64,000 nucleotides of DNA from Hyphomicrobiales bacterium (GTDB taxonomy: Bacteria > Pseudomonadota > Alphaproteobacteria > Rhizobiales > NORP267). Position numbers and translations under genes: made by a program. Under the pieces are notes generated by a model that searched no databases, was not told where the DNA came from, and saw only the letters and a list, made by a program, of their open reading frames with translations. The DNA lies in contig JAJFHA010000007.1 of NCBI GenBank assembly GCA_021775875.1, forward strand, positions 1-64,000, given 5' to 3'. This document shows, in pieces, positions 1 through 64,000 of this stretch (its first letter is position 1; the number at the start of each line of letters is the position of its first letter).

Positions 1-328
<328 letters not shown>

Positions 329-529
329 TATTGAGAATTTGTCCGGCATATGGTCACTACGCATTGACGAGTCCCAAGCACAATATATCACGCTTGCAAC
401 GTAAACGCTGCAAACACAAATATGAGCTTAGTAACTTCAGAAACGTAGTGCCGCCGAGTCTATTCTAAATCATACAACTTGCATGATCCAGCAGGACTCC
501 GCCGCCCACGTTTCTCTTTCTTTTTACCA

Positions 530-543
530 CAATGTCAAAGAGC
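530..543 (-). promoter_or_regulatory. boxA-like antitermination site in the 16S leader
   Basis: The minus strand reads GCTCTTTGACATTG about 200 bases upstream of the 16S gene. It closely resembles the boxA element (E. coli TGCTCTTTAACAATTT) bound by NusB/NusE for rRNA antitermination. It lies within the transcribed leader defined by the promoter at 714-743. A near-identical 20-base copy occurs at 7701-7720, far from any rRNA gene in this window. Function is assigned by similarity and position. Confidence 0.7.
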
Positions 544-713
544 GCACCTCAACAGACGTCAAGATGCGGCGAACAATTGCTTGCGCGATTGAACGCCAAA
601 TTTGCGTGTTTTCCAGATCTCTCCGAAGAACCGCTCCTTGCTATAAGGAGACACGCCAAAGACGAGCTTGCTCAACCTGCAAAGGCTGGGCGCCCGTTCA
701 GGCGTTGGATGGG

Positions 714-743
714 GTTATAGGCTCTGGCGGCTTTCGTTGTCAA
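714..743 (-). promoter_or_regulatory. rRNA operon promoter (sigma70-type)
   Basis: On the minus strand TTGACA (738-743) is followed after 18 bases by TATAAC (714-719). A GC-rich stretch then follows at the expected start site near 707, as is typical of stringently controlled rRNA promoters. It would produce a leader of about 380 bases before the 16S gene. The DNA at 744-1031, between this promoter and the first plus-strand gene, holds no other feature I can support; it presumably carries the divergent promoter for that gene. Confidence 0.7.
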
Positions 744-1031
744 GCGCCGAAATCATCATTTTGTGCCCTGCACAATAAAAACTTTGCCACAGAGTTTGAA
801 ATTCAGCTGTTTCCGCGAAATAATAATCATTCCAGTGCCGTAAAGGATTGTATATTGGCTCAAATTCGCCACATTTTATGCTGTTAACTACGCCGAGCGA
901 AGGCACGGCGCAATGACCCGCCAGGACTTGCCTGTTGGAGCCTCTTGCCGTTAACTCCAGATTGATATTTTGGCATTGTTTATTTTAACTCAGCCATTTG
1001 AAAACGCTTTGCCGTAAGACAGAATCCTTGT

Positions 1032-3020
1032 GTGACCGAATTGACACCTCAAACCATGCCAGACGCCAGCAAATCTACTGCCCATAATTATGACGATATC
1101 ATGCCATCACGCCCGATGGCGCCGATCGCGCCACCGACCGACCTTAGCCCGGTTCGGGTCACTGTCAGCTATAGATGGTTCACGGGCACGCTTCTGAACG
1201 GCATTATTGGCATTGCCCTTATGGGGGGTGCCCTTTACGCAGCCATTGATGGTCAAACCAGATTCGCGGTTGAGCCCACCTTCGCGTTGGCAAACGCCTC
1301 CACAAATGGCCCCGAAGATAACAAGTCCGACAAATATGCGAGTGCCGACAATCAATCCCTCCACCTGATCATTCATGAAAGCAACACCCGGCTTTTGGGA
1401 ACCAAGGAATTTATCGAGGTCAAACGCTACGCCCGGGTCGCCGCACAATTGAGCCTGACGGGATCGGAGCAAACCGCCGCCCTGCCCGAATTTGATCCAT
1501 TGAAATTATTCTCCGAAGCCGCTGAAGCCGAAGAAAACAGCTTGCCCGATGCTGGCGCACCTGCCAGCCACGGCGTTGTGAATATCTTGCTGACGGATAT
1601 GGCTGAAAGCACGCCATCCGTTGATACCACCCTGTTAATTGACAACACGCAGGCGCGCGACATGGTTCGTGAAGCGCTCGAACTTTCCGGCAGCATCGGT
1701 CGCTACGACATGCGCCCGGCAAGTGTGTCACAAGCCTCCTTTGGCAGCGGCGACGAAATTCCGGAAAATGTTGAGCCTTGGAGCCTAGGCGCCATCCCTC
1801 CAGGTGAGACCTTCACCAATCTAACCAGTATCGAAAGATCCGGATCAAACAGCATAACGGCCAACCTTGCCGACAAAATTGTCATTGTACAGGCGGGTAG
1901 TTCGATCTCTTCAATCCTGACCGAGAATGGCGCCACAGGGACAGAAGTAAACCAGATTGTCCGTGCGATGTCGGCGGCTTTTCAGGTCAGCGCCCTGCGA
2001 ATAGGCCAGGAAATACGCTTGCAATATTCGCGAGATACCGATGCCCGGAACCAGGAGCCGGGCCGATTCAGCCTTTATGGTGAAAATGGCCACGTTGTCA
2101 CGGTAGGCAAAAATGAAACTGGCGGCTTCACTTTACTAGATGCCGATAGCGGGTTGATTGCTTCAACAGATGAATATTCACCGACCGCCCCGAGTGAGCG
2201 AATATCGCTTTACCGCAGCCTCCATGAAACCGGTCACAGCCAATCGATCCCAAGCGCGGTCATCGATCAGGTTATCCGCAACCATTCCTATGACGTAGAC
2301 TTTAAACGCAATGTCCAGTCCGGCGATATTCTTGAAGTCTTTTACACCATGGCCGATGAGCTTGTTGCCGACAGCCAGCCGGAATTGCTCTATTCAGTTT
2401 TGACGGTGCGCGGGGAAACCCGGCGTTTCTTCCGGTTTCGCACGCCAGACGATGGCCGGGTCAATTTTTACGACGAAGAAGGTCACAGCGCGAAAAAATT
2501 CCTGATCCGCAAGCCCGTCACTGGCGGCATCCTGCGCTCCCGTTTCGGCATGCGCCAGCATCCCATTCTGGGATACAGGAAACTGCATACCGGCGTTGAC
2601 TGGACCGTGGGCCGGGGCACCCCGATTGTCGCCGCCGGCAATGGCGTCGTTGAGCGAGCCAACTGGTCATCCGGGTATGGCCGCTATACCGTGATCCGTC
2701 ACGCCAACGGCTACAAGACGGCCTATGCCCATCAGGCCAGATTCGCCCCAGGTATCGAACCCGGCGTTCGGGTTCGCCAAGGCCAGGTCATCGGATATGT
2801 AGGGTCTTCCGGTCTCTCAACCGGACCTCACCTTCATTACGAAGTTATTGTGAATGGCAATTTTGTGAACCCGATGACGATCCGGGTCCCGCGCGGGCGC
2901 AGCCTACAGGGACGCACGCTGGCTGCATTCAATCGCGAACGTGACCGGATCCTGCGCCTGATGCAACAGCCACCGGCCTCAACCCGGGTCGCCACAGCCG
3001 ACCAGGCTCCGGCGAACTAG
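1032..3020 (+). CDS. M23 family peptidoglycan endopeptidase, membrane-anchored
   Basis: A 662-residue protein with a short cytoplasmic N-terminus, one transmembrane segment (about residues 50-70), a long periplasmic region and a C-terminal lysostaphin-type M23 domain from about residue 498. The zinc ligands are visible: H519 and D523 in HTGVD, and the HLH pair near 600-602. A region around 275-335 with VQAGSSISSIL and RIGQEIRLQY resembles the LysM/OapA-like module that precedes M23 in MepM-type enzymes. It probably cuts peptide cross-links in murein. The start is GTG at 1032; an ATG at 1056 is an alternative. It is divergent from the rRNA operon and a lone gene on this strand. Confidence 0.9.
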   Translation: MTELTPQTMPDASKSTAHNYDDIMPSRPMAPIAPPTDLSPVRVTVSYRWFTGTLLNGIIGIALMGGALYAAIDGQTRFAVEPTFALANASTNGPEDNKSDKYASADNQSLHLIIHESNTRLLGTKEFIEVKRYARVAAQLSLTGSEQTAALPEFDPLKLFSEAAEAEENSLPDAGAPASHGVVNILLTDMAESTPSVDTTLLIDNTQARDMVREALELSGSIGRYDMRPASVSQASFGSGDEIPENVEPWSLGAIPPGETFTNLTSIERSGSNSITANLADKIVIVQAGSSISSILTENGATGTEVNQIVRAMSAAFQVSALRIGQEIRLQYSRDTDARNQEPGRFSLYGENGHVVTVGKNETGGFTLLDADSGLIASTDEYSPTAPSERISLYRSLHETGHSQSIPSAVIDQVIRNHSYDVDFKRNVQSGDILEVFYTMADELVADSQPELLYSVLTVRGETRRFFRFRTPDDGRVNFYDEEGHSAKKFLIRKPVTGGILRSRFGMRQHPILGYRKLHTGVDWTVGRGTPIVAAGNGVVERANWSSGYGRYTVIRHANGYKTAYAHQARFAPGIEPGVRVRQGQVIGYVGSSGLSTGPHLHYEVIVNGNFVNPMTIRVPRGRSLQGRTLAAFNRERDRILRLMQQPPASTRVATADQAPAN

Positions 3021-3036
3021 TCTGCGCCGGCGGCCT

Positions 3037-3399
3037 TTAATCCAGCAATCCTAGTTCACGCTGTAATTTTTTGGTCAATCCGCGCCCGACGATCGCATAG
3101 CTTTGCCGCAGATAATCGCAAAGTTCGGTATCATTCAGAGTTTCATTCCCGGTTCGCTGAATCCATTTCATGCCGCGCGATGCCAGATAAGGCGCAGGCC
3201 TGCATCCCGGTTGTTCTTTCAAAATTTCAAAACTCAACTCTGATACCTTGAACGTAACACCCAATTCGTCGCCATCCAGCCACCCGGCAATGGCAAAAAC
3301 TTTCGCCCCGATTTTCCAGACATGGGCATTTCCCCACTGAACCACATGGGTGGTGTGAGCCAGCCCGCCACAGAAATTATTATAATCGTCCAGAATCAA
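3037..3399 (-). CDS. MmcQ/YjbR family DNA-binding-like protein
   Basis: A 120-residue protein of the MmcQ/YjbR fold family. Recognisable features are the N-terminal helix with FCGGLAHTTHVVQWGNAHVWKIG, the strand KVFAIAGWL, and the C-terminal helix pair with YLRQSYAIVGRGL. The family has a double-wing DNA-binding-like fold, but its biological role is not well established. The start appears to be TTG at 3399, supported by a GAGG Shine-Dalgarno five bases upstream; no in-frame ATG or GTG lies nearby. It sits downstream of clpB on the same strand, separated by about 145 bases with a strong hairpin. Confidence 0.8.
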   Translation of the reverse strand: MILDDYNNFCGGLAHTTHVVQWGNAHVWKIGAKVFAIAGWLDGDELGVTFKVSELSFEILKEQPGCRPAPYLASRGMKWIQRTGNETLNDTELCDYLRQSYAIVGRGLTKKLQRELGLLD

Positions 3400-3437
3400 T
3401 CGGACCTCGGCATCACTCTCATTAATTCAAGCAATAT

Positions 3438-3465
3438 ACCGGTTCTGTTACCCAACAGAACCGGT
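3438..3465. terminator. 12-bp perfect hairpin between clpB and the MmcQ gene
   Basis: ACCGGTTCTGTT (3438-3449), loop ACCC, then the exact reverse complement (3454-3465). It lies about 80 bases past the clpB stop codon and is probably a transcription-attenuating or mRNA-stabilising hairpin. Neither strand has a run of T after it, so it is not a textbook intrinsic terminator. Two smaller GC-rich inverted repeats lie between it and clpB (about 3480-3535). Confidence 0.45.
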
Positions 3466-3544
3466 AAGACCGCAACCGCGGTCCGGCGCTAATGCGCCGC
3501 GCCCGCGCAGACCCGCGCAAAGCGCGGATACGTCGCGAGCGAAA

Positions 3545-6139
3545 TTAAGCCGCCACTTCAAGCTTGCGCCCGTTGATTTCCAAGCCGTCACCAGACACAT
3601 CAACGACAATGCTGGCTCCATCCGCCACTTCGCCAGACAAAATCATCTCCGACAAAGGGTCCTGGAGCTGCTTCTGGATTACCCGCTTCAAGGGTCTGGC
3701 CCCATAGGCCGGGTCATAGCTTTTATCGGCCAGCCAGTCCCGCGCCTTGGCGCTCAGCTCAAGGGTGATTTTCCGCTCCGCCAGCAAATTCTGCAAATAC
3801 CCAATCTGGATATCAACAATGCTCGCCATATGAGCGCGTGCCAGCCGATGGAACAGAATGATTTCATCCAGCCGATTCAGGAATTCGGGACGGAAGCTCG
3901 CGCGGACCATGGCCATTACATCATCGCGCACATCAGACGCATCACCGCCCTCTGGCAAATTGACCAGAAACTCCGACCCCAGATTTGAGGTCATAATGAT
4001 CAGCACATTGCGGAAATCAACGGTGCGTCCCTGACCATCAGTCAGTCGGCCATCATCCAGAACCTGCAGCAACACGTTGAAGACATCGCTGTGGGCCTTT
4101 TCGATTTCGTCGAACAGGATCACCTGATACGGACGCCGACGAACTGCTTCGGTGAGCGCACCGCCTTCTTCATATCCCACATAACCCGGAGGCGCACCGA
4201 TCAAACGGGCTACCGAATGTTTCTCCATATATTCGGACATATCAATGCGGACCATGGCGTGTTCGTCATCGAACAGAAACGACGCCAGGGTCTTGGCAAG
4301 TTCAGTTTTGCCGACCCCGGTTGGCCCCAAAAACAGGAACGATCCAATCGGACGGTTCGGGTCCTGAAGCCCGGCCCGGGCACGGCGAACAGCGGTGGAT
4401 ACCGCTTTCACAGCTTCCGATTGCCCGATCACCCGTTTGCCGAGCATTTCTTCCATATGCAGCAATTTTTCACGCTCGCCTTCCATCATCCGATCAACCG
4501 GAATTCCGGTCCAGCGCGACACAACCTGCGCCACATGGTCAGAGGTTACAGCTTCCGAAATCATCGTGTCATCATCACCGGCTTCTTCAAACCCGGCGAC
4601 CTGCTTTTCAAGTTCGGGGATGATCGAATAGGAAATCTCGCTGGCCTTTTCCAGATCTCCTTCTCGCTGGGCCTGTTCAAGATGGATCCGGGCGCTATCC
4701 AGCTCTTCCTTGACTTTCTGGACATTGCCGAGCTTTTCTTTTTCCCCCTGCCAGCGTTCACTCAGTTCTCCGGCTTCTAGCTCAAGGGTCTCAAGTTCTG
4801 TTTCCAAAGAAACCAGCCGGTCCTTCGACGCCTTGTCTTTTTCCTTCAACAAGGCTTCGCGTTCGATCTTTAGCTGGATTACCCGTCGGTCCAATTCATC
4901 AAGTGCTTCGGGTTTTGAATCCACCTGCATCCGCAACCGGCTACCGGCCTCATCCACCAGGTCAATCGCTTTATCCGGCAAAAAACGGTCGGTGATATAG
5001 CGGTTGGACAAGGTTGCGGCGGCGACAAGCGCCGAATCTGTAATACGGACACCGTGGTGAAGCTCGTACTTTTCTTTCAAACCGCGCAGGATCGAGATTG
5101 TATCTTCAACCGATGGCTCATCAATCTGGACCGGCTGAAAACGCCGGGCCAAAGCCGCATCTTTCTCCACATATTTGCGATATTCATCCAGTGTAGTGGC
5201 GCCGATACAATGTAATTCGCCCCGTGCCAAAGCGGGTTTGAGCAAGTTGGACGCATCCATCGCCCCGTCGCTTTTACCGGCCCCCACAAGGGTGTGCATT
5301 TCGTCAATAAACAGAACGATATTGCCGTCTTCCGCCTGCACTTCAGCGAGCACGGCCTTTAAGCGTTCTTCAAATTCACCACGATATTTAGCACCGGCAA
5401 TCAAAGCTCCCATATCAAGCGACATCAGAGATTTGCCTATAAGGCTTTCAGGCACATCGCCGTTGACAATGCGTAATGCCAAGCCTTCAGCAATCGCTGT
5501 TTTGCCAACACCTGGTTCACCAATCAATACGGGGTTATTTTTTGTCCGGCGTGAAAGCACCTGGATGGCCCGGCGGATTTCCTCATCTCGTCCGATTACC
5601 GGATCAAGTTTGCCGTCGCGTGCCATTTCGGTGAGATCGACAGCATATTTCTTCAACGCATCATAGGCATTCTCAGCCGTCGCACTGTCAGCCGTACGCC
5701 CCTTACGCAATTCTTCGATTGCCCCGTTGAGTCCGCTCGGTGTGACCCCGCTGCGGGCCAGAATTTTACCGGCCCCGGTATCTTTCTCAATCGCCAACGC
5801 CAGAAACAACCGCTCCGTGGTGACAAAGCTGTCACCGGCTTTCTGGGCGATTTTCTCCGCCGTCTCAAAAACCTTGGCTGTATCTGCGGTGAGGTATAAC
5901 TGACCGCTACCACCCTCAACCTTCGCAATTTTTGCCAACCCTTGTTCTACATCACTAAGCAATTGCTCGGGACGACCGCCTGATTTGGTTGCAAGCCCTG
6001 CAGCTAGGCCTTCTGAGTCATCAAGCAATACTTTTAGCAGATGTTCAGGGAGGAATTGTTGATGGCTCTCCCGCAGCGCCAGCCCTTGGGCAGACTGGAT
6101 AAATCCTCGTGCCCGTTCGGTGTATTTTTCGAAATCCAT
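3545..6139 (-). CDS. clpB: ATP-dependent disaggregase ClpB
   Basis: An 864-residue Hsp100 chaperone that, with DnaK, pulls polypeptides out of aggregates. The order is: N-terminal Clp repeat domain (about 1-145); first AAA+ module with Walker A GEPGVGKT at 207-214; the long coiled-coil middle domain (about 405-525, rich in E/K/L) that distinguishes ClpB from ClpA/ClpC; second AAA+ module with Walker A GPTGVGKT and FDEIEKAH; and the C-terminal oligomerisation domain. Length matches the family. It is downstream of the DUF4167 gene, a common arrangement in Alphaproteobacteria. A weak heat-shock-like promoter is marked upstream. Confidence 0.98.
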
Positions 6140-6658
6140 AATAAACTAATCCTAGCACGCGCGTGCCGCCCTCTTCGAGGCCCGGCCCTCACGCCTTGAC
6201 ATTCCAGAGCCCGTTACAGCGCTCTTACCTCTATATAGTGTTGCAAAAAGACAACAAAAGAGGATGGACCCGGTAAAAAAATATTTGCCTGTTCGTATCA
6301 TGAATTTAATTTTTACATCCGGCGACCCCATCGTCACTCGAAATTGCCGCTATCCGGTGAAAGGCCTCCAGGACGAACAATTGACCCAAATCCGTTTGGA
6401 GGCCGGCGATACCATTCCTCGGGACCGTGCTTTGCCATTGAAAATAGCGGCCTGGAATTTGATCTGGTTCAGAAGAACATCAGGATCGAAGACGTCGTTT
6501 TGTTCGGCCTTGACCGGATCAGGCGATGCGCCGCTGCAGGCGTAAATAGGATACGGGGCAACAGGCCTTTGGCCGCATGGATTGCGGAATTTATTTGGAA
6601 GTCTCAGAAGGCGGAAATATCAAAGTTTGTGGTCAGATGAATTTTGCCTGAGTCACGA
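6140..6658. other. 519-base intergenic region, no confident gene
   Basis: This separates the DUF4167 gene from clpB. The clpB-proximal end probably holds its promoter. The remainder (about 6340-6640) is open in one frame on each strand. The plus frame starts TTG at 6344 and runs 98 codons. The in-phase minus frame, about 85 codons with no good start, contains a lipobox-like YACSGAS; a second minus frame reads smoothly at its end (EEWYRRPP...). The pattern could be a decayed or frameshifted gene. I recognise no family and call no gene. Confidence 0.3.
6231..6260 (-). promoter_or_regulatory. possible heat-shock (sigma32-like) promoter of clpB
   Basis: On the minus strand CTTTTG (6255-6260) is followed after 16 bases by CTATATAG (6231-6238), about 90 bases upstream of the clpB ATG. 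This roughly resembles alphaproteobacterial sigma32 promoters, which would suit clpB. The -35 match is imperfect and the spacing is inferred, so the call is tentative. Confidence 0.3.
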
Positions 6659-7318
6659 TCACAATTCGACATCGACTTTCACATTGCCCTCAATTGGCAC
6701 AATTTCTTCGTCGGTAGACGAAACTGGCGCCTCGTCATTCTCCGCCTTGGGTGCGGTATCGTCGGCTTTTACAATTGTAGTTCCGCCGTTGAAAGCCTGG
6801 AGTGCTTCTTCCCCGTCAGTCCCTTCACTCGCCACGGTTTCAACCCGGCGGCGGCGCGTTGCTTGCGGCCGTTTTTGGCGGCCCGAAGATTTGGCCTCGT
6901 CGTGTTCCTCAGACGAAACTTCTGCCTTCGCGGCCTTTTCTGCATTGTCGTTATCGCTGTCCGACACCTTTTCATCCGACCCGCTATCGGGGCCACCTTC
7001 ACTGCCGCCCTGAGGTCTGTTACCCAGCTGTTCGCCGCCGTGACGGGCACGATTTTGGGCCTGCTCCTGTTGCGCCTGGCTTTGCGCCGCTGCAACAAGG
7101 CGGAAATAATGTTCGGCATGCTGGAGATAATTTTCAGCTGCAACCGGGTCGCCGGACGACGTGGCATCGCGTGCGAGATTTACATATTTCTCGGCAATAT
7201 GGCTCGCGTTACCGCGCACTTTTACGTCAGGACCATTGCTTTCATAAACCCTACTGCCCGGATTTCCAGGCTTACGCCCGCGTCCGCGTGTTCGTTTGTT
7301 ATGCTGGGATTGTCTCAT
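6659..7318 (-). CDS. DUF4167 domain protein, probable RNA-binding
   Basis: A 219-residue protein. The first about 80 residues form the DUF4167 domain: a basic, glycine-rich start (KRTRGRGRKPGNPGSR) followed by KVRGNASHIAEKYVNLARDATSSGDPVAAENYLQHAEHYFRL. The rest is low-complexity, acidic and polar (Q, E, D, S), with a basic patch RQKRPQATRRRR. The domain is found in Alphaproteobacteria, usually near prfA-prmC as here. Its molecular role is not established; the basic RG-rich start suggests nucleic acid binding. It is the third gene after prfA and prmC on the same strand, after a 437-base gap. Confidence 0.85.
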   Translation of the reverse strand: MRQSQHNKRTRGRGRKPGNPGSRVYESNGPDVKVRGNASHIAEKYVNLARDATSSGDPVAAENYLQHAEHYFRLVAAAQSQAQQEQAQNRARHGGEQLGNRPQGGSEGGPDSGSDEKVSDSDNDNAEKAAKAEVSSEEHDEAKSSGRQKRPQATRRRRVETVASEGTDGEEALQAFNGGTTIVKADDTAPKAENDEAPVSSTDEEIVPIEGNVKVDVEL

Positions 7319-7466
7319 TCAAATTGCCATCTGTTTGTGATTTCGTGAATTCAATGTCGGAACAAAATACGGGCTACAACCGCTTCCTGGCCATTTCCAT
7401 GGCACCGATCGCTCTGGTTTCAATTTTGAAATAGCCTCGTCTACCAAATACCCGTTCAGGTTTAGA

Positions 7467-7512
7467 AATTGGGCTCTCTATGACCCTTAATCGTCATATC
7501 CCCGGCCCAATT
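7467..7512. other. nested inverted repeat (two-stem hairpin)
   Basis: The outer arms AATTGGGC (7467-7474) and GCCCAATT (7505-7512) enclose inner arms TATGAC (7479-7484) and GTCATA (7493-7498). The two perfect stems (8 and 6 bp) are stacked with small internal loops. This could be an RNA structural element or a processed 3' end in the prmC-DUF4167 spacer. No T-run follows on either strand. Confidence 0.45.
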
Positions 7513-7700
7513 GTTGACCGGCGCAACGTCTTCATAATTCCGTTTGGAACAAAGTTGCCAGATCGCAACCCGGAACGTCATCAAACTATGAATGTCGATT
7601 TGGTCCTTGCTCTGCTTAGTTCGCGTACCGCGATTCATCAAGTCAGCAACCAATTGAGGCGGACCCTAGCCGGTTAGCGTCAATTTTCCAAGTGCAAAAA

Positions 7701-7720
7701 TACCACATTGTCAAAGAGAG
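7701..7720 (-). promoter_or_regulatory. second boxA-like sequence, outside any rRNA operon
   Basis: The minus strand reads CTCTCTTTGACAATGTGGTA. This matches the 16S-leader element at 525-544 in 18 of 20 positions, with the same flanking TGTGGTA. It lies just downstream of the prmC stop codon on the same strand, so it would be in the prmC-to-DUF4167 transcript. No -10 hexamer is found at the right distance, which argues against a simple promoter. It may be an antitermination site or a spacer relic. Confidence 0.4.
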
Positions 7721-7755
7721 TGAACCACACACATTTCCATCCTTCCAAAATCAAA

Positions 7756-8670
7756 CTAGCACTTTTCCGCAACCACAACCCGCCCCCGCCCTGCCAGGTC
7801 CAGCCGACACCAGTCGAGGGCGCGGACAAGACCGGCACATTCGAAAATTTCAACTACATCTTGGGCTTGTCCGTTACCAACTTCAGCGACCAGAACCGCA
7901 CCGGTTCGCATTGAGCGTGCCACTATATTTGCGATCTCGCGATACGCCACCAGTCCGTCATCGCCGCCTGCAAGCGCCCGTTGAGGGTCGTGATCCTTCA
8001 CTTCAACTGCCAATAAGCGAATATCAAGCGCTGGAATATAAGGCGGATTAGTCACAATCAGATCGAACTTACCCAGGCCTTTTCCTGCCGCGTCCCATGA
8101 CCCTTGCAAAAACTTGGTGCGACCCGCAACGCCTAGTTTCAGCGCATTGACCTGGGCCATCTCAATCGCAGCCAGGGCAATATCAACACCAACACCGGAG
8201 GCCCCAGGTAATTCCGTCAACAGGGAAATCAGGATGCACCCGCTGCCGGTACCAAGGTCGAGAATATGCGGAGCTGTCAGCCCCTTCCCGGCCAATATCT
8301 GCAACCCGGTTTCGACACATAATTCAGTGTCGGGGCGCGGCACCAGAGTCGCCTCGTTCAACTTGAATGTCAGGCTCCAGAATTCTTTTTCGCCAAGAAT
8401 ACGCGCCACTGGTTCGCCCTGCATCCGGCGGTCGCAATATTCTGCAAACCTGGACAGATCATCTGCCGGAGCCAATCGGTCGGCATGGAGCAGCATATCT
8501 TCCGGCGACATATCAAACGCCCCGGCTGCCAGAACCCGCGCATCGAGACGGGCTGTGTCGATCCTGGATTTCTGCAAATGATCGCCAGCGGTTTTCACCG
8601 CCTCCCCGACGCTTTTGGCTGCTGCGATCCGGGACAAATTATCGCCGACACCATCTGCCTGCTGTGTCAC
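7756..8670 (-). CDS. prmC: release factor glutamine methyltransferase PrmC (HemK)
   Basis: A 304-residue enzyme that methylates the glutamine of the GGQ motif in peptide-chain release factors. It has an N-terminal helical release-factor-binding domain (about 1-115) and a C-terminal Rossmann methyltransferase fold. The SAM loop [16 protein letters not shown] and the substrate-binding NPPY (in [10 protein letters not shown]) are visible. Its ATG overlaps the last four bases of prfA, its substrate's gene, so the two are translationally coupled. Confidence 0.97.
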
Positions 8671-9752
8671 TTCGCATTGCCATCTTCAAGCGACGCCAAT
8701 TGCCGAGTCTGATGTTCGGTGATCAGCGCTTCAACCACTTCATCAAGCCCGTCACCTGCCAAGATATGATCCAGCTTGTGAATTGTCAGGCCGATGCGAT
8801 GGTCCGTGACCCGGCTCTGGGGAAAATTGTATGTTCTGATCCGCTCGGACCGGTCGCCGCTGCCAACTTGTCCGCGTCGATCCTCCGCCCGCTCATCAGC
8901 CTGGCGCTGGCGCTCTTGTTCGTAAAGCCTGGCCCGCAAAACCTTCATCGCCTTGGCACGGTTTTTGTGCTGGGATTTTTCGTCCTGCTGGCTAACCACA
9001 AGGCCTGTAGGGAGATGGGTGATCCGCACCGCACTGTCGGTTGTATTGACCGATTGCCCGCCGGGGCCACTAGCGCGAAACACATCGATCCGAATATCTT
9101 TTTCTTCGATCTCCACATCTACATCTTCAGCTTCCGGCAATACAGCAACAGTAGCAGCGGAGGTGTGAACACGTCCGCTGGATTCCGTTTCCGGCACCCG
9201 CTGCACCCGGTGCACACCAGATTCAAATTTCATCCGGGCAAACACGCCCCGCCCCTCAATGCCTGCGATAATTTCGCGGTAGCCACCTACAGCAGATTCG
9301 CTTGCCGAAATAATATTGATCTTCCAACCGTGAAGATCAGCATAGCGCTGGTACATCCGAAACAGGCTGCCGGCAAATAGCGCAGCCTCTTCCCCACCGG
9401 TGCCGGCACGCACTTCGAGAATGACACCGCGATCATCAGCTTTGTCCTTCGGGATAAGCGCCAGCCGGAGCATTTGTTCCAGAGAATCCAGTTTCTCCCG
9501 GAGTTCATAGCCTTCCTGCTCGGCAAGAGTACGCATCTCTTCATCAGATTCGTCGTCGTTGAGAATCGATGCCAGATCGGCCAGTTCATCTCTGGCGGTC
9601 GTAAATTGTCTGATTTTTTCAACCACCGGTCCAAGCTCGGCATATTCCTGCGAGAGGCGCACATATTCTTCCGGCTCCGGCGCTGCCGCCATCTCCGCCT
9701 CAATCGTTTCCAAGCGCTCCACCAGAGGCCGCAAGCCGTCAATATCAATCAT
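8667..9752 (-). CDS. prfA: peptide chain release factor 1
   Basis: A 361-residue class I release factor reading UAA and UAG. The GGQ motif is at residues 231-233, within [17 protein letters not shown]. The codon-recognition loop reads RVPETES at 185-191, so the tripeptide is PET rather than the PAT/PVT of E. coli-type RF1. From memory this variant is common in Alphaproteobacteria. The acidic N-terminal domain and length are typical. It is the first gene of the prfA-prmC pair (four-base overlap), whose product PrmC methylates Q233. Confidence 0.98.
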
Positions 9753-9845
9753 TCCATCAAATCCTAACCATCATTGGTTCGGGGATAACGTCAAAAGGAG
9801 ATACGGGCAATCGGCAAATTTATTCTCTGGTAGCGATCCTGAAAT

Positions 9846-10268
9846 TTAGAACCGCACTTGATACCAGACAAGCAGGAAGGAAATGGCCAGCACAACAACC
9901 AAAAGGCCGGCATAGACATAATTTTTCCAGCGCCCCGGTATCGTCACTTCCCGGTCCTCCGACGGGGCGTCTCCAGCAAGACTGTTCAGAATTTGTTTTG
10001 CCAAAGCGGCGGCGTCGGTGCCAAGCGCATGACACAAATGTTTCAGGCTGGTTGTCATTTGTGCGGGGTTGGAAAATTCGTCCAAACGCCCTTGTTCGAG
10101 TGCTTCGACATGGTTCAGAGATAATCCGGATTTTTTCGCCAACCCAAGTTGATCCAGATTACGCGCTTCCCGCAACGCGGTTAATTCTACGCCAAGCCTG
10201 CGCCTGGTACTGATGTTCCCTGTATCAACGAAAAGGAGTTTCATGATCCAATCCAGCCCTGTTTCCAC
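9846..10268 (-). CDS. small HTH protein with C-terminal membrane anchor (RodZ-N-like)
   Basis: A 140-residue protein. An N-terminal helix-turn-helix of the RodZ/Xre type (about residues 25-90; LGVELTALREARNLDQLGLAKKSGLSLNHVEALEQGRLDEF) is followed by a single transmembrane helix near the C-terminus (about 116-136; NYVYAGLLVVVLAISFLLVW) and a very short tail. It looks like a truncated RodZ without the periplasmic domain. The start is GTG at 10268; an ATG at about 10244 (MKLLFVDTG) is an alternative. It lies between ptsP and prfA on the same strand. Function is unknown; a link to cell shape is only by analogy. Confidence 0.7.
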   Translation of the reverse strand: METGLDWIMKLLFVDTGNISTRRRLGVELTALREARNLDQLGLAKKSGLSLNHVEALEQGRLDEFSNPAQMTTSLKHLCHALGTDAAALAKQILNSLAGDAPSEDREVTIPGRWKNYVYAGLLVVVLAISFLLVWYQVRF

Positions 10269-10327
10269 TGCTTTCCGGGGTTACCCAGCTTCTCATTGAA
10301 GAGGATTGCAGAAACCCTGACAAGGGA

Positions 10328-12586
10328 TCAGATTGGAATATTATACGCCTTGGCAAAGTCTTCCAATGGCTGGCGCAAACTCTTCCCGGAGTCACTAAGG
10401 TCACCCATCATTTCTTGCAGTTGGCCAATATCGAGTTTTCTCAACATTTCTTTGACCGGGCCGATCGAAGGTGGTGCCATCGAGATCGAATTTATGCCCA
10501 AACCGAGCAAAGCCATGGCTTCGACGGGCCGCCCGGCCATCTCCCCACACAACGTCAAAGGAGTGCCTGCGGTGTCAGCCCGCACCTGAATATCGCGCAA
10601 CATCCGCAATACTGGTAACGACAAAGGATCATAGCGATCAGACATCCTGGCGTTGCCGCGATCACTTGCCCAAAAGAACTGCAACAGGTCGTTGCTGCCA
10701 ATCGACGCGAAATCGACCCGCTCAAACAATGCTTCAAGATCCCACAGGATCGCCGGCACCTCGATCATGGTGCCGAGCTTGATATCTGATGGTCCCTGAT
10801 GACCATGTTCAGCCAGAAACCGCAACTCCCTATTGACCAGGTCTTTGGCCTGATCAAATTCTGCAACCTCTGTGATCATCGGAAACATGACGCGCAATTC
10901 CTGACCGCGTGCGGCGTGCAAAAGCGCCCTGATCTGGGTGCGAAACAATCCGGGACGATCAAGCGCCATCCGGATCGCACGCCACCCTAGTGCCGGGTTT
11001 TCTTCATGCGCGTGACGCAGATACGGCAATATTTTATCGCCGCCAACGTCAAGCGAACGAAACACAACCGGCATACCGTGGGCTGCATTCAGAATCGAGC
11101 TATAGGCCTGGCATTGTTCTTCCATGCGCGGAAACCGCGCAGCTACCATGAATTGCAATTCGGTCCGGTACAGCCCGATACCAGCCGCCCCCGCTTCATC
11201 AAGATGAGGCAGATCGACGAGCAGACCGGCATTCATCAATAGCGTAATATCCTGACCATCCAGAGTGGTCGCGGGCAAATCGCGTTCAGCGCGGTAGCGG
11301 GCCTGCTGTTCGGCCCGGAAGCGAACCTTGTCGGCATAAGCCAGCTCGACATCGGCGCCAGGGCGCAGATGAACATCTCCCGCTTCACCATCAACGATAA
11401 TCGCGTCGCCCGGCTCTACATCATCCAGAATACCCGCAACCTGACCCACTGCCGCAATACCAATGGCACGGGCGACAATCGCCACATGGCTACCGGGGCC
11501 GCTTTCTTCAAGGATCAGTCCGCGCAATTTCTCGCTGTCATAATCCAGCAATTCGGCAGGGCCCATATTACGCGCAATAACGATCGCATCGTCGGGCAAG
11601 TCTTCGCCAGCAGCCGTTACAACATGGCCAGACAGCAATCGGAGCAGTCGGTTTGAAAGATCATCCAAATCATGTAGACGCTCCCGCATATAAGGGTCCG
11701 TCAGACGCATCATCCGGGCACGATTATCATTCTGCACCCGCTCGACGGCGGCTTCTGCCGTCAGCCCGGTGCCTACAGCTTCCCGCATCCGGTTGGCCCA
11801 GCCACGGTCATAAGCAAACATCCGATAGGCTTCCAGCACGTCGCGATGTTCGCCGGTGCGTGCAACCTCACGGCGAAGCAAAACCTGATCGGTCCATGCG
11901 CGAAGGTTTCCTATCCCTTCGTTGAGGCGCGACAATTCAATCGAGGCGTCTTCAGCTATCAGATTAGAGACAATGACACGCGGCTCGTGAAGCACAGCAT
12001 GACCGAGGCCAAGACCTTCACCCAAAACCGTGCCGTGCAATTGCCGGATCGAACGCTGTCGGCTTCGGTTCGCTTCAGCGACCGGCGCAACCACATCGCT
12101 CGCGGCGATCATTTCAGCCAGCACCATCGCTGTGGTCTGAAGCGCTTCAACTTCTTCTTCCGAATAGTCACGCCGCGCCCGGTTCTGTACTACCAGAACC
12201 CCGAGCGTATGTCCGCCGCGCAAAATCGGCACCCCGAGGAATGAATGATAAATTTCTTCGCCAGTCTCGGGCCGGTAAGCAAAGGCCGGATGGGATTGAG
12301 CATCTGACAGGCTGAGCGATTCCGCCGCCGCTGCGATCTGACCAACCAGACCTTCACCAACTTTCAACCTGGTTTCGTGAACCGCGTCCGGGTTGAGGCC
12401 TTCGGTCGCTACAAGCTCCAGATCAACATTGTCGCGCATGACATAGATCGAGCACACCTCAGCGACCATATTGGACGCGATGAGGACAACGATACTATCC
12501 AGCTTTTTTTGCGCATCGCCGGCCCCCGCCATGGCTTCACGCAATCGGCGGAGCAGAACACGCGGGCCGATCAGGTTGCCGCGCAT
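10328..12586 (-). CDS. ptsP: nitrogen phosphotransferase system enzyme I, EI-Ntr (PtsP)
   Basis: A 752-residue phosphoenolpyruvate-protein phosphotransferase of the regulatory PTS-Ntr branch. It has an N-terminal GAF sensor domain (about 20-165), then the EI N-domain, the swivelling phosphohistidine domain (H367 in ESGPGSHVAIVARAIG), and the C-terminal PEP-binding barrel with EVPAILWDLEALF, SIGSNDLLQFFWASDR and the catalytic Cys in LCGEMAGRP. It passes phosphate from PEP to NPr; in related species the GAF domain senses glutamine. It lies directly downstream of lysC on the same strand, as in many Alphaproteobacteria. Confidence 0.97.
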   Translation of the reverse strand: MRGNLIGPRVLLRRLREAMAGAGDAQKKLDSIVVLIASNMVAEVCSIYVMRDNVDLELVATEGLNPDAVHETRLKVGEGLVGQIAAAAESLSLSDAQSHPAFAYRPETGEEIYHSFLGVPILRGGHTLGVLVVQNRARRDYSEEEVEALQTTAMVLAEMIAASDVVAPVAEANRSRQRSIRQLHGTVLGEGLGLGHAVLHEPRVIVSNLIAEDASIELSRLNEGIGNLRAWTDQVLLRREVARTGEHRDVLEAYRMFAYDRGWANRMREAVGTGLTAEAAVERVQNDNRARMMRLTDPYMRERLHDLDDLSNRLLRLLSGHVVTAAGEDLPDDAIVIARNMGPAELLDYDSEKLRGLILEESGPGSHVAIVARAIGIAAVGQVAGILDDVEPGDAIIVDGEAGDVHLRPGADVELAYADKVRFRAEQQARYRAERDLPATTLDGQDITLLMNAGLLVDLPHLDEAGAAGIGLYRTELQFMVAARFPRMEEQCQAYSSILNAAHGMPVVFRSLDVGGDKILPYLRHAHEENPALGWRAIRMALDRPGLFRTQIRALLHAARGQELRVMFPMITEVAEFDQAKDLVNRELRFLAEHGHQGPSDIKLGTMIEVPAILWDLEALFERVDFASIGSNDLLQFFWASDRGNARMSDRYDPLSLPVLRMLRDIQVRADTAGTPLTLCGEMAGRPVEAMALLGLGINSISMAPPSIGPVKEMLRKLDIGQLQEMMGDLSDSGKSLRQPLEDFAKAYNIPI

Positions 12587-12673
12587 TTTCGAGCTTCCTC
12601 TCTATGTGCCAGACAATCTGGCAAGTAAAGTGTAATCAATGATCCAAACCTCGCAGGCCGCCAAGCGGATCGT

Positions 12674-13933
12674 TTAATTCATGTCCAGACCATACACCGA
12701 ATGCAATGTCCGAACTGCAAGTTCCGTATAAACCGCTTCAATCAGGACGCTGATTTTAATTTCAGACGTGGAAATCGCCTGAATATTGATATTCTTGTCC
12801 GCCAGCGCCTTGAACATTTGCGCCGCAACACCAGCGTGACTTCGCATACCCACACCAATAACCGATACTTTTACAATGTCGGTCGCTCCCAATAAATCGC
12901 TATAACCGAGTTTATTCTTGAGCGGTGTGATGACATCCCTGGCACGTTCAAAATCCGTGACCGGAACCGTGAAGGTAATATCGGTCTGCTTGCCGTTTGC
13001 GGAAACATTCTGAACAATCATATCCACATTGATATTGGCGTCCGCCAGTGGCCCGAAAATCTGGGCCGATACGCCGGGCTGATCCTGAACCTCCAGCAAA
13101 GTGATTTTCGCTTCGTCGCGCGAATAGGTTATGCCGCTGACAACATGCTTTTCCACGATCTCATCCTCATCACATACAAGAGTCCCGACCCCGCCATTGC
13201 CCTCTTCAAAGGCTGGCGCAAGCGATTCGGGATCTTCAAAACTTGATCTTACCATCATCCGGACGCCATATTTCATGGCCATTTCCACTGAGCGCGTCTG
13301 CAACACTTTTGCACCCAGTGACGCCAGTTCCAGCATCTCTTCATACGATACGCGCTCAAGCCGGGTCGCGGCTGAAACAATGCGCGGGTCAGAAGTATAA
13401 ACGCCATCTACATCGGTATAGATATCGCAACGATCAGCGTTGATCGCCGCCGCAATCGCCACCGCGCTGGTATCCGATCCGCCCCGGCCAAACGTTGTTA
13501 TCCGCCCGGAATCCGATATGCCCTGAAAGCCCGCGACAACCGCTACCTGATTTTCTTCCAGTCTGGATACCAGCAGGCTGTTTTCAATACCGCCAATTCT
13601 GGCTGACCCGTGAGTCTCGTCGGTGCGCAACGGGATTTGCCAGCCCTGCCACGACCGCGCCGACACCCCCATGCTCTGCAAGACAATCGCCAGCAGTCCG
13701 GACGTTACCTGTTCACCGGACGATACCACCGTATCATATTCACGCGCGTCGTGGAGCGGACTGGCTTCGCGTGTCCATTCCACAAGCTGGTTGGTGGTCC
13801 CGGCCATGGCCGAGACAACAACGGCGACCTGATGACCGGCATCGACCTCACGCTTGACGTGCCGGGCGACAACCCGGATCCGGTCAATATCGGCAACAGA
13901 CGTGCCTCCAAATTTCATGACGAGACGGGCCAT
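12674..13933 (-). CDS. lysC: aspartate kinase
   Basis: A 419-residue aspartokinase catalysing the first step of lysine, threonine and methionine synthesis. The kinase domain opens with MARLVMKFGGTSVAD and contains GRGGSDTSAVAIAAA and YTDVDGVYTSDPR. Two tandem ACT domains at the C-terminus (about 265-419) bind the feedback amino acids. I take the ATG at 13933, which places the family's conserved VMKFGGTS at the normal position; the frame extends 15 codons further upstream without a conserved N-terminus. It is divergent from ubiG and upstream of ptsP. Confidence 0.96.
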   Translation of the reverse strand: MARLVMKFGGTSVADIDRIRVVARHVKREVDAGHQVAVVVSAMAGTTNQLVEWTREASPLHDAREYDTVVSSGEQVTSGLLAIVLQSMGVSARSWQGWQIPLRTDETHGSARIGGIENSLLVSRLEENQVAVVAGFQGISDSGRITTFGRGGSDTSAVAIAAAINADRCDIYTDVDGVYTSDPRIVSAATRLERVSYEEMLELASLGAKVLQTRSVEMAMKYGVRMMVRSSFEDPESLAPAFEEGNGGVGTLVCDEDEIVEKHVVSGITYSRDEAKITLLEVQDQPGVSAQIFGPLADANINVDMIVQNVSANGKQTDITFTVPVTDFERARDVITPLKNKLGYSDLLGATDIVKVSVIGVGMRSHAGVAAQMFKALADKNINIQAISTSEIKISVLIEAVYTELAVRTLHSVYGLDMN

Positions 13934-14058
13934 CGGCGACCATAAATCCTCGTGTTGCAAAAATTTCGCCGGTACCAACCAGCGCTTATTTGGTGTAGTC
14001 CTGAATGGACGGAGACTTCATAGCCCCATAGCGGATACACTGCAAAGAAAAAGGCCAA

Positions 14059-14838
14059 ATGATGAATAGCCGCAGTACAATTGACCTCGCTGAAGTCGCA
14101 CGCTTCTCAGCGCTCGCCGACGAATGGTGGGACCCGCACGGCAAGTTCAAGCCCCTGCATAAATTCAATCCGGTCCGCCTCGCCTATATTCAGGAAAAAA
14201 TTTGCGACCAATTCAACCTGGTTGAAGGCACAAATGCTGTTTTCAAGGGTCTGCGGATTCTGGATATCGGCTGCGGTGGCGGCTTATTATCGGAACCGAT
14301 GTCGCGGCTTGGTGCCGAAATTGTTGGTGCCGACCCGTCACGGGTCAATATCGAAACTGCCCGCATCCATGCCGAAAGCCAGGGTCTGGATATTGATTAT
14401 CGTTGCACCACTTCGGAAGAACTAGCGGCGGCCGGGGAGACATTTGATGTTGTCCTGAATATGGAAGTGATCGAGCATGTGGCCGATCCGGCTTTATTCA
14501 TCGAATCCTGTGCCACTATGGTGCGCCCCGGCGGGTTGATGATTGCGGCCACCCTCAACCGTACCGTGAAGGCGTTTGCGCTCGCCATCGTTGGCGCAGA
14601 ATATATTTTGCGCTGGTTGGCGCCCGGCACCCACACCTGGGACAAATTCATAACGCCGGAAGAATTCAACGAATTTCTCACCCCGACCAAACTGCGCCGC
14701 ACCGATTTAACCGGTGTCGCCTATAACCCGCTGGCCGATAGCTGGCGACGGACAAGCGATGTGGATGTGAATTACATGATCACCACGACGCGGAAAAAAT
14801 CTTCGGCCAGCAAGAAATCCAGCAAAGCCAAAACCTAA
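14059..14838 (+). CDS. ubiG: ubiquinone biosynthesis O-methyltransferase
   Basis: A 259-residue class I SAM methyltransferase that performs both O-methylations in ubiquinone synthesis. The UbiG signature is clear: [26 protein letters not shown] near the N-terminus, SAM-binding [20 protein letters not shown], and MEVIEHV. The C-terminus is a Ser/Lys-rich tail ([13 protein letters not shown]). It is divergent from lysC, the usual alphaproteobacterial pairing, and overlaps the convergent DUF1178 gene by four bases at its 3' end. Confidence 0.97.
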
Positions 14839-15278
14839 TTCTGGTCATCCGGCAAAATCGGAAGCGGGTGTACATCAATCCCTTCTTCTTTCAGATCGGT
14901 CACCTCGTCCGCTGAAGCCTCGCCGTAAATGCCGTGCGGCTCGACTTCTTCATAGTGAATTTTACGCGCCTCTTCGGCAAATTTCGGCCCCACATAATCA
15001 GCGTTGTTTTTCACGTGTTCGCTCAATTGGCGCATCATCGACCGCATTTCGGCCTGATTTTCGCCTGTGTGAACCACCGATTGTTTTTCGCTTTTTTTGC
15101 CAGCGCCAACGCTTTCCGCACCAAGTGACGGCGCCATGATCTGTTTATGGACATTTGCTGATCCACAGACCGGGCAGGTTACATCACCGGTTTTTTGCTG
15201 CGCTTCAAAAGCCGATGAACTCGGGAACCAGGCCTCAAACCCGTGATCATTTTCGCAATTGAGCGTATAGAGGATCAT
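14835..15278 (-). CDS. DUF1178 family protein
   Basis: A 147-residue protein starting [21 protein letters not shown], with a second cysteine pair CPVC near residue 35. This suggests a small zinc-ribbon-like N-terminal domain. The C-terminal half contains the family's [19 protein letters not shown] and [20 protein letters not shown]. Function is unknown. Its start overlaps the preceding nitrilase-family gene by four bases, and the two usually occur together with a glutaredoxin gene as here. Confidence 0.9.
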
Positions 15279-16135
15279 TCAGCAGCTCTGGAAACATTAT
15301 CAAGACCGACCTTAACGCCAAAGGCCTTATCATGGGTAAGCGCCGGAATACGAGCGCGCGCCGCGCTCACCTCCGCTGGATCAATATCACCATAAATCAC
15401 ACAAGGCTCTGTCCCGGCTTCCGCCAAAATTTCACCCCACGGGGAAACAATCATACTGTGCCCAAAGGTGTCCCGGCCGTTGGCATGACGTCCGCCCTGA
15501 GCCGCAGACAATACAAAGCACCCATTTTCAATGGCGCGCGCGCGCTGCAAAATTGACCAATGCGCCGCCCCGGTTTGTTTCGTAAACGCCGCCGGGATCG
15601 CCAGAAATGAAGCACCGGCATGAGCCAGCGCCCGGTACAAAGCGCCAAACCGGATATCGTAGCAAACCGTCACGCCAAGCCTGCCCCAAGGCAGATCAAC
15701 CGCAACTGCTGTTTGTCCGGGCTGATAATTTTTGGATTCGCGATAAACCTCACCGTTCGGTAAATCCACATCGAACATATGAATTTTGTCGTAGCGTGCC
15801 GCCAGCGTCCCGTCCGGCGCGATTACAAATGCACGATTGGCAGCCTTATCTTCGGCTACCCGGACGGCAATTGAACCAAGATGCAGCCAGATGCCCAATT
15901 CTTTGGCGAGGGCAAAAAACCGTTTCAGGTAAGGATCGTCTTCTTCGCGGCTTATTTTGTGAAACAGCGCCTTGCTGCCCAATTCCATAAGCATGGTTTG
16001 TTCAGGTGTCTGGATATATTTGGCGCCCTGCCCGGCAGCTTCACGGATCAGACTTTCGGCTTCAGAAAAATTTTGCACCAGGTCCTGGCCGGTCTGCAAT
16101 TGGACACAGGCCGCTTTGAAAGGCTCATTTTTCAT
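15275..16135 (-). CDS. carbon-nitrogen hydrolase (nitrilase superfamily, Nit1-like amidase)
   Basis: A 286-residue nitrilase-superfamily amidase. The catalytic Glu-Lys-Cys set is visible: E in TPEQTML, K in RYDKIHMFDVDLP, and C in VTVCYDIRFGALYRAL. The sequence is close to bacterial Nit1/NitFhit-type enzymes that hydrolyse deaminated glutathione. This would fit its location next to a glutaredoxin gene, but that substrate is an inference. It is the second gene of a grxC, amidase, DUF1178 operon. Confidence 0.92.
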   Translation of the reverse strand: MKNEPFKAACVQLQTGQDLVQNFSEAESLIREAAGQGAKYIQTPEQTMLMELGSKALFHKISREEDDPYLKRFFALAKELGIWLHLGSIAVRVAEDKAANRAFVIAPDGTLAARYDKIHMFDVDLPNGEVYRESKNYQPGQTAVAVDLPWGRLGVTVCYDIRFGALYRALAHAGASFLAIPAAFTKQTGAAHWSILQRARAIENGCFVLSAAQGGRHANGRDTFGHSMIVSPWGEILAEAGTEPCVIYGDIDPAEVSAARARIPALTHDKAFGVKVGLDNVSRAAE

Positions 16136-16156
16136 CGCAAAATCCTCTTCTCCTGA

Positions 16157-16411
16157 TCAGGCTGAAAGCAGTTTATCCAGCTCTCCATTGCCTTCAAGCG
16201 CGTAAAGCTCGTCACATCCGCCCACATGGGTCTTGCCGACAAAAATTTGCGGCACCGAGGTTTTGCCCGCAAGCTCCGTCATCTGACGCCGCCCGGCCGG
16301 GTCAAAAGTTACATCGATCTCGGAATAGGCAACATTTTTCTCACCAAGCAAGCGCTTGGCGTAGCGGCAATAGGGACAAAGCATGGTTGTATAAATTGTA
16401 ACGTCGGTCAT
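16157..16411 (-). CDS. grxC: glutaredoxin 3
   Basis: An 84-residue dithiol glutaredoxin with active site CPYC (TMLCPYCRYAKRLL) and the glutathione-binding TSVPQIFVGKTHVGGCDEL. It reduces disulfides using glutathione. It is 21 bases upstream of the nitrilase-family gene and 35 bases downstream of comF, all on the same strand. Confidence 0.97.
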   Translation of the reverse strand: MTDVTIYTTMLCPYCRYAKRLLGEKNVAYSEIDVTFDPAGRRQMTELAGKTSVPQIFVGKTHVGGCDELYALEGNGELDKLLSA

Positions 16412-16446
16412 GGGTCAGTTTCACTAATTGGATCAATATTAAATGC

Positions 16447-17253
16447 TTATATGGCAGCCTGAAGGATTTCTGCAACCTGCGCGAAGACAAGAACATCAAC
16501 ATTGTTCGCTCCGGCACGCAGCAAGGCCCGCGACGCTGCATTCGCAGTTGCCCCCGTTGTCAGCACATCATCGATCAGAACAACCCGGTGACCGCGTATC
16601 ACAGGCACATGTCTGGCAGACACGCTGAATGCGTTTGCCACTTTGCGTTTGCGCTGCGTGTCACTCAACCCGACCTGTTGCGGGGTGGCTCTGGTGCGCG
16701 ACAATCCGTCATACATCAGCGGCACATCCGCAAAGCGCGAAAGATGCGCCGCCAGTTGCAGCGACTGGTTGAACCGGCGCGACCAGAGGCGACGCGCATG
16801 CAGCGGCACCGGCATAATAATGTCTGCGCCATCAAGCAATTCATGCCCAGCCCGGAACATCATCCGCGCCATGGGAAGCGCATAATCCGAGCGGTCGCGA
16901 TATTTCAAACCATGAACCAGTTGCCTCGCCGGTTCATTGTAAAGAACAGCGCATCGGGCGCGCGCAAATACCGGCGGCGCGGCTTCAGCACCAGCGCTAA
17001 CGGTTCCAGGCTTTGCCGGCAAAGCAAATGGTATCCCGAGCCGATCACAAACAGGCAGCTCAACCAGATCAAGCGTCATCCAGCATTCCGGGCAAAGATG
17101 GCCTTGCTCATTTATGATAGAACGGCAAACCGGGCATTGGGGCGGCAGCACAAAATCTGCAACTGTCCGGGCAAAAGCCTGAACCCCGCTACCAAGGCGG
17201 GCCAGCGTCGCTTCTGTGTGGACAGTGTGTTCACGAACATTGTGCATGTGCAT
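16447..17253 (-). CDS. comF: ComF family phosphoribosyltransferase-like protein
   Basis: A 268-residue protein with an N-terminal four-cysteine zinc motif (CPVC and CPEC, about residues 40-60) and a C-terminal type I phosphoribosyltransferase domain containing the PRPP loop VVLIDDVLTTGATANAASRAL. ComF proteins are linked to DNA uptake in some bacteria, but the enzymatic role is unclear. The start is ATG at 17253, or ATG two codons later. It is divergent from the methyltransferase gene at 17338, a standard alphaproteobacterial arrangement. Confidence 0.93.
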   Translation of the reverse strand: MHMHNVREHTVHTEATLARLGSGVQAFARTVADFVLPPQCPVCRSIINEQGHLCPECWMTLDLVELPVCDRLGIPFALPAKPGTVSAGAEAAPPVFARARCAVLYNEPARQLVHGLKYRDRSDYALPMARMMFRAGHELLDGADIIMPVPLHARRLWSRRFNQSLQLAAHLSRFADVPLMYDGLSRTRATPQQVGLSDTQRKRKVANAFSVSARHVPVIRGHRVVLIDDVLTTGATANAASRALLRAGANNVDVLVFAQVAEILQAAI

Positions 17254-17337
17254 AAGACAAATGTTAGAACTATTCTCCCGACACCACCAGATCGAATATC
17301 CCGTTCACTTCAACCAGAACATGAAACCCTTTGCGGC

Positions 17338-18246
17338 ATGACCCAGATCCCGAAAATCTTTGACCGCTCATTGCTTCGCCAACGTCGCCAACGCATTGCA
17401 GGTGAAGCCGATAAGGGTGATTTTCTTCATGATCGCATCGGCCAGGAACTGGCGGAGCGTATCGCCGAAATATCCCGACAATTTGAGTTCGCAGTTGATC
17501 TCGGAACCCATACCGGCAAACTTGCAGCGGGGCTTGAGAATGCACCAAATATCGGACATGTCATAACGACCGATGGATGCAGAAATTATCTCAAAAACAA
17601 GACCTGCTTGAATATAGTGGCGGACGAGGAATGGCTGCCGTTCGGGGCTGGCAGCCTCGATCTCATTGCAAGCAACCTGCAACTCCAATGGGCCAACGAC
17701 CTGCCGGGGGTTTTTGCTCAAGCCAATCAGGCATTAAAACCAGACGGCTTGTTTATGGCTTCCATGTTTGGTGCCGGGACGCTACCGGAATTACAAACAT
17801 CGTTGCTGGATGCGGAAATGGACGTAACTGGCGGTGCCAGTCCGCGCGTTGTCCCGTTACCGGATGTGCGCGAGATAGGCGCTTTGTTACAACGCGCCGG
17901 GTTCGCCTTGCCGGTAGTCGACAAGGATATAATCAAGGTGCGCTACGCATCCCCGCTTGATCTGATGCGAGACCTGCGCCTGATGGGCGCAACCAATATA
18001 GCTACAAAACGAAGTCAAAAATTTTTGCGCCGTGAGATTCTATTCCGGGCTATGGAAATTTATACGGAAAGATTTGCAGAACCGGACGGGCGCATTCCAG
18101 CAACCTTCTCAATTATTTATCTGTCCGGCTGGCACCCTCACGAAAGCCAACAAAAACCCCTTGCCCCCGGTTCAGCGAAGACGCGCCTCGCTGATGCCTT
18201 GAATGGACCAGACACTCCGAAAACAGATGAAAAACCACGGCTCTGA
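17338..18246 (+). CDS. SAM-dependent methyltransferase, BioC/NDUFAF5-like
   Basis: A 302-residue class I methyltransferase starting MTQIPKIFDRSLLRQRRQRIAG, a hallmark of the alphaproteobacterial homologues of mitochondrial complex I assembly factor NDUFAF5. The SAM region reads AVDLGTHTGKLAAGL, followed by LDLIASNLQLQWANDLPGVFAQ and LKPDGLFMASMFG. The human relative is reported to hydroxylate an arginine of a complex I subunit, so methyl transfer is not certain. The frame stays open far upstream, but that part is antisense to comF; the ATG at 17338 gives the family N-terminus. Confidence 0.9.
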   Translation: MTQIPKIFDRSLLRQRRQRIAGEADKGDFLHDRIGQELAERIAEISRQFEFAVDLGTHTGKLAAGLENAPNIGHVITTDGCRNYLKNKTCLNIVADEEWLPFGAGSLDLIASNLQLQWANDLPGVFAQANQALKPDGLFMASMFGAGTLPELQTSLLDAEMDVTGGASPRVVPLPDVREIGALLQRAGFALPVVDKDIIKVRYASPLDLMRDLRLMGATNIATKRSQKFLRREILFRAMEIYTERFAEPDGRIPATFSIIYLSGWHPHESQQKPLAPGSAKTRLADALNGPDTPKTDEKPRL

Positions 18247-18255
18247 TCGAAAACC

Positions 18256-18285
18256 GCTGTCCAATATTACGCTGTCCAATATTAC
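18256..18285. repeat. 15-bp perfect tandem duplication
   Basis: The unit GCTGTCCAATATTAC occurs twice head to tail (18256-18270 and 18271-18285). The second unit covers the stop codon of the minus-strand Flp pilin gene. The duplication therefore gives a second in-frame TAA fifteen bases downstream. It is probably a recent slippage event. Confidence 0.9.
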
Positions 18286-18470
18286 ATTGAGTTATTGACG
18301 TTAGTGTATGACCCGCTGACATTTGATCCCAACAACGTCACCGCACCGGCAATTGCAACTGCAATGCCTCCTGCAATAACGGCATATTCAACCGCTGTGG
18401 CACCATTTTCGTCAGACAGAAATTTATCGACCAGCGACCGGGCAGACAATTTCTGGTTTTGAATGTTCAC
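18282..18470 (-). CDS. Flp/Fap-type pilin
   Basis: A 62-residue Flp pilin precursor. The basic leader is followed by the type IVb prepilin site and conserved ENGATAVEYAVIAGG, with cleavage expected after the Gly. A hydrophobic helix AVAIAGAVTLLG and a Ser/Asn-rich end follow. The start is GTG at 18470, with GAGAGG about nine bases upstream. Flp pilins normally build Tad adhesion pili, but no tad assembly gene is in this window, so it would depend on machinery elsewhere. It follows mutT by 38 bases on the same strand. Confidence 0.9.
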   Translation of the reverse strand: MNIQNQKLSARSLVDKFLSDENGATAVEYAVIAGGIAVAIAGAVTLLGSNVSGSYTNVNNSM

Positions 18471-18508
18471 AATAACAAGCCTCTCTTTTGTCTCTGATAC
18501 CGCCTGGA

Positions 18509-18907
18509 TCAAAGAAGGTCTCTCAACGTTGCCACCAGCGGCACATCGGCCGGTGGCATTGGATAATCCGTCATGTCCGCCGGTCTGACCCAGCGCAGCA
18601 CCTGCCCTTCCCGGGGCTGGGCAATACCGCTCCATTTTCTACAAATGTATAGCGGCATCAAAAGATGGAAATCGTCATAAAGGTGACTTGCAAATGTCAA
18701 CGGTGCGAGACAGGCCTTTGTTACATCGATCCCGAGTTCTTCATGAAGCTCGCGAACCAAAGCCGTCTCCGGCATTTCCTCCGGCTCAATTTTGCCACCA
18801 GGAAATTCCCACAACCCCGCCATTGATTTTCCGGCAGGACGTTGCGCCAACAAAACCCTGTCATCTACATCAACCAGGGCACAAGCCACGACAAGAACGG
18901 TTTTCAT
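18509..18907 (-). CDS. mutT: MutT-type 8-oxo-dGTP diphosphatase (Nudix)
   Basis: A 132-residue Nudix hydrolase. The Nudix box reads GGKIEPEEMPETALVRELHEELGI, matching GX5EX7REUXEEXGU. The N-terminus MKTVLVVACALVDVDDRVLLAQRP and the DFHLLMPLYICRKW segment are typical of MutT proteins that remove oxidised GTP/dGTP. I take the ATG at 18907; an in-frame ATG five codons upstream is possible. It lies downstream of argJ, a common pairing in Alphaproteobacteria. Confidence 0.93.
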   Translation of the reverse strand: MKTVLVVACALVDVDDRVLLAQRPAGKSMAGLWEFPGGKIEPEEMPETALVRELHEELGIDVTKACLAPLTFASHLYDDFHLLMPLYICRKWSGIAQPREGQVLRWVRPADMTDYPMPPADVPLVATLRDLL

Positions 18908-18989
18908 CGTTGCTGGTCCCATTTTGTTGGTGAAGGGTTAATTTTTGATAACACGATAGCCCGGTACTTATCGCAATAGAGCCGCTAAG

Positions 18990-20231
18990 TCAGCTTCGAT
19001 AATCAGCATTGATTGCGATATAGTCTTTTGTCAGGTCGCAGGTCCAGACTTGGGCTTTGCCCCGTCCCAGGCCCATATCCACCCGGATCGTGACCTCGTC
19101 GTTTTTCATATAATCCGCCGCCCGATCTTCGTCGTAAGCAGCATCCCGCTCACCTTCAAATGCGACGCGAATATCGCCAAACCAAATCGCCAACTTGTCC
19201 CGGTCTGCAGGTTCTCCCGCTTTCCCAACGGCCATGACGACCCGGCCCCAATTGGCGTCTTCACCAGCTACAGCCGTTTTAACTAGCGGCGAATTAGCGA
19301 TCGACAAGGCAACCTTTTTAGCCGACCGGGCCGATACCGCACCATCAACCTGGACAGTAATAAATTTGCTGGCGCCTTCGCCGTCGCGAACAACCTGTTG
19401 CGCCAGATCCACAAGCACTTCATCCAGGGCCGCACGGAACCCGCGCAACCGCCGGTCTGCTTTTGCGTCGATGGTCTGCACACCGCGTTTGGCCGCCGCG
19501 CCAGTGGCAAACACAAGGACCGTGTCGCTGGTAGAGGTATCGCTGTCCACCGTGATCGAATTGAAGCTGCCGCCGATACTCCGGCCCAGGCAATGTTGCA
19601 AAATTTCGGACGATATCGGCGCATCGGTAAAAATGAAACTCAGCATCGTCGCCATATCCGGCGCGATCATTCCGGCGCCCTTGGCGATCCCGTTGATGAT
19701 GATGTCCTGACCATCAATCTGAATTGTACGGCTGCTACCCTTGGCGAACGTATCGGTGGTCATGATTGTTTCGGCGGCGGCTTCCCAGCCCCCGGTTGAA
19801 ACGTTGCCAGCCATTGTCCCCAGCAAATCCGAGAATTTTCCAGAATCCAGAGGTTCACCGATCACGCCGGTGGACGCTAAAAACACATCGCCCGTCCGAC
19901 ATTTTACAGCTTTTGCTGCCGCCCGCGCCGTATCTCTGGTAGCCGCACTGCCTTTTTTACCAGTGAACGCATTGGCATTGCCTGAATTGACCACCAGCGC
20001 CCTGGCGCTGCCGTTTGAAATATTATCCCGGCACCATTCAACCGGCGCAGACGGACAGCGGGATTTTGTGAAAACCCCCGCCACCTGACAACCTTTGTCG
20101 AACACTGCCAACAATAGATCACGCCGATTATTGTATTTGATACCCGCTTCAGCGGTGGCAAATCGCACCCCATCGATATCCGGTAAATCCGGAAAACCGG
20201 CAGGCGCAAGCGGGGATAGCTTCGTCGTCAT
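18990..20231 (-). CDS. argJ: bifunctional ornithine acetyltransferase / N-acetylglutamate synthase
   Basis: A 413-residue ArgJ, which transfers acetyl from N-acetylornithine to glutamate and recycles it in arginine synthesis. The self-cleavage site is in [18 protein letters not shown]; the Thr of ATM becomes the N-terminal nucleophile of the beta chain. The N-terminus [25 protein letters not shown] and C-terminus [15 protein letters not shown] are canonical. The start is the ATG at 20231, four bases after the stop of the upstream parvulin gene; the open frame extends further, but only inside that gene. Confidence 0.97.
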
Positions 20232-20235
20232 GAAA

Positions 20236-21150
20236 TTATTCGGCGGCGGGTTGTTCCTCGCCACCGGCCTCCGCATCATCTGTTTCCGGTTCAGCTTCAT
20301 TCGGGACAATTGTCACTGTGTTCTCGGCTTTTAACGCCGCAATAACTTCTGCAAATCGTTCCCTGATAAGCACATCCCGAACCTGGTCCGATACAGCTTC
20401 AAGCGCTGGTAATTCCTTGTTCCGCCGCTCTTCCACCTTGATCACATGCCAGCCAAACTGAGTTTGAACCGGCGCTGAAATCTCGCCGTCTTCGAGCGAA
20501 AATGCAACTGACCCGAATGCCGGCACCATGTCATTTTCACCAAAAAACCCGAGATCACCACCATTTGCACCACTGGGACCGGTAGATTTTTCCTGGGCAA
20601 GTTCAGCAAAATCAGCGCCGCCTTCAAGAGCTTCAACCAGCGCCTTGGCCTCATCCTCGGTTTCAACCAGAATGTGACGCGCATGAATTTCAACCTCGAC
20701 CGGAACATTTGCGATCTGGGCAGAATACGCGGCTTCAATGGCTTCCGGTGTTACCCGAGATTCAATTTCCTGTTCAAAATAAAGATCGCGCAAGGCCCGC
20801 AAGCGAACATAATTGAGCCGCTGGGCAAATTCCGGTGTTTGTGAAATATCCGAAGCTTCAGCAGCACTGGCAAGCAATGACAGATTGACCATCACATCAA
20901 TCAGGATCGTGCGGCGCTGCGCTTCCGGATATTGTTCGAGGCTTCCTGCAAAATCTGCCTCCGCGAGTGCCATATCCGCCTCGGTAATTTGTTTATCTCC
21001 AATTGTAGCAACAACCGCGCTCTCTTCTTGCGCCCATACGGCGGCGGGCGCCATAATAAGGGCCGATGCCAGCAGGCTCGCCTTAAGGAATTTGCCCATG
21101 ACCCCCACCGGTCCGGGATTTTGAATTGGCTTTGGCGAATGATTCAACAT
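20236..21150 (-). CDS. periplasmic parvulin-type peptidyl-prolyl isomerase
   Basis: A 304-residue exported PpiC/SurA-like foldase. A signal peptide ([19 protein letters not shown] then AVWAQ) precedes a SurA-like helical N-domain and a parvulin domain at about 150-245 ([47 protein letters not shown]). An acidic low-complexity tail ends the protein. The ATG at 21150 has GAGGAA nine bases upstream; an alternative ATG at 21099 begins the signal peptide directly. It is divergent from secA and coupled to argJ. It probably assists folding of proteins translocated by Sec. Confidence 0.92.
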
Positions 21151-21389
21151 TGTTCAAATTTCCTCAGTACAAATAACGAAATGCGGCGCTTGGCCAACTT
21201 GGTTTGGCCGGTTAATCACTCCTAACCGGAGCCGGTGCAAAGTACAACGAAGACCTGATATAGGGTAAATTGCAGATGACGCAATAATAACCTATTCACC
21301 AAGCCTTCGTTGACATCATTTGGGGTGGCTCTTATGTCTGCGGCAACCCTATCGAACGGAACGGCACACATTTATTGAAAGGCCCGCAG

Positions 21390-24140
21390 ATGGTCGGCTT
21401 AGGCTCTCTCGCTAGCAAGGTTTTTGGCAACGCAAATGATCGCAGGCTCAAAAGGTATAATGACCGCGTAACCGCGATCAACGCACTCGAAGACGAGGTC
21501 GCCGCGTTGAGCGACGATGAACTGCGCGCGCGCACGATTTCGTTTCGCGAACAAGTTGCAGCCGGCACCAACATCGATGATCTTTTGGTGCCCGCATTCG
21601 CAACCGTTCGCGAGGCCGCCAAGCGGACCCTCGGCCAGCGCCATTTTGATATGCAGCTTGTCGGCGGCATGGTGCTGCACGACGGTCGTATCGCCGAGAT
21701 GAAGACCGGCGAAGGCAAAACTCTGGTCGCCACCCTCGCCGTTTACCTCAACTCTCTCGGTGGTAAGGGCGTCCATGTGGTCACCGTCAACGATTATCTT
21801 GCCAGTCGCGACTCCGAATGGATGGGCGAGATTTACAATTTCCTGGGTCTGACAACCGGCGTCATCGTTCATGGTCTCGACGACCAGCAGCGCAAGGAAG
21901 CCTATGCTTGCGACGTCACCTACGGCACCAACAACGAACTTGGTTTCGATTATCTTCGCGACAACATGAAACATGACGTGAGCGAGATGGCTCAGCGCGG
22001 GCATAATTTTGCCATTGTGGACGAAGTGGATTCGATCCTGATCGACGAAGCCCGCACGCCATTGATTATTTCAGGCCCGCTTGAAGACCGCTCCGAGCTT
22101 TACATCCAGGTCGACGCCCTTATTCCACGGCTTGCCGAAGAGCATTATGAAGTTGATGAAAAGACCCGCGCCGCATCCCTTACCGAAGCGGGCAATGATG
22201 CGATCGAAGACATTCTGCGCGAAGAGGGCCTGTTGAAGGGCGAATCTCTTTACGACGTCGAAAACGTCACCATGGTTCATCACGTCAATCAGGCGCTCCG
22301 GGCGCACAAACTATTTCAGCGTGACAAGGATTACATTGTCCGTGATGGCGAAGTTGTGATCATCGATGAATTTACCGGCCGGATGATGCCGGGTCGGCGC
22401 TTCTCCGAGGGCCTCCATCAGGCACTAGAAGCCCGCGAGAATGTGAAAATCCAGCCCGAGAGCCAGACACTGGCCAGCGTTACGTTCCAGAATTACTTCA
22501 GGCTCTACAACAAGCTTGCCGGCATGACCGGAACGGCGGCGACAGAGGCCGCCGAATTCATGGATATCTATAAACTTGAAGTGATGGAAATTCCGACCAA
22601 CAAACCAATCGTCCGTGACGATGCTCATGACGAAGTCTACCGGACGGCGGACGAGAAATTCAAAGCCATCATCGAATTGATTCAGGATTGCCAATCGAGG
22701 GGACAACCCATTCTGGTCGGCACCACGTCCATCGAAAAGTCCGAACTACTCGCCGACATGCTTAAAAAAGAAGGCTACCGCCAACCTGAATCCGATGGCG
22801 CAGGGTCCGAGGAGACCTATAAAAAAGGCAACCGGATTTTCCGGGTCCTCAACGCCCGGTATCATGAGCAGGAAGCCTTTATCATTTCCCAGGCCGGTGT
22901 CCCCGGTGCGGTAACAATCGCCACCAACATGGCCGGTCGCGGTACCGACATCCAGCTTGGTGGCAATCTTGAAATGCGGCTCCGCCAGGAACTTGGCGAC
23001 ATGGAAGATGGCAAAGCGCGCGACAAACAGGAAAAAGAAATCGAAGCCGACGTTGCCCGCCTGAAAGAAGAAGCGATTGCCGCCGGCGGTCTCTGTGTTG
23101 CCGGTACTGAGCGCCACGAAAGCCGACGCATCGATAATCAGTTGCGCGGCCGTTCAGGGCGACAGGGTGACCCGGGCAATTCACATTTTTTCCTCTCGCT
23201 CCAAGACGACCTGATGCGCATCTTTGGCAATGAGCGAATGGATTCGATGCTGGTCAAACTCGGCCTTGAAGAAGGCGAAGCGATTGTCCATCCGTGGATC
23301 AACAAGGCACTTGAAAAAGCGCAACAGAAAGTTGAAGCCCGCAATTTCGATATCCGTAAAAACCTGCTTAAATTCGACGACGTGATGAACGACCAGCGCA
23401 AGGTGATGTTCGAACAACGGATCGAGCTGATGGACGACGCCAATGCCAGCGAAACCGTCACTGACATGCGCCATCAGGTTGTTGATGATCTGGTCACTGC
23501 AAATATCCCGGAAAAAGCCTATGCCGAGCAATGGGACTCCGAACACCTCCAGGAAGAGATCAAACGCATCTTCGGCATCGACGCGCCGATTGTAAATTGG
23601 GCTGCAGAAGAAGGCATTGCTGACGAAGAAATCCATGACCGGATCATCGAAGCGGTTGATGATCTGGCCGCGAAAAAAGCAGAATCCTTCGGTCCGGAAA
23701 TTAATCGCCAGATCGAAAAAGCAGTTATCCTGCAAACCCTGGACGGCTTGTGGCGCGAACATCTGGTGATGCTCGATCACCTGCGCCAGGTTGTCGGTAT
23801 ACGCGGTGTCGCCCAGCGCGATCCCTTGCAGGAATATAAAACCGAAGCCTTCACATTGTTTGAAGGCCTGCTTGCCCGTATGCGCGAGGCAGTGACCGGC
23901 CAGATGGCCCATGTCCAGATTACACAGCGCGAAGAACCGGCCCTGCCGGAAATGTCGGGGTCACATACCGATCCCGCCACTGGCGCAAACCTGATGCAAC
24001 CGGCAGCGCCCCCGGCGCAAGTCGACGCTTCGAACCGCGATCCGGCCAACCCTTCAACCTGGGGTAAAGTAGGCCGCAACGAAATTTGCCCTTGTGGAAC
24101 CGGCAAGAAATTCAAACATTGTCATGGCAAATTGGCGTAG
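21390..24140 (+). CDS. secA: preprotein translocase ATPase SecA
   Basis: A 916-residue motor of the Sec export pathway. It has Walker [12 protein letters not shown], the DEAD-like [20 protein letters not shown], a preprotein cross-linking domain, GTDIQLGGN, and [22 protein letters not shown]. The C-terminal zinc-binding tail [14 protein letters not shown] contacts SecB. I take the ATG at 21390 ([13 protein letters not shown]); a TTG five codons upstream is in frame. It is divergent from the periplasmic parvulin. Confidence 0.98.
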
Positions 24141-24176
24141 AGGGATACGACTCAATCGACAAGTTATCCGAAAAAC

Positions 24177-24599
24177 TCAATTTGTCGGGTAAGCAGTCCC
24201 GGTCGCCTGCCCGCCTGCGGCTGAAGATGCATGCCGATGCAACCATTTCCAGTTACCACCAATTTTGGCTAACCCTACTGTCCAGCGAATCGGCACCTGT
24301 ATTTTCTCTCCGGCCACATCAAGATGAATCGTCAAGGTCGTCGCGATGACAGCAGCTGCCTCACGAACGGTAGCTTGGCTCCAATGCCATTCAAACCGCT
24401 CAGCCGTCGCTTCAGCAAAATTTCGCTCGAACAACGACCGAATTTGCTTTTTCCCGGCGCATAGTTCATCCGCACCTGTACCGATGATCGAAATATCATC
24501 TCCGTCTTCAAACAAATCCATCAGCCTGTCGGTATCTTTTGCACAATAGGCTTCGGCATATATTCCAAGTGTTTTCAGAAGTTCGGTTTCTGCAGACAT
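24177..24599 (-). CDS. SnoaL/NTF2-like protein
   Basis: A 140-residue single-domain protein of the NTF2-like alpha+beta barrel fold. Recognisable are LLKTLGIYAEAYCAKDTDRLMDLFEDGDDISIIGTGADELCAGKKQIRSLFERNF and the C-terminal WTVGLAKIGGNWKWLHRHAS. This resembles the DUF4440/SnoaL_3 group. The role is unknown; the fold serves both enzymes and binding proteins. It is convergent with secA (gap 36 bases) and divergent from the SLC13 transporter. Confidence 0.8.
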   Translation of the reverse strand: MSAETELLKTLGIYAEAYCAKDTDRLMDLFEDGDDISIIGTGADELCAGKKQIRSLFERNFAEATAERFEWHWSQATVREAAAVIATTLTIHLDVAGEKIQVPIRWTVGLAKIGGNWKWLHRHASSAAGGQATGTAYPTN

Positions 24600-24735
24600 T
24601 GATTTTCCCCAAAATAATTTGTCCGTGTACTTCGTATAATATTTCCAATCTGCTTGAAGGCAAATCGAATTTCCAGCAAACCAGATTTGCGCTTGCCTCT
24701 ACCCATCTTCTTCCCTGCTCGCTATAAGATTACCC

Positions 24736-26511
24736 ATGAACCAAGACGTTATCATCCTGTTTTGTCTGTTCGGATTTGTCTTCACATTTTTACTGTGGGG
24801 ACGATGGCGCTATGACCTGGTCGCCTTTGTGGCGCTGATCCTGGCGGTGATATTAGGCGTTGTGAAAACCGACGCGGCCTTTGCCGGCTTCGGTCACCCG
24901 GCAGTTGTGGTCATCGCGCTTGTTCTGATCGTCAGCCGGGGACTATCCAATTCCGGTGCAATCGACATGCTGACCCGCCTTGTGCTGGATTCCAACCGAA
25001 AACTAAGCCTCCATATAGCAATGATCGGCGGGGTCGGGGCGGCTTTATCTGCTGTCATGAACAATGTGGCGGCGCTCGCATTGCTGATGCCGGTGGATAT
25101 GGAAGCCGCAGCCAAAGCCAAACGCAGCCCGGCAACGACCCTGATGCCGCTTTCCTTTGCTACCATCCTTGGCGGTCTGGTCACCCTGATCGGCACACCA
25201 CCCAACATCATTATTGCCGCGTTCCGGGAAAAATCCCTTGGCGAAGCCTATTCGATGTTTGATTTTGCACCGGTCGGTTTTGCATGCGCTATAGTCGGGA
25301 TCGCCTTCATCGCCCTTGGCGGCTGGCGACTGATCCCGCGCGAAGCTCGCGAGCGAAACCCCGGTCAAGACCTGTTTGAATTTGAAGGCTATATCGCTGA
25401 AGTCGAGGTCCCTGAAAAATCGTCCATTATCGGTCAACAAGTGGCTGAACTGGACAAGGTTGCAGAAGACAATGACGCCGCCATTCTGGGACTGGTCCGG
25501 CGCGGAAAGCGCCTGCCCGGACAGGCGCGACGTACCGAAATCCTTGCTGGCGATATTCTGGTTATCGAAGCCAGCCCGGATGCGATCGACAAATTGGTAG
25601 GAGCCCTGAAACTCAAATATGTGGGTCATGACAAACATATCACCGCCGCTGGTGGCGGCATGTCATTGATCGAAGTTGTGGTGCCGCGTGATGCCCGCAT
25701 CGCCGGTCGCTCGGCCATGTCGCTACGACTTTTATCGCGCCAGGGCGTGACGCTTTTAGGTGTTTCGCGCGAGGGCCGCAAATTCCGCGACCGGGTCCGC
25801 AAGCTGGATATCCTGCCGGGCGATATATTATTGTTGCTGGGACCAAACGAGCGCATCGCCGAAGTCGCCAACTGGCTTGGGTGCCTGCCTTTGGCTGAAC
25901 GCGGGTTGCAGGTTATCCAGTATGACAAGGCGACCCTCGCGGCCGGAATTTTTGCAGGCGCCATCGCGCTTGCAAGTTTTGGCCTGCTCTATCTGCCAAT
26001 AGCCCTCGCCTGCGTCGTTGTTCTCTACGTGCTGCTCGACATCATTCCGTTGCGCGATATTTACGAGATGATCGAATGGCCGGTCATTATTCTACTCGGA
26101 TCTTTGATCCCGCTTGGAACGGCGCTTGAGGCAAGCGGTGGCACCGGCCTGATCGCCAGTGCGATTGTAAACTGGACCGCCGCTTATTCGCCGGTGATCG
26201 TGCTGACCACACTAATGATCGTCACCATGACCCTGTCGGATGTGCTCAACAATACCGCCACAACCGTCATCGCGGCCCCGATCGCCATCGACATTGCCGG
26301 ACAATTAGGGGTTAACCCCGACCCGTTTCTGATGGCTGTCGCGGTGGCGGCAAGTTGCGCTTTTTTGACCCCCATCGGGCACAAGAACAATACGCTCATT
26401 CTTGGTCCTGGTGGATACAGCTTCGGAGATTATTGGCGTATGGGATTGCCGCTGGAAATATTGGTCGTGGCGGTTGCCGTGCCCACAATTTTGTATGTCT
26501 GGCCGCTATAG
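24736..26511 (+). CDS. SLC13/CitT-family permease with two RCK_C domains
   Basis: A 591-residue membrane protein. The transmembrane core (about 1-200 and 400-591) has the SLC13/ArsB-type hairpin signatures NNVAALALLMPV with GTPPNIIIAAF, and DVLNNTATTVIAAPIAI with FLTPIGHKNN. The cytoplasmic middle carries two TrkA-C/RCK_C domains (about 205-290 and 300-385; EVPEKSSIIGQQVAEL and VVPRDARIAGRSAM). Relatives carry sulfate, dicarboxylates or other anions with Na+. The substrate cannot be read from sequence. It is monocistronic. Confidence 0.92.
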   Translation: MNQDVIILFCLFGFVFTFLLWGRWRYDLVAFVALILAVILGVVKTDAAFAGFGHPAVVVIALVLIVSRGLSNSGAIDMLTRLVLDSNRKLSLHIAMIGGVGAALSAVMNNVAALALLMPVDMEAAAKAKRSPATTLMPLSFATILGGLVTLIGTPPNIIIAAFREKSLGEAYSMFDFAPVGFACAIVGIAFIALGGWRLIPREARERNPGQDLFEFEGYIAEVEVPEKSSIIGQQVAELDKVAEDNDAAILGLVRRGKRLPGQARRTEILAGDILVIEASPDAIDKLVGALKLKYVGHDKHITAAGGGMSLIEVVVPRDARIAGRSAMSLRLLSRQGVTLLGVSREGRKFRDRVRKLDILPGDILLLLGPNERIAEVANWLGCLPLAERGLQVIQYDKATLAAGIFAGAIALASFGLLYLPIALACVVVLYVLLDIIPLRDIYEMIEWPVIILLGSLIPLGTALEASGGTGLIASAIVNWTAAYSPVIVLTTLMIVTMTLSDVLNNTATTVIAAPIAIDIAGQLGVNPDPFLMAVAVAASCAFLTPIGHKNNTLILGPGGYSFGDYWRMGLPLEILVVAVAVPTILYVWPL

Positions 26512-26529
26512 AAATTAACCCGATAAGGC

Positions 26530-27450
26530 TCAGGAAACGCTGCCGATCAACATCGTATAAACTTGGCCGGGTATCTCCAGCGACGTTTGCTGGTTACCGG
26601 TTGGGATATATTGCGGCTGCGGCCCGGTGGGTGCCGGTGGCACGCTTTCACCTGTGGTTTGATCCCAATTGGTGAAATTGATCGAGCGCCCTTCTGGGCA
26701 AGGCCGACGAGCATCGATCCTTTCTTCAGGCATATCAAATTCAGTATTGAAGACATAGGTCCCACCACAAACGGTTACTTTTGGTGGAAAGCCGGTTGCG
26801 TTAAATGCGTCATAACCGATTTTGATATTCTGCCAGAAAGCAAAATCTGGATGCTCCCGATGGGCATCCATATTTTCCTGGGTCATCCGAAATGGGAACG
26901 CCTGGACCTGGAAAGCTTCCTGTCCGCCGACAAAGGCTTCGCGCGCAAGGCTGTATATGTCGGCGATAATGTCATCGGTCATGGAATAACAACCGGCCGA
27001 AGAACAGGCCCCGTGAACCATGAGATGTGACCCTGTCCTATCATGGGACCGATCAAAACTGTTTGGAAATCCCATGTTGAAGGAAAGGTAATAGCTGCTC
27101 CACGGATTCATCTGCCCCTGGCTGATCGGATAAAAGCCTTCCGGAGCTTGCCTGTCCCCTTCCTGAAGTTTGGGGCCAAGAACACCAGACCATTGGCACA
27201 CCGGGTAACTTGCCAATTGGGCATAGCGACCGGATTCTGACATTTTCCAGACTTCAAGCTGGGATTCCTGTTTGAAAATACGCAGCATAATCGGCGCATC
27301 CTGGGTCATCCCGCGCGTTTCCATCGCGGTACGAAGCTGGTAGCTCAACGGTTCCATATGCTTCGGCATTTCCTGCGAGCAGGAAGCCATAAGGCCAAAT
27401 GCAGCAACAAATCCAATTTGCCTAATTTTGATGGAACGTTTCAGAGACAT
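26530..27450 (-). CDS. YafK-type L,D-transpeptidase lipoprotein
   Basis: A 306-residue predicted lipoprotein (lipobox LMASC near residue 24) with an L,D-transpeptidase catalytic domain of the YafK group. The motif LMVHGACSSAGCYSMTD carries the catalytic His and Cys. In E. coli the relative DpaA/YafK releases Braun lipoprotein from murein, so a hydrolytic role is possible. The C-terminal tail is Pro/Gly/Gln-rich. It is convergent with the SLC13 gene (gap 18 bases). Confidence 0.88.
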   Translation of the reverse strand: MSLKRSIKIRQIGFVAAFGLMASCSQEMPKHMEPLSYQLRTAMETRGMTQDAPIMLRIFKQESQLEVWKMSESGRYAQLASYPVCQWSGVLGPKLQEGDRQAPEGFYPISQGQMNPWSSYYLSFNMGFPNSFDRSHDRTGSHLMVHGACSSAGCYSMTDDIIADIYSLAREAFVGGQEAFQVQAFPFRMTQENMDAHREHPDFAFWQNIKIGYDAFNATGFPPKVTVCGGTYVFNTEFDMPEERIDARRPCPEGRSINFTNWDQTTGESVPPAPTGPQPQYIPTGNQQTSLEIPGQVYTMLIGSVS

Positions 27451-27644
27451 TTACACCCCGGACCTTCAGCTAAAGACCTATTGCAAAAAACACACGCTAA
27501 TTTGCATCGGCTAGGTTAACGTACGATTATTGTCACCCTGCCAATGGCTGGCAGAGTACAAATTATCTAACATTTTGGCTATTTTTGGGCCACGCAACTT
27601 TACGTGAATAAGTACGAGGCAGATTTAAGTCTAATATACCCAGG

Positions 27645-28598
27645 CTACAAAGAGCGCCCTATTTCAAGGTATTTTTCCCGGCGTGCCTGTTTCACAGCGA
27701 CTGCATCAAAGGTTTTAAAGCTCGACAGCGCATCTTCGATTGCCCCGCCAACAGCATCGATTGCCGCATCCGGGTCCCGATGGGCACCCCCCAATGGCTC
27801 CTCGACAATTCCGTCAATAATACCAAATCCCAGCAAATCCTGCGCCGTGATTTTCATATTGTTGGCGGCCTGTTCAGCTTGCGTCGAATCGCGCCACAGG
27901 ATGGATGCGGATGCTTCCGGTGATGCCACCGTATAAATGGCATGTTCCATCATCAAAACCTTGCTCGCGGTGGCGATTGCCACAGCCCCGCCTGATCCGC
28001 CTTCACCAATCACCACCGCGATATTGGGAACCCCGAGCGCGAGACAACAATCGGTCGAGCGGGCAATGGCTTCAGCTTGCCCGCGTTCTTCAGCGCCAAC
28101 GCCTGGATAGGCACCAGCTGTATCAATCAACGAAATAACGGGAAGTGCGAATCTGTCTGCCATTTCCATCAGCCGGACAGCTTTACGATAGCCTTCCGGG
28201 CGTGCCATGCCAAAATTGTGGTGCAACCGGCTTTCCGTATCTGACCCTTTTTCCTGTCCTATAACTACAACGGGTTCGCCGCGAAACCGGCCCAAACCAC
28301 CAACCAGCGCATGATCTTCGGCAAATCCCCGGTCACCGGATAATGGTGTGAATTCCTTGATCAGACCTTCCAGATACGCCTTCATGTGAGGCCGCTGGGG
28401 ATGTCGTGCGATCTGGGTCCGTTGCCAGGGCGTAACTTTTTCATACAAGCTTTTCAGGGTTTCCTGGGATTTCGCCTCAAGCCGTTTGATCTCTTCCTTG
28501 ATCGCATCTGATGATTCGTCATCAGACAGCGCACGCAATTCGGCAATTCGGCCTTCCAAAGCTGCAACGGGTTTTTCGAAATCGAGATATGTACGCAT
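27645..28598 (-). CDS. accA: acetyl-CoA carboxylase carboxyltransferase subunit alpha
   Basis: A 317-residue alpha subunit of the carboxyltransferase that moves CO2 from biotin to acetyl-CoA in fatty acid synthesis. Canonical segments include LDFEKPVAALEGRIAEL, WQRTQIARHPQRPHMKAYLEGL, GQEKGSDTESRLHHNFGMARPEGYRKA, DTAGAYPGVGAEERGQAEAIA and GEGGSGGAVAIA. It is downstream of xerD on the same strand. A small inverted repeat CTGCCA/TGGCAG lies about 90 bases past its stop (near 27540). Confidence 0.98.
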   Translation of the reverse strand: MRTYLDFEKPVAALEGRIAELRALSDDESSDAIKEEIKRLEAKSQETLKSLYEKVTPWQRTQIARHPQRPHMKAYLEGLIKEFTPLSGDRGFAEDHALVGGLGRFRGEPVVVIGQEKGSDTESRLHHNFGMARPEGYRKAVRLMEMADRFALPVISLIDTAGAYPGVGAEERGQAEAIARSTDCCLALGVPNIAVVIGEGGSGGAVAIATASKVLMMEHAIYTVASPEASASILWRDSTQAEQAANNMKITAQDLLGFGIIDGIVEEPLGGAHRDPDAAIDAVGGAIEDALSSFKTFDAVAVKQARREKYLEIGRSL

Positions 28599-28766
28599 GA
28601 ATTACAGGGACCTGCTAAATGAATCCGATCAAAAGAAACCGGTTTGATCACGACCTGGCATTTTTGTTGATCTATAGATTGCCCCTGTCCGGGGGAGAGT
28701 CAAGGAAAGCACCAACTTTCATAACAACATGATGAATATGCGCGAGCAGGTCCAAATGCGCCTCTG

Positions 28767-29720
28767 TCAGATGGATTTCTCGCTGAGAGGGTGATGCGCT
28801 TCCACCAATTTCCGCAACCGCTCATCGAGAACGTGGGTATAAATCTGAGTGGTGGAAATATCAGCATGACCGAGCATCTGCTGTACGGCGCGCAAATCAG
28901 CCCCATGGGCGATCAGATGGCTTGCAAAAGCATGGCGAATGACGTGCGGCGATATCCGGGCCGGGTCTATACCCGCCTCAATTGCAACCGCCTTCAGATT
29001 GCGCGCAAACGACTGACGGGTCCAATGGCCGGACTTACCTGATGAAGGAAATAGCCAGTTATTTTCACCTCCACCCCGCTGTGCCAAAAGAGCGCCATAG
29101 GCAAGCATTGCGGATTTAGCCATATCGTTGAGCGGCACCATCCGTTCGCGCCCACCCTTGCCCTTGATCAAAAGCACCTGACCATCCGCCCGTGCCGCGG
29201 CTCGCGGCAGCGATACAAGCTCCGATACCCGCATTCCGGTGGCGTACAGAACTTCCAGTAAACAATAAAAGCGCTGTGCCCGGAACATGGCCAAAGATGT
29301 CTGCTCATCGTCACCGGTCTGCACGGCGCGGGTTCGGGCGCATTGAAGCAGCATATCTACATCGTCTTCGCTGAGAACTTTCGGCAATGCCCGACGCGTC
29401 CTGGGACTTTCAATCGTTGCTGTCGGATCATCCCCGCGCAAACTTTCGCCATAAAGAAACCGATAAAATTGCCGAAGCGCTGAAAGCTGACGGGCGCTCG
29501 AAGATGCCGCCAGCCCGGACGCTGCCAGATGGCCCAGATAATTTCTAATATCAAGATTGGTGGCCGTTGAATAACCCAGACCCCGTTTAGCCAGAAAACC
29601 TCCAAATCCGGTAAGGTCCCGGCGATAGGCTTCAAGTGTGTTGAGAGCAACACCACGCTCGGCGCTCAGCATTTCAAGGAAGGTCTCGACAAGATGTGCA
29701 TCTGCAATAGAGGCTGTCAT
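28767..29720 (-). CDS. xerD: tyrosine recombinase XerD
   Basis: A 317-residue chromosome-dimer-resolution recombinase. The N-terminal SAM-like domain (LEMLSAERGVALNTLEAYRRDL) is followed by the catalytic domain with R in TGMRVSELV, K in IKGKGGRERMVPL, HVIRH, LGHADISTTQIYTHV and the nucleophilic Tyr. Position next to accA and aroK/aroB is typical of the housekeeping XerD, so it is not a mobile-element integrase. It follows the small membrane-protein gene at 29752 by 31 bases. Confidence 0.95.
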   Translation of the reverse strand: MTASIADAHLVETFLEMLSAERGVALNTLEAYRRDLTGFGGFLAKRGLGYSTATNLDIRNYLGHLAASGLAASSSARQLSALRQFYRFLYGESLRGDDPTATIESPRTRRALPKVLSEDDVDMLLQCARTRAVQTGDDEQTSLAMFRAQRFYCLLEVLYATGMRVSELVSLPRAAARADGQVLLIKGKGGRERMVPLNDMAKSAMLAYGALLAQRGGGENNWLFPSSGKSGHWTRQSFARNLKAVAIEAGIDPARISPHVIRHAFASHLIAHGADLRAVQQMLGHADISTTQIYTHVLDERLRKLVEAHHPLSEKSI

Positions 29721-29751
29721 GTTCGGTATCCGGCGCTGAAACGGCCCACCA

Positions 29752-29895
29752 TTAGCGGTTCATATCGCGGTTATGAATCCGGTAATGGACTTCGCTCTGT
29801 TCCGGCTGAATAAATTCAGCAAGCGCAAACATCGTGCCAAACGCAATCCCGGCCAGCATGCCAACAACAGTCAAAAATTTGAAAAGACTTGGCAT
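29752..29895 (-). CDS. 47-residue single-pass membrane protein
   Basis: A short open frame reading MPSLFKFLTVVGMLAGIAFG..., with one hydrophobic helix (about residues 5-27) and a polar tail rich in E, H, R and N. Small proteins of this shape and position, between xerD and aroK, recur in Alphaproteobacteria as hypothetical or misnamed entries. This supports it as a real gene; no function is known. It lies 31 bases upstream of xerD and is divergent from aroK. Confidence 0.75.
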   Translation of the reverse strand: MPSLFKFLTVVGMLAGIAFGTMFALAEFIQPEQSEVHYRIHNRDMNR

Positions 29896-30076
29896 GTTTC
29901 AAAATGTCTCCAGATCCATATTCCACATTATGGCCCATTTTGAGGCCAAAGTGAAAGATATCGCGGTCACTTTGTACATTTTATCGGGTCTTCTCTTAAC
30001 ATTAGCCTTCAATTGCCATTGCGGCAGGCCGAGTGATGTGAAAATTTGAACCGATTTTGAAACCACGGAGACTTGA

Positions 30077-30673
30077 ATGCCGACCGAGACTAAATCAGAC
30101 CGTGTTCGCCGCAACGTTGGCAACCGTTGTCTTGTGCTTGTCGGCATGATGGGGGCTGGAAAAACCACCATCGGACGCCGCCTCGCAGCCCGGCTCGATT
30201 TGCCTTTTGTCGATGTGGATCAGGAAATTGAAAAGGCCGCGGGCCAAAGCGTTGCTGATATCTTTGCCCAGCACGGCGAAGACTATTTCCGCGCCGGTGA
30301 ACAACGGGTTTTCCTGCGCCTGCTTGGCGAAGGCCCGAGCATTTTGGCGACCGGCGGCGGCACCTTCATGAACGAAGAAACCCGCAAGCAGGTCTCCGGG
30401 CATGGCATCTCGATCTGGCTCAAGGCAGATTTCGATATTCTCTACAAACGAGTTAGTCGGCGGAACCATCGACCCTTGTTGCAGACAGATGATCCAAAAC
30501 AGGCCTTGCTCGACCTGATCGAGGCCCGTGATCCGGTTTACGCTGAAGCCGATATCATTGTTCAATCCAGAGATGTGCCCCATGAAAAAGTGGTGAGCGA
30601 AATAGTTGGATTGCTCGATGATCACCTTGATACCGAAATTGGCGCATCCACACGTCAGGAGCAGATATCGTGA
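30077..30673 (+). CDS. aroK: shikimate kinase
   Basis: A 198-residue kinase that phosphorylates shikimate in aromatic amino acid synthesis. It has Walker A GMMGAGKTTIGRRLA, the shikimate-binding DVDQEIE with FRAGEQRV, GGGTFM, and the lid RRNHRPLL. ATG at 30077 is preceded by GGAG eight bases upstream. The final four bases overlap the aroB start, so the two consecutive pathway genes are translationally coupled. Confidence 0.98.
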   Translation: MPTETKSDRVRRNVGNRCLVLVGMMGAGKTTIGRRLAARLDLPFVDVDQEIEKAAGQSVADIFAQHGEDYFRAGEQRVFLRLLGEGPSILATGGGTFMNEETRKQVSGHGISIWLKADFDILYKRVSRRNHRPLLQTDDPKQALLDLIEARDPVYAEADIIVQSRDVPHEKVVSEIVGLLDDHLDTEIGASTRQEQIS

Positions 30674-31800
30674 CAAATTCCCAGACCGGCACCAGGGTCG
30701 TGACCGTTGGTCTTGGCGAACGGGCATATGATATTCATATCGGGCCGGGTGTCGCGGGCAATATTGGCGATCTTATTCTGCAAAAATTCGGGCCACGCAA
30801 ACTGGTGGTTATCACAGATAAAAATGTCGACGAACATCACGGCAAAGCTTTGATGACCGCACTCGCGGACAAAGGCTTGTCAGCCCGAAATATTGTGTTA
30901 CCGCCGGGGGAAGCCACCAAATCATTTGCTTCAATCGAACAGGTTGTCAGCAATATTCTTGACGGCGGGATTGAACGGGACGACCTCCTTGTCGCATTTG
31001 GCGGCGGGGTCATCGGCGATTTGGCCGGGTTTGCCGCAGCGATAACCCTGCGCGGCATCGATTTTGTGCAAATCCCCACCAGCCTGCTGGCGCAGGTCGA
31101 TTCTTCCGTTGGTGGCAAAACCGGCATCAACGCAGCCCACGGTAAAAATCTTGTCGGCGCGTTCCACCAACCGGGTTTGGTTTTGGCCGACACAAATATT
31201 CTGAAAACCCTGCCAAAGCGCGAATTGCGGGCGGGGTATGCGGAAATTGTCAAATACGGTCTGATCGGCGACGCTGAATTTTTCACCTGGCTTGAAGCTA
31301 ATGGCGCGGCACTTTTAGCGGGTGACGACGCGGCCCGCGTCCATGCGGTTTATATGGCCTGCCAGGCCAAGGCAGATTTTGTCGCCCGCGACGAGCGCGA
31401 ACACGGTGTCCGCGCCCTGCTGAATTTGGGCCACACATTTGGCCACGCCTTGGAAGCGATTGCTGGTTTCGATGGCCGCCTGATCCACGGCGAAGCGGTC
31501 TCAATCGGCATGGTGCTTGCCGCTGAACTCTCAGTTGAACTGGAATTCTGCAACAATAACCTTCCAGTCCGGATCAAAGCCCACCTTGAAAGCGTTGGCC
31601 TGCCAACCCAAATTAGCGATGTGGATTGCGAAATACCAGGCGTTGATATTCTGACAGGACACATGATGCACGACAAGAAAGTGCGCGACGGAAAATTGGT
31701 ATTCATCATGCTCCGGGATATCGGCGACGCCTTTGTGACCAGCGACATTGATCGCCACAAGCTTCTTGATTTCATGACTGCAAAATGCAGCCGAACCTGA
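30670..31800 (+). CDS. aroB: 3-dehydroquinate synthase
   Basis: A 376-residue enzyme converting DAHP to 3-dehydroquinate. It has the NAD-binding GGGVIGDLAGFAAA, QIPTSLLAQVDSSVGGKTGIN, and the metal-binding GYAEIVKYGLI and LNLGHTFGHALE. The start is GTG at 30670, overlapping the aroK stop by four bases. It is followed closely by the CNNM/CBS gene. Confidence 0.98.
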   Translation: MTNSQTGTRVVTVGLGERAYDIHIGPGVAGNIGDLILQKFGPRKLVVITDKNVDEHHGKALMTALADKGLSARNIVLPPGEATKSFASIEQVVSNILDGGIERDDLLVAFGGGVIGDLAGFAAAITLRGIDFVQIPTSLLAQVDSSVGGKTGINAAHGKNLVGAFHQPGLVLADTNILKTLPKRELRAGYAEIVKYGLIGDAEFFTWLEANGAALLAGDDAARVHAVYMACQAKADFVARDEREHGVRALLNLGHTFGHALEAIAGFDGRLIHGEAVSIGMVLAAELSVELEFCNNNLPVRIKAHLESVGLPTQISDVDCEIPGVDILTGHMMHDKKVRDGKLVFIMLRDIGDAFVTSDIDRHKLLDFMTAKCSRT

Positions 31801-31811
31801 ATTAGGACAAA

Positions 31812-33110
31812 ATGACCCTCACCCTCGGCATCACCCTTGGTGCTATTATTGCTCTTCTTGCCATCTCGGCATTTTTCTCGGGCTCGGAAACCGCCCTCAC
31901 GGCGGCGTCGCGGGCGCGTATGCACCGGCTTGAACAAAATGGCGATATCCGCGCCGGTCGGGTCACCAAACTTCTCGAATCCCGCGACAGGCTGATTGGC
32001 GCATTATTGCTCGGCAACAATCTGGTGAATATTCTGGCCTCCGCCCTCACCACCAACCTGTTGCTCGATTTGTTCGGCGATGTGGGCATCGTCTATGCGA
32101 CATTGATCATGACCAGTTTGGTGCTGATTTTCTCGGAGGTTTTGCCAAAAACCTACGCCCTGGCTAATTCCGACCAAATGTCACTGCGAATCGCTTCAAG
32201 TGTCGGTCTGGTCGTCAAATTATTTTCGCCAGCTGTCGCCATAGTGCGTGCCATCGTTTTGCTGGTTCTGCGCCTTGGTGGATCCAGACTTGATGGCGAA
32301 ACCAGCCTGTTATCACCACGTGAAGAAATTCGCGGCACCATCGAACTGCATCACCGCGAAGGTGGCATGATCAAACATGACCGCGATATGCTCGGCGGCA
32401 TTCTCGACCTCGACGAGATGGACATTTCGGATGTCATGATCCACCGCACCGACGTAATAGCTGTTGACGTTGATCAACCAGCCGATAAGGCAGTTGAAGA
32501 AATTCTTGCCAGTCAGTTTTCCCGCATTCCGCTTTGGTCCGGAGAACCTGACAATTTTATCGGCATCCTTCATACCCGCGATCTGGCGCGCGAAATGGCC
32601 CGCGTCCGAGGGCGGCAAAAAAACATCAACCTTGCCGGAATCGCGTCCCGACCCTGGTTTGTGCCAGAAACCACGTCGCTACAAAATCAGTTAAACGCTT
32701 TTCTGAAACGCAAAACCCATTTTGCCGTTGCGGTCGATGAATATGGCGAGGTGATGGGGATCATCACGTTGGAAGATATTCTGGAAGAAATTGTTGGCGA
32801 AATTACAGACGAACACGATACCGATATCGAAGGCTTGCGCCGTCAGCCGGATGGATCCTCGATCATTGAGGGCACGGTCCCGATTCGTGATATCAACCGT
32901 GCGTTTGACTGGCATTTGCCTGAAGATGACGCCAACACGATCGCTGGATTAATTATCCACGAAGCCCGGATTATTCCGGAAATTGGTCAGGTTTTTACGT
33001 TTCACGGCTTCAAATTTGAGGTCATGGAAAAACAACGAAACCAAATAACGTCGGTTCGCCTCACACCGGTCAATCTTGTTCCAGCGAAACGTCAAAATCC
33101 AACATCATAG
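31812..33110 (+). CDS. CNNM/CorC-type membrane protein with CBS domains
   Basis: A 432-residue protein. The N-terminal DUF21/CNNM transmembrane domain (about 1-190; AFFSGSETALTAASRARMHRLEQ and SEVLPKTYAL) is followed by two CBS domains (about 205-330; VMIHRTDVIAVDVDQPADKAVEEIL and FAVAVDEYGEVMGIITLEDILEEIVGEI). A C-terminal CorC_HlyC domain ends the protein. The family is associated with magnesium or cobalt efflux and sometimes annotated as hemolysin-like; transport is the likelier role. It is 11 bases after aroB, so probably co-transcribed. Confidence 0.93.
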   Translation: MTLTLGITLGAIIALLAISAFFSGSETALTAASRARMHRLEQNGDIRAGRVTKLLESRDRLIGALLLGNNLVNILASALTTNLLLDLFGDVGIVYATLIMTSLVLIFSEVLPKTYALANSDQMSLRIASSVGLVVKLFSPAVAIVRAIVLLVLRLGGSRLDGETSLLSPREEIRGTIELHHREGGMIKHDRDMLGGILDLDEMDISDVMIHRTDVIAVDVDQPADKAVEEILASQFSRIPLWSGEPDNFIGILHTRDLAREMARVRGRQKNINLAGIASRPWFVPETTSLQNQLNAFLKRKTHFAVAVDEYGEVMGIITLEDILEEIVGEITDEHDTDIEGLRRQPDGSSIIEGTVPIRDINRAFDWHLPEDDANTIAGLIIHEARIIPEIGQVFTFHGFKFEVMEKQRNQITSVRLTPVNLVPAKRQNPTS

Positions 33111-33131
33111 CCTCCGCACTGCGTATTATTT

Positions 33132-33395
33132 CTATTCCGGCACGCCCGCCCTGATCGCCAGGGCATGGATCGGCCCCGCCAATTCTTCCGCCAGCACCTC
33201 ATTGATCATGCGGTGCCGGTCAACCGGAGATTTCCCGATAAACGCGTCCGACACGATTTTTACGCGAAAATGGCTTTCACCACCCGGACGATGGCCACTA
33301 TGACCTTCATGAAGGTGGGATTCGTCTATAACTTCAAGCGAAACAGGCGCCAGGCTTTTGGTTAGCTTATCAGTAATCGTATCAACAACAGACAT
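33132..33395 (-). CDS. bolA: BolA family protein
   Basis: An 87-residue BolA-like protein with the class II KH-like fold. It has the helix ITDKLTKSLAPVSLEVIDESHLHEGH, GESHFRVKIVSDAFIGKSPVDRHRMINEVLAEEL and a short end. The conserved His in SHFRVKIVS is a candidate ligand for the [2Fe-2S] cluster shared with monothiol glutaredoxins. It is divergent from the J-domain gene. Confidence 0.95.
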   Translation of the reverse strand: MSVVDTITDKLTKSLAPVSLEVIDESHLHEGHSGHRPGGESHFRVKIVSDAFIGKSPVDRHRMINEVLAEELAGPIHALAIRAGVPE

Positions 33396-33528
33396 TGAAG
33401 CCCCTTAATTCGATTTTGCTATGGACAGGAGAGAACTGCCCCACATATATCAATGAGCGGAGAAATTTCTGCAAGCTGTAACAATCTTTCATTTGTGAAC
33501 CTGCACCGGGCGACCCATAATCACGGCC

Positions 33529-34128
33529 ATGAATATCAAATCAAAATATTTCGACGCGATTCGCGTCAAACCTGAAAAAGACCTGACCCGCAAGGATGAC
33601 AGTCCGCGCTGCGCGTGGCAGGGCTGCGATAATCCAGGATCCCATCCTGCACCCAGGGGCCGGAACCATGAGGGTGAATATTACCGCTTCTGCATGCGTC
33701 ACGTCCGGGAATACAATAAATCTTACAATTATTTTTCCGGTATGAACGACGCCGAATTGAAGCAGTATCAGGAAGCCGCGATTACCGGTCATCGCCCAAC
33801 CTGGGAAATGGCGAACGGCAAGGGTGAGCCGGGACGTGGAAAAGGCACAAACCCAAAGAATGTGTCTGACCCGTTTGAAGTTACCGGCGGCGCGAATACA
33901 GGCCCAAATAAAGAGTCCAAACGGCGCATAGTCCGAAAGGTGGAACACAAATCCCTGGTGGCTCTAAATCTGGACGAGACGGCGACGGCCGCTGAGATCA
34001 AGGTTCGCTACAAACAACTTGTTAAACGACACCACCCGGACGCCAATGGCGGAGATCGGGCCAGCGAAGATAAATTGCGTGAAATAATTCAGGCATATAA
34101 TTATCTAAAGACCGCGGGCTTTTGCTAA
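33529..34128 (+). CDS. J-domain protein with N-terminal Cys/His cluster
   Basis: A 199-residue protein. The N-terminal half has a Cys/His set (CAWQGCDNPGSH, then FCMRHVREYN) that probably binds zinc, then a Gly/Lys-rich linker. The C-terminus is a short J domain (about 145-199) with the HPD motif in KRHHPDANGGD. It should stimulate DnaK ATPase on a particular client. Its constant place upstream of cobS in Alphaproteobacteria hints at a link with cobaltochelatase, but this is inference. Confidence 0.88.
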   Translation: MNIKSKYFDAIRVKPEKDLTRKDDSPRCAWQGCDNPGSHPAPRGRNHEGEYYRFCMRHVREYNKSYNYFSGMNDAELKQYQEAAITGHRPTWEMANGKGEPGRGKGTNPKNVSDPFEVTGGANTGPNKESKRRIVRKVEHKSLVALNLDETATAAEIKVRYKQLVKRHHPDANGGDRASEDKLREIIQAYNYLKTAGFC

Positions 34129-34210
34129 GGTCCCTATTCAGCTAATCCACAACCAGCAATAATCGAAACCATATACGCAATGCACCAGACAAGTGCAGAT
34201 GAGAGGAAGC

Positions 34211-35230
34211 ATGGCAACGCAAGCGTTTGATACAGAGGCCCAAACCGATTCCCAAACGGTCCCCGATATTGAAGTATCGGTTCGCCAGTTATTTGGCATC
34301 GACAGCGAATTGAAGGTGCCAGCTTTTTCCGCCACCTCCGACCATGTGCCGGATACGGACCCTGATTATCTGTTCAACCGCGAAACCACTCTGGCCATTT
34401 TGGCGGGCTTCGCTCACAACCGCCGCGTCATGGTGCAGGGCTTTCACGGCACCGGAAAATCCACCCATATTGAACAGGTTGCCGCGCGGCTCAACTGGCC
34501 CTGCGTCCGGGTCAACCTGGACAGCCACATTTCGCGTATCGATCTGGTTGGCAAGGACGCGATTGTTATTCGCGACGGCAAGCAGGTCACCGAATTTCGC
34601 GAAGGCATCCTGCCCTGGGCGCTGCAATCTAATACCGCTTTGGTTTTTGACGAATATGATGCCGGTCGCCCGGACGTGATGTTCGTTATCCAGCGCGTTC
34701 TTGAAGTTCAGGGAAAAATGACCCTGCTTGACCAGAACAGGGTTATTCGCCCTCACCCCGCATTCCGCCTGTTCGCGACCACCAACACGGTCGGGCTCGG
34801 CGATACGTCAGGGCTTTATCACGGCACCCAACAGATCAACCAGGGCCAGATGGACCGTTGGTCAATTGTAACGGTGCTGAATTATCTGCCTCACGATGAC
34901 GAGGTCAACATAGTTGCGGCAAAGGCCAAATCCTTTGCCAATGAAGAAGGCCGCGAGACCATTTCGAAAATGGTGCGGGTGGCGGATCTGACCCGAAACG
35001 CTTTCATGAACGGCGACATCTCTACGGTCATGAGCCCGCGAACGGTTCTTACCTGGGCTGAAAATGCGGAGATTTTCGATGATATCGGATTTGCTTTCCG
35101 GCTCTCCTTCATGAATCGCTGTGACGAGCTCGAACGCAACCTGATCGCCGAGCTTTATCAGCGTTGTTTCAACGAGGAACTGCCTGAGACCAGTTCGCCT
35201 GCATACCAGCTCGAGCAATCTGCCGACTAG
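34211..35230 (+). CDS. cobS: cobaltochelatase AAA+ subunit CobS
   Basis: A 339-residue MoxR-type AAA+ ATPase of the aerobic cobalt chelatase (CobN-CobS-CobT) in the cobalamin pathway. It has Walker [16 protein letters not shown], Walker [11 protein letters not shown], and [35 protein letters not shown] at 34211 is preceded by GAGAGGAAGC, so it is preferred to one six codons upstream. It is followed after three bases by cobT. CobN is not in this window. Confidence 0.96.
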
Positions 35231-35233
35231 GTC

Positions 35234-37120
35234 ATGCCCCCAATCAAGCCGCGCCCTAATCCCAACGAACCATTCAGGCAAGCCCTGACAGGGACCCTGC
35301 GGGCAATTGCCGGCAAGCCCGATCTTGAAGTGGGGTTTGGCAACGACGAAGCCCGCCTTGACGGTGAAAAAGCTGTCCTGCCTGAATTGCCGCGTTCCAT
35401 GAGCAAGGCCGATGTGGCCATCTCAAGGGGCCAGGCCGATGCGGTAGCTTTACGCGCCGCCTGCCACGATCCGGCTCTTCACAACACCATGATGCCCCAG
35501 GGCGTAAATGCCCGCGCCGCATTTGAAGCGGTCGAACAAGCACGCGTTGAAGCCATTGGTTGTCAACGAATGACCGGCACCGCAAGCAATATATCGGCCA
35601 TGCTGGAAGATAGCTTCTCCAACCCGTCAGCGCCCACCGAAGGTGACGATTTTGCCCAACTCGATCAGGCTCTTGGATTAATCGTCCGCGAACGCATTGC
35701 CGGGATAACCCTGCCCGAAGGTGCCGGCGAGATCATGGATAAATGGCGCGACTGGATCGAAGAACGCGCCGGCGATGAATTTGATCGCCTTGGGGAAACC
35801 CTCGACGACCAGAAATCATTTGCCCGCGTTGTCCGCGACATGCTGGCCGCTCTCGATATGGCTGACGAACTGGGTCAGGACCCGGATTCAGAAACCGGCG
35901 ACGATCAGGATCAAAATTCGGAAGAGACCGATGAGGACCAGATGGAATCCGATGCCTCCCAGCAGTCGGAAAGCACCTCCATGGAAGAGGCTGATTCTGA
36001 CGGCGACGAGAATACCGAGGATGGGTCCGCCGAAGCCGTCGACATGGATACTGAGATGACCGGCGGTGACGATGATCTGGATGCGGCGTCAGATGCCGAA
36101 GACCCCTGGCAGCCCGACTATCAGGGTGCCAATTCACGACCGGGCGATCATTACCAGATTTTCAGCAGCAAATTCGACGAGGTCGTCCACGCTGAAGATC
36201 TCTGCGATATCGAAGAACTGGACCGGTTGCGCACATTTCTCGACAAACAGCTGGTAAATTTACAAGGCACAATTTCCCGCCTCGCCAACAAGCTCCAGCG
36301 CAAGTTGCTCGCCCAGCAAAACCGGGCTTGGGATTTCGATCTGGAAGAAGGTGTGCTCGATGCCGCCCGCCTGTCGCGGATCGTCACCGACCCGCTATCG
36401 CCTTTGTCATTCAAATATGAGCGCGACACCGAATTTCGCGACACCGTCGTCACCCTGTTGCTGGATAATTCCGGCTCCATGCGCGGGCGCCCGATCACGG
36501 TCGCCGCCACTTGTGCAGACATCCTCGCCCGGACCCTTGAGCGGTGCGGTGTGAAGGTTGAAATTCTTGGCTTCACGACCCGCGCCTGGAAAGGCGGACA
36601 ATCCCGCGAACAATGGCTGGCGGACGGCAAACCAGCCAATCCGGGCCGCCTCAATGATCTTCGCCATATCATTTATAAGACCGCGGATTCGCCATGGCGA
36701 CATGCCCGGCGCAATCTTGGCCTGATGATGCGCGAAGGATTGCTGAAAGAAAATATTGATGGGGAAGCCCTGAGCTGGGCCCATAGCCGCCTGTTGGGGC
36801 GCCCGGAACAACGACGCATCCTGATGGTTATTTCAGATGGTGCACCGGTGGACGATTCGACCCTCTCGGTCAATTCTGGCAATTATCTGGAACGCCATCT
36901 TCGCCAGGTGATTGACGGCATCGAAAACCGGTCTCCGGTGGAATTACTGGCGATCGGTATCGGCCATGATGTAACCCGCTATTATCGCCACGCCATCACG
37001 CTGGTGGATGCGGAAGAACTTGGCGGTGCCATCATGGAAAAACTGGCCGAATTGTTTGATGAAAACCTGCAGAAGAACAAGGGCCGGACCACAGGCCGCC
37101 GGGGGCGTACGCTGCATTGA
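35234..37120 (+). CDS. cobT: cobaltochelatase subunit CobT
   Basis: A 628-residue partner of CobS in the hexameric chelatase activator. The N-terminal domain is followed by a long acidic low-complexity linker (about 215-290, rich in D, E, S, Q) and a C-terminal von Willebrand A domain. The metal-ion adhesion site begins [11 protein letters not shown] at about 410, with Thr and Asp residues further on ([11 protein letters not shown]). Length and layout match CobT. It overlaps the following gene by four bases. Confidence 0.96.
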
Positions 37121-38160
37121 GTTTCTTGGACAAATTTTTTCAAGCGCACGGACGAGTGTTGTCTTTTCTTATTCTGTTGTTGTTCGCTTGCCTCATTGCC
37201 ATGTCACCTCTCAGGGCAACTGCAAAAAATTCCGGCACCCCGGTAACGGTGACCATCACCCCGCTCATTTTTGATCGCACAATGCCCAACAATTTACGAT
37301 TTGGTGCGCTTGAATGGCGGGGCGGCATCGAAATCCGATCAACTAACACTGCATTTGGCGGAATTTCCGGCATAAGAACACTTGATCAAGGTAACAGCCT
37401 GCTCGCAATAACCGATAAAGGCCAATGGATCAGCGCTGATATTCACTATCGGGACGGACAGCTAGCAGCAATCGACAATGTGTTTATGGCTCCCATATTG
37501 GGCGCGCCTGGCGAGCGACTCTCGGGCAAATTTGAAACCGACGCAGAGGGGATCGGTTTTGATATCAATGGTGACATTTTAATAGCGTTCGAGCGAAACC
37601 ACCGCCTCGCCAGATACGATATTGCTACCGACCATTGGCAGGCCCGCGCCAGCTATGTCCCGGTTCCTGATGATATTGAGGACTTTTCCGATAACAAAGG
37701 CATCGAAGCCATCGGCCAGTTCGCGGATGCCGCCATCACTGGCGGCCCGGTAATAGCAATTGCCGAACGATATCTCGATTCTGACGGCAACCATACCGGT
37801 TGGCTGCTTGGGCCGGGTGCCCCGGTTAAACTCACCTTCGCCCGGATCGATGAGTTTGACATTACCGCACTGACGATCCTGCCCGACGGTCATCTCATCA
37901 TTCTTGAGCGATCATTCTCATTTCTGTTCGGCCCCGCCATGCGGTTAAGGCTGGTGGAACCGACAGCCTTACGGGTGGGTAACCTGATCACCGGGCAGGA
38001 ATTGTTACGCGCTGAAAATCGCGAAGCAATTGATAATATGGAAGGTCTGGCAAATCATGTGTCAGCCAGCGGCGAGACAATTCTCACTCTTGTTTCCGAC
38101 AATAATTTCAATGATTTTCAGCGAACACTAATTTTGCAATTCGCCCTGCCCCAGCGATGA
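37117..38160 (+). CDS. exported esterase-like activity of phytase family protein
   Basis: A 347-residue protein with an N-terminal hydrophobic export signal ([21 protein letters not shown]) and a beta-propeller-like domain of the phytase-esterase-like family. Typical segments are [52 protein letters not shown] and [13 protein letters not shown]. The start is probably TTG at 37117, coupled to the cobT stop; later GTG or TTG codons are possible. Its substrate is unknown. It overlaps the convergent yhhQ-like gene by 33 bases. Confidence 0.85.
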
Positions 38161-38757
38161 AGGTGCCGCAACGACATTCAGCATGGCCCGGTACGGGACA
38201 AGCATGATCAGCCCCATCAGAAGTTTTACCAGAAAATCTCCAAACGCCCACGCTACCCAGACCGGTGCCAGGAACAAGAGACCGCCAAATCCATATTCAG
38301 CCATCCCCATGCCAGCACCCCAGAATGCGAGCGTGAAGAACAGGGCTGTATCAACGGCCGACCCGATCAGGGATGAGAATAACGGCGCCCGCCACCAGCG
38401 TCTTGAATGGCGCAAGCTGTCGAAAATCTGCACATCCAGCAATTGCGCCACCAGAAACGCTGTTCCCGAGGCAACCGCAATACGCGGGGTCGCAAAATAA
38501 ATGCTCAATATAACCGCGCACACAAACCCGGCAGCTACCACCAGTCGGGTCAGACGAACGCCAAAGCGCCGGTTGGTGAGATCCGTCACCAGAAAAGCAA
38601 TCGGATAGCTGAACGCACCCCAGGAAAAATAATTTTCAAGGCCAAATGGCGTGAACGGGATTTGAACAAGGATATTTGACGCAACAACAATCACGCACAT
38701 CACAGCGACCGGGATCAACAAAGACCAGGGCCGTATAGTTGGCATTGTAAAAGACAT
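38128..38757 (-). CDS. queuosine-precursor transporter, YhhQ family
   Basis: A 209-residue integral membrane protein of the YhhQ/ECF-like vitamin and precursor uptake family. It has about six hydrophobic segments, with family motifs FSWGAFSYPIAFLVTDLTNRRFG, RIAVASGTAFLVAQLLDVQIFDSLR and SLIGSAVDTALFFTLAFWG. E. coli YhhQ imports queuosine precursors. No preQ1 riboswitch is apparent upstream. It is downstream of rpmB, separated by a 54-base gap with a small GTCCTG/CAGGAC hairpin (near 38770). Confidence 0.9.
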   Translation of the reverse strand: MSFTMPTIRPWSLLIPVAVMCVIVVASNILVQIPFTPFGLENYFSWGAFSYPIAFLVTDLTNRRFGVRLTRLVVAAGFVCAVILSIYFATPRIAVASGTAFLVAQLLDVQIFDSLRHSRRWWRAPLFSSLIGSAVDTALFFTLAFWGAGMGMAEYGFGGLLFLAPVWVAWAFGDFLVKLLMGLIMLVPYRAMLNVVAAPSSLGQGELQN

Positions 38758-38811
38758 GGGTTTCCAGTCCTGCTACAGGACGATTTTCAACAAGCTCAGG
38801 CAAATATCAAA

Positions 38812-39096
38812 CTAGGCGGTTTGGGCCTTTTCAATCAAAACCTTGATGCGCTGGGCATTTGACGACAATTCAGCCTTCTTGGCCTTTAGCAGAAAAGCAT
38901 CCAGACCGCCACGATGCTCGACCGTGCGCAGGGCGTTGGCTGAAATCCTGAAGCGAATTTGGCGTCCCAAAGAATCGCTTTGCAGTGAAACCTGACAAAG
39001 GTTTGGCAGGAACCGCCGGCGCGATCTGTTTTTTGCATGGCTGACATTATTACCTGTCAAAACCGCCTTGCCTGTTAACTCGCAACGACGAGACAT
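38812..39096 (-). CDS. rpmB: 50S ribosomal protein L28
   Basis: A 94-residue large-subunit protein. It starts [23 protein letters not shown] and contains [19 protein letters not shown] and [20 protein letters not shown], all canonical. ATG at 39096 has AAGGA eight bases upstream; the open frame extends about 40 codons further but without family similarity. It is divergent from the DUF3108 gene, with a 258-base promoter region between them. Confidence 0.97.
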
Positions 39097-39354
39097 CGCT
39101 ATATTCCTTGTAAATCGTTCAAGCGTCGCCAAAAAGCGAGATGCCAAACATATGATCGAAATGAATTTCGCCGGATATAGGGGTTTTACGGCGAAATTGT
39201 CAAGCACTTCAGGCAATGAATCGCAGCGCCATAGCTCTGAAAACCCAATTGGCCACTAATTAGTCATATTCAACCTGTAGCTGCTCTGTTGTTCACGAAC
39301 AACGCTTGTTCAGGAACATTACCGGGGGCGGTAACCCTTTAAGGGAAAATATCT

Positions 39355-40233
39355 ATGCCAATGATTTTTGCTAACTCGTTTAGGCACCACTGCCAGACCG
39401 CAATTGCTGCGATACTGGCTATCCTCCTTGTCCCGACCTTGAGCCCGGCAAACGCGGAGGAAGAAGCAAATGTCGGGAAGATTCAAATGGCTTACCAACT
39501 CAATCTGGCCGGGTTCAGATTCGCCAGAATTTATATGAACAGCGAGATTCAGGGAGATGATTATACAGTTGCCCTGACCGCAAAAAGCTCTTCCTTTGCC
39601 AAGCTTTACCCGTTCCACGGCTCCACAAACAGCACCGGCTCGATGTTCCAGGGCGAGGCCCATGCGGTGACATACAGTCTGGCCTACGAGATCGGCGACC
39701 GTGCGCGCCAGACCGAGCTAGCATTCGTTGGCACCGATGTAACGGAAATCGATATCCAGCCACCGCCCGGACCACCGGTCGGACGCGAGCCACTTTTGCC
39801 CGAACACACAGAAAATGTCAGCGATCCGGTCAGCGCCTTCATCCTGCCTTTTGGCGACGATGAACCCGATGGTCCGCAAGCCTGTAACCGCGAACACGAA
39901 ATTTTTGATGGACGCCACCGGTTCCAGATCACCATGAATTTTATCCGCACCTTCTCCCACCCTTCAACCGAGCGGCCGGGCGAAATGGTCCCGGTCCATG
40001 TCTGCAGCCTGAAATATACGCCCGTAGCGGGCCACCGGATAAACCGTAGCAGTGATATGTTCGACTGGGCCAACAATGACGGCGTGGAATTCTGGCTGAT
40101 GCCGATCTATGTGGCCCGGGTGTTCGTACCTATTTACGGGACAATTCCAACCCCGCTCGGCGATGCCGTATTTCTGACGAACGCCTTGGTGATCAAGGAC
40201 TTTGAACAGGAAACGGTTGCAAACAGCCAATAG
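39355..40233 (+). CDS. DUF3108 family exported protein
   Basis: A 292-residue protein with a signal peptide (AAILAILLVPTLSPANA) and a DUF3108 domain: IQMAYQLNLAGFRFARIYMNSEIQGDDYTVALTAK, AHAVTYSLAYEIGDRARQTEL and C-terminal VEFWLMPIYVARVFVPIYGTIPTPLGDAVFLTNALV. The family is periplasmic or outer-membrane-associated with an unknown role. Two cysteines (CNREH, VCSLKY) could form a disulfide. It is divergent from rpmB and upstream of the SUV3-like helicase, the usual alphaproteobacterial order. Confidence 0.87.
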   Translation: MPMIFANSFRHHCQTAIAAILAILLVPTLSPANAEEEANVGKIQMAYQLNLAGFRFARIYMNSEIQGDDYTVALTAKSSSFAKLYPFHGSTNSTGSMFQGEAHAVTYSLAYEIGDRARQTELAFVGTDVTEIDIQPPPGPPVGREPLLPEHTENVSDPVSAFILPFGDDEPDGPQACNREHEIFDGRHRFQITMNFIRTFSHPSTERPGEMVPVHVCSLKYTPVAGHRINRSSDMFDWANNDGVEFWLMPIYVARVFVPIYGTIPTPLGDAVFLTNALVIKDFEQETVANSQ

Positions 40234-40555
40234 CTGGTCGCTGATTCGGGCCGGTTTCGTTCTGGATTTGGTTCAATCCTTAACAACCGGTCCCATTTTT
40301 CATGCGTCGCTGTCCCTGATTGAACATCCCGCTCTTCGCCAAACCGTCCCTGTTAACCTGTTACCCTTCAGATAAAATATTTTCCCGATCTCAATTGTGG
40401 CTGGTAACAAACAGAACCCAAGATATAGTGTGTTTTTCGGATGACATTCCGGGAGTCACCGATTCGGACAGGTTTTGTTCGGGCTTGGTTCTAATTGTTA
40501 CTTTCACCCTCAGGATTTGTCCTGAAACGATACACTCAGTCCGGAAATCCGGTTA
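40234..40555. other. 322-base intergenic region with an imperfect direct repeat
   Basis: This separates the DUF3108 gene from the helicase. It contains two similar stretches in the same direction (40243-40274 and 40461-40491) that share GATTCGG, GGTTT, GTTC and TTGGTTC in order. Otherwise no gene or clear promoter is seen. The helicase promoter is presumably here. Confidence 0.4.
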
Positions 40556-43456
40556 ATGCAAAACGCAAACGACGAATTCATTCTTCTTCCCGCTTCCGCC
40601 CGCGCCCGCAATGTCACTGCCATTCTAGGCCCTACCAATACCGGCAAAACCCATCTTGCGATCGAGCGCATGCTTGGCCACAAATCTGGCATGATCGGCC
40701 TGCCTTTGCGACTGCTGGCCCGCGAGGTTTATACCCGCATCGCAGCGCGGATCGGCGAAGATAAAGTTGCGCTGATCACCGGCGAAGAGAAGATAAAGCC
40801 GCGCCACGCAAAATATTTTGTCTGCACAATTGAGGCCATGCCGCTTGATTTGGAAGTGGAATTTCTGGCCATCGACGAAATCCAGTTGGCTTCTGATTTC
40901 GACCGGGGGCATGTTTTCACCGATCGGATTTTGTTCCGCCGCGCAACCCGCGAAACCCTTATCCTCGGGGCTGCCACCATGCGCCCCCTGATCGAGATGT
41001 TGTTACCGGGTGTAAATATTCTGGCCCGGCCCAGACTTTCTAAACTTTCCTATTCCGGCCAGACAAAAATCTCCAGGCTTCCGCGCCGCTCTGCGATTGT
41101 CGCCTTTTCCGCGAGTGAAGTTTACACAATCGCTGAATTAATCCGCCGTCAACGCGGTGGCGCTGCGGTTGTTCTGGGCGCACTTAGTCCGCGCACCCGC
41201 AACGCCCAGGTCGCCATGTATCAGGAGGGCGAAGTTGATTATCTGGTCGCCACCGACGCCATCGGCATGGGGTTAAATCTCGATATTGACCATGTGGCAT
41301 TTGCCGCCAATCGCAAGTTTGACGGACACCAGTTCCGGATATTGAACCCCGCTGAAATGGCCCAGATTGCCGGGCGAGCCGGTCGGCATCTTCATGACGG
41401 CACCTTTGGCGTCACTGGAAATGTTGAACCATTCGACACCGAACTGATTGAGCGCCTTGAAGGGCATAATTTTGACCCCGTGAAAATCCTGCAATGGCGC
41501 AACCCGCGCCTTGATTTTTCTTCACTGACATCGCTGAAAGACGGTCTGGCGCAATCTCCGCGCGAACAAGGCTTATCGCGGGCACCAACAGCATCCGATG
41601 AAATGGTGCTTGATCTGGCATCTCGCGACCCTGAAATTACAGCGCTTGTAGACAGCCCCGAGCGGGTTTCCTTATTCTGGGACACCTGCCAGTTACCGGA
41701 TTACCGCAAGATCGCGCCGGCCCATCACGCTGATATTGTCACCAACCTGTTCCGCCATTTGGTGGAGGACGGGCGCATTCCTGACGAATGGTTTGCCCGT
41801 CAGATAGCATATGCAGATCGAACAGATGGTGATATCGATACCCTCTCAAACCGGATATCGCATATCCGGACTTGGACATTTGTCGCCAATCGTCCAGATT
41901 GGCTCACCGACCCGGAGGAATGGCAGGATCGTACACGTGCAATCGAAGACCGGCTTTCAGACGCCCTTCACGAACGCCTCACCCAGCGTTTTGTCGATCG
42001 CAGGACCAGCATCCTGATGCGCCGGCTTCGCGACAATTCAGACCTGGACATGAGCATCAGCGACAAGGGCGAAGTGTCTGTTGAAGGACATTTTGTCGGC
42101 ACCTTGAAGGGCTTTGTGTTTTCACCCGACCCCGGCGCTGGCGGACAGGAAGGCAAAGCCTTGCGCGCTGCGGCGTTGAAAGCCCTCACAACCGAAATTG
42201 CCGATCGTGCAAAGAGCCTGACGGAGGCCGCCGACAAGGATATTATTCTGTCTGATGACGGCAAGATAGTTTGGGCCGGTGATGAAATTGCAGAGCTTGC
42301 GGCGTCAGAGAACAGCCTCAAACCACGCATCCAGCTCACCCATGCCGAACAGCTTCAGGCCAGCGACCGGGAGGCAATTGTCGCCCGGCTCGATATCTGG
42401 TTGACCACAATTCTGGCAGAACGTACCGGGTCATTGACAGCACTCTCTCTCGCAAAAGACCTGTCCGGCATTGCCAGAGGAATCGCGTTCCGGCTGGCAG
42501 AAAATTACGGCTCCGTTTCACGCAAGGCCATTGCCGAAGAGATGCGTAACCTGGCCAAAGAAGACCGGGCCGCGTTGCGCGCCTGCGGTGTTCGGTTTGG
42601 CGCCCACACAATTTACGTACCCGCTCTATTAAAACCGGCGGGTGCCAACCTGATACGTATTTTCTGGCATTTGAAACAAGATTCCAGCGAGCCGGTTGAA
42701 TTGCCATCCCTGCCCCAACCGGCCTCTCAAGGTCTGATGTCGCTGGCGACCGACGCGGCCGTGCCTGAAAATTATTACCAGGCCATCGGCTATCATGTTT
42801 TTGCAGGCCGCGCCGTGCGGATCGATATGCTTGAGCGTCTTGCGGATGAAATCCGCGAAATTCTGTCCTGGCGATCAAGCGAAGAAACCACCACCGCGCC
42901 AGATGGTTGGCACGCCCGTGGCAAATTTGTCTCGACACCACGCATGATGTCGCTGATTGGCGCTGGTGCGGAAGAACTTTCAAGCCTGCTGCGCTGCATC
43001 GGTTTTCACGGTGAAACCATCCCGGCCCCGCCAAAGCCAGAGAGCAATCCGGAGGAAATTGCAGATGCTAATCCGGCAGCAGCTCCGCAATCGGAGACAA
43101 CGGCCGAATCGCCTGTTCCTAAAACGCCTGCAGAACCAGATCAATCCGGGGAGAGCAATGTCGCCGCCGAGGATTCTGAACCCTCTGAACCTGCCCCGAC
43201 AATTACGGTCTGGCGCGTGGCCCGGACCAACCGACGCAAGGCCGACAATAAAAACACCAATCGTGCGCGTGACCCTGGAAAAGACAACACAAAAAGAGAA
43301 ATTGGCAACCGCCCCCGCAAGGCACAAAAGCCTACCCGGAATAAGAAACCCGATCCTGTCAGGATTGACCCAGATTCCCCCTTCGCTGCGCTCGCAGGTC
43401 TGAAACAGGACCTCAAACGAAATCAGGGCAAAAAGCCTGCCCAAAAAAAAGGCTAG
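40556..43456 (+). CDS. SUV3-like DEAD-family RNA helicase
   Basis: A 966-residue helicase related to mitochondrial SUV3. It has motif I ILGPTNTGKTHLAIERML, GLPLRLLAREVY, motif II AIDEIQLASDFDRGH, GAATMRPLIE, and motif VI QIAGRAGRHLHDGTFG within the first about 320 residues. A long helical middle region follows. The C-terminal about 150 residues are low-complexity (P, E, A, S), then basic (NRRKADNKNTNRARD, KAQKPTRNKKP), probably binding RNA. In Alphaproteobacteria it is consistently upstream of an S4-domain gene, as here. Confidence 0.93.
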   Translation: MQNANDEFILLPASARARNVTAILGPTNTGKTHLAIERMLGHKSGMIGLPLRLLAREVYTRIAARIGEDKVALITGEEKIKPRHAKYFVCTIEAMPLDLEVEFLAIDEIQLASDFDRGHVFTDRILFRRATRETLILGAATMRPLIEMLLPGVNILARPRLSKLSYSGQTKISRLPRRSAIVAFSASEVYTIAELIRRQRGGAAVVLGALSPRTRNAQVAMYQEGEVDYLVATDAIGMGLNLDIDHVAFAANRKFDGHQFRILNPAEMAQIAGRAGRHLHDGTFGVTGNVEPFDTELIERLEGHNFDPVKILQWRNPRLDFSSLTSLKDGLAQSPREQGLSRAPTASDEMVLDLASRDPEITALVDSPERVSLFWDTCQLPDYRKIAPAHHADIVTNLFRHLVEDGRIPDEWFARQIAYADRTDGDIDTLSNRISHIRTWTFVANRPDWLTDPEEWQDRTRAIEDRLSDALHERLTQRFVDRRTSILMRRLRDNSDLDMSISDKGEVSVEGHFVGTLKGFVFSPDPGAGGQEGKALRAAALKALTTEIADRAKSLTEAADKDIILSDDGKIVWAGDEIAELAASENSLKPRIQLTHAEQLQASDREAIVARLDIWLTTILAERTGSLTALSLAKDLSGIARGIAFRLAENYGSVSRKAIAEEMRNLAKEDRAALRACGVRFGAHTIYVPALLKPAGANLIRIFWHLKQDSSEPVELPSLPQPASQGLMSLATDAAVPENYYQAIGYHVFAGRAVRIDMLERLADEIREILSWRSSEETTTAPDGWHARGKFVSTPRMMSLIGAGAEELSSLLRCIGFHGETIPAPPKPESNPEEIADANPAAAPQSETTAESPVPKTPAEPDQSGESNVAAEDSEPSEPAPTITVWRVARTNRRKADNKNTNRARDPGKDNTKREIGNRPRKAQKPTRNKKPDPVRIDPDSPFAALAGLKQDLKRNQGKKPAQKKG

Positions 43457-43471
43457 GGAAAAAGACTGAAC

Positions 43472-43891
43472 ATGAACCTGATTGATCCGGGGATCGAAAG
43501 CCAGCGCATCGACAAATGGCTCTGGCATGCCCGGATCGTCCGCACCCGGACGCTTGCCACCGCCCTCGCCAATTCCGGCAAAATAAGGCTCGATAGCCGC
43601 CGCGTCACCCGCGCTAGCCAAACCGTTCGCTGTGGCAATATTGTGATCGCCCCCCAGGGCAACCATGTCCGCTGTTTGAAGATAACCGGCTTCGCCAAGA
43701 GGCGCGTTCCAGCAGCCCAATCGATCCTGCTTTATGAAGATCTGGCACCTGTTGAGGCCCAGCCGAAATCTGCCTCAGATACATCCAAAAATAGCGCTGC
43801 CATAAAATCCGGGACGCGGGAAAGTGGGTCCGGGCGGCCCACAAAACGGGATCGGCGGCTGATTGAGCAATTACAAAACAAACATGGATAG
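43472..43891 (+). CDS. S4-domain RNA-binding protein (Hsp15-like)
   Basis: A 139-residue protein. The N-terminal S4 domain (about 7-75; SQRIDKWLWHARIVRTRTLATALANSGKIRLDSRRVTRASQTVRCGNIVIA) is followed by a polar, basic tail (GSGRPTKRDRRLIEQL). Hsp15 in E. coli binds 50S subunits carrying stalled nascent chains. It lies 15 bases after the helicase gene, so the two are probably co-transcribed and may act on the same RNA substrates. Confidence 0.93.
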   Translation: MNLIDPGIESQRIDKWLWHARIVRTRTLATALANSGKIRLDSRRVTRASQTVRCGNIVIAPQGNHVRCLKITGFAKRRVPAAQSILLYEDLAPVEAQPKSASDTSKNSAAIKSGTRESGSGRPTKRDRRLIEQLQNKHG

Positions 43892-44047
43892 TTGCCTGCT
43901 GGTTTAAAATTTCAACCCGCATTTTCCTCAACTTCAAAATATCATCAGGAATTGTCCTGTCAGACCCGGTTGAAAGCTGCGTCTGATTGGTATAGCAAAA
44001 TCCAACGTGAAACTATTTGGCCCTGATCTGGCAACCGGAGACTATTG

Positions 44048-44386
44048 ATGACCTATATCGTCACGGACAATTGCATCAAATGCAAATACACCGATTGTGT
44101 GGAAGTGTGCCCCGTAGATTGTTTCTACGAAGGCGAGAACATGCTGGTTATTCACCCGGACGAGTGCATCGACTGCGGTGTGTGCGAACCGGAATGTCCG
44201 GCTGAGGCAATTAAACCCGATACGGAGCCGGGGCTTGATCAATTTCTGAAGGTCAACACAGATTTTGCGGAAACCTGGCCCAACATCACCGTCAAAAAAG
44301 ATCAGATGGCGGACGCCGAAAAATTTGATGGTGAAGCCGGGAAGTTTGATAAATATTTCTCCGAAAAACCCGGCGAAGGCGACTAA
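44048..44386 (+). CDS. fdxA: 7Fe ferredoxin FdxA
   Basis: A 112-residue ferredoxin with one [3Fe-4S] and one [4Fe-4S] cluster. The N-terminal segment [24 protein letters not shown] and second segment [16 protein letters not shown] provide the cysteines. The C-terminal extension ([16 protein letters not shown]) is typical of alphaproteobacterial FdxA. ATG at 44048 has GGAG nine bases upstream. It lies between the S4 gene and carD. Confidence 0.96.
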
Positions 44387-44837
44387 AATTCACGTACTGA
44401 AGTTAAGCCGGACATGATGTTATTGATCCGGCGTCACAGTCTCGTGAGTTATCCCCGCTATTTGCACAATGCGAAAACTGTCGCCGTGCTGTTCACCATT
44501 TCGGGTATCTTGCGGTTCAAAGCTTCAAAAACCCGGAATTTTGTGATATGGTGTTTTAACAGGTTGAAATCTGAGAAGCGTCAAACCATCTCAAGTCTTG
44601 CAATAAAATAAAAGTTCAAGATTAAGAAAATTTGCCCTGGCTTATGGCTGGGCAGGTATTTTTGACCGGAATTGGCTGAATTGCCCTCCGGCTCAGAGAT
44701 TTCTTCCATCGCGGTCTACCTTGCCGGGCATAACATTGTGCGGCAATTGAAGCAGATGAAACAGATTTGGTGAAACTGCGTTTCCGGGAAGGGATTGTGG
44801 AATCGCTTCATTCGGCATGTAGGAGTTACAGTCACAT
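44387..44837. other. 451-base intergenic region upstream of carD
   Basis: The first part has a weak CCGGA/TCCGG inverted repeat after fdxA. At about 44633-44663 an imperfect hairpin (TGCCC/GGGCA arms) is followed by TATTTTT, a plausible terminator for fdxA. An AT-rich stretch (about 44590-44630) could carry the carD promoter. No convincing gene is present; a 65-codon plus frame at 44414 has no family resemblance. Confidence 0.35.
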
Positions 44838-45413
44838 ATGGCCACAAAAACAAAAAAACCCGTTCAACGCCAAGGCTTTCGCACCAAGGAATTTGTTGTT
44901 TACCCGACCCATGGAGTCGGTCAGATCACTGATATCGAAGAACAGGAAGTGGCGGGCACCAAGCTCGAACTTTTCGTTATTCAGTTTGAAAAAGACAAGA
45001 TGACCCTGCGGGTCCCTACCAACAAGGCGCAGAATGTCGGCATGCGGAAACTGTCTGACGATGCTCTTGTCGATAAGGGGCTCAACACTCTCAAAGGCCG
45101 TGCCCGGGTCAAGCGCACCATGTGGAGCCGCCGCGCTCAGGAATATGAAGCCAAGATCAATTCCGGCGATCTGATTTTTATTGCCGAAGTAGTTCGTGAC
45201 CTGCACCGGATGGATAGCCAGCCAGAGCAGTCTTATTCTGAACGCCAGCTTTACGAAGCAGCCCTTGATCGCATGGCCCGAGAAGTTTGCGCTGTACGCA
45301 AGTTGAGCGAAACAGAGGTTATCGCAATCATCGAGGATATTCTGATCAACAGCCCGAAACGGGCACGCGCGACCCAGACATCTGAAGACGGCGAAAGCAG
45401 CGCTGCCGCGTAA
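44838..45413 (+). CDS. carD: CarD/CdnL family RNA polymerase-binding regulator
   Basis: A 191-residue transcription factor. The N-terminal RNA polymerase-interaction Tudor-like domain (about 15-75; EFVVYPTHGVGQITDIEEQEVAGTKLELFVIQFEKDKMTLRVPTNK) is followed by a helical DNA-binding domain (WSRRAQEYEAKINSGDLIFIAEVVRDLHR, SYSERQLYEAALDRMAREV). CarD/CdnL proteins stabilise open complexes, notably at rRNA promoters. GGAG lies about 12 bases before the ATG. A strong terminator follows. Confidence 0.96.
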   Translation: MATKTKKPVQRQGFRTKEFVVYPTHGVGQITDIEEQEVAGTKLELFVIQFEKDKMTLRVPTNKAQNVGMRKLSDDALVDKGLNTLKGRARVKRTMWSRRAQEYEAKINSGDLIFIAEVVRDLHRMDSQPEQSYSERQLYEAALDRMAREVCAVRKLSETEVIAIIEDILINSPKRARATQTSEDGESSAAA

Positions 45414-45464
45414 AACCAAATTTTGTCACGGAATTACAACGCAAAATTTCAATGCGAATTTTCA

Positions 45465-45490
45465 GGGGTCCGGTTTTCCGGGCCCCTTTT
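45465..45490 (+). terminator. rho-independent terminator of carD
   Basis: GGGGTCCGG (45465-45473), loop TTTT, CCGGGCCCC (45478-45486), then TTTT. This is a nine-pair GC-rich stem with one G-U pair and a U-run, 51 bases after the carD stop. The convergent M48 gene ends only seven bases beyond it, so it may serve both directions. Confidence 0.85.
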
Positions 45491-45496
45491 CATTGC

Positions 45497-46987
45497 CTAT
45501 TCAGCGATAATCTTGACCGACTGACCGGCTGTCAGTCTCGAATTGGCGGTAAGCCCATTCAAGATACGAAATTGCTCAAGGGCATTGTCCTTGATCACCA
45601 TCCGACGTGCCATGCTCCGCTGGTTATCGTTCGCGCCTACCTGTACTGTCCTGATCCGTAGCGGGCGTGCCTGCGCTGCTTGCTCCGCGCTCAAAGAACG
45701 TAAACTATTGACCGTGCTGCGAAATCCGTCTTCAAGCGAAACATCAATATCGCGTGCAGCCAGCAAAAACCGGAACACTTTATCAGGCGCGAACCGAACC
45801 GCCGCAAGACGGTAATTCCAGCCACCATGACGAGCGGCACCAAAAATAGCGTCCATGACGCCAACATGGCCGGGCACCATATCCTGCACAGTGACGCCGC
45901 GCGCCCATACATTGCGAACAAAGCGTTCCAGAGATTGGCGCGGCGGAATGTCAATTCCATCAAATCTCATCGCGCTGCCATCAGGCCCAAGCACAAACAC
46001 CGCGTCGGATGAATTTTGTAGATTAAAGCCTTCGGGAACATCAAACGCAAACCGGAGATTTGGATGCAGGAAGGTCCGGTCCCGAATAAAACCTTCGCGC
46101 GGATCATCACCAAAGAGCAGCCCGTCGATCAGTGAGAGAAACGCGTCGCGCTGGCGTGGCCGGGCCCCCTCGGCGATACCGAAACTACCGGATAATTCCA
46201 ACACTTTGGCAATCCGGTCCGGGGTTGAAGGGTGGGAAGCCATGAAACTTGCTTCTGAACTTCGGTTTTCCTGACGCAAGAGCTGTTCGCGATGCTCGCG
46301 GTCTTCACGCATGGAATCGAGAAATGTTGCCGCACCATAAGGATCGAACCCGGCCTGAACCGCAGTTTCAAGTCCAATTTGATCGGCTTCGAATTCCTGC
46401 TGCCGGGAGAAACTTGCAAACATGCTGCGGGACGCCAGAATAGCACCGGCTGCACGTACAGGATCTCTCAAAGCCTGTTGGGCAACCCGGCCAACAACAG
46501 CGATTGTCGACGCCTGACTTTCACGTTTTGCGGCGTGTCGCGCAGACACATGACCCATCTCGTGGGCCAAAACTGCAGCGATTTCATCCCGGTCGTTGGA
46601 AAGCGCCAAAAGCCCGCGCGTCACATAAAGAAACCCACCCGGCAAGGCAAACGCATTGACCGACGGGGTATTCAGAACCGTCAATTGATAATCAATATCA
46701 GGGCGTGGTGAAACCCGCGCCAACCGGTCTACAATCTCATCAAGCCCACGTTGCATTTGCTGGTCTTGATAGGCACCACCAAAGGCTGCCACGATGCGCG
46801 GATGTTCCCGCGCGCCAACACGACGCTCGCGGGCTTCGCTGATCAGCGGCAGGTTATCTTCAAACCCGAACCCCTGGTCAGAACCCCCAGCCCCCGCACA
46901 TGCCGCAACCAGCAGCATGAAAAAGCTGGCCTGGACTAGCTTCAGCCAGCGACCGGCCTGGGCAGAAAATCGAATACGCCTGTACAT
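45497..46987 (-). CDS. M48 family metalloprotease lipoprotein (BepA-like) with C-terminal LysM-like domain
   Basis: A 496-residue predicted lipoprotein (lipobox LLVAACAG near residue 30). The M48 peptidase domain (about 75-260) contains the zinc motif HEMGH in EIAAVLAHEMGHVSARHAAKRESQ, the third ligand region QQEFEADQIGLE, and MASHPSTPDRI. The C-terminus resembles a LysM-like module (LRIRTVQVGANDNQRSMARRM and NGLTANSRLTAGQSVKII). Relatives degrade misfolded outer-membrane proteins. ATG at 46987 with AGGA upstream is preferred to a TTG 13 codons earlier. It is four bases after the nuclease gene. Confidence 0.9.
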   Translation of the reverse strand: MYRRIRFSAQAGRWLKLVQASFFMLLVAACAGAGGSDQGFGFEDNLPLISEARERRVGAREHPRIVAAFGGAYQDQQMQRGLDEIVDRLARVSPRPDIDYQLTVLNTPSVNAFALPGGFLYVTRGLLALSNDRDEIAAVLAHEMGHVSARHAAKRESQASTIAVVGRVAQQALRDPVRAAGAILASRSMFASFSRQQEFEADQIGLETAVQAGFDPYGAATFLDSMREDREHREQLLRQENRSSEASFMASHPSTPDRIAKVLELSGSFGIAEGARPRQRDAFLSLIDGLLFGDDPREGFIRDRTFLHPNLRFAFDVPEGFNLQNSSDAVFVLGPDGSAMRFDGIDIPPRQSLERFVRNVWARGVTVQDMVPGHVGVMDAIFGAARHGGWNYRLAAVRFAPDKVFRFLLAARDIDVSLEDGFRSTVNSLRSLSAEQAAQARPLRIRTVQVGANDNQRSMARRMVIKDNALEQFRILNGLTANSRLTAGQSVKIIAE

Positions 46988-46991
46988 GAAT

Positions 46992-47849
46992 TCAATTTCC
47001 TGTCGAACCAGTTGCAACAATTTCAATCTGTTCCGGATGCGTCACTGTGATCATAGGGCCACCGCGTTCCTCAATCCACCCACGAATTCTTACAATTTTA
47101 CCTTCAAGCGAGGCAAGGTCGAGCCCGGCACCAGAAAAACGTCGCGCGTCCCGTGCCGAGATCGACCCGGTAAAATCATCGCGCCAATTTTGGCCAAAAT
47201 TAAGGTAGACCCGCCGGTTCACCGCCTGGACCGATACAATACGCCCCTCGATGAGTTGAAACGTATCGACGAATTCCAGCAATGCCGCAGGTGGAAGGGC
47301 CGCCAGAACCGGATAAAACGGATCATTCCAGATACCGCGCTGATCATTGCGAGCGGCCTGTTCCAAAGCTTGCAGTTCGCGAACGCATTCCCTGTTATCC
47401 TTGAACGAATAGGTCCGCGCCAATCCGCGACCAATCATGTCGCCCTGCACCCAAAGCCCGGAATCATCATTTCCAACAAAAGCATGCGCCAACGTTCTCC
47501 CGTGACGGTCCATCGTTTCTCCACCGTGATAAAGCGTAACACGTTCATTCAGCACAAGGTTGGAAAGAGCGGCTTTTGCTTCGTCACCAAGCGGCCAGGG
47601 GGGGAAATTGGGACGCCCAAGCGGCAATTTCGGTGCCTGCATCCCCACAAGACGCACCTCCAGCCCACCAGCCAGGCGAATGGTATCGCCATCAATCACC
47701 TCAACCACGTTTCCGGAAACACCGGCCGTTAGATCGCAGCTTGCCAGAGCGGCTTGAATTGGTGCCAGAGCAAGAATGAAAACAACCCAGATTGCTCTGT
47801 AGCAAATTCCTAAAGCCAAAGAACAAACGGTACGCAAAAATCCATCCAT
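46992..47849 (-). CDS. exported thermonuclease (SNase-like) family protein
   Basis: A 285-residue protein with an N-terminal hydrophobic signal (about 12-38) and a staphylococcal-nuclease-like domain. It has VVEVIDGDTIRLAGGLEVRLVGMQAPKLPLGR and DRHGRTLAHAFV, with Asp and Arg residues in catalytic-like positions. A second OB-like segment follows (about 195-280; IEGRIVSVQAVNRRVYLNFG). It may cleave nucleic acids or only bind them. ATG at 47849 has GAGG five bases upstream; a TTG five codons earlier also opens the frame. It is coupled to the M48 gene. Confidence 0.87.
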   Translation of the reverse strand: MDGFLRTVCSLALGICYRAIWVVFILALAPIQAALASCDLTAGVSGNVVEVIDGDTIRLAGGLEVRLVGMQAPKLPLGRPNFPPWPLGDEAKAALSNLVLNERVTLYHGGETMDRHGRTLAHAFVGNDDSGLWVQGDMIGRGLARTYSFKDNRECVRELQALEQAARNDQRGIWNDPFYPVLAALPPAALLEFVDTFQLIEGRIVSVQAVNRRVYLNFGQNWRDDFTGSISARDARRFSGAGLDLASLEGKIVRIRGWIEERGGPMITVTHPEQIEIVATGSTGN

Positions 47850-47891
47850 GTAACCCTCACACAAGGTTCAAGCCTTGATTCACCAGGAGGT

Positions 47892-47959
47892 TGGTAATCC
47901 CGACAGGATTAGAATCTGTGAACCATGCTGTGAGACCATTTGCTGGAATGTCGGGGACC
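47892..47959 (-). pseudogene. tRNA-like relic, possible attachment-site remnant
   Basis: On the minus strand this 68-base stretch begins GGTCCC and ends CGGGATTACCA. The first six bases and 10 of the last 11 are the same as in the intact tRNA-Arg(CCT) gene at 53215-53291, in the same orientation. A T-arm is visible (ACAGA, loop TTCTAAT, CCTGT), but its closing pair is A-C instead of G-C. The acceptor has a C-C mismatch at its base, and no proper D-arm or anticodon arm remains. I read it as a decayed tRNA or att site; chance resemblance cannot be excluded. Confidence 0.4.
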
Positions 47960-48027
47960 AGGAGAAAGCAATCAAAAAAGCCTTATCGCACTAAAAGCGA
48001 TTTCAGCCTTCGGGACCACCATACAAA

Positions 48028-49104
48028 CTAACTCGAGATGCCAGACATATTTCTAACCTTTACGGAACGAATGGTGCGTTTTGCCATTTCGATATCCATC
48101 TCGGCATAATATTTCTTGACCTTAGCTACAGTCGCAGAATCTTGTTTAAGCCTCTTTCGCCTCAATTCAGCGATGGCCGCAAAGGTGTTTTCAGAAAGAT
48201 TGCTTATTCGGCATAGAATGACGATGGGCTGATTGTCAGGTTTCATCAACGCGTTTATGACTTGTTGCTCAGGAATATTACAAATTCCAGCGAGAATAAA
48301 GCCTATATCAAGGGGCCTGTTTTCTTCACAAAGCAGCTCGATAGATGCATCGAGTTCCCTTTTCCCGTCCACAATTTCCTCAAGAATAACATTGGCTTTA
48401 ATTTGTTGTTTCTCAGATTTTTCAGTCATTTCTTTTGATTGCTGGCGTGCCTTATTTATTAGGTCTTCGACAACCATTTCGCCCTGAATTTCCGAAATCT
48501 CCAGCAGTCTTGCCCGAGCTTCAGGAGACATGAGGGGTATAACCGTGGTTACAATTGATACCGGCACATCTGAACGTCGCGAAAACAGATCACATAATGC
48601 CTGATCATCTTTCACATTTTCAGCTAATATTCTAAATCCGTTCATGGAAATTTCTGCGTCAATATTGCTACAAACGGATTGGAGAACAGGTTTCTCTTCA
48701 TGTGTCAGGAGTGCGTCGGTGACCTGAGCTGTAAGATTAGCTCGCTTTGAAATTGCCAGGCGATGCTGTTCGGTATGCCCATTGGCAATTTCCACCAACT
48801 CTTTATCAGATAAAACCTCGGAATGCCGAAGTATCGGGTCAGCGACATCGATATCTTGAATTGCAAGCAATTGCAGCAAATCGCCCGGCGCTTTGTTTAT
48901 TGGTGCTATGGCAGTTGATACATTTTTTTTTGTTGTATTATCTACATTTTCAATCAGTTTGCTCAGAACTTCTCCAAATAGAAAAACTTCCCGATCGCTG
49001 TAATTTTCACTGTTATCTACAAAAAGATTAGTAATTTCACTTATCAGTTTGCGCCGCTCGTCGCTGGATCCTCCCTTTGCAAGAGCTTCTAACTGGTCAA
49101 ACAT
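48028..49104 (-). CDS. DUF2336 family protein
   Basis: A 358-residue, all-helical, highly charged protein of the DUF2336 family, found mainly in Alphaproteobacteria. It contains repeat-like helical pairs (LLQLLAIQDIDVADPILRHSEVLSDKELVEIANG, HRLAISKRANLTAQVTDALLTHEEKPVLQSVCSN). There is no signal peptide or membrane segment. ATG at 49104 is preferred (GGAG upstream); a TTG seven codons earlier would overlap the upstream gene by four bases. It follows the GGDEF/EAL gene as an apparent operon, suggesting a link with c-di-GMP signalling. The molecular role is unknown. Confidence 0.8.
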   Translation of the reverse strand: MFDQLEALAKGGSSDERRKLISEITNLFVDNSENYSDREVFLFGEVLSKLIENVDNTTKKNVSTAIAPINKAPGDLLQLLAIQDIDVADPILRHSEVLSDKELVEIANGHTEQHRLAISKRANLTAQVTDALLTHEEKPVLQSVCSNIDAEISMNGFRILAENVKDDQALCDLFSRRSDVPVSIVTTVIPLMSPEARARLLEISEIQGEMVVEDLINKARQQSKEMTEKSEKQQIKANVILEEIVDGKRELDASIELLCEENRPLDIGFILAGICNIPEQQVINALMKPDNQPIVILCRISNLSENTFAAIAELRRKRLKQDSATVAKVKKYYAEMDIEMAKRTIRSVKVRNMSGISS

Positions 49105-49121
49105 AACTCCGTCTCCATTCT

Positions 49122-52100
49122 TCAAACTCCGTCAGCGTTCAATATATTATCAAGCGCAGGAACATCCGGAGTTGACGTAAAAATGCCTTTGTAAGCCTTG
49201 CTCTTTATCCAATTGGTCATGGCGTCAAAATTCATAGGTTTGGCCACAAAATAACCCTGGATTGAGCTATTGCCGATAGAAGCAATGGAATCCCACTGTT
49301 GCTGGGTCTCGACGCCTTCACAGACAACACGTAAATCCATTAATTTTGCCATTGAAATCAGGGAAGTAACGATGCCCTGCTGCTTTTGGTTGTTGATCAT
49401 CTGATAGACGAATGACCGGTCTATTTTCAAACCATTGATCGGCATTGTGGATAAATGAGACAAGGACGCGTAACCCGTCCCGAAATCGTCCAGTTCAACA
49501 TGGATCCCCCGGGCTACAAATTGTTTGAGAATATGCAGGATATTGGCATTTGGATCGTCGAATATAAACGACTCCAGAAATTCCACCGTCAGATAACGTG
49601 GCTCAACCCCATGTTTTTCCATGCTGTTGAAAAAATCATCCAGAAAACAGCTCTTTCTCAGGTGTTGTGGCGAGAGGTTGATCGCCAGCCTGCCAAAATC
49701 CACACCTTCTTCCTTCCAGTTTTGAATGGCCACCATGGCATAGTCGAAGACCTTGCACCCCATGGCAGGCGCCAATCCGGTTGCTTCCGCCACTTCCAGG
49801 AATTCACCAGGTCCAAGTACGCCACGGTCTGGATGGTTCCAGCGCAGCAAGGCTTCAAGCCCGGTGATGGTTTCATCGTTGACGTTCAATTGTGGTTGGA
49901 AATAAAGCTCAAGCTGATCCTCTTCGATCGCAATTCTCAGTTCCTGCTCGATCCTGGATTCTGTATCGATTCTCTCCTTCATTTCGGTTGTGAAGAATTG
50001 ATAGCCGTCGCGGCCAAGTTCCTTGGTCTTGTAAAGCGCCAGGTCGGAAAATATCATCAACGATTCAAGATCCAGCGCATCTTGCGGGTAACGCGCCACG
50101 CCAAGACTGACAGTCGGCCGCAAAATGGTTTTATCATATTGCAATGGGATAGCGACCAGGTCAGTTAATTCTTCACAGATGACTGCCAGATCCTGATCAC
50201 CCTCACACTCGACGAGTGCAACAAACTCGTCACCCCCCCATCGATAGGACTTGAAATTGGCAAACTCGCTGGCCAGCATGTTCATCCGCCCTCCCAGCGT
50301 CGTCAACAGATGGTCGCCGGCGGCATGGCCCAATGTATCATTTACCCGTTTGAAATTATCGAGATCGATCTGAATAATGGCAAAGCCCCGGCTAGGATCC
50401 GCCTCGGCGAAAAGTTCGTTCAAGTCTTTTTTACAATGCGCCCGGTTGGCAAGTCCCGTCAATTCATCGAAATAGGCGATGACTTCAAGCTGATCCTTGG
50501 CGTCCTGCAATTCCGCCTCTCGCGCGCGGTGAGCGGTAACGTCAATAATTGTAGTGTGAATTACATTATTTTCCAGAACCCGTTCCACAACCACAATTTG
50601 TCGGCCATCAGCCAGCCCAAATTCTTTTTCCGCTATTTTGGCCCTGCGACGAAAAGACTTCTGTTTCTGCAACCAGTCTTTCTTGTCCAGGCCATCCAAA
50701 TTCCAGATTCCGTTATCAAAACCAACGGACATCAAGTCTTCGAACGCCACTCCTTCCACAATCATATCCCGGATGGACGAGTGAAAACCCCGATAGGCTT
50801 CGTTGGCCAGTATCAACCGGTCATTTGCATCCCATATGACAAAGCCATTGCTCATCGAATTGATCGATGAGACAAGATGCTGATGAGCTTGATCCTGGGC
50901 CATTTTTGCCTGGCGCAAATCCCGCGCGATAATGGTGGCCTCATTTGACTTGTCTTTTAGGGCAGTCAGCATGTCTTCCGCTTCGGTAATGTCCATATAA
51001 GTCGTTATAAATCCGCCGCCCGGCAGAGGCCAACCCTTGATCTCCAGATGCATGCCATTGGATGCGATTCTCTTGAAAGAGTGTTTTTCGAATTTCTTCG
51101 CGAGGTCAGATCTTTCACCGACAAGTGTTTCTACATCGCCCTCGCCATATTCGCCGCGCTCCGCATTGTATCTTATGATCGCTTCATAAGATGTCCCAAC
51201 AGGAAGCAAATCCTCCGGCAATTCCAGCAAATTATAAAAGGCCGGATTGGCTTGTTGCAAAATCAGTTCCTTGGTGAAAACACTGATGCCGCCAGGAAAA
51301 TTGTCGAATGTTGAAGTTAATATATTCAGGTTGCTATAGAGCTCAATTTCAGCATTCTTACGATCCGTAATATCGTTTCTGAGCGAAATATACTGGACAA
51401 CCTTGCCGGTCGCATCCTGGAATGGTGTGATAGTTGTTTCCACCCAATAATGTGACCCATCCTTGGCGCGGTTTTGGATATCGCCATACCAGGTCCCACC
51501 ATTCGCGATGGTTTTGTACATATCGGTAAAGAAAGATTTTGAGTGGTGACCTGAGTTCAATAGGCGGTGATCAAGGCCCAACAACTCGTCCCTGTCATAC
51601 TTTGAGATTTCGCAGAACTTGTCATTGACATAGGTAATGCGGCCCTTGGTATCAGTCATCGCAACGATTGCGTGTCCGTATTCAATTAGATTGTGGGAAG
51701 CTGCCAAGATTAGATCTGCGCCAGCATCTTCCAGGGCTTTCTCCATTCGTGTTTTTGCTTTCCGCTGCTTGATCACGGACCCCAAAGCAGGAGATACTAA
51801 CTTGAGAAATCCAGCGTCAATCTCACTGGGCTCATACCCGAGTTCGGGATACAGTGTCATGACACCCTGAATATTTTTTGTTCCGTCCAGAAGAGGCACA
51901 TTATAATATGCATGCGGTGTCATGCCCGCGAAGCTGATGTCGCAATTATCGTCTGCGCTAGGGGTGAACTGGATATCCTTGTTTAGGACTGTTTCACCAC
52001 GTATAAAACAGGGGTAAGCCTCATTGGCACAAAGGCCGTGCAATTCGGGAGTAAGCTGGCGAGTGGCAGCAAGGGCCAAAGCGCCAGTTTTTTCTTGAGA

Positions 52101-52271
52101 AAGAAAAATTGCCCCCTTTTTCAAATTATGTAGATGTGATCCTGAAAATACAGCATCGAGGGCCTGCGCCAGAACTTCTTTGCAGTTTAGCTCCGAGAAT
52201 GACAACTGCGCGATCGCGTTGACCGTGCGCTGAACATCGAGAGCTATTTGTATTTGATTTTTTTTCGTCAT
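49122..52271 (-). CDS. GAF-PAS-PAS-PAS-GGDEF-EAL cyclic di-GMP enzyme
   Basis: A 1049-residue cytoplasmic signalling protein. It has an N-terminal GAF domain (about 1-170), three PAS regions (about 190-310, 315-435 and 460-590), GGDEF (about 600-765) and EAL (about 780-1035). The GGDEF site is intact (RWGGDEFVAL; DLDNFKRVNDTLGHAAGD); no RxxD inhibitory site precedes it. The EAL residues are also present (EALLRWNHP, INLSPQ, ELDDFGTGYASL, LKIDRSFV, CEGVET, QGYFVAKP). Both synthesis and hydrolysis of c-di-GMP are therefore possible. It is the first gene of a pair with the DUF2336 gene. Confidence 0.95.
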   Translation of the reverse strand: MTKKNQIQIALDVQRTVNAIAQLSFSELNCKEVLAQALDAVFSGSHLHNLKKGAIFLSQEKTGALALAATRQLTPELHGLCANEAYPCFIRGETVLNKDIQFTPSADDNCDISFAGMTPHAYYNVPLLDGTKNIQGVMTLYPELGYEPSEIDAGFLKLVSPALGSVIKQRKAKTRMEKALEDAGADLILAASHNLIEYGHAIVAMTDTKGRITYVNDKFCEISKYDRDELLGLDHRLLNSGHHSKSFFTDMYKTIANGGTWYGDIQNRAKDGSHYWVETTITPFQDATGKVVQYISLRNDITDRKNAEIELYSNLNILTSTFDNFPGGISVFTKELILQQANPAFYNLLELPEDLLPVGTSYEAIIRYNAERGEYGEGDVETLVGERSDLAKKFEKHSFKRIASNGMHLEIKGWPLPGGGFITTYMDITEAEDMLTALKDKSNEATIIARDLRQAKMAQDQAHQHLVSSINSMSNGFVIWDANDRLILANEAYRGFHSSIRDMIVEGVAFEDLMSVGFDNGIWNLDGLDKKDWLQKQKSFRRRAKIAEKEFGLADGRQIVVVERVLENNVIHTTIIDVTAHRAREAELQDAKDQLEVIAYFDELTGLANRAHCKKDLNELFAEADPSRGFAIIQIDLDNFKRVNDTLGHAAGDHLLTTLGGRMNMLASEFANFKSYRWGGDEFVALVECEGDQDLAVICEELTDLVAIPLQYDKTILRPTVSLGVARYPQDALDLESLMIFSDLALYKTKELGRDGYQFFTTEMKERIDTESRIEQELRIAIEEDQLELYFQPQLNVNDETITGLEALLRWNHPDRGVLGPGEFLEVAEATGLAPAMGCKVFDYAMVAIQNWKEEGVDFGRLAINLSPQHLRKSCFLDDFFNSMEKHGVEPRYLTVEFLESFIFDDPNANILHILKQFVARGIHVELDDFGTGYASLSHLSTMPINGLKIDRSFVYQMINNQKQQGIVTSLISMAKLMDLRVVCEGVETQQQWDSIASIGNSSIQGYFVAKPMNFDAMTNWIKSKAYKGIFTSTPDVPALDNILNADGV

Positions 52272-53214
52272 CGTCTGTTTGGCAATCCATGCAAGTATGC
52301 TTGTTCGGTCAATCCTTTGAGAAGACGGCGAGCACTGAGAGATTGAGGCAATGTCATGTCTTCACCAAAACCATTGTTTGTCGTTCAGCTATTGGAAATC
52401 CAGTATTAAATAGCGATGTCGCTTGGCTGATATAGGCAGCCAATCTGATAAAAATTTTCAGAGTCATCTTCTGAACAACCTCATTTAGGTAATTTGTTTC
52501 TGAGCTTCTGACCGACATCAATATTTTCGTATCGAAAAGTAGTTTTCGTTTACACGGTTACGGTCCAAGATACGTCCGTTGTGCACCCACCAATTTCGCT
52601 TTCAGCTGTTAGGACGTTGATTTCTATAACAAATTTTTTATTGAAATAAGACATTACGAAACCCTATAAATTTAAAATAATCAGTTTACGGAAATTTATA
52701 TAAAAAATAATAATAATTTGTAAAACAATGTCATTTGATGAGAGGTTGTTTATACTACAAATATACTGTATTTTATATTTTTATAAGGGTAATGTTTTTT
52801 ATATTTCTTAAAAATGATCGAGATCCAGCCTCATAACCGATAGCTGATGATAGCTACGACGCGACGGAATCCCTTGAGCCTGCCAAACATTCTCTCGACA
52901 ACGTTTAGGTGTCTGTAAAGCTCCCGAGAGAAACAGTTTTTCAACAGTATTGGCAATTAGAAAACTCTGTACACCTGTACACAAGAGTGCTGTTTTTCAC
53001 CAGAAAACGGTCCTGTTCGCCTATCCATTGAATCTGCTTGATCAAGTATAAAAAATTTATCGACGCATTTAACGCCATTATACTTGTAAATTGAGTCCAA
53101 TAGTTTGGTGAAACTGGCAACCCACCTAGGTGCGGTGAGAATGTATATGTACGTTGGACCTTATTTGAACTCTGGAATCAATATCTCTAAAAACTCTTAA
53201 ATAATTGATTTTAT
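52272..53214. other. 943-base AT-rich gene-poor region
   Basis: This lies between the GGDEF/EAL gene and tRNA-Arg. Visibly richer in A/T than the flanks, with runs of ATAATAATAA and TTTATATTTTT type around 52620-52810. It holds a transposase relic (52831-52950) and a tandem octamer CTGTACAC twice (52967-52982). One minus-strand frame (about 52960-53160) is open for some 65 codons but lacks a start codon and family resemblance. No intact gene is supported. Confidence 0.7.
52831..52950 (-). pseudogene. IS5-family transposase, C-terminal relic
   Basis: The minus-strand translation gives LLKNCFSRELYRHLNVVE followed by RMFGRLKGFRRVVAIISYRL and a stop at 52831. This closely follows the conserved C-terminal catalytic-Glu region of IS5-type (IS427-like) transposases (xRxxxYRxRNxVERxFxRLKxFRRIATRYDK). 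The Glu of VER is the expected E of DDE. A stop codon interrupts the frame just upstream, and the DD-containing part is missing. It is a decayed mobile-element fragment in AT-rich DNA. Confidence 0.7.
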
Positions 53215-53291
53215 TGGTGATCCCGGCGCGATTCGAACGCGCGACCCCCAGATTAGGAATCTGGTGCTCTATCCAACTGAGCTACGGGACC
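53215..53291 (-). tRNA. tRNA-Arg (anticodon CCT)
   Basis: The minus strand folds as a standard tRNA. Acceptor GGTCCCG pairs with CGGGATC (one G-U), the D-arm contains AGCTCAGTTGGATAGAGC, the anticodon stem-loop is CCAGA TTCCTAA TCTGG with anticodon CCT, and the T-arm is GCGCG TTCGAAT CGCGC. CCA is encoded. Total 77 bases. It is intact and probably functional, reading AGG. Its 3' end faces the AT-rich accessory segment, as expected for an integration target. Confidence 0.97.
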
Positions 53292-53394
53292 TGAAATGGT
53301 TTTTAGCCGGTACGTGTGGGACCAGACAAGCGCCAAATTCAATTTCAAACACGGTCACACGGTCACACTCGGGGGCTATCCGATACCGGTTGTT

Positions 53395-53433
53395 TTGTTC
53401 GGGCGGGTGTAATTTTCGCACCCGCCCGAACAA
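53395..53433. terminator. 15-bp perfect hairpin between cyclase gene and tRNA
   Basis: TTGTTCGGGCGGGTG (53395-53409), nine-base loop, then the exact reverse complement (53419-53433). It lies six bases past the stop codon of the cyclase-family gene on the minus strand, so it probably ends or protects that mRNA. On the minus strand an A-rich rather than T-rich stretch follows, which is unusual for an intrinsic terminator. Confidence 0.6.
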
Positions 53434-53438
53434 TCTCC

Positions 53439-54572
53439 CTATTGTCCCGGCGCACCAATCGCAACCGGGCGCACAGGCGAACCTGAATGACCGCGCGACA
53501 GCAACGGCAGCACAATGGTGCATGACGTCCAGACATTGTCAGCCGCCAGCGCCGTCAGATTGGCATTCTGGATCTGATGAATCCCGGATACTGCCAGATT
53601 TTGATGATGGATCGCAAATGGCAAGCCGTCATCCATGCCGTTTGGTGGCATTGCCTGGCCCTGGAATTGGCCTTGGGCCACCGGATCGGTAAACGGATTG
53701 TCCAGCGCCACCAGCACCACGGCTTTTTCCTGCAAATAAGTGGCCGCATCGACGGCAAGCCCTGGTCCCATTGAATAATAGGTCTTGTCTTCATCCGGAT
53801 CAGCCCAGCCTTCGCCCCAACCGGTGTAGATGTAGACTACATCACCAGGCAGAATGCCGCGCCATCCCAAGCCCTGTGCTTCAAGCATCCCATCGATATC
53901 AGCCGCTGTGATCAATTGCCCCGGTGCCATGGCGTTACCGCCACCAAGAAACGCCTTGGCGTCCAGCAAAACGGCGGTCGTGATGATCGGCGGTACATTT
54001 TCAATGCCGAGCCGCAACAAAGATGAATCATCAGTCGGTTTCACATCTTCCTGGTTATAGCCGCCATAATAATGCGCCCCGGCAGCCGCGTTTTCACTTG
54101 AACCGTCCCAGGCATCATCCAGATAAGCAAAATGTCCGAGCGCATCCATCTGCGTACCCTGAGCTCCGGGTTCACCGCCGGTAACCTGCTCACCATTAAA
54201 AGCGTGGCGGGTGCCAGGCAACGTGACGGTTGGGGTGAACTCATATCCGAGCGGCCTGCCAAACGGTGACAGAGGCATCGTATTGGAACGCTCGTGGCTA
54301 ACTTCATATGATTTTGAATTGCCATTTGCCAGATGATAAGCGCAGCGCATCCAGGTGCCGTTGCCGATCGCATTTGCCATGCCGCGCTCATCGCCCGTTG
54401 GCCACGGTCCAGATGGCACCATGGCTTGAGATGCCGTGACAGCATTCATCTGCGCGTCCGACGCTGCACTCGCAACGCCAGATCCTGCGCCGGTCAACAC
54501 GAATGCCGCCACCCCTGTTAGCAGCAATTTTGTGAGCTGACTCCGGTCATTATTCTTTGTTCTAGTTTGCAT
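53439..54572 (-). CDS. exported cyclase-family (kynurenine formamidase-like) protein
   Basis: A 377-residue protein with a signal peptide (LLLTGVAAFVLTGAGSGVASA) and a cyclase/kynurenine formamidase-type domain. The metal motif HxGTHxDxPxH appears as AQGTQMDALGH: GT, D and the last H are kept, while the two earlier His are Ala and Gln. Other segments (GDVVYIYTGWGEGW, LAVDAATYLQEKAVVLVALDNPF, AIHHQNLAVSGIHQIQNANL) fit the family. Enzymes of this group hydrolyse amides or lactones with Mn or Zn. The substrate is unknown. It is monocistronic with a hairpin downstream. Confidence 0.88.
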   Translation of the reverse strand: MQTRTKNNDRSQLTKLLLTGVAAFVLTGAGSGVASAASDAQMNAVTASQAMVPSGPWPTGDERGMANAIGNGTWMRCAYHLANGNSKSYEVSHERSNTMPLSPFGRPLGYEFTPTVTLPGTRHAFNGEQVTGGEPGAQGTQMDALGHFAYLDDAWDGSSENAAAGAHYYGGYNQEDVKPTDDSSLLRLGIENVPPIITTAVLLDAKAFLGGGNAMAPGQLITAADIDGMLEAQGLGWRGILPGDVVYIYTGWGEGWADPDEDKTYYSMGPGLAVDAATYLQEKAVVLVALDNPFTDPVAQGQFQGQAMPPNGMDDGLPFAIHHQNLAVSGIHQIQNANLTALAADNVWTSCTIVLPLLSRGHSGSPVRPVAIGAPGQ

Positions 54573-54758
54573 GAACTTCCTCCGTGATTACGTTTTTTTG
54601 TTGCTGTTCGGCAATGACGCGCTGGTGCAACATCCCCAATTCCCTATAAAAGCTTTACATATGACCTTTTGTCCAGAATTTTACGCATGCCATGCAGGGT
54701 AGCGTTTGATAAATTTCCGGCTATGTTGGCGAACGGATCAACAAAATTGTCGAATCGC

Positions 54759-57446
54759 ATGAATTTCAGCAAACCCAATCAAAACCATAAAAAATCGCTT
54801 CCAAAGGCATTCCAGGTTCTTTGCCTGATAGCTATTTTTATCCTGGCCCTCGCCCTGAATAGCCCTGATGGTTTTGCCCAATCAGACAGCGAAAGCCAGA
54901 CGACACAACCAGCCAGCGAAACAGCCACCGAGACAAATCAGACATCTGATGCTGGTTCTGACGAAGTCCCCACATCAGTTGAAGAAAGCACACCCGCCGA
55001 AGACGCCGCGGTTGAAATTGCCGCCCCGGCGGATGCTCTACAGCTCAACGAAGCCGTTAGGCAGCGAATTGACGCAATCGAAAATCAAAGCAAACAGATT
55101 CAGGCTGCCCTTCAGCGCGAAAATCTTGACGACAAGCAACTCTCGGATTTGCGCAGCAAAATAACGGCGTTGCGTGAAGAAGCACAAGATATATCCCTGT
55201 CGCTTTCGCCTCACGTCCAAGCCGTGCAACAGCGTCTGGAACAACTTGGTGCGCCTCCCGGAGAAGGGGAAACGCCGGAAGCCCCTGAAGTTACCAAGGA
55301 GCGCGAACAACAGGCCGCCCTTCTCACAGAAATCAGCGGCGCGGTAACACGTACCAAATTGCTGGTTTTAACGGCCGGGCAAACCGCGACCGTGATCGCT
55401 GAGCGCCGCCGGACCTTTTATTCGGACCGTATTTTCGAGCGTCGGTTTTCAATTCTCGATCTCACCCTGTGGGAGAATTTTTCAGAAGCTGTTCCTGTCG
55501 CCATAGCCCGTTTCAATCTGCTGATTTCAGATTGGGCCGGATCCATCGGCGACAAGGCAGGGTGGGGATTTCTACTGATAAATCTGGCCGTCATCGCGTT
55601 CGCCGGTGTTTTGACAATGATCGTGCACCGCTCCACCAGGCGCTTTGAAAACAGGTCACACCGCCCGGCAGGAATTTCATCCCATACACGTATCACACAC
55701 GCGGCAGCCGTGGCGCTCGCCATCACGGCTATTCCAACTTTAACAGCGGTGGCTCTCTTTGGCGTGTTCGATACGTTCGACTTGTTGCCAACCCGTATCC
55801 GCTTGCTGGCTCAATCAGAAGTATTGAACATCACTTTGTTTTTTGGCGCGTTTGGCCTTTTGACGGCACTATTAGCGCCGCGTCGGCCTCATTGGCGGGT
55901 CGCGCATCTTGACGACGATCACGCCCGTAAATTGTTCCTTTTGATGATCTGTGCGGTTGGGGTTTTCGTTGTTGACAATTATCTGGACCGCCTCGGCACC
56001 ATCCTGTTCACACCGCTTGATCTGGCGATTGGCAAGGGTGCGATTGCCAGCCTGATCATCGCCTTCCTGTTTGCCCTGGTCGCCAGAAAAATCGGTAGCG
56101 CCGCGAATAATCCGGTCAAAGTGTCAGACACAATAACCGGAGCCTTGGCGCCCATCGCCACATCCACCCGTTGGCGCTGGCTGCAAATTGCCTGCTGGGT
56201 CGCAGTTATCGCAATTCCGGTCGCGGCCGTTTTCGGCTATCTGTCACTGGCACAATTCATCGCCACCGAAATTGTCATCGCAACCATCATCATGGGTGCC
56301 GCCGGTCTCACCATGCGGTTCGTAGATGCCATGCTGACGCGTGGCATGGGGCCAGGTGGTGTGCCAGGCTATGCCGAGCGACTGGGAAATACTTTAGGCA
56401 TTCGTCGCACCAGTATCGAACAAGGCGCCATCATCCTGAGCGGCCTGTTCCGCTTGTTGATAGCGTTGCTGGCCCTCTCGCTGCTCCTGATACCGTGGGG
56501 GTTCGAGACCAAAGATATCTTTGGTTGGTTGCGCCGCGCCTTTTTCGGCTTTTCCTTTGGCGAAATTTCCATCTCAATATCCTCGATCCTCCAGGCACTT
56601 GGTTTGTTTGTGCTTGGTATCGTGGCCACACGCGCGATCCAGCGCTGGCTGGAAGTGCGCTATCTGCCCCATACCAATCTGGATATCGGGGTCCGGGATT
56701 CCCTGAAAACAGCAACCGGCTATTTAGGCGTGATCATTGCCGCAACGGTCGGATTTTCGTTCCTAGGTTTCGATATGTCGAATGTAGCCATCGTCGCCGG
56801 GGCCTTATCGCTTGGGATCGGCTTTGGTTTGCAGAGCGTGGTCAATAATTTTGTCTCAGGACTTATTTTGCTCGTGGAGCGCCCCATCAAATCCGGTGAC
56901 TGGATCGTTGTAGGGGCAGATGAAGGCTATGTGCGTAAAATCAGCGTCCGCTCTACGGAGATCGAAACCTTCGATAATGCTACCGTCATTGTCCCAAATT
57001 CAAACCTGATCAGCGGCGTTGTGACAAACTGGATGCATGGCAACACCTCTGGCCGGATCAAAATTCCGATCGGTGTCGGCTATGGTTCTAACCCCGAAGA
57101 AGTGCAGGACATCTTGCTGGATATTGTAACAAATCATCCTGAAATTCTGAAAACCCCTGCCCCTCGGGTATATTTCCTGGATTTTGGCGACAGCGCCCTG
57201 TCTTTCGAAGTCCGCGCATATCTGAAGAATATTGATTTCGGGATGTCGGTGAAAAGTGATTTGCGCATCACAATGCTCAACAAACTACGCGCCGCAAATA
57301 TCGAGATTCCGTTCCCGCAACGCGACCTTCATTTACACTATGCCGACAAGAAATCTGAGCCTGCTGGTAAAACTTCTAAAGCCACGCCAAAGCGAACCCG
57401 CAAGAGAAAAGCCGTCCAGCCCATCATTCCGGACGGTAGCGAATAA
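54759..57446 (+). CDS. large MscS-family mechanosensitive channel (DUF3772-type N-terminus)
   Basis: An 895-residue channel with a signal peptide (FQVLCLIAIFILALALNS, ending FAQ). A Ser/Thr/Glu/Gln-rich stretch and a periplasmic coiled coil (about 90-220) follow, then several transmembrane helices and the C-terminal MscS pore and beta domain (about 650-850; LGIGFGLQSVVNNFVSGLILLVERPIKSGDWI, ETFDNATVIVPNSNLISGVVTNW). The end is Lys/Arg-rich. It releases solutes on hypo-osmotic shock. Start uncertain: in-frame TTG at 54669 and ATGs at 54687 and 54723 also exist; the chosen ATG directly precedes the signal peptide. Its stop overlaps the next ATG by one base. Confidence 0.9.
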   Translation: MNFSKPNQNHKKSLPKAFQVLCLIAIFILALALNSPDGFAQSDSESQTTQPASETATETNQTSDAGSDEVPTSVEESTPAEDAAVEIAAPADALQLNEAVRQRIDAIENQSKQIQAALQRENLDDKQLSDLRSKITALREEAQDISLSLSPHVQAVQQRLEQLGAPPGEGETPEAPEVTKEREQQAALLTEISGAVTRTKLLVLTAGQTATVIAERRRTFYSDRIFERRFSILDLTLWENFSEAVPVAIARFNLLISDWAGSIGDKAGWGFLLINLAVIAFAGVLTMIVHRSTRRFENRSHRPAGISSHTRITHAAAVALAITAIPTLTAVALFGVFDTFDLLPTRIRLLAQSEVLNITLFFGAFGLLTALLAPRRPHWRVAHLDDDHARKLFLLMICAVGVFVVDNYLDRLGTILFTPLDLAIGKGAIASLIIAFLFALVARKIGSAANNPVKVSDTITGALAPIATSTRWRWLQIACWVAVIAIPVAAVFGYLSLAQFIATEIVIATIIMGAAGLTMRFVDAMLTRGMGPGGVPGYAERLGNTLGIRRTSIEQGAIILSGLFRLLIALLALSLLLIPWGFETKDIFGWLRRAFFGFSFGEISISISSILQALGLFVLGIVATRAIQRWLEVRYLPHTNLDIGVRDSLKTATGYLGVIIAATVGFSFLGFDMSNVAIVAGALSLGIGFGLQSVVNNFVSGLILLVERPIKSGDWIVVGADEGYVRKISVRSTEIETFDNATVIVPNSNLISGVVTNWMHGNTSGRIKIPIGVGYGSNPEEVQDILLDIVTNHPEILKTPAPRVYFLDFGDSALSFEVRAYLKNIDFGMSVKSDLRITMLNKLRAANIEIPFPQRDLHLHYADKKSEPAGKTSKATPKRTRKRKAVQPIIPDGSE

Positions 57447-57970
57447 TGTTGGAAGCCAAAAAATCTGTCCCGTCCCGCTTTTTTGCAGGACTGGTTTTTG
57501 CCGGTCTGCTTGTCGTCGGTGGATGCGGCCAGAATTCTGGCGAACCGGAAATTTATCAAAGCCTGGCCGCCGGCAACGTCCAGCTAAATGCCAACGAAGC
57601 CCGCGGAATTATCAACCAATACCGCCAGTCTCTTGGTCTTGCCAATCTGGCCCTTGATCCGGTTCTGATGGCGGAGGCCGACCGGCACGCCCGCGACATG
57701 GCAACCCACGATGAGGTTGGCCACAATGTATCCTCCCGCGGCGGGTTTGCGGCGCGAACCCGGGGTGCGGGAATACAACGCACTCACGCTGCGGAAAATG
57801 TTGGTGCAGGATACCATACCATCGCTCAGGCATTTTCCGGCTGGCGGGGAAGTCCCAACCATGACCTGAATATGCGCAGTTCTGAGAGCCGCCGGATGGG
57901 GATCGCGGCAGCCTATAATGCCCAAAGCAAATACAAGGTTTTCTGGGTCCTGATTGTCACCAGCGACTGA
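57446..57970 (+). CDS. CAP-domain (SCP/PR1) lipoprotein
   Basis: A 174-residue predicted lipoprotein (lipobox VVGGC near residue 27) with a CAP domain: LNANEARGIINQYRQSLGLANLALDPVLMAEADRHARDMAT, HAAENVGAGYHTIAQAFSGWRGSPNHDLNMRSSESRRMGIA. Bacterial CAP-domain proteins are exported, with mostly unknown roles. It is coupled to the MscS gene (TAATG), so the channel and this lipoprotein are made together. Confidence 0.88.
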   Translation: MLEAKKSVPSRFFAGLVFAGLLVVGGCGQNSGEPEIYQSLAAGNVQLNANEARGIINQYRQSLGLANLALDPVLMAEADRHARDMATHDEVGHNVSSRGGFAARTRGAGIQRTHAAENVGAGYHTIAQAFSGWRGSPNHDLNMRSSESRRMGIAAAYNAQSKYKVFWVLIVTSD

Positions 57971-57982
57971 TCAGGATCAAAA

Positions 57983-58915
57983 TCAGGCCTCTTTGCCGGT
58001 CTGGTAATAGTAATTTGCCTTACGCCCAAACAGCAGCCCACGCAAAAAGCGCCGCGACCGTTCGCTTTGGCGAAACGGTTCGATCATGGCGCGGCTAAGG
58101 GAATAACCCGCCACTTTGATATTGTCCCACATGGGATGAACCCCCGGGGGTGATTGCGGCAATCCAACCTTGCGCATCATGCCGTTGGCAAACAGCAATT
58201 TGTTGTTGCGGACAATTTCATCGGTCTTCCAGGTGATCGCCATGGAAATCGTGAATTCTTCTCCGGATTTCACCCAATGCGGCCAGATATAGGGCAGGAA
58301 AATCCCCTGCCCTGGCTCCAGTTCATAAACCGTTCCAAGCTCTTCGATATTGTCCACATAAGCATGGTTGCGATGCTTGCCCGGATAGCTCTCAAGACCA
58401 GCATCCGAGACCACTTCACGGTCGCGATTTTCAAACGCATGAAAATCCTTTCGGCCACGTAATTGCACAAACAAATTCTGCTCATTATCCGTATGGAACG
58501 CAGTAGTAGAATGAGCCGACGACACAAAGATAAACCCCTGCGCGTCTATCATACCTGCATCGTGGCGCGATTTAAGACCGGCTGCACGTGCCCCGGAATC
58601 CAATGCATCCTCAACTAATTTCCGGTATTCCGGGATGGTTTCAACATTTTTCAGGACCATCCAGGCACCGCAATCTTCAATCTGCCGGATCACCTCAACA
58701 GGCTCCAGATCGATATGCTTGATATCTTCAAAACTCTGGTTCGGCCCGGTATCACCGGAGCTATATTCAAACTGGTCGCGGTCCATCTTCAGCGCCAGAT
58801 CAATCAGCGCCGGTAGCTGCAATAACGGATGATCACTAAGGCTGTGGCTTGTCTGGAAAGACGTATCCTGGAACTTGTCTTTGGCGTCTTTCGGGAACGT
58901 GATCATTTCAACCAT
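57983..58915 (-). CDS. JmjC/cupin-like protein, possible Fe(II)/2-oxoglutarate oxygenase
   Basis: A 310-residue soluble protein with a cupin_8/JmjC-like core. A metal-binding HxD is seen in AFHTDNEQNLFVQLRGRKDFHAF, and a distal His in LPYIWPHWVKSGEEFTISMAITW. These would bind Fe(II) in a hydroxylase. The N-terminal part contains DLEPVEVIRQIEDCGAWMVLKNVE, and the C-terminus is basic (RQSERSRRFLRGLLFGRKANYYY). It is the last gene of an operon with a flippase and an acyltransferase; its start overlaps the acyltransferase gene by eight bases. A sugar, lipid or peptide could be the substrate. Confidence 0.75.
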   Translation of the reverse strand: MVEMITFPKDAKDKFQDTSFQTSHSLSDHPLLQLPALIDLALKMDRDQFEYSSGDTGPNQSFEDIKHIDLEPVEVIRQIEDCGAWMVLKNVETIPEYRKLVEDALDSGARAAGLKSRHDAGMIDAQGFIFVSSAHSTTAFHTDNEQNLFVQLRGRKDFHAFENRDREVVSDAGLESYPGKHRNHAYVDNIEELGTVYELEPGQGIFLPYIWPHWVKSGEEFTISMAITWKTDEIVRNNKLLFANGMMRKVGLPQSPPGVHPMWDNIKVAGYSLSRAMIEPFRQSERSRRFLRGLLFGRKANYYYQTGKEA

Positions 58916-60170
58916 GATGGCTTTCCTTCTTCAGTTTATTGTACAAAATTTTGAGTCTTGACCGCGCTTCCCGTCGCGACTGTTCCAACCATTCAATCAG
59001 ACGACCCGGAACCAGGCCGCCACGGGTAGTGATCAGCAAATCGGTCACCCCGAGCCGTTCGCGCCAGATCCGGTCGATCATTGGGTGATCTGGCATGGCG
59101 CAGGAATCCGTACTGACTATGCTTTCGTCTTCAATTAGATGTCGGGTCACGTCGAGCACAAGCAGCACGCCCGGCGAATATTTCGCCAGGGTTTCATCAT
59201 AGGCGATCTTCCACATCCAGCCGGTATCCTGGCTGGTCACGATCAAGGTTGTGGCGATCACCTGGCCATCAAGGGTCATTTCGTCAAACCGGCATTGTCC
59301 GGCCTCCGCCAGCCCTGAAATAGTTTCTTCAAAAAATGATTTCCAATCGTCGCGGCACGCCATGGCGGTGTCTCGTTCGCCCTTCCACCCGGCCATTTCC
59401 AGATCGAGAAACCGGTGCGTGGCGTCCTTGATATCCGGGGCAGTTCGGCAAATCCGGAAATCAACCTCACCCATATCCGACAACCTGTTGCGCAAGCGCC
59501 GATATTCTTTTGAGCGTTTGTTACCAAGCGATTCCCGGAGATATTCATCCCCCGGCATGTTGGTCTCAAGCTTTGCCCGAACATGTTCGTCATAATGGCG
59601 CATGCCCATTCCCTGCTCTGCCATTGTTTGGCAAAACAGGTCGTGTACCCGGCCCTTGATCAATTTTGTAAAACGCAGAAATCGGGGTGCCTGATTGTCT
59701 GTCCGCAGCCAGGTCACAAAAGCAGCAATAGCCGGTTGGGCCATCTGCCGGTCAACAAGCGGGGTCCCGTCGAAAGAATATAGATGCTCCCAGATCACCG
59801 CAGCGCGGACCGGGATGCCCCACCGTCCTTTGGAATTTTGCATCGGGAAAAATGCCAGCAACTTGCGCGGTGATTGTTCACCTTCCGCCTGTTGCCAGAC
59901 AAGAGCTGCACATCCTTGGCCGCCATCTTCCAGATGCCGGATCGCGGCACGGGCCATTTCCGGCACCATATTAATATTAGCGTCAAGCGCACGTTCCGCG
60001 AGATCAGACCAGGCATCCTGAAACCCGGCAAATGCCGCAATATCAAGAACAAATTCAACCTCAAATGCAGCTTCACCATCAAGGCCGGCTGACGCTGAAC
60101 GCGTAAATTCCGCTCTGTCCGGCTCATGGGCTTCGCGCATCAAAATCGTATCTTCGGCTATGGTCGTCAC
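58908..60170 (-). CDS. BioF2/FemAB-like GNAT acyltransferase
   Basis: A 420-residue protein of the GNAT_6/BioF2-like group related to FemAB and to CelD-type proteins of polysaccharide loci. The N-terminal half has FVLDIAAFAGFQDAWSDLAERALDANINMVPEMA and AAVIWEHLYSFDGTPLVD. The C-terminal acyltransferase half has KRSKEYRRLRNRLSDMGEVDFRI, FLDLEMAGWKGERDTAMA and TLDGQVIATTLIVTSQDTGWMWKIAYDETLAKYSPGVLLVLDV. It probably attaches an acyl or aminoacyl group to a glycan or lipid precursor. It overlaps the flippase stop by four bases and the next gene by eight. Confidence 0.82.
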   Translation of the reverse strand: MTTIAEDTILMREAHEPDRAEFTRSASAGLDGEAAFEVEFVLDIAAFAGFQDAWSDLAERALDANINMVPEMARAAIRHLEDGGQGCAALVWQQAEGEQSPRKLLAFFPMQNSKGRWGIPVRAAVIWEHLYSFDGTPLVDRQMAQPAIAAFVTWLRTDNQAPRFLRFTKLIKGRVHDLFCQTMAEQGMGMRHYDEHVRAKLETNMPGDEYLRESLGNKRSKEYRRLRNRLSDMGEVDFRICRTAPDIKDATHRFLDLEMAGWKGERDTAMACRDDWKSFFEETISGLAEAGQCRFDEMTLDGQVIATTLIVTSQDTGWMWKIAYDETLAKYSPGVLLVLDVTRHLIEDESIVSTDSCAMPDHPMIDRIWRERLGVTDLLITTRGGLVPGRLIEWLEQSRREARSRLKILYNKLKKESHHG

Positions 60171-61576
60171 CTTGAATTATCCTCTTTCGCCTGCTTGCTC
60201 CAGATCAGCACGTTGATCCCGGCAAGGCGATTGGCAAAGCCATACAGAAAAACCGATTCAGCGATCACAGCGAAACTGGTCGCGACCGCAGCGCCGGACA
60301 ATCCGAAATGCGGCACCAGCGCAAAGTTAGCGGCAATGTTGAGGAACACAGCCCCGACCAGAACCTTGGCACAAACAACCTGATGGCCCAGCATATTGAG
60401 CAGGCTTTCAACCGGACCAACGGCGGCACGGGCCAGAATTCCGATTGCCAGAATGAACATCAGCGGATACCCGGCAGTAAATTCAGGTCCAAATAACATC
60501 AACAGAGGATAGCCGATCGCAAGCATCCCAACTGCCGCCGCAACGGATGGCCAAAAAGTCCAACTGACCGCATCGCGAACCATTCTGTTCAACCCTTCCT
60601 TGTCGCCATTGACGTTCAGTTCGGCAAACCGGTGGGTGACACCGGCCGTGACCGCAAAGGCCACAAACGAGACCAGCCCGATGGTTTTCAGGGCGGCAAA
60701 ATAAATCGCCACCTGATCCGGCGACATATAGAGCGCCAGGATCAAAACATCCGTATGTGCCAGCAGAATATAAAAACCTTCGACCAGAACGAAGGGCGTC
60801 GAGATACGCACCCAAAAACCAAGCTCGATCTGTTTGGGTCCGCTCGGGATGACCGGCTTCAACCGATGCCGGAGCGCTAAATACTGCACCAACCCGGCGA
60901 GCCAGGTGCCGCCAATCGCAGCAGCCGTTGCCGTCGCTGCGTTTGCTTCCATATCGAACCAGTAAATGGCCATAGCCATAAAGGCGAGGATCGACAATGG
61001 CCGCACCAGATAGGGCGGCATGAGCGCTATTCCAGGCCAGCTATAGGCCCTGGCAATTCCGTCCTGAACATCGGTCAGGGTATAAAGCGGCAGGCAAATT
61101 AGCGCGAGATAAGCGGGCAACACATAGACCTGCTCGATCCAGTCGCCCATAAGATAGACACCACCAATACCGGCGGCAGCTACAAGGGTGGACAGGATGA
61201 TCGGAATCCATCGCCCGGCAAACAGAAATCCGCGCAAACGGGGCATATCATCCTGTTCGGTATATTCAGGCACGAACCGCAAGACGGATGTATTGAAGCC
61301 AATGCCAGCAATCGAACCGACAATGATGACCCAGACCCAGACAAAGACGAAAATGCCATATTCATACCCGCCCATCCAGCGCGCCAAAGCGACCTGCATC
61401 AAATAGGCAACTGCAGCGCTGACGACGCGAATAAGGAAAGAGAAAAGCGCGGTGCGTTGGGCCAGCGTGCGTTTGTCACCGGCTTTCAGGATTTCACGCC
61501 CAACGCTCAAAGCCTGCATCAACTGGCCACTCAACCCGGCCATGCCAGCTTGTCCAGTATCCTGTTCCACACTCAT
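60167..61576 (-). CDS. Wzx/MATE-type polysaccharide flippase
   Basis: A 469-residue integral membrane protein with about 12-14 hydrophobic helices from residue 45 onward. It has the polysaccharide-synthase/flippase features AYLMQVALARWMGGYEYGIFVFVWVWVIIVGSIAGIGFNTSVLRFVPEY and the second-half GLVSFVAFAVTAGVTHRFAEL. It should move lipid-linked saccharides across the inner membrane. The start is ATG at 61576; a TTG five codons upstream is also open. It is the first gene of the operon with the acyltransferase and the JmjC-like protein; no glycosyltransferase lies next to it. Confidence 0.88.
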   Translation of the reverse strand: MSVEQDTGQAGMAGLSGQLMQALSVGREILKAGDKRTLAQRTALFSFLIRVVSAAVAYLMQVALARWMGGYEYGIFVFVWVWVIIVGSIAGIGFNTSVLRFVPEYTEQDDMPRLRGFLFAGRWIPIILSTLVAAAGIGGVYLMGDWIEQVYVLPAYLALICLPLYTLTDVQDGIARAYSWPGIALMPPYLVRPLSILAFMAMAIYWFDMEANAATATAAAIGGTWLAGLVQYLALRHRLKPVIPSGPKQIELGFWVRISTPFVLVEGFYILLAHTDVLILALYMSPDQVAIYFAALKTIGLVSFVAFAVTAGVTHRFAELNVNGDKEGLNRMVRDAVSWTFWPSVAAAVGMLAIGYPLLMLFGPEFTAGYPLMFILAIGILARAAVGPVESLLNMLGHQVVCAKVLVGAVFLNIAANFALVPHFGLSGAAVATSFAVIAESVFLYGFANRLAGINVLIWSKQAKEDNSR

Positions 61577-61668
61577 TAAAAGATCCGCCAAATCCCGTAT
61601 TGTTTTGACGAAAGCCTATCCGGGTAGTTTTAAGAAACGGTTCTGATCACCCCTCCAGGCACTTGAGA

Positions 61669-61887
61669 CTAGTGCAGACTGATCGAAATCCCTTCGTCAT
61701 CACAAAGATATCTGGAGACGGCAGCCCAGGCCGCAGCACGCTTTTTATCCTGTGCCTGAACATGGTCGTGGATCAGAATATCGGCAACTTCAACGGCATT
61801 TTCACCATATTTTTCCCGGAGAATTTTTGCCATCTGCTCAATGTCTTCCACCGAAACCACTGATTCTGTTGATGTTTGCTGGGTCAT
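61669..61887 (-). CDS. small conserved alphaproteobacterial-type protein, unknown function
   Basis: A 72-residue acidic, helical protein (EDIEQMAKILREKYGENAVEVADILIHDHVQAQDKKRAAAWAAVSRYLCDD). The pattern of a REKYG-x-AVEVA helix followed by RAxxWxAVxxYL occurs in small uncharacterised alphaproteobacterial proteins, as far as I recall. No membrane segment or metal motif is seen. It lies upstream of the flippase operon on the same strand (93-base gap). Confidence 0.65.
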   Translation of the reverse strand: MTQQTSTESVVSVEDIEQMAKILREKYGENAVEVADILIHDHVQAQDKKRAAAWAAVSRYLCDDEGISISLH

Positions 61888-62070
61888 GCCGCCCGTCCCT
61901 TATTGTTTAATCCGATTAAACAAAAGGACTGCAATCCCCGTGCCGCAAAATCCTGTCCCGGATTGGCACAAGACGCTGTCCTCGGCGTAACCGCTGTTTC
62001 AAAAAAGAACCAGCAGCTGCAAATGGGCGGTTAGGACTAAATTAGCCGTGAAACCAGATTAGCGATTTGT

Positions 62071-62613
62071 TCAGCCCCCGAACCCGCCATTATCAAGAAA
62101 CGCCTGTTCGGCAGGACTGGTGGGGCGGCCCAAAACGTTATTGCGATGCGGGAACCGGCGAAAACGGCAAATGATATCCCGATGCACAAGCGCGTGATGC
62201 ATCAGGGATTCATCCCCGGTAAGTCTGTAAAGGGCCAAACAAAAATCCTGCATGGCCAGATTTTCTGAATGCATAAACGGCAGGTAGAAAAATTGCGCTC
62301 TGGTTTTCCCAACGTCACGATCAAAGCCCGCATCAACCGCAACCCGCGCCAACGTTCGTGCTTTTTCGTCGTGGGCAAAGGTGCGGGCATCGCCGCGAAA
62401 CAGGTTTCGCGAAAACTGATCGAGAATAATGATCAACGCCAGCGCAGAGTCCGCCGTCTCCATCCAGCCATCGATCCCGCCATCAGCGGCAATTTCGTGG
62501 ATCGCGGAAAATTTCTCCGCAATGGTCGCATCAAAGGATTTATCCTTGACCCACCATTTCTGCGGCCCGGCATCAAACCAAAAATCAAGAATGTCGTTTG
62601 GCTGTATGGTCAA
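62071..62613 (-). CDS. DUF924 family protein
   Basis: A 180-residue helical protein of the DUF924 (TPR-like) family. Characteristic segments are ILDFWFDAGPQKWWVKDKSFDATIAEKF, ALALIIILDQFSRNLFRGDARTFAHDEKARTLA, FFYLPFMHSENLAMQDFCLALY and RFRRFPHRNNVLGRPTSPAEQAFL. Function is unknown. It is a single gene, divergent from the DDAH-like gene at 62752. Confidence 0.92.
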   Translation of the reverse strand: MTIQPNDILDFWFDAGPQKWWVKDKSFDATIAEKFSAIHEIAADGGIDGWMETADSALALIIILDQFSRNLFRGDARTFAHDEKARTLARVAVDAGFDRDVGKTRAQFFYLPFMHSENLAMQDFCLALYRLTGDESLMHHALVHRDIICRFRRFPHRNNVLGRPTSPAEQAFLDNGGFGG

Positions 62614-62751
62614 ATCTAAACACCGCTTTCCTGAATATGTCTGTAAAGCGGTCTGTCATGATTTACAGACCTGCGTGAAAAACTCTAGCATCGCAATGCA
62701 GGAATTACGAGATGACCAGCCGGTCAATAATTTGCACGCAGGATTGCAGAT

Positions 62752-63612
62752 ATGATTGAAGCAGACCCACTGAAAAAAATATTGCTCAGGGCACCCGGTG
62801 CAATTGTCCAGGTTCAGCAGGATGTGACAACGCAATGGCAATCTCTGAATTATTTGCGGGAGCCGGATCTGGCCGCCGCCTCAGCTGAGCACGAAACCCT
62901 TGCCTCAATAATCAGAAGCGCTGGTGCAGAAATCATCTATGCCGACAATGGCGATAACCTGTCGCTGGATGCGGTTTATGTCCGGGACGCGGCGTTGCCA
63001 TTGCCGTCAGGCATGTTGCTGGCCCGGATGGGCAAAGGGGCCCGGCACCGGGAGCCTGAAAGCCTGCGCACAATATTTGAAGCGCACAATATCGCGATTG
63101 TCGGTGCCATCGAAGCTCCCGGCACCCTGGAAGGTGGCGATTGTCTCTGGATAGACGCAAAGACGCTTCTGATCGGGCGCACCTGGCGCACCAACCAATC
63201 GGGTATCGATCAAGTGGCCGAGATATTGGGCGACGATTATCGGGTCCTCGGGTTCGATATGCCAAATTATAAAGGTGCCAATGACGTCTTCCATCTGATG
63301 TCGGTGCTAAGCCCGATCAACGCCCGGCTGGTTGTTGGATATCCGCCTCTCATGCCAGTCGCCCTGGTGAAATTCCTGCACGCGCTGAATATGACGATCC
63401 TGCCGGTGGCGGAGATCGAATTCGAATCCATGGGGTGCAATATTCTGGCCCTTGGCAATGACCAGGTGATCCTGCTTGAAGGCAACCCGCTGATAAGCAT
63501 AGCGCTAAAAAATGAGGGAATTATCGTCCACGAAACCGCCGGAGATCATATCAGTCATCCGGGTCAGGGCGGACCCACCTGCCTGACATTACCGCTTATC
63601 AGAGAAAACTGA
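62752..63612 (+). CDS. DDAH/arginine deiminase-type amidinohydrolase
   Basis: A 286-residue enzyme of the guanidine-modifying superfamily. It has LSLDAVYVRDAALPLPSG, PGTLEGGDCLWID (Glu/Asp pair), NDVFHLMSVLSPINARLVV (catalytic His) and GGPTCLTLPL near the C-terminus (nucleophilic Cys). It resembles dimethylarginine dimethylaminohydrolase, which makes citrulline and dimethylamine, but related enzymes act on arginine or other guanidino compounds. It ends two bases before the convergent carboxypeptidase stop. Confidence 0.88.
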   Translation: MIEADPLKKILLRAPGAIVQVQQDVTTQWQSLNYLREPDLAAASAEHETLASIIRSAGAEIIYADNGDNLSLDAVYVRDAALPLPSGMLLARMGKGARHREPESLRTIFEAHNIAIVGAIEAPGTLEGGDCLWIDAKTLLIGRTWRTNQSGIDQVAEILGDDYRVLGFDMPNYKGANDVFHLMSVLSPINARLVVGYPPLMPVALVKFLHALNMTILPVAEIEFESMGCNILALGNDQVILLEGNPLISIALKNEGIIVHETAGDHISHPGQGGPTCLTLPLIREN

Positions 63613-63614
63613 CT

Positions 63615-64000
63615 TCAAGCGCCAGGGCGAGCCACCGGCAACGGGACTTCGCTAAATGAGCGCACAGCCATGCCAGACGGCAAAGGCCCGGGCCGCAAAT
63701 CAGGCATTGGAACATTTGACAGCATCGCCACAAATTGCCGCGCATTCCGGTCAAGTTCATACGGATCGGTGCCGGCCCGATACCGACGACCGCAGACAAC
63801 CGGCCCCATATGAACCGGACGGGTGCCAAGACTCGGCATCCGCATAAATCGTTCGACACTAACAGGCAAAGCAAAAGAAGCCGTCGCCACCGGGTTGATC
63901 CAGGCATTCTGGAACCCAAGCTCCAAATTGGTCGTCGCGATATCCGCCCGCTGACCACCGGATGCCGCGCCAAGAACAACAGCAATCAATTGCCGCCCGT
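63615..64000 (-). CDS. D-alanyl-D-alanine carboxypeptidase, C-terminal part (truncated by window edge)
   Basis: The visible 128 codons end the gene and read GRQLIAVVLGAASGGQRADIATTNLELGFQ at their start. This is the end of the serine carboxypeptidase (DacA/DacF, peptidase S11) catalytic domain. A Pro/Arg/Met-rich tail follows. The active-site SxxK, SxN and KTG motifs lie beyond 64000. Such enzymes trim pentapeptides in murein in the periplasm. Confidence 0.85.
   Translation of the reverse strand, partial: GRQLIAVVLGAASGGQRADIATTNLELGFQNAWINPVATASFALPVSVERFMRMPSLGTRPVHMGPVVCGRRYRAGTDPYELDRNARQFVAMLSNVPMPDLRPGPLPSGMAVRSFSEVPLPVARPGA

Follow-up and report, generated by a model that had tools for sequence, protein, structure and literature searches.

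The segment at 47.89–53.21 kb (∼5.3 kb) of the window, by which we mean the entire 64 000-nucleotide stretch of Hyphomicrobiales DNA analysed here, is likely to be what remains, in degenerate form, of an island for which the 3′ end of tRNA-Arg(CCT) served as attachment site (estimated probability roughly 0.8). We favor this reading because the segment lies between an intact tRNA gene and a tRNA 3′ fragment of like orientation, a relative has a single tRNA at the same site and the composition of the segment is deviant. The initial annotation had proposed an old island at a tRNA that has lost its integrase, and both the site without the segment in the relative and the composition support this proposal. 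The features of the locus are as follows.

46992–47864, minus strand: gene for a staphylococcal-nuclease-like protein, left flank (Pfam SNase)
47892–47925, minus strand: putative displaced tRNA-Arg(CCT) 3′ fragment (T-arm, 3′ acceptor strand and CCA), nuclease-side end of the probable island
47953–48022, plus strand: remains of the first part of a small secreted-peptide gene (leader and signal peptide, with neither start codon nor frame preserved), at the inner edge of the probable island
48028–49125, minus strand: DUF2336 protein gene, 365 residues (Pfam PF10098, E = 9.8e-44; GC 42%, GC3 0.385)
49122–52271, minus strand: PAS-GGDEF-EAL gene, 1049 residues, several PAS domains (Pfam, open reading frames)
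52272–53214, no strand: AT-rich non-coding DNA (about 34–39% GC), the part of the segment next to the tRNA
52858–52944, minus strand: C-terminal relic of an IS5-family transposase (tblastn, PHROGs)
53215–53291, minus strand: intact tRNA-Arg(CCT), 3′ end towards the segment (ARAGORN; Rfam tRNA, 68.3 bits)
53439–54572, minus strand: putative cyclase gene, right flank (Pfam PF04199)

The genome of the window (G000) was compared with two genomes of the same genus, G001 and G002, and with a relative from the same family, G003. Pfam and the synteny of the relatives confirm that both flanks are conventional: the nuclease is syntenic at 86% (amino-acid level) in G002 and 70% in G001, and the cyclase is syntenic within the genus at 91 and 82%, respectively. 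The tRNA gene at 53215–53291 was recognized as intact by both ARAGORN and Rfam, as had been described, and is identical to that of G002 at 77 of 77 nucleotides. On contig 14 of G002 the nuclease (732–1598), tRNA-Arg(CCT) (1632–1708) and cyclase (1849–2955) are contiguous, with the two protein genes 250 bp apart and one intact tRNA-Arg(CCT) between them, and BLAST alignments of the window to this genome end at 47914 and resume at 53215. The predicted absence of the segment with joining of the flanks is therefore seen in a relative. The G002 locus is a site without the segment, its single tRNA taking exactly the place of the fragment in the window, and may be the product of secondary loss. The GGDEF-EAL and DUF2336 genes are not conserved in place in the two same-genus genomes: neither occurs at this site in G002, and G001 carries another block there, with a partly related PAS gene. 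The orientation of the tRNA relative to the nuclease in G000 and G002 differs from that in 26 of 27 comparable loci with the tRNA upstream of the nuclease, the 27th being G002's own record. A joint inversion of the tRNA and the segment was considered and dropped: G000 and G001 both have the PAS gene pointing the same way as the cyclase, so that only the tRNA appears to be flipped.

The fragment at 47892–47925 is oriented like the intact tRNA. It matches the 3′ end of the G001 tRNA-Arg(CCT) at 28 of 34 positions without gaps and is the top-scoring place on both strands of the window, ahead of the intact tRNA (27) and the next place (21). With the window's own tRNA as reference, the fragment is the best other place, at 23 of 34 (runner-up 21). 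A control in which five tRNA-Arg(CCT) 3′ ends were compared with 100 first-order Markov windows gave a maximum of 25. When the flanks are aligned without gaps, the fragment coincides in position with the 3′ end of the intact G002 tRNA, and its T-arm is still mostly paired and matches the alleles of relatives. The initial annotation had described a decayed tRNA copy spanning 47892–47959; a 3′ fragment in the same orientation is retained from this description, but a whole decayed tRNA is not. Judged from the alignments, only 47892–47925 is tRNA-derived. The GGTCCC that was taken for a tRNA 5′ end lies in the secreted-peptide relic at 47953–48022, which is 76% identical over 70 nt to positions 112–182 of another contig of the same genome (G000:C23), with a further match of 66 nt at 349–414; the secreted-peptide gene is multi-copy on that contig. 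The tRNA covariance model gave no match at E ≤ 5 in 45000–56000 or at E ≤ 10 in 47870–47980, which places 47892–47959 at background level, the outcome that the initial annotation had named as evidence against its proposal. The score of 47892–47959 against the window's own tRNA is unexceptional and was set aside as not decisive for a tRNA origin: the local alignment covers only the final 23 nt (18/23), of 2550 partly overlapping stretches of 100 nt, 25 rank above it and its end-to-end score is reached at 22 of 31 966 sampled positions, 15 of which overlap the tRNA itself.

The T-arm of the fragment is of the ACAG/CTGT type, as in G001 and G003, whereas that of the working tRNA is GCGCG/CGCGC, as in G002. 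The two are thus different alleles and not a copy and its decay product, so that a simple copy of the present gene, once decayed, was not the source of the fragment. The fragment is probably a fossil of an exchange of tRNA 3′-end alleles. It is possible, if rather doubtful, that the T-arm of the G000/G002 lineage was brought by the element, that the ancestral T-arm was left solely in the discarded fragment and that G002 kept the element version after losing the element. If true, the traffic of elements would supply replacement alleles to a tRNA gene that is otherwise conserved.

The segment contains a c-di-GMP enzyme gene and a DUF2336 gene, as first described and as confirmed by Pfam. Membership of the latter in PF10098 is supported by a score of 150.2 bits (cut-off 34.6). 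The former matches GGDEF (7.5e-34), EAL (8.5e-61), PAS_7 (two stretches) and PAS_9, and the GGDEF and EAL letters are both present; from these domains and motifs the product is predicted to be a PAS-sensing c-di-GMP synthase/phosphodiesterase. The gene overlaps the start of the DUF2336 gene by 4 nt, from which the two probably form a two-gene transcription unit. It shares domain order and GGDEF/EAL letters with bifunctional PAS-GGDEF-EAL c-di-GMP proteins but differs in standing next to DUF2336: a GGDEF-EAL relative lies within about 1.5 kb of DUF2336 in none of the 32 loci examined (of 40 outside the window), four of which (L057, L199, L218 and L221) have only 0–0.6 kb on the upstream side before the contig end. 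The proposed signalling cassette is thus upheld as to the presence of both genes in the segment, but not as a recurring pair. Among four long open frames of the AT-rich stretch (Pfam, PHROGs), a family match was obtained for the transposase relic alone, which corresponds to PHROG 4716 (transposase, E = 6.8e-6) and by tblastn is 71–76% identical over 28–29 residues to plasmid transposases, several of them annotated as IS5 family; it has no Pfam match. The AT-rich DNA with a transposase relic that had been noted is thereby substantiated and the relic assigned to IS5. Neither an integrase nor a recognizable integrase relic was found in the two genes, in seven antisense or minor open reading frames of 72–237 residues (Pfam) or in the four AT-rich frames (Pfam, PHROGs), which is consistent with the suggested loss. 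The AT-rich DNA had no match in plasmids; a search of G000, G001 and G002 gave the stretch itself and, at 78%, 80 nt of contig 39 of G001.

In tetranucleotide composition the slide 48001–53200 is the most deviant of 148 in the 64 kb window, with a distance of 0.318 compared with 0.180 for the highest of the 121 slides that do not overlap 47892–53291. The k-mer comparison that had been suggested thus sets the segment apart from the rest of the window, and on this scale its composition is foreign. The GC3 of the DUF2336 gene (0.385) lies outside the range of nine other genes of the window (0.498–0.589); the GGDEF-EAL gene alone is mild (0.530).

On the reading as an island remnant, a tyrosine integrase would have inserted the element at tRNA-Arg(CCT), splitting the gene; sequence carried by the element would have restored the tRNA gene and the other 3′ end would have been displaced to its place beside the nuclease gene. 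Later deletion would have removed the integrase with most of the cargo, and an IS5 element would have arrived and then decayed. The kind of biology is ordinary, that of the known class of tRNA-targeted islands. The side on which the island lies and the orientation of 47892–47925 fit the Islander rules (PMC4383910). With the islands described there, the segment shares an intact tRNA at one end, a downstream 3′ fragment of matching orientation at the opposite end (here of a diverged allele), an insert-free site in a relative (G002) and deviant composition; the insert-free site is a criterion added by us. The segment differs in failing the integrase test, and since no tyrosine integrase gene was found in the two genes and the other frames searched we regard it as a relic and not an active island. 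A search of the Islander type would probably miss a fragment so diverged from its own tRNA. Old fragments of this kind, missed by covariance models and weak against their own tRNA, can be recognized through synteny and the tRNA alleles of relatives, an approach that helps to find old islands. Counting against an island are the failure to find an integrase in the segment, the blindness of the covariance model to the fragment, the mild composition of the GGDEF-EAL gene, the kinship of its PAS module with a kinase gene in the same interval of G001 and the orientation of the tRNA, which, read against the nuclease, is the reverse of that in most relatives with the tRNA there and is not accounted for by simple integration.

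Three other explanations were weighed. That the tRNA-like 47892–47959 is coincidental and the segment ordinary chromosomal DNA is very improbable: the silent covariance model, the unremarkable score against the window's own tRNA and the origin of the GGTCCC end in a different relic are in line with chance, but random windows do not attain the agreement with the G001 allele, the T-arm remains mostly paired in the form of the relatives' alleles and the position of the match, which aligns without gaps to G002's intact tRNA, contradicts coincidence. Alternatively, the tRNA could have been copied and flipped without an integrase, with one copy decaying and the genes entering by other means (IS5 or homologous exchange). 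Such a history would suit the failure to find an integrase, the IS5 relic and the unusual tRNA orientation of G000 and G002. It would also suit the behavior of the tRNA-Arg loci of the genus, which rearrange, as indicated by a phosphate-transporter gene that lies beside tRNA-Arg(TCT) in G000 and near tRNA-Arg(CCT) in G001. We nevertheless consider it unlikely, since nothing but the 3′ part of the tRNA remains, its side and orientation are those expected from integration and it carries a different T-arm allele.

Not far short of an even chance is given to a history in which a PAS sensor gene was already in the cyclase–nuclease interval in the ancestor of the genus and was lost from G002 through recombination between tRNA 3′ repeats. 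The corresponding interval of G001 contains a PAS-kinase gene, an M24 peptidase, an HpcH/CitE-type lyase, a phosphate transporter and a coiled-coil gene. The PAS-kinase runs in the same direction and the best match of its PAS module in G000 is the GGDEF-EAL gene (52%, 294 bits; next 212 bits), so that some of the segment may have long resided in the genus and later been lost by G002; the T-arm of the G002 tRNA, of the G000 type and not that of the fragment, points the same way. Against this, the outputs and neighbors differ in G001, a search of the G001 block for a displaced tRNA fragment gave none, and in G003 the tRNA sits directly between MscS and the nuclease. As a claim about history, long residence is compatible with a still older island origin, and its odds overlap those of the island remnant.

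The best-scoring relative of the PAS-GGDEF-EAL protein in ten other genomes is 58% identical over the C-terminal half and belongs to another family (G019); a 236-residue piece is present in G002 at 68%. No close plasmid relative that would point to a donor was found for either gene: for GGDEF-EAL all 701 records are below 60% identity (eight listed, at 27–28%), and for DUF2336 there are nine Bradyrhizobium plasmids (eight listed, at 24–31%). For DUF2336 a sequence search of the PDB gave nothing convincing (best E = 0.023) and a literature search found no paper; together with the GGDEF-EAL gene it may make up a functional unit. No description of this locus was found among the listed matches in the literature on tRNA-Arg islands of Alphaproteobacteria/Rhizobiales and on tRNA integration.

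There seems to be at least one further case in which a tRNA-Arg 3′ end was used in this Hyphomicrobiales genus, which is known from metagenome-assembled relatives and in which tRNA-Arg genes appear to be points of insertion and rearrangement. Contig 145 of G002 holds a 48-nt 3′ fragment of tRNA-Arg(TCT), identical to the G000 gene. This fragment adjoins the gene that in G000 comes next after the intact tRNA-Arg(TCT); the contig ends about 1 kb from it, inside the presumed island, and shows neither an integrase nor the other island end. The two cases are alike in presenting a displaced 3′ fragment, here of a paralogous tRNA gene in the same genus. They differ in that the G002 fragment is exact over its 48 nt, and hence probably recent, whereas the fragment in the window has diverged.

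Between a nuclease gene and a putative cyclase gene of the window lies a segment (47892-53214) that we consider, with a probability of about 0.8, to be the degenerate remnant of a tRNA-targeted island. The locus comprises the following features.

46992-47864, minus strand, nuclease gene
47892-47925, minus strand, displaced 3' end of tRNA-Arg(CCT)
47953-48022, stretch resembling the start of secreted-peptide genes
48028-49125, minus strand, DUF2336 gene
49122-52271, minus strand, PAS-GGDEF-EAL gene (4-nt overlap with the DUF2336 gene)
52858-52944, relic of an IS5-family transposase
53215-53291, minus strand, working tRNA-Arg(CCT)
53387-53440, long hairpin
53439-54572, minus strand, putative cyclase gene

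The site without the segment is present in G002 (MAG NORP267, same genus), in which nuclease (732-1598), intact tRNA-Arg(CCT) (1632-1708) and cyclase (1849-2955) are consecutive on contig 14 (JAESRU010000067.1), in the same order and on the same strand as the window flanks. BLAST of the window against G002 gave matches at 46264-47914 and 53215-61152 and none in between, and the ungapped alignment of the nuclease-side flank sets window position 47892 against G002 position 1632, the tRNA 3' end. The old island of the initial annotation is thus real after correction, as a remnant whose flanks are joined in G002 at one tRNA. The segment agrees with the positional rules for tRNA islands in the Islander description (PMC4383910) and differs from Islander islands in the integrase: as had been proposed, none was found among the two segment genes, seven minor ORFs and four AT-rich frames, and the segment is therefore called a relic. 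The hairpin, situated in the cyclase-tRNA gap just past the end of the cyclase frame and shared with G002, is probably the cyclase terminator.

The tRNA-Arg(CCT) reported at 53215-53291 was recovered by ARAGORN, as the sole tRNA in the window, and by Rfam (68.3 bits). Its supposed decayed copy, 47892-47959, fared less well as a whole tRNA. Covariance models gave no tRNA match there (E ≤ 5 in 45000-56000; E ≤ 10 in 47870-47980), and local alignment with the window's own tRNA was limited to the last 23 nt (18/23), which ranked below 25 of 2550 partly overlapping windows; the end-to-end score was reached at 22 of 31,966 sampled positions, 15 of which overlap the tRNA itself. Judged from these models and the own-tRNA alignment alone, the resemblance would be weak. 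Residues 47892-47925, however, match the last 34 nt of tRNA-Arg(CCT) of the same-genus genome G001 at 28 positions, the highest score anywhere on either strand of the window (intact tRNA, 27; following place, 21), and 100 random sequences from a first-order Markov model of the window reached at most 25 over five tRNA-Arg(CCT) 3' ends. The GGTCCC taken for the tRNA 5' end sits instead inside 47953-48022. This stretch shares 76% identity with the beginning of small secreted-peptide genes arranged in tandem on contig 23 of G000, the window's genome, and looks like a disrupted gene start just within the segment. By these alignments, tRNA-derived sequence is limited to a 3' fragment of about 34 nt instead of spanning a complete decayed tRNA.

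The T-arm of this fragment is ACAGA-TTCTAAT-CCTGT. The stem ACAGG/CCTGT occurs in tRNA-Arg(CCT) of G001 and of the family relative G003, and GCGCG/CGCGC in the working tRNA of the window, G002 and G004; among 41 tRNA-Arg(CCT) rows (39 without G001/G002 doubles; the window's own uncounted and the L133 tRNA, of other length, left out) they account for five (four without doubles) and three (two without doubles, G002 and G004), respectively. A GCGCG stem decaying at random would hardly end up mostly paired and of the relatives' type, which indicates that fragment and working tRNA descend from different alleles. This is expected if integration restored the tRNA gene with element-borne sequence. At acceptor position 70 the fragment has A, like the window and G002 genes and unlike G001; the T3-A70 pair is not rare, being present in 12 of the 41 rows. 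Two histories are compatible with these alleles. The insertion could predate the G000/G002 split, G002 having lost the segment and kept the new T-arm; alternatively, it could have occurred in G000 only, by a cross-over between T-arm and acceptor end, in which case the fragment T-arm would be that of the element. We slightly favour the earlier insertion.

A further alternative concerns the gene content. In G001 the cyclase-nuclease interval is occupied by a different block, about 9.7 kb long (PAS-kinase, M24 peptidase, HpcH/CitE-type lyase, phosphate transporter and coiled-coil gene), with tRNA-Arg(CCT) at the nuclease end in the common orientation. Since the GGDEF-EAL gene is the best G000 match for the PAS module of the G001 kinase (52%, 294 bits; next 212), a PAS sensor gene may have resided in the interval from the time of the genus ancestor, the G002 arrangement then being a loss. 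Composition sets the segment of the preferred remnant apart: in 500-nt windows its GC content is 42-51% over the genes and 34-39% in the kilobase next to the tRNA. The adjoining flanks (46.0-47.7 and 53.3-54.5 kb) have 54-57%, and stretches of 45-49% also occur outside the segment at 44.0-45.0 kb. GC3 is 0.385 for DUF2336, 0.530 for GGDEF-EAL and 0.498-0.589 for nine other genes. The largest tetranucleotide deviation among 148 slides is that of 48001-53200 (distance 0.318; maximum 0.180 among the 121 not overlapping 47892-53291).

The tRNA is also unusually oriented. Within the stretch covered, 33 of 80 nuclease loci in named genomes have tRNA-Arg(CCT), upstream of the nuclease (0.03-8.8 kb away) in 27 and about 5 kb downstream in six; 26 of the 27 are divergent from the nuclease, the other being G002's own record. 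Another scan of 29 loci found it in nine, seven divergent and two co-directional (G002 and G004). In the window it is co-directional with the nuclease, as in G002, and thus appears to have flipped in the window's lineage, given the divergent orientation in most relatives. This flip and the allele mismatch are the unusual parts of the locus.

The proposed signalling cassette stands as two overlapping genes. Of 249 genomes of the order, 41 (counting that of the window) contain DUF2336 relatives at E ≤ 1e-40, and no GGDEF-EAL relative lies within about 1.5 kb at any of 32 DUF2336 loci examined of the 40 outside the window (6/14 from one search, 26/26 from the order-wide search). The upstream side was shortened by a contig end in four of these; for one, that of G001, a second contig with the gene start has no GGDEF-EAL relative upstream. 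Judging by these neighbourhoods, the pair is local and does not form a conserved unit. Elsewhere in G002, a contig-end piece of a diverged GGDEF-EAL relative (68%; L183, contig 67, 3-722) is followed by a transposase gene that has Mu-type/rve domains. A decayed relative (L184, contig 103, about 8185-8530) consists of a PAS piece joined to an EAL-end piece and includes a stop.

G002 also carries a 48-nt 3' fragment of tRNA-Arg(TCT), exact against the G000 gene (L227, contig 145, 984-1031). It adjoins a phosphate-transporter gene that in G000 is preceded by intact tRNA-Arg(TCT), and ARAGORN found no intact tRNA in the surrounding 8-kb G002 stretch. An assembly fault is possible, because the contig ends about 1 kb from the fragment, within the presumed island; if the fragment is real, islands have used tRNA-Arg 3' ends more than once in the genus. 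Phosphate-transporter genes (Pfam PHO4) lie near tRNA-Arg(CCT) in G001 (L072, 12599-14119) and adjoin tRNA-Arg(TCT) in G000 (L226, contig 3, 7369-8934), a placement that suggests rearrangement at tRNA-Arg genes.

The secreted-peptide genes of G000 contig 23 (L003, 130-543) form a nearly identical tandem pair of 58 aa each, with no Pfam family above cut-off. They probably break the assembly, because a 122-nt stretch around the gene start recurs at the ends of G000 contigs 6 and 28.
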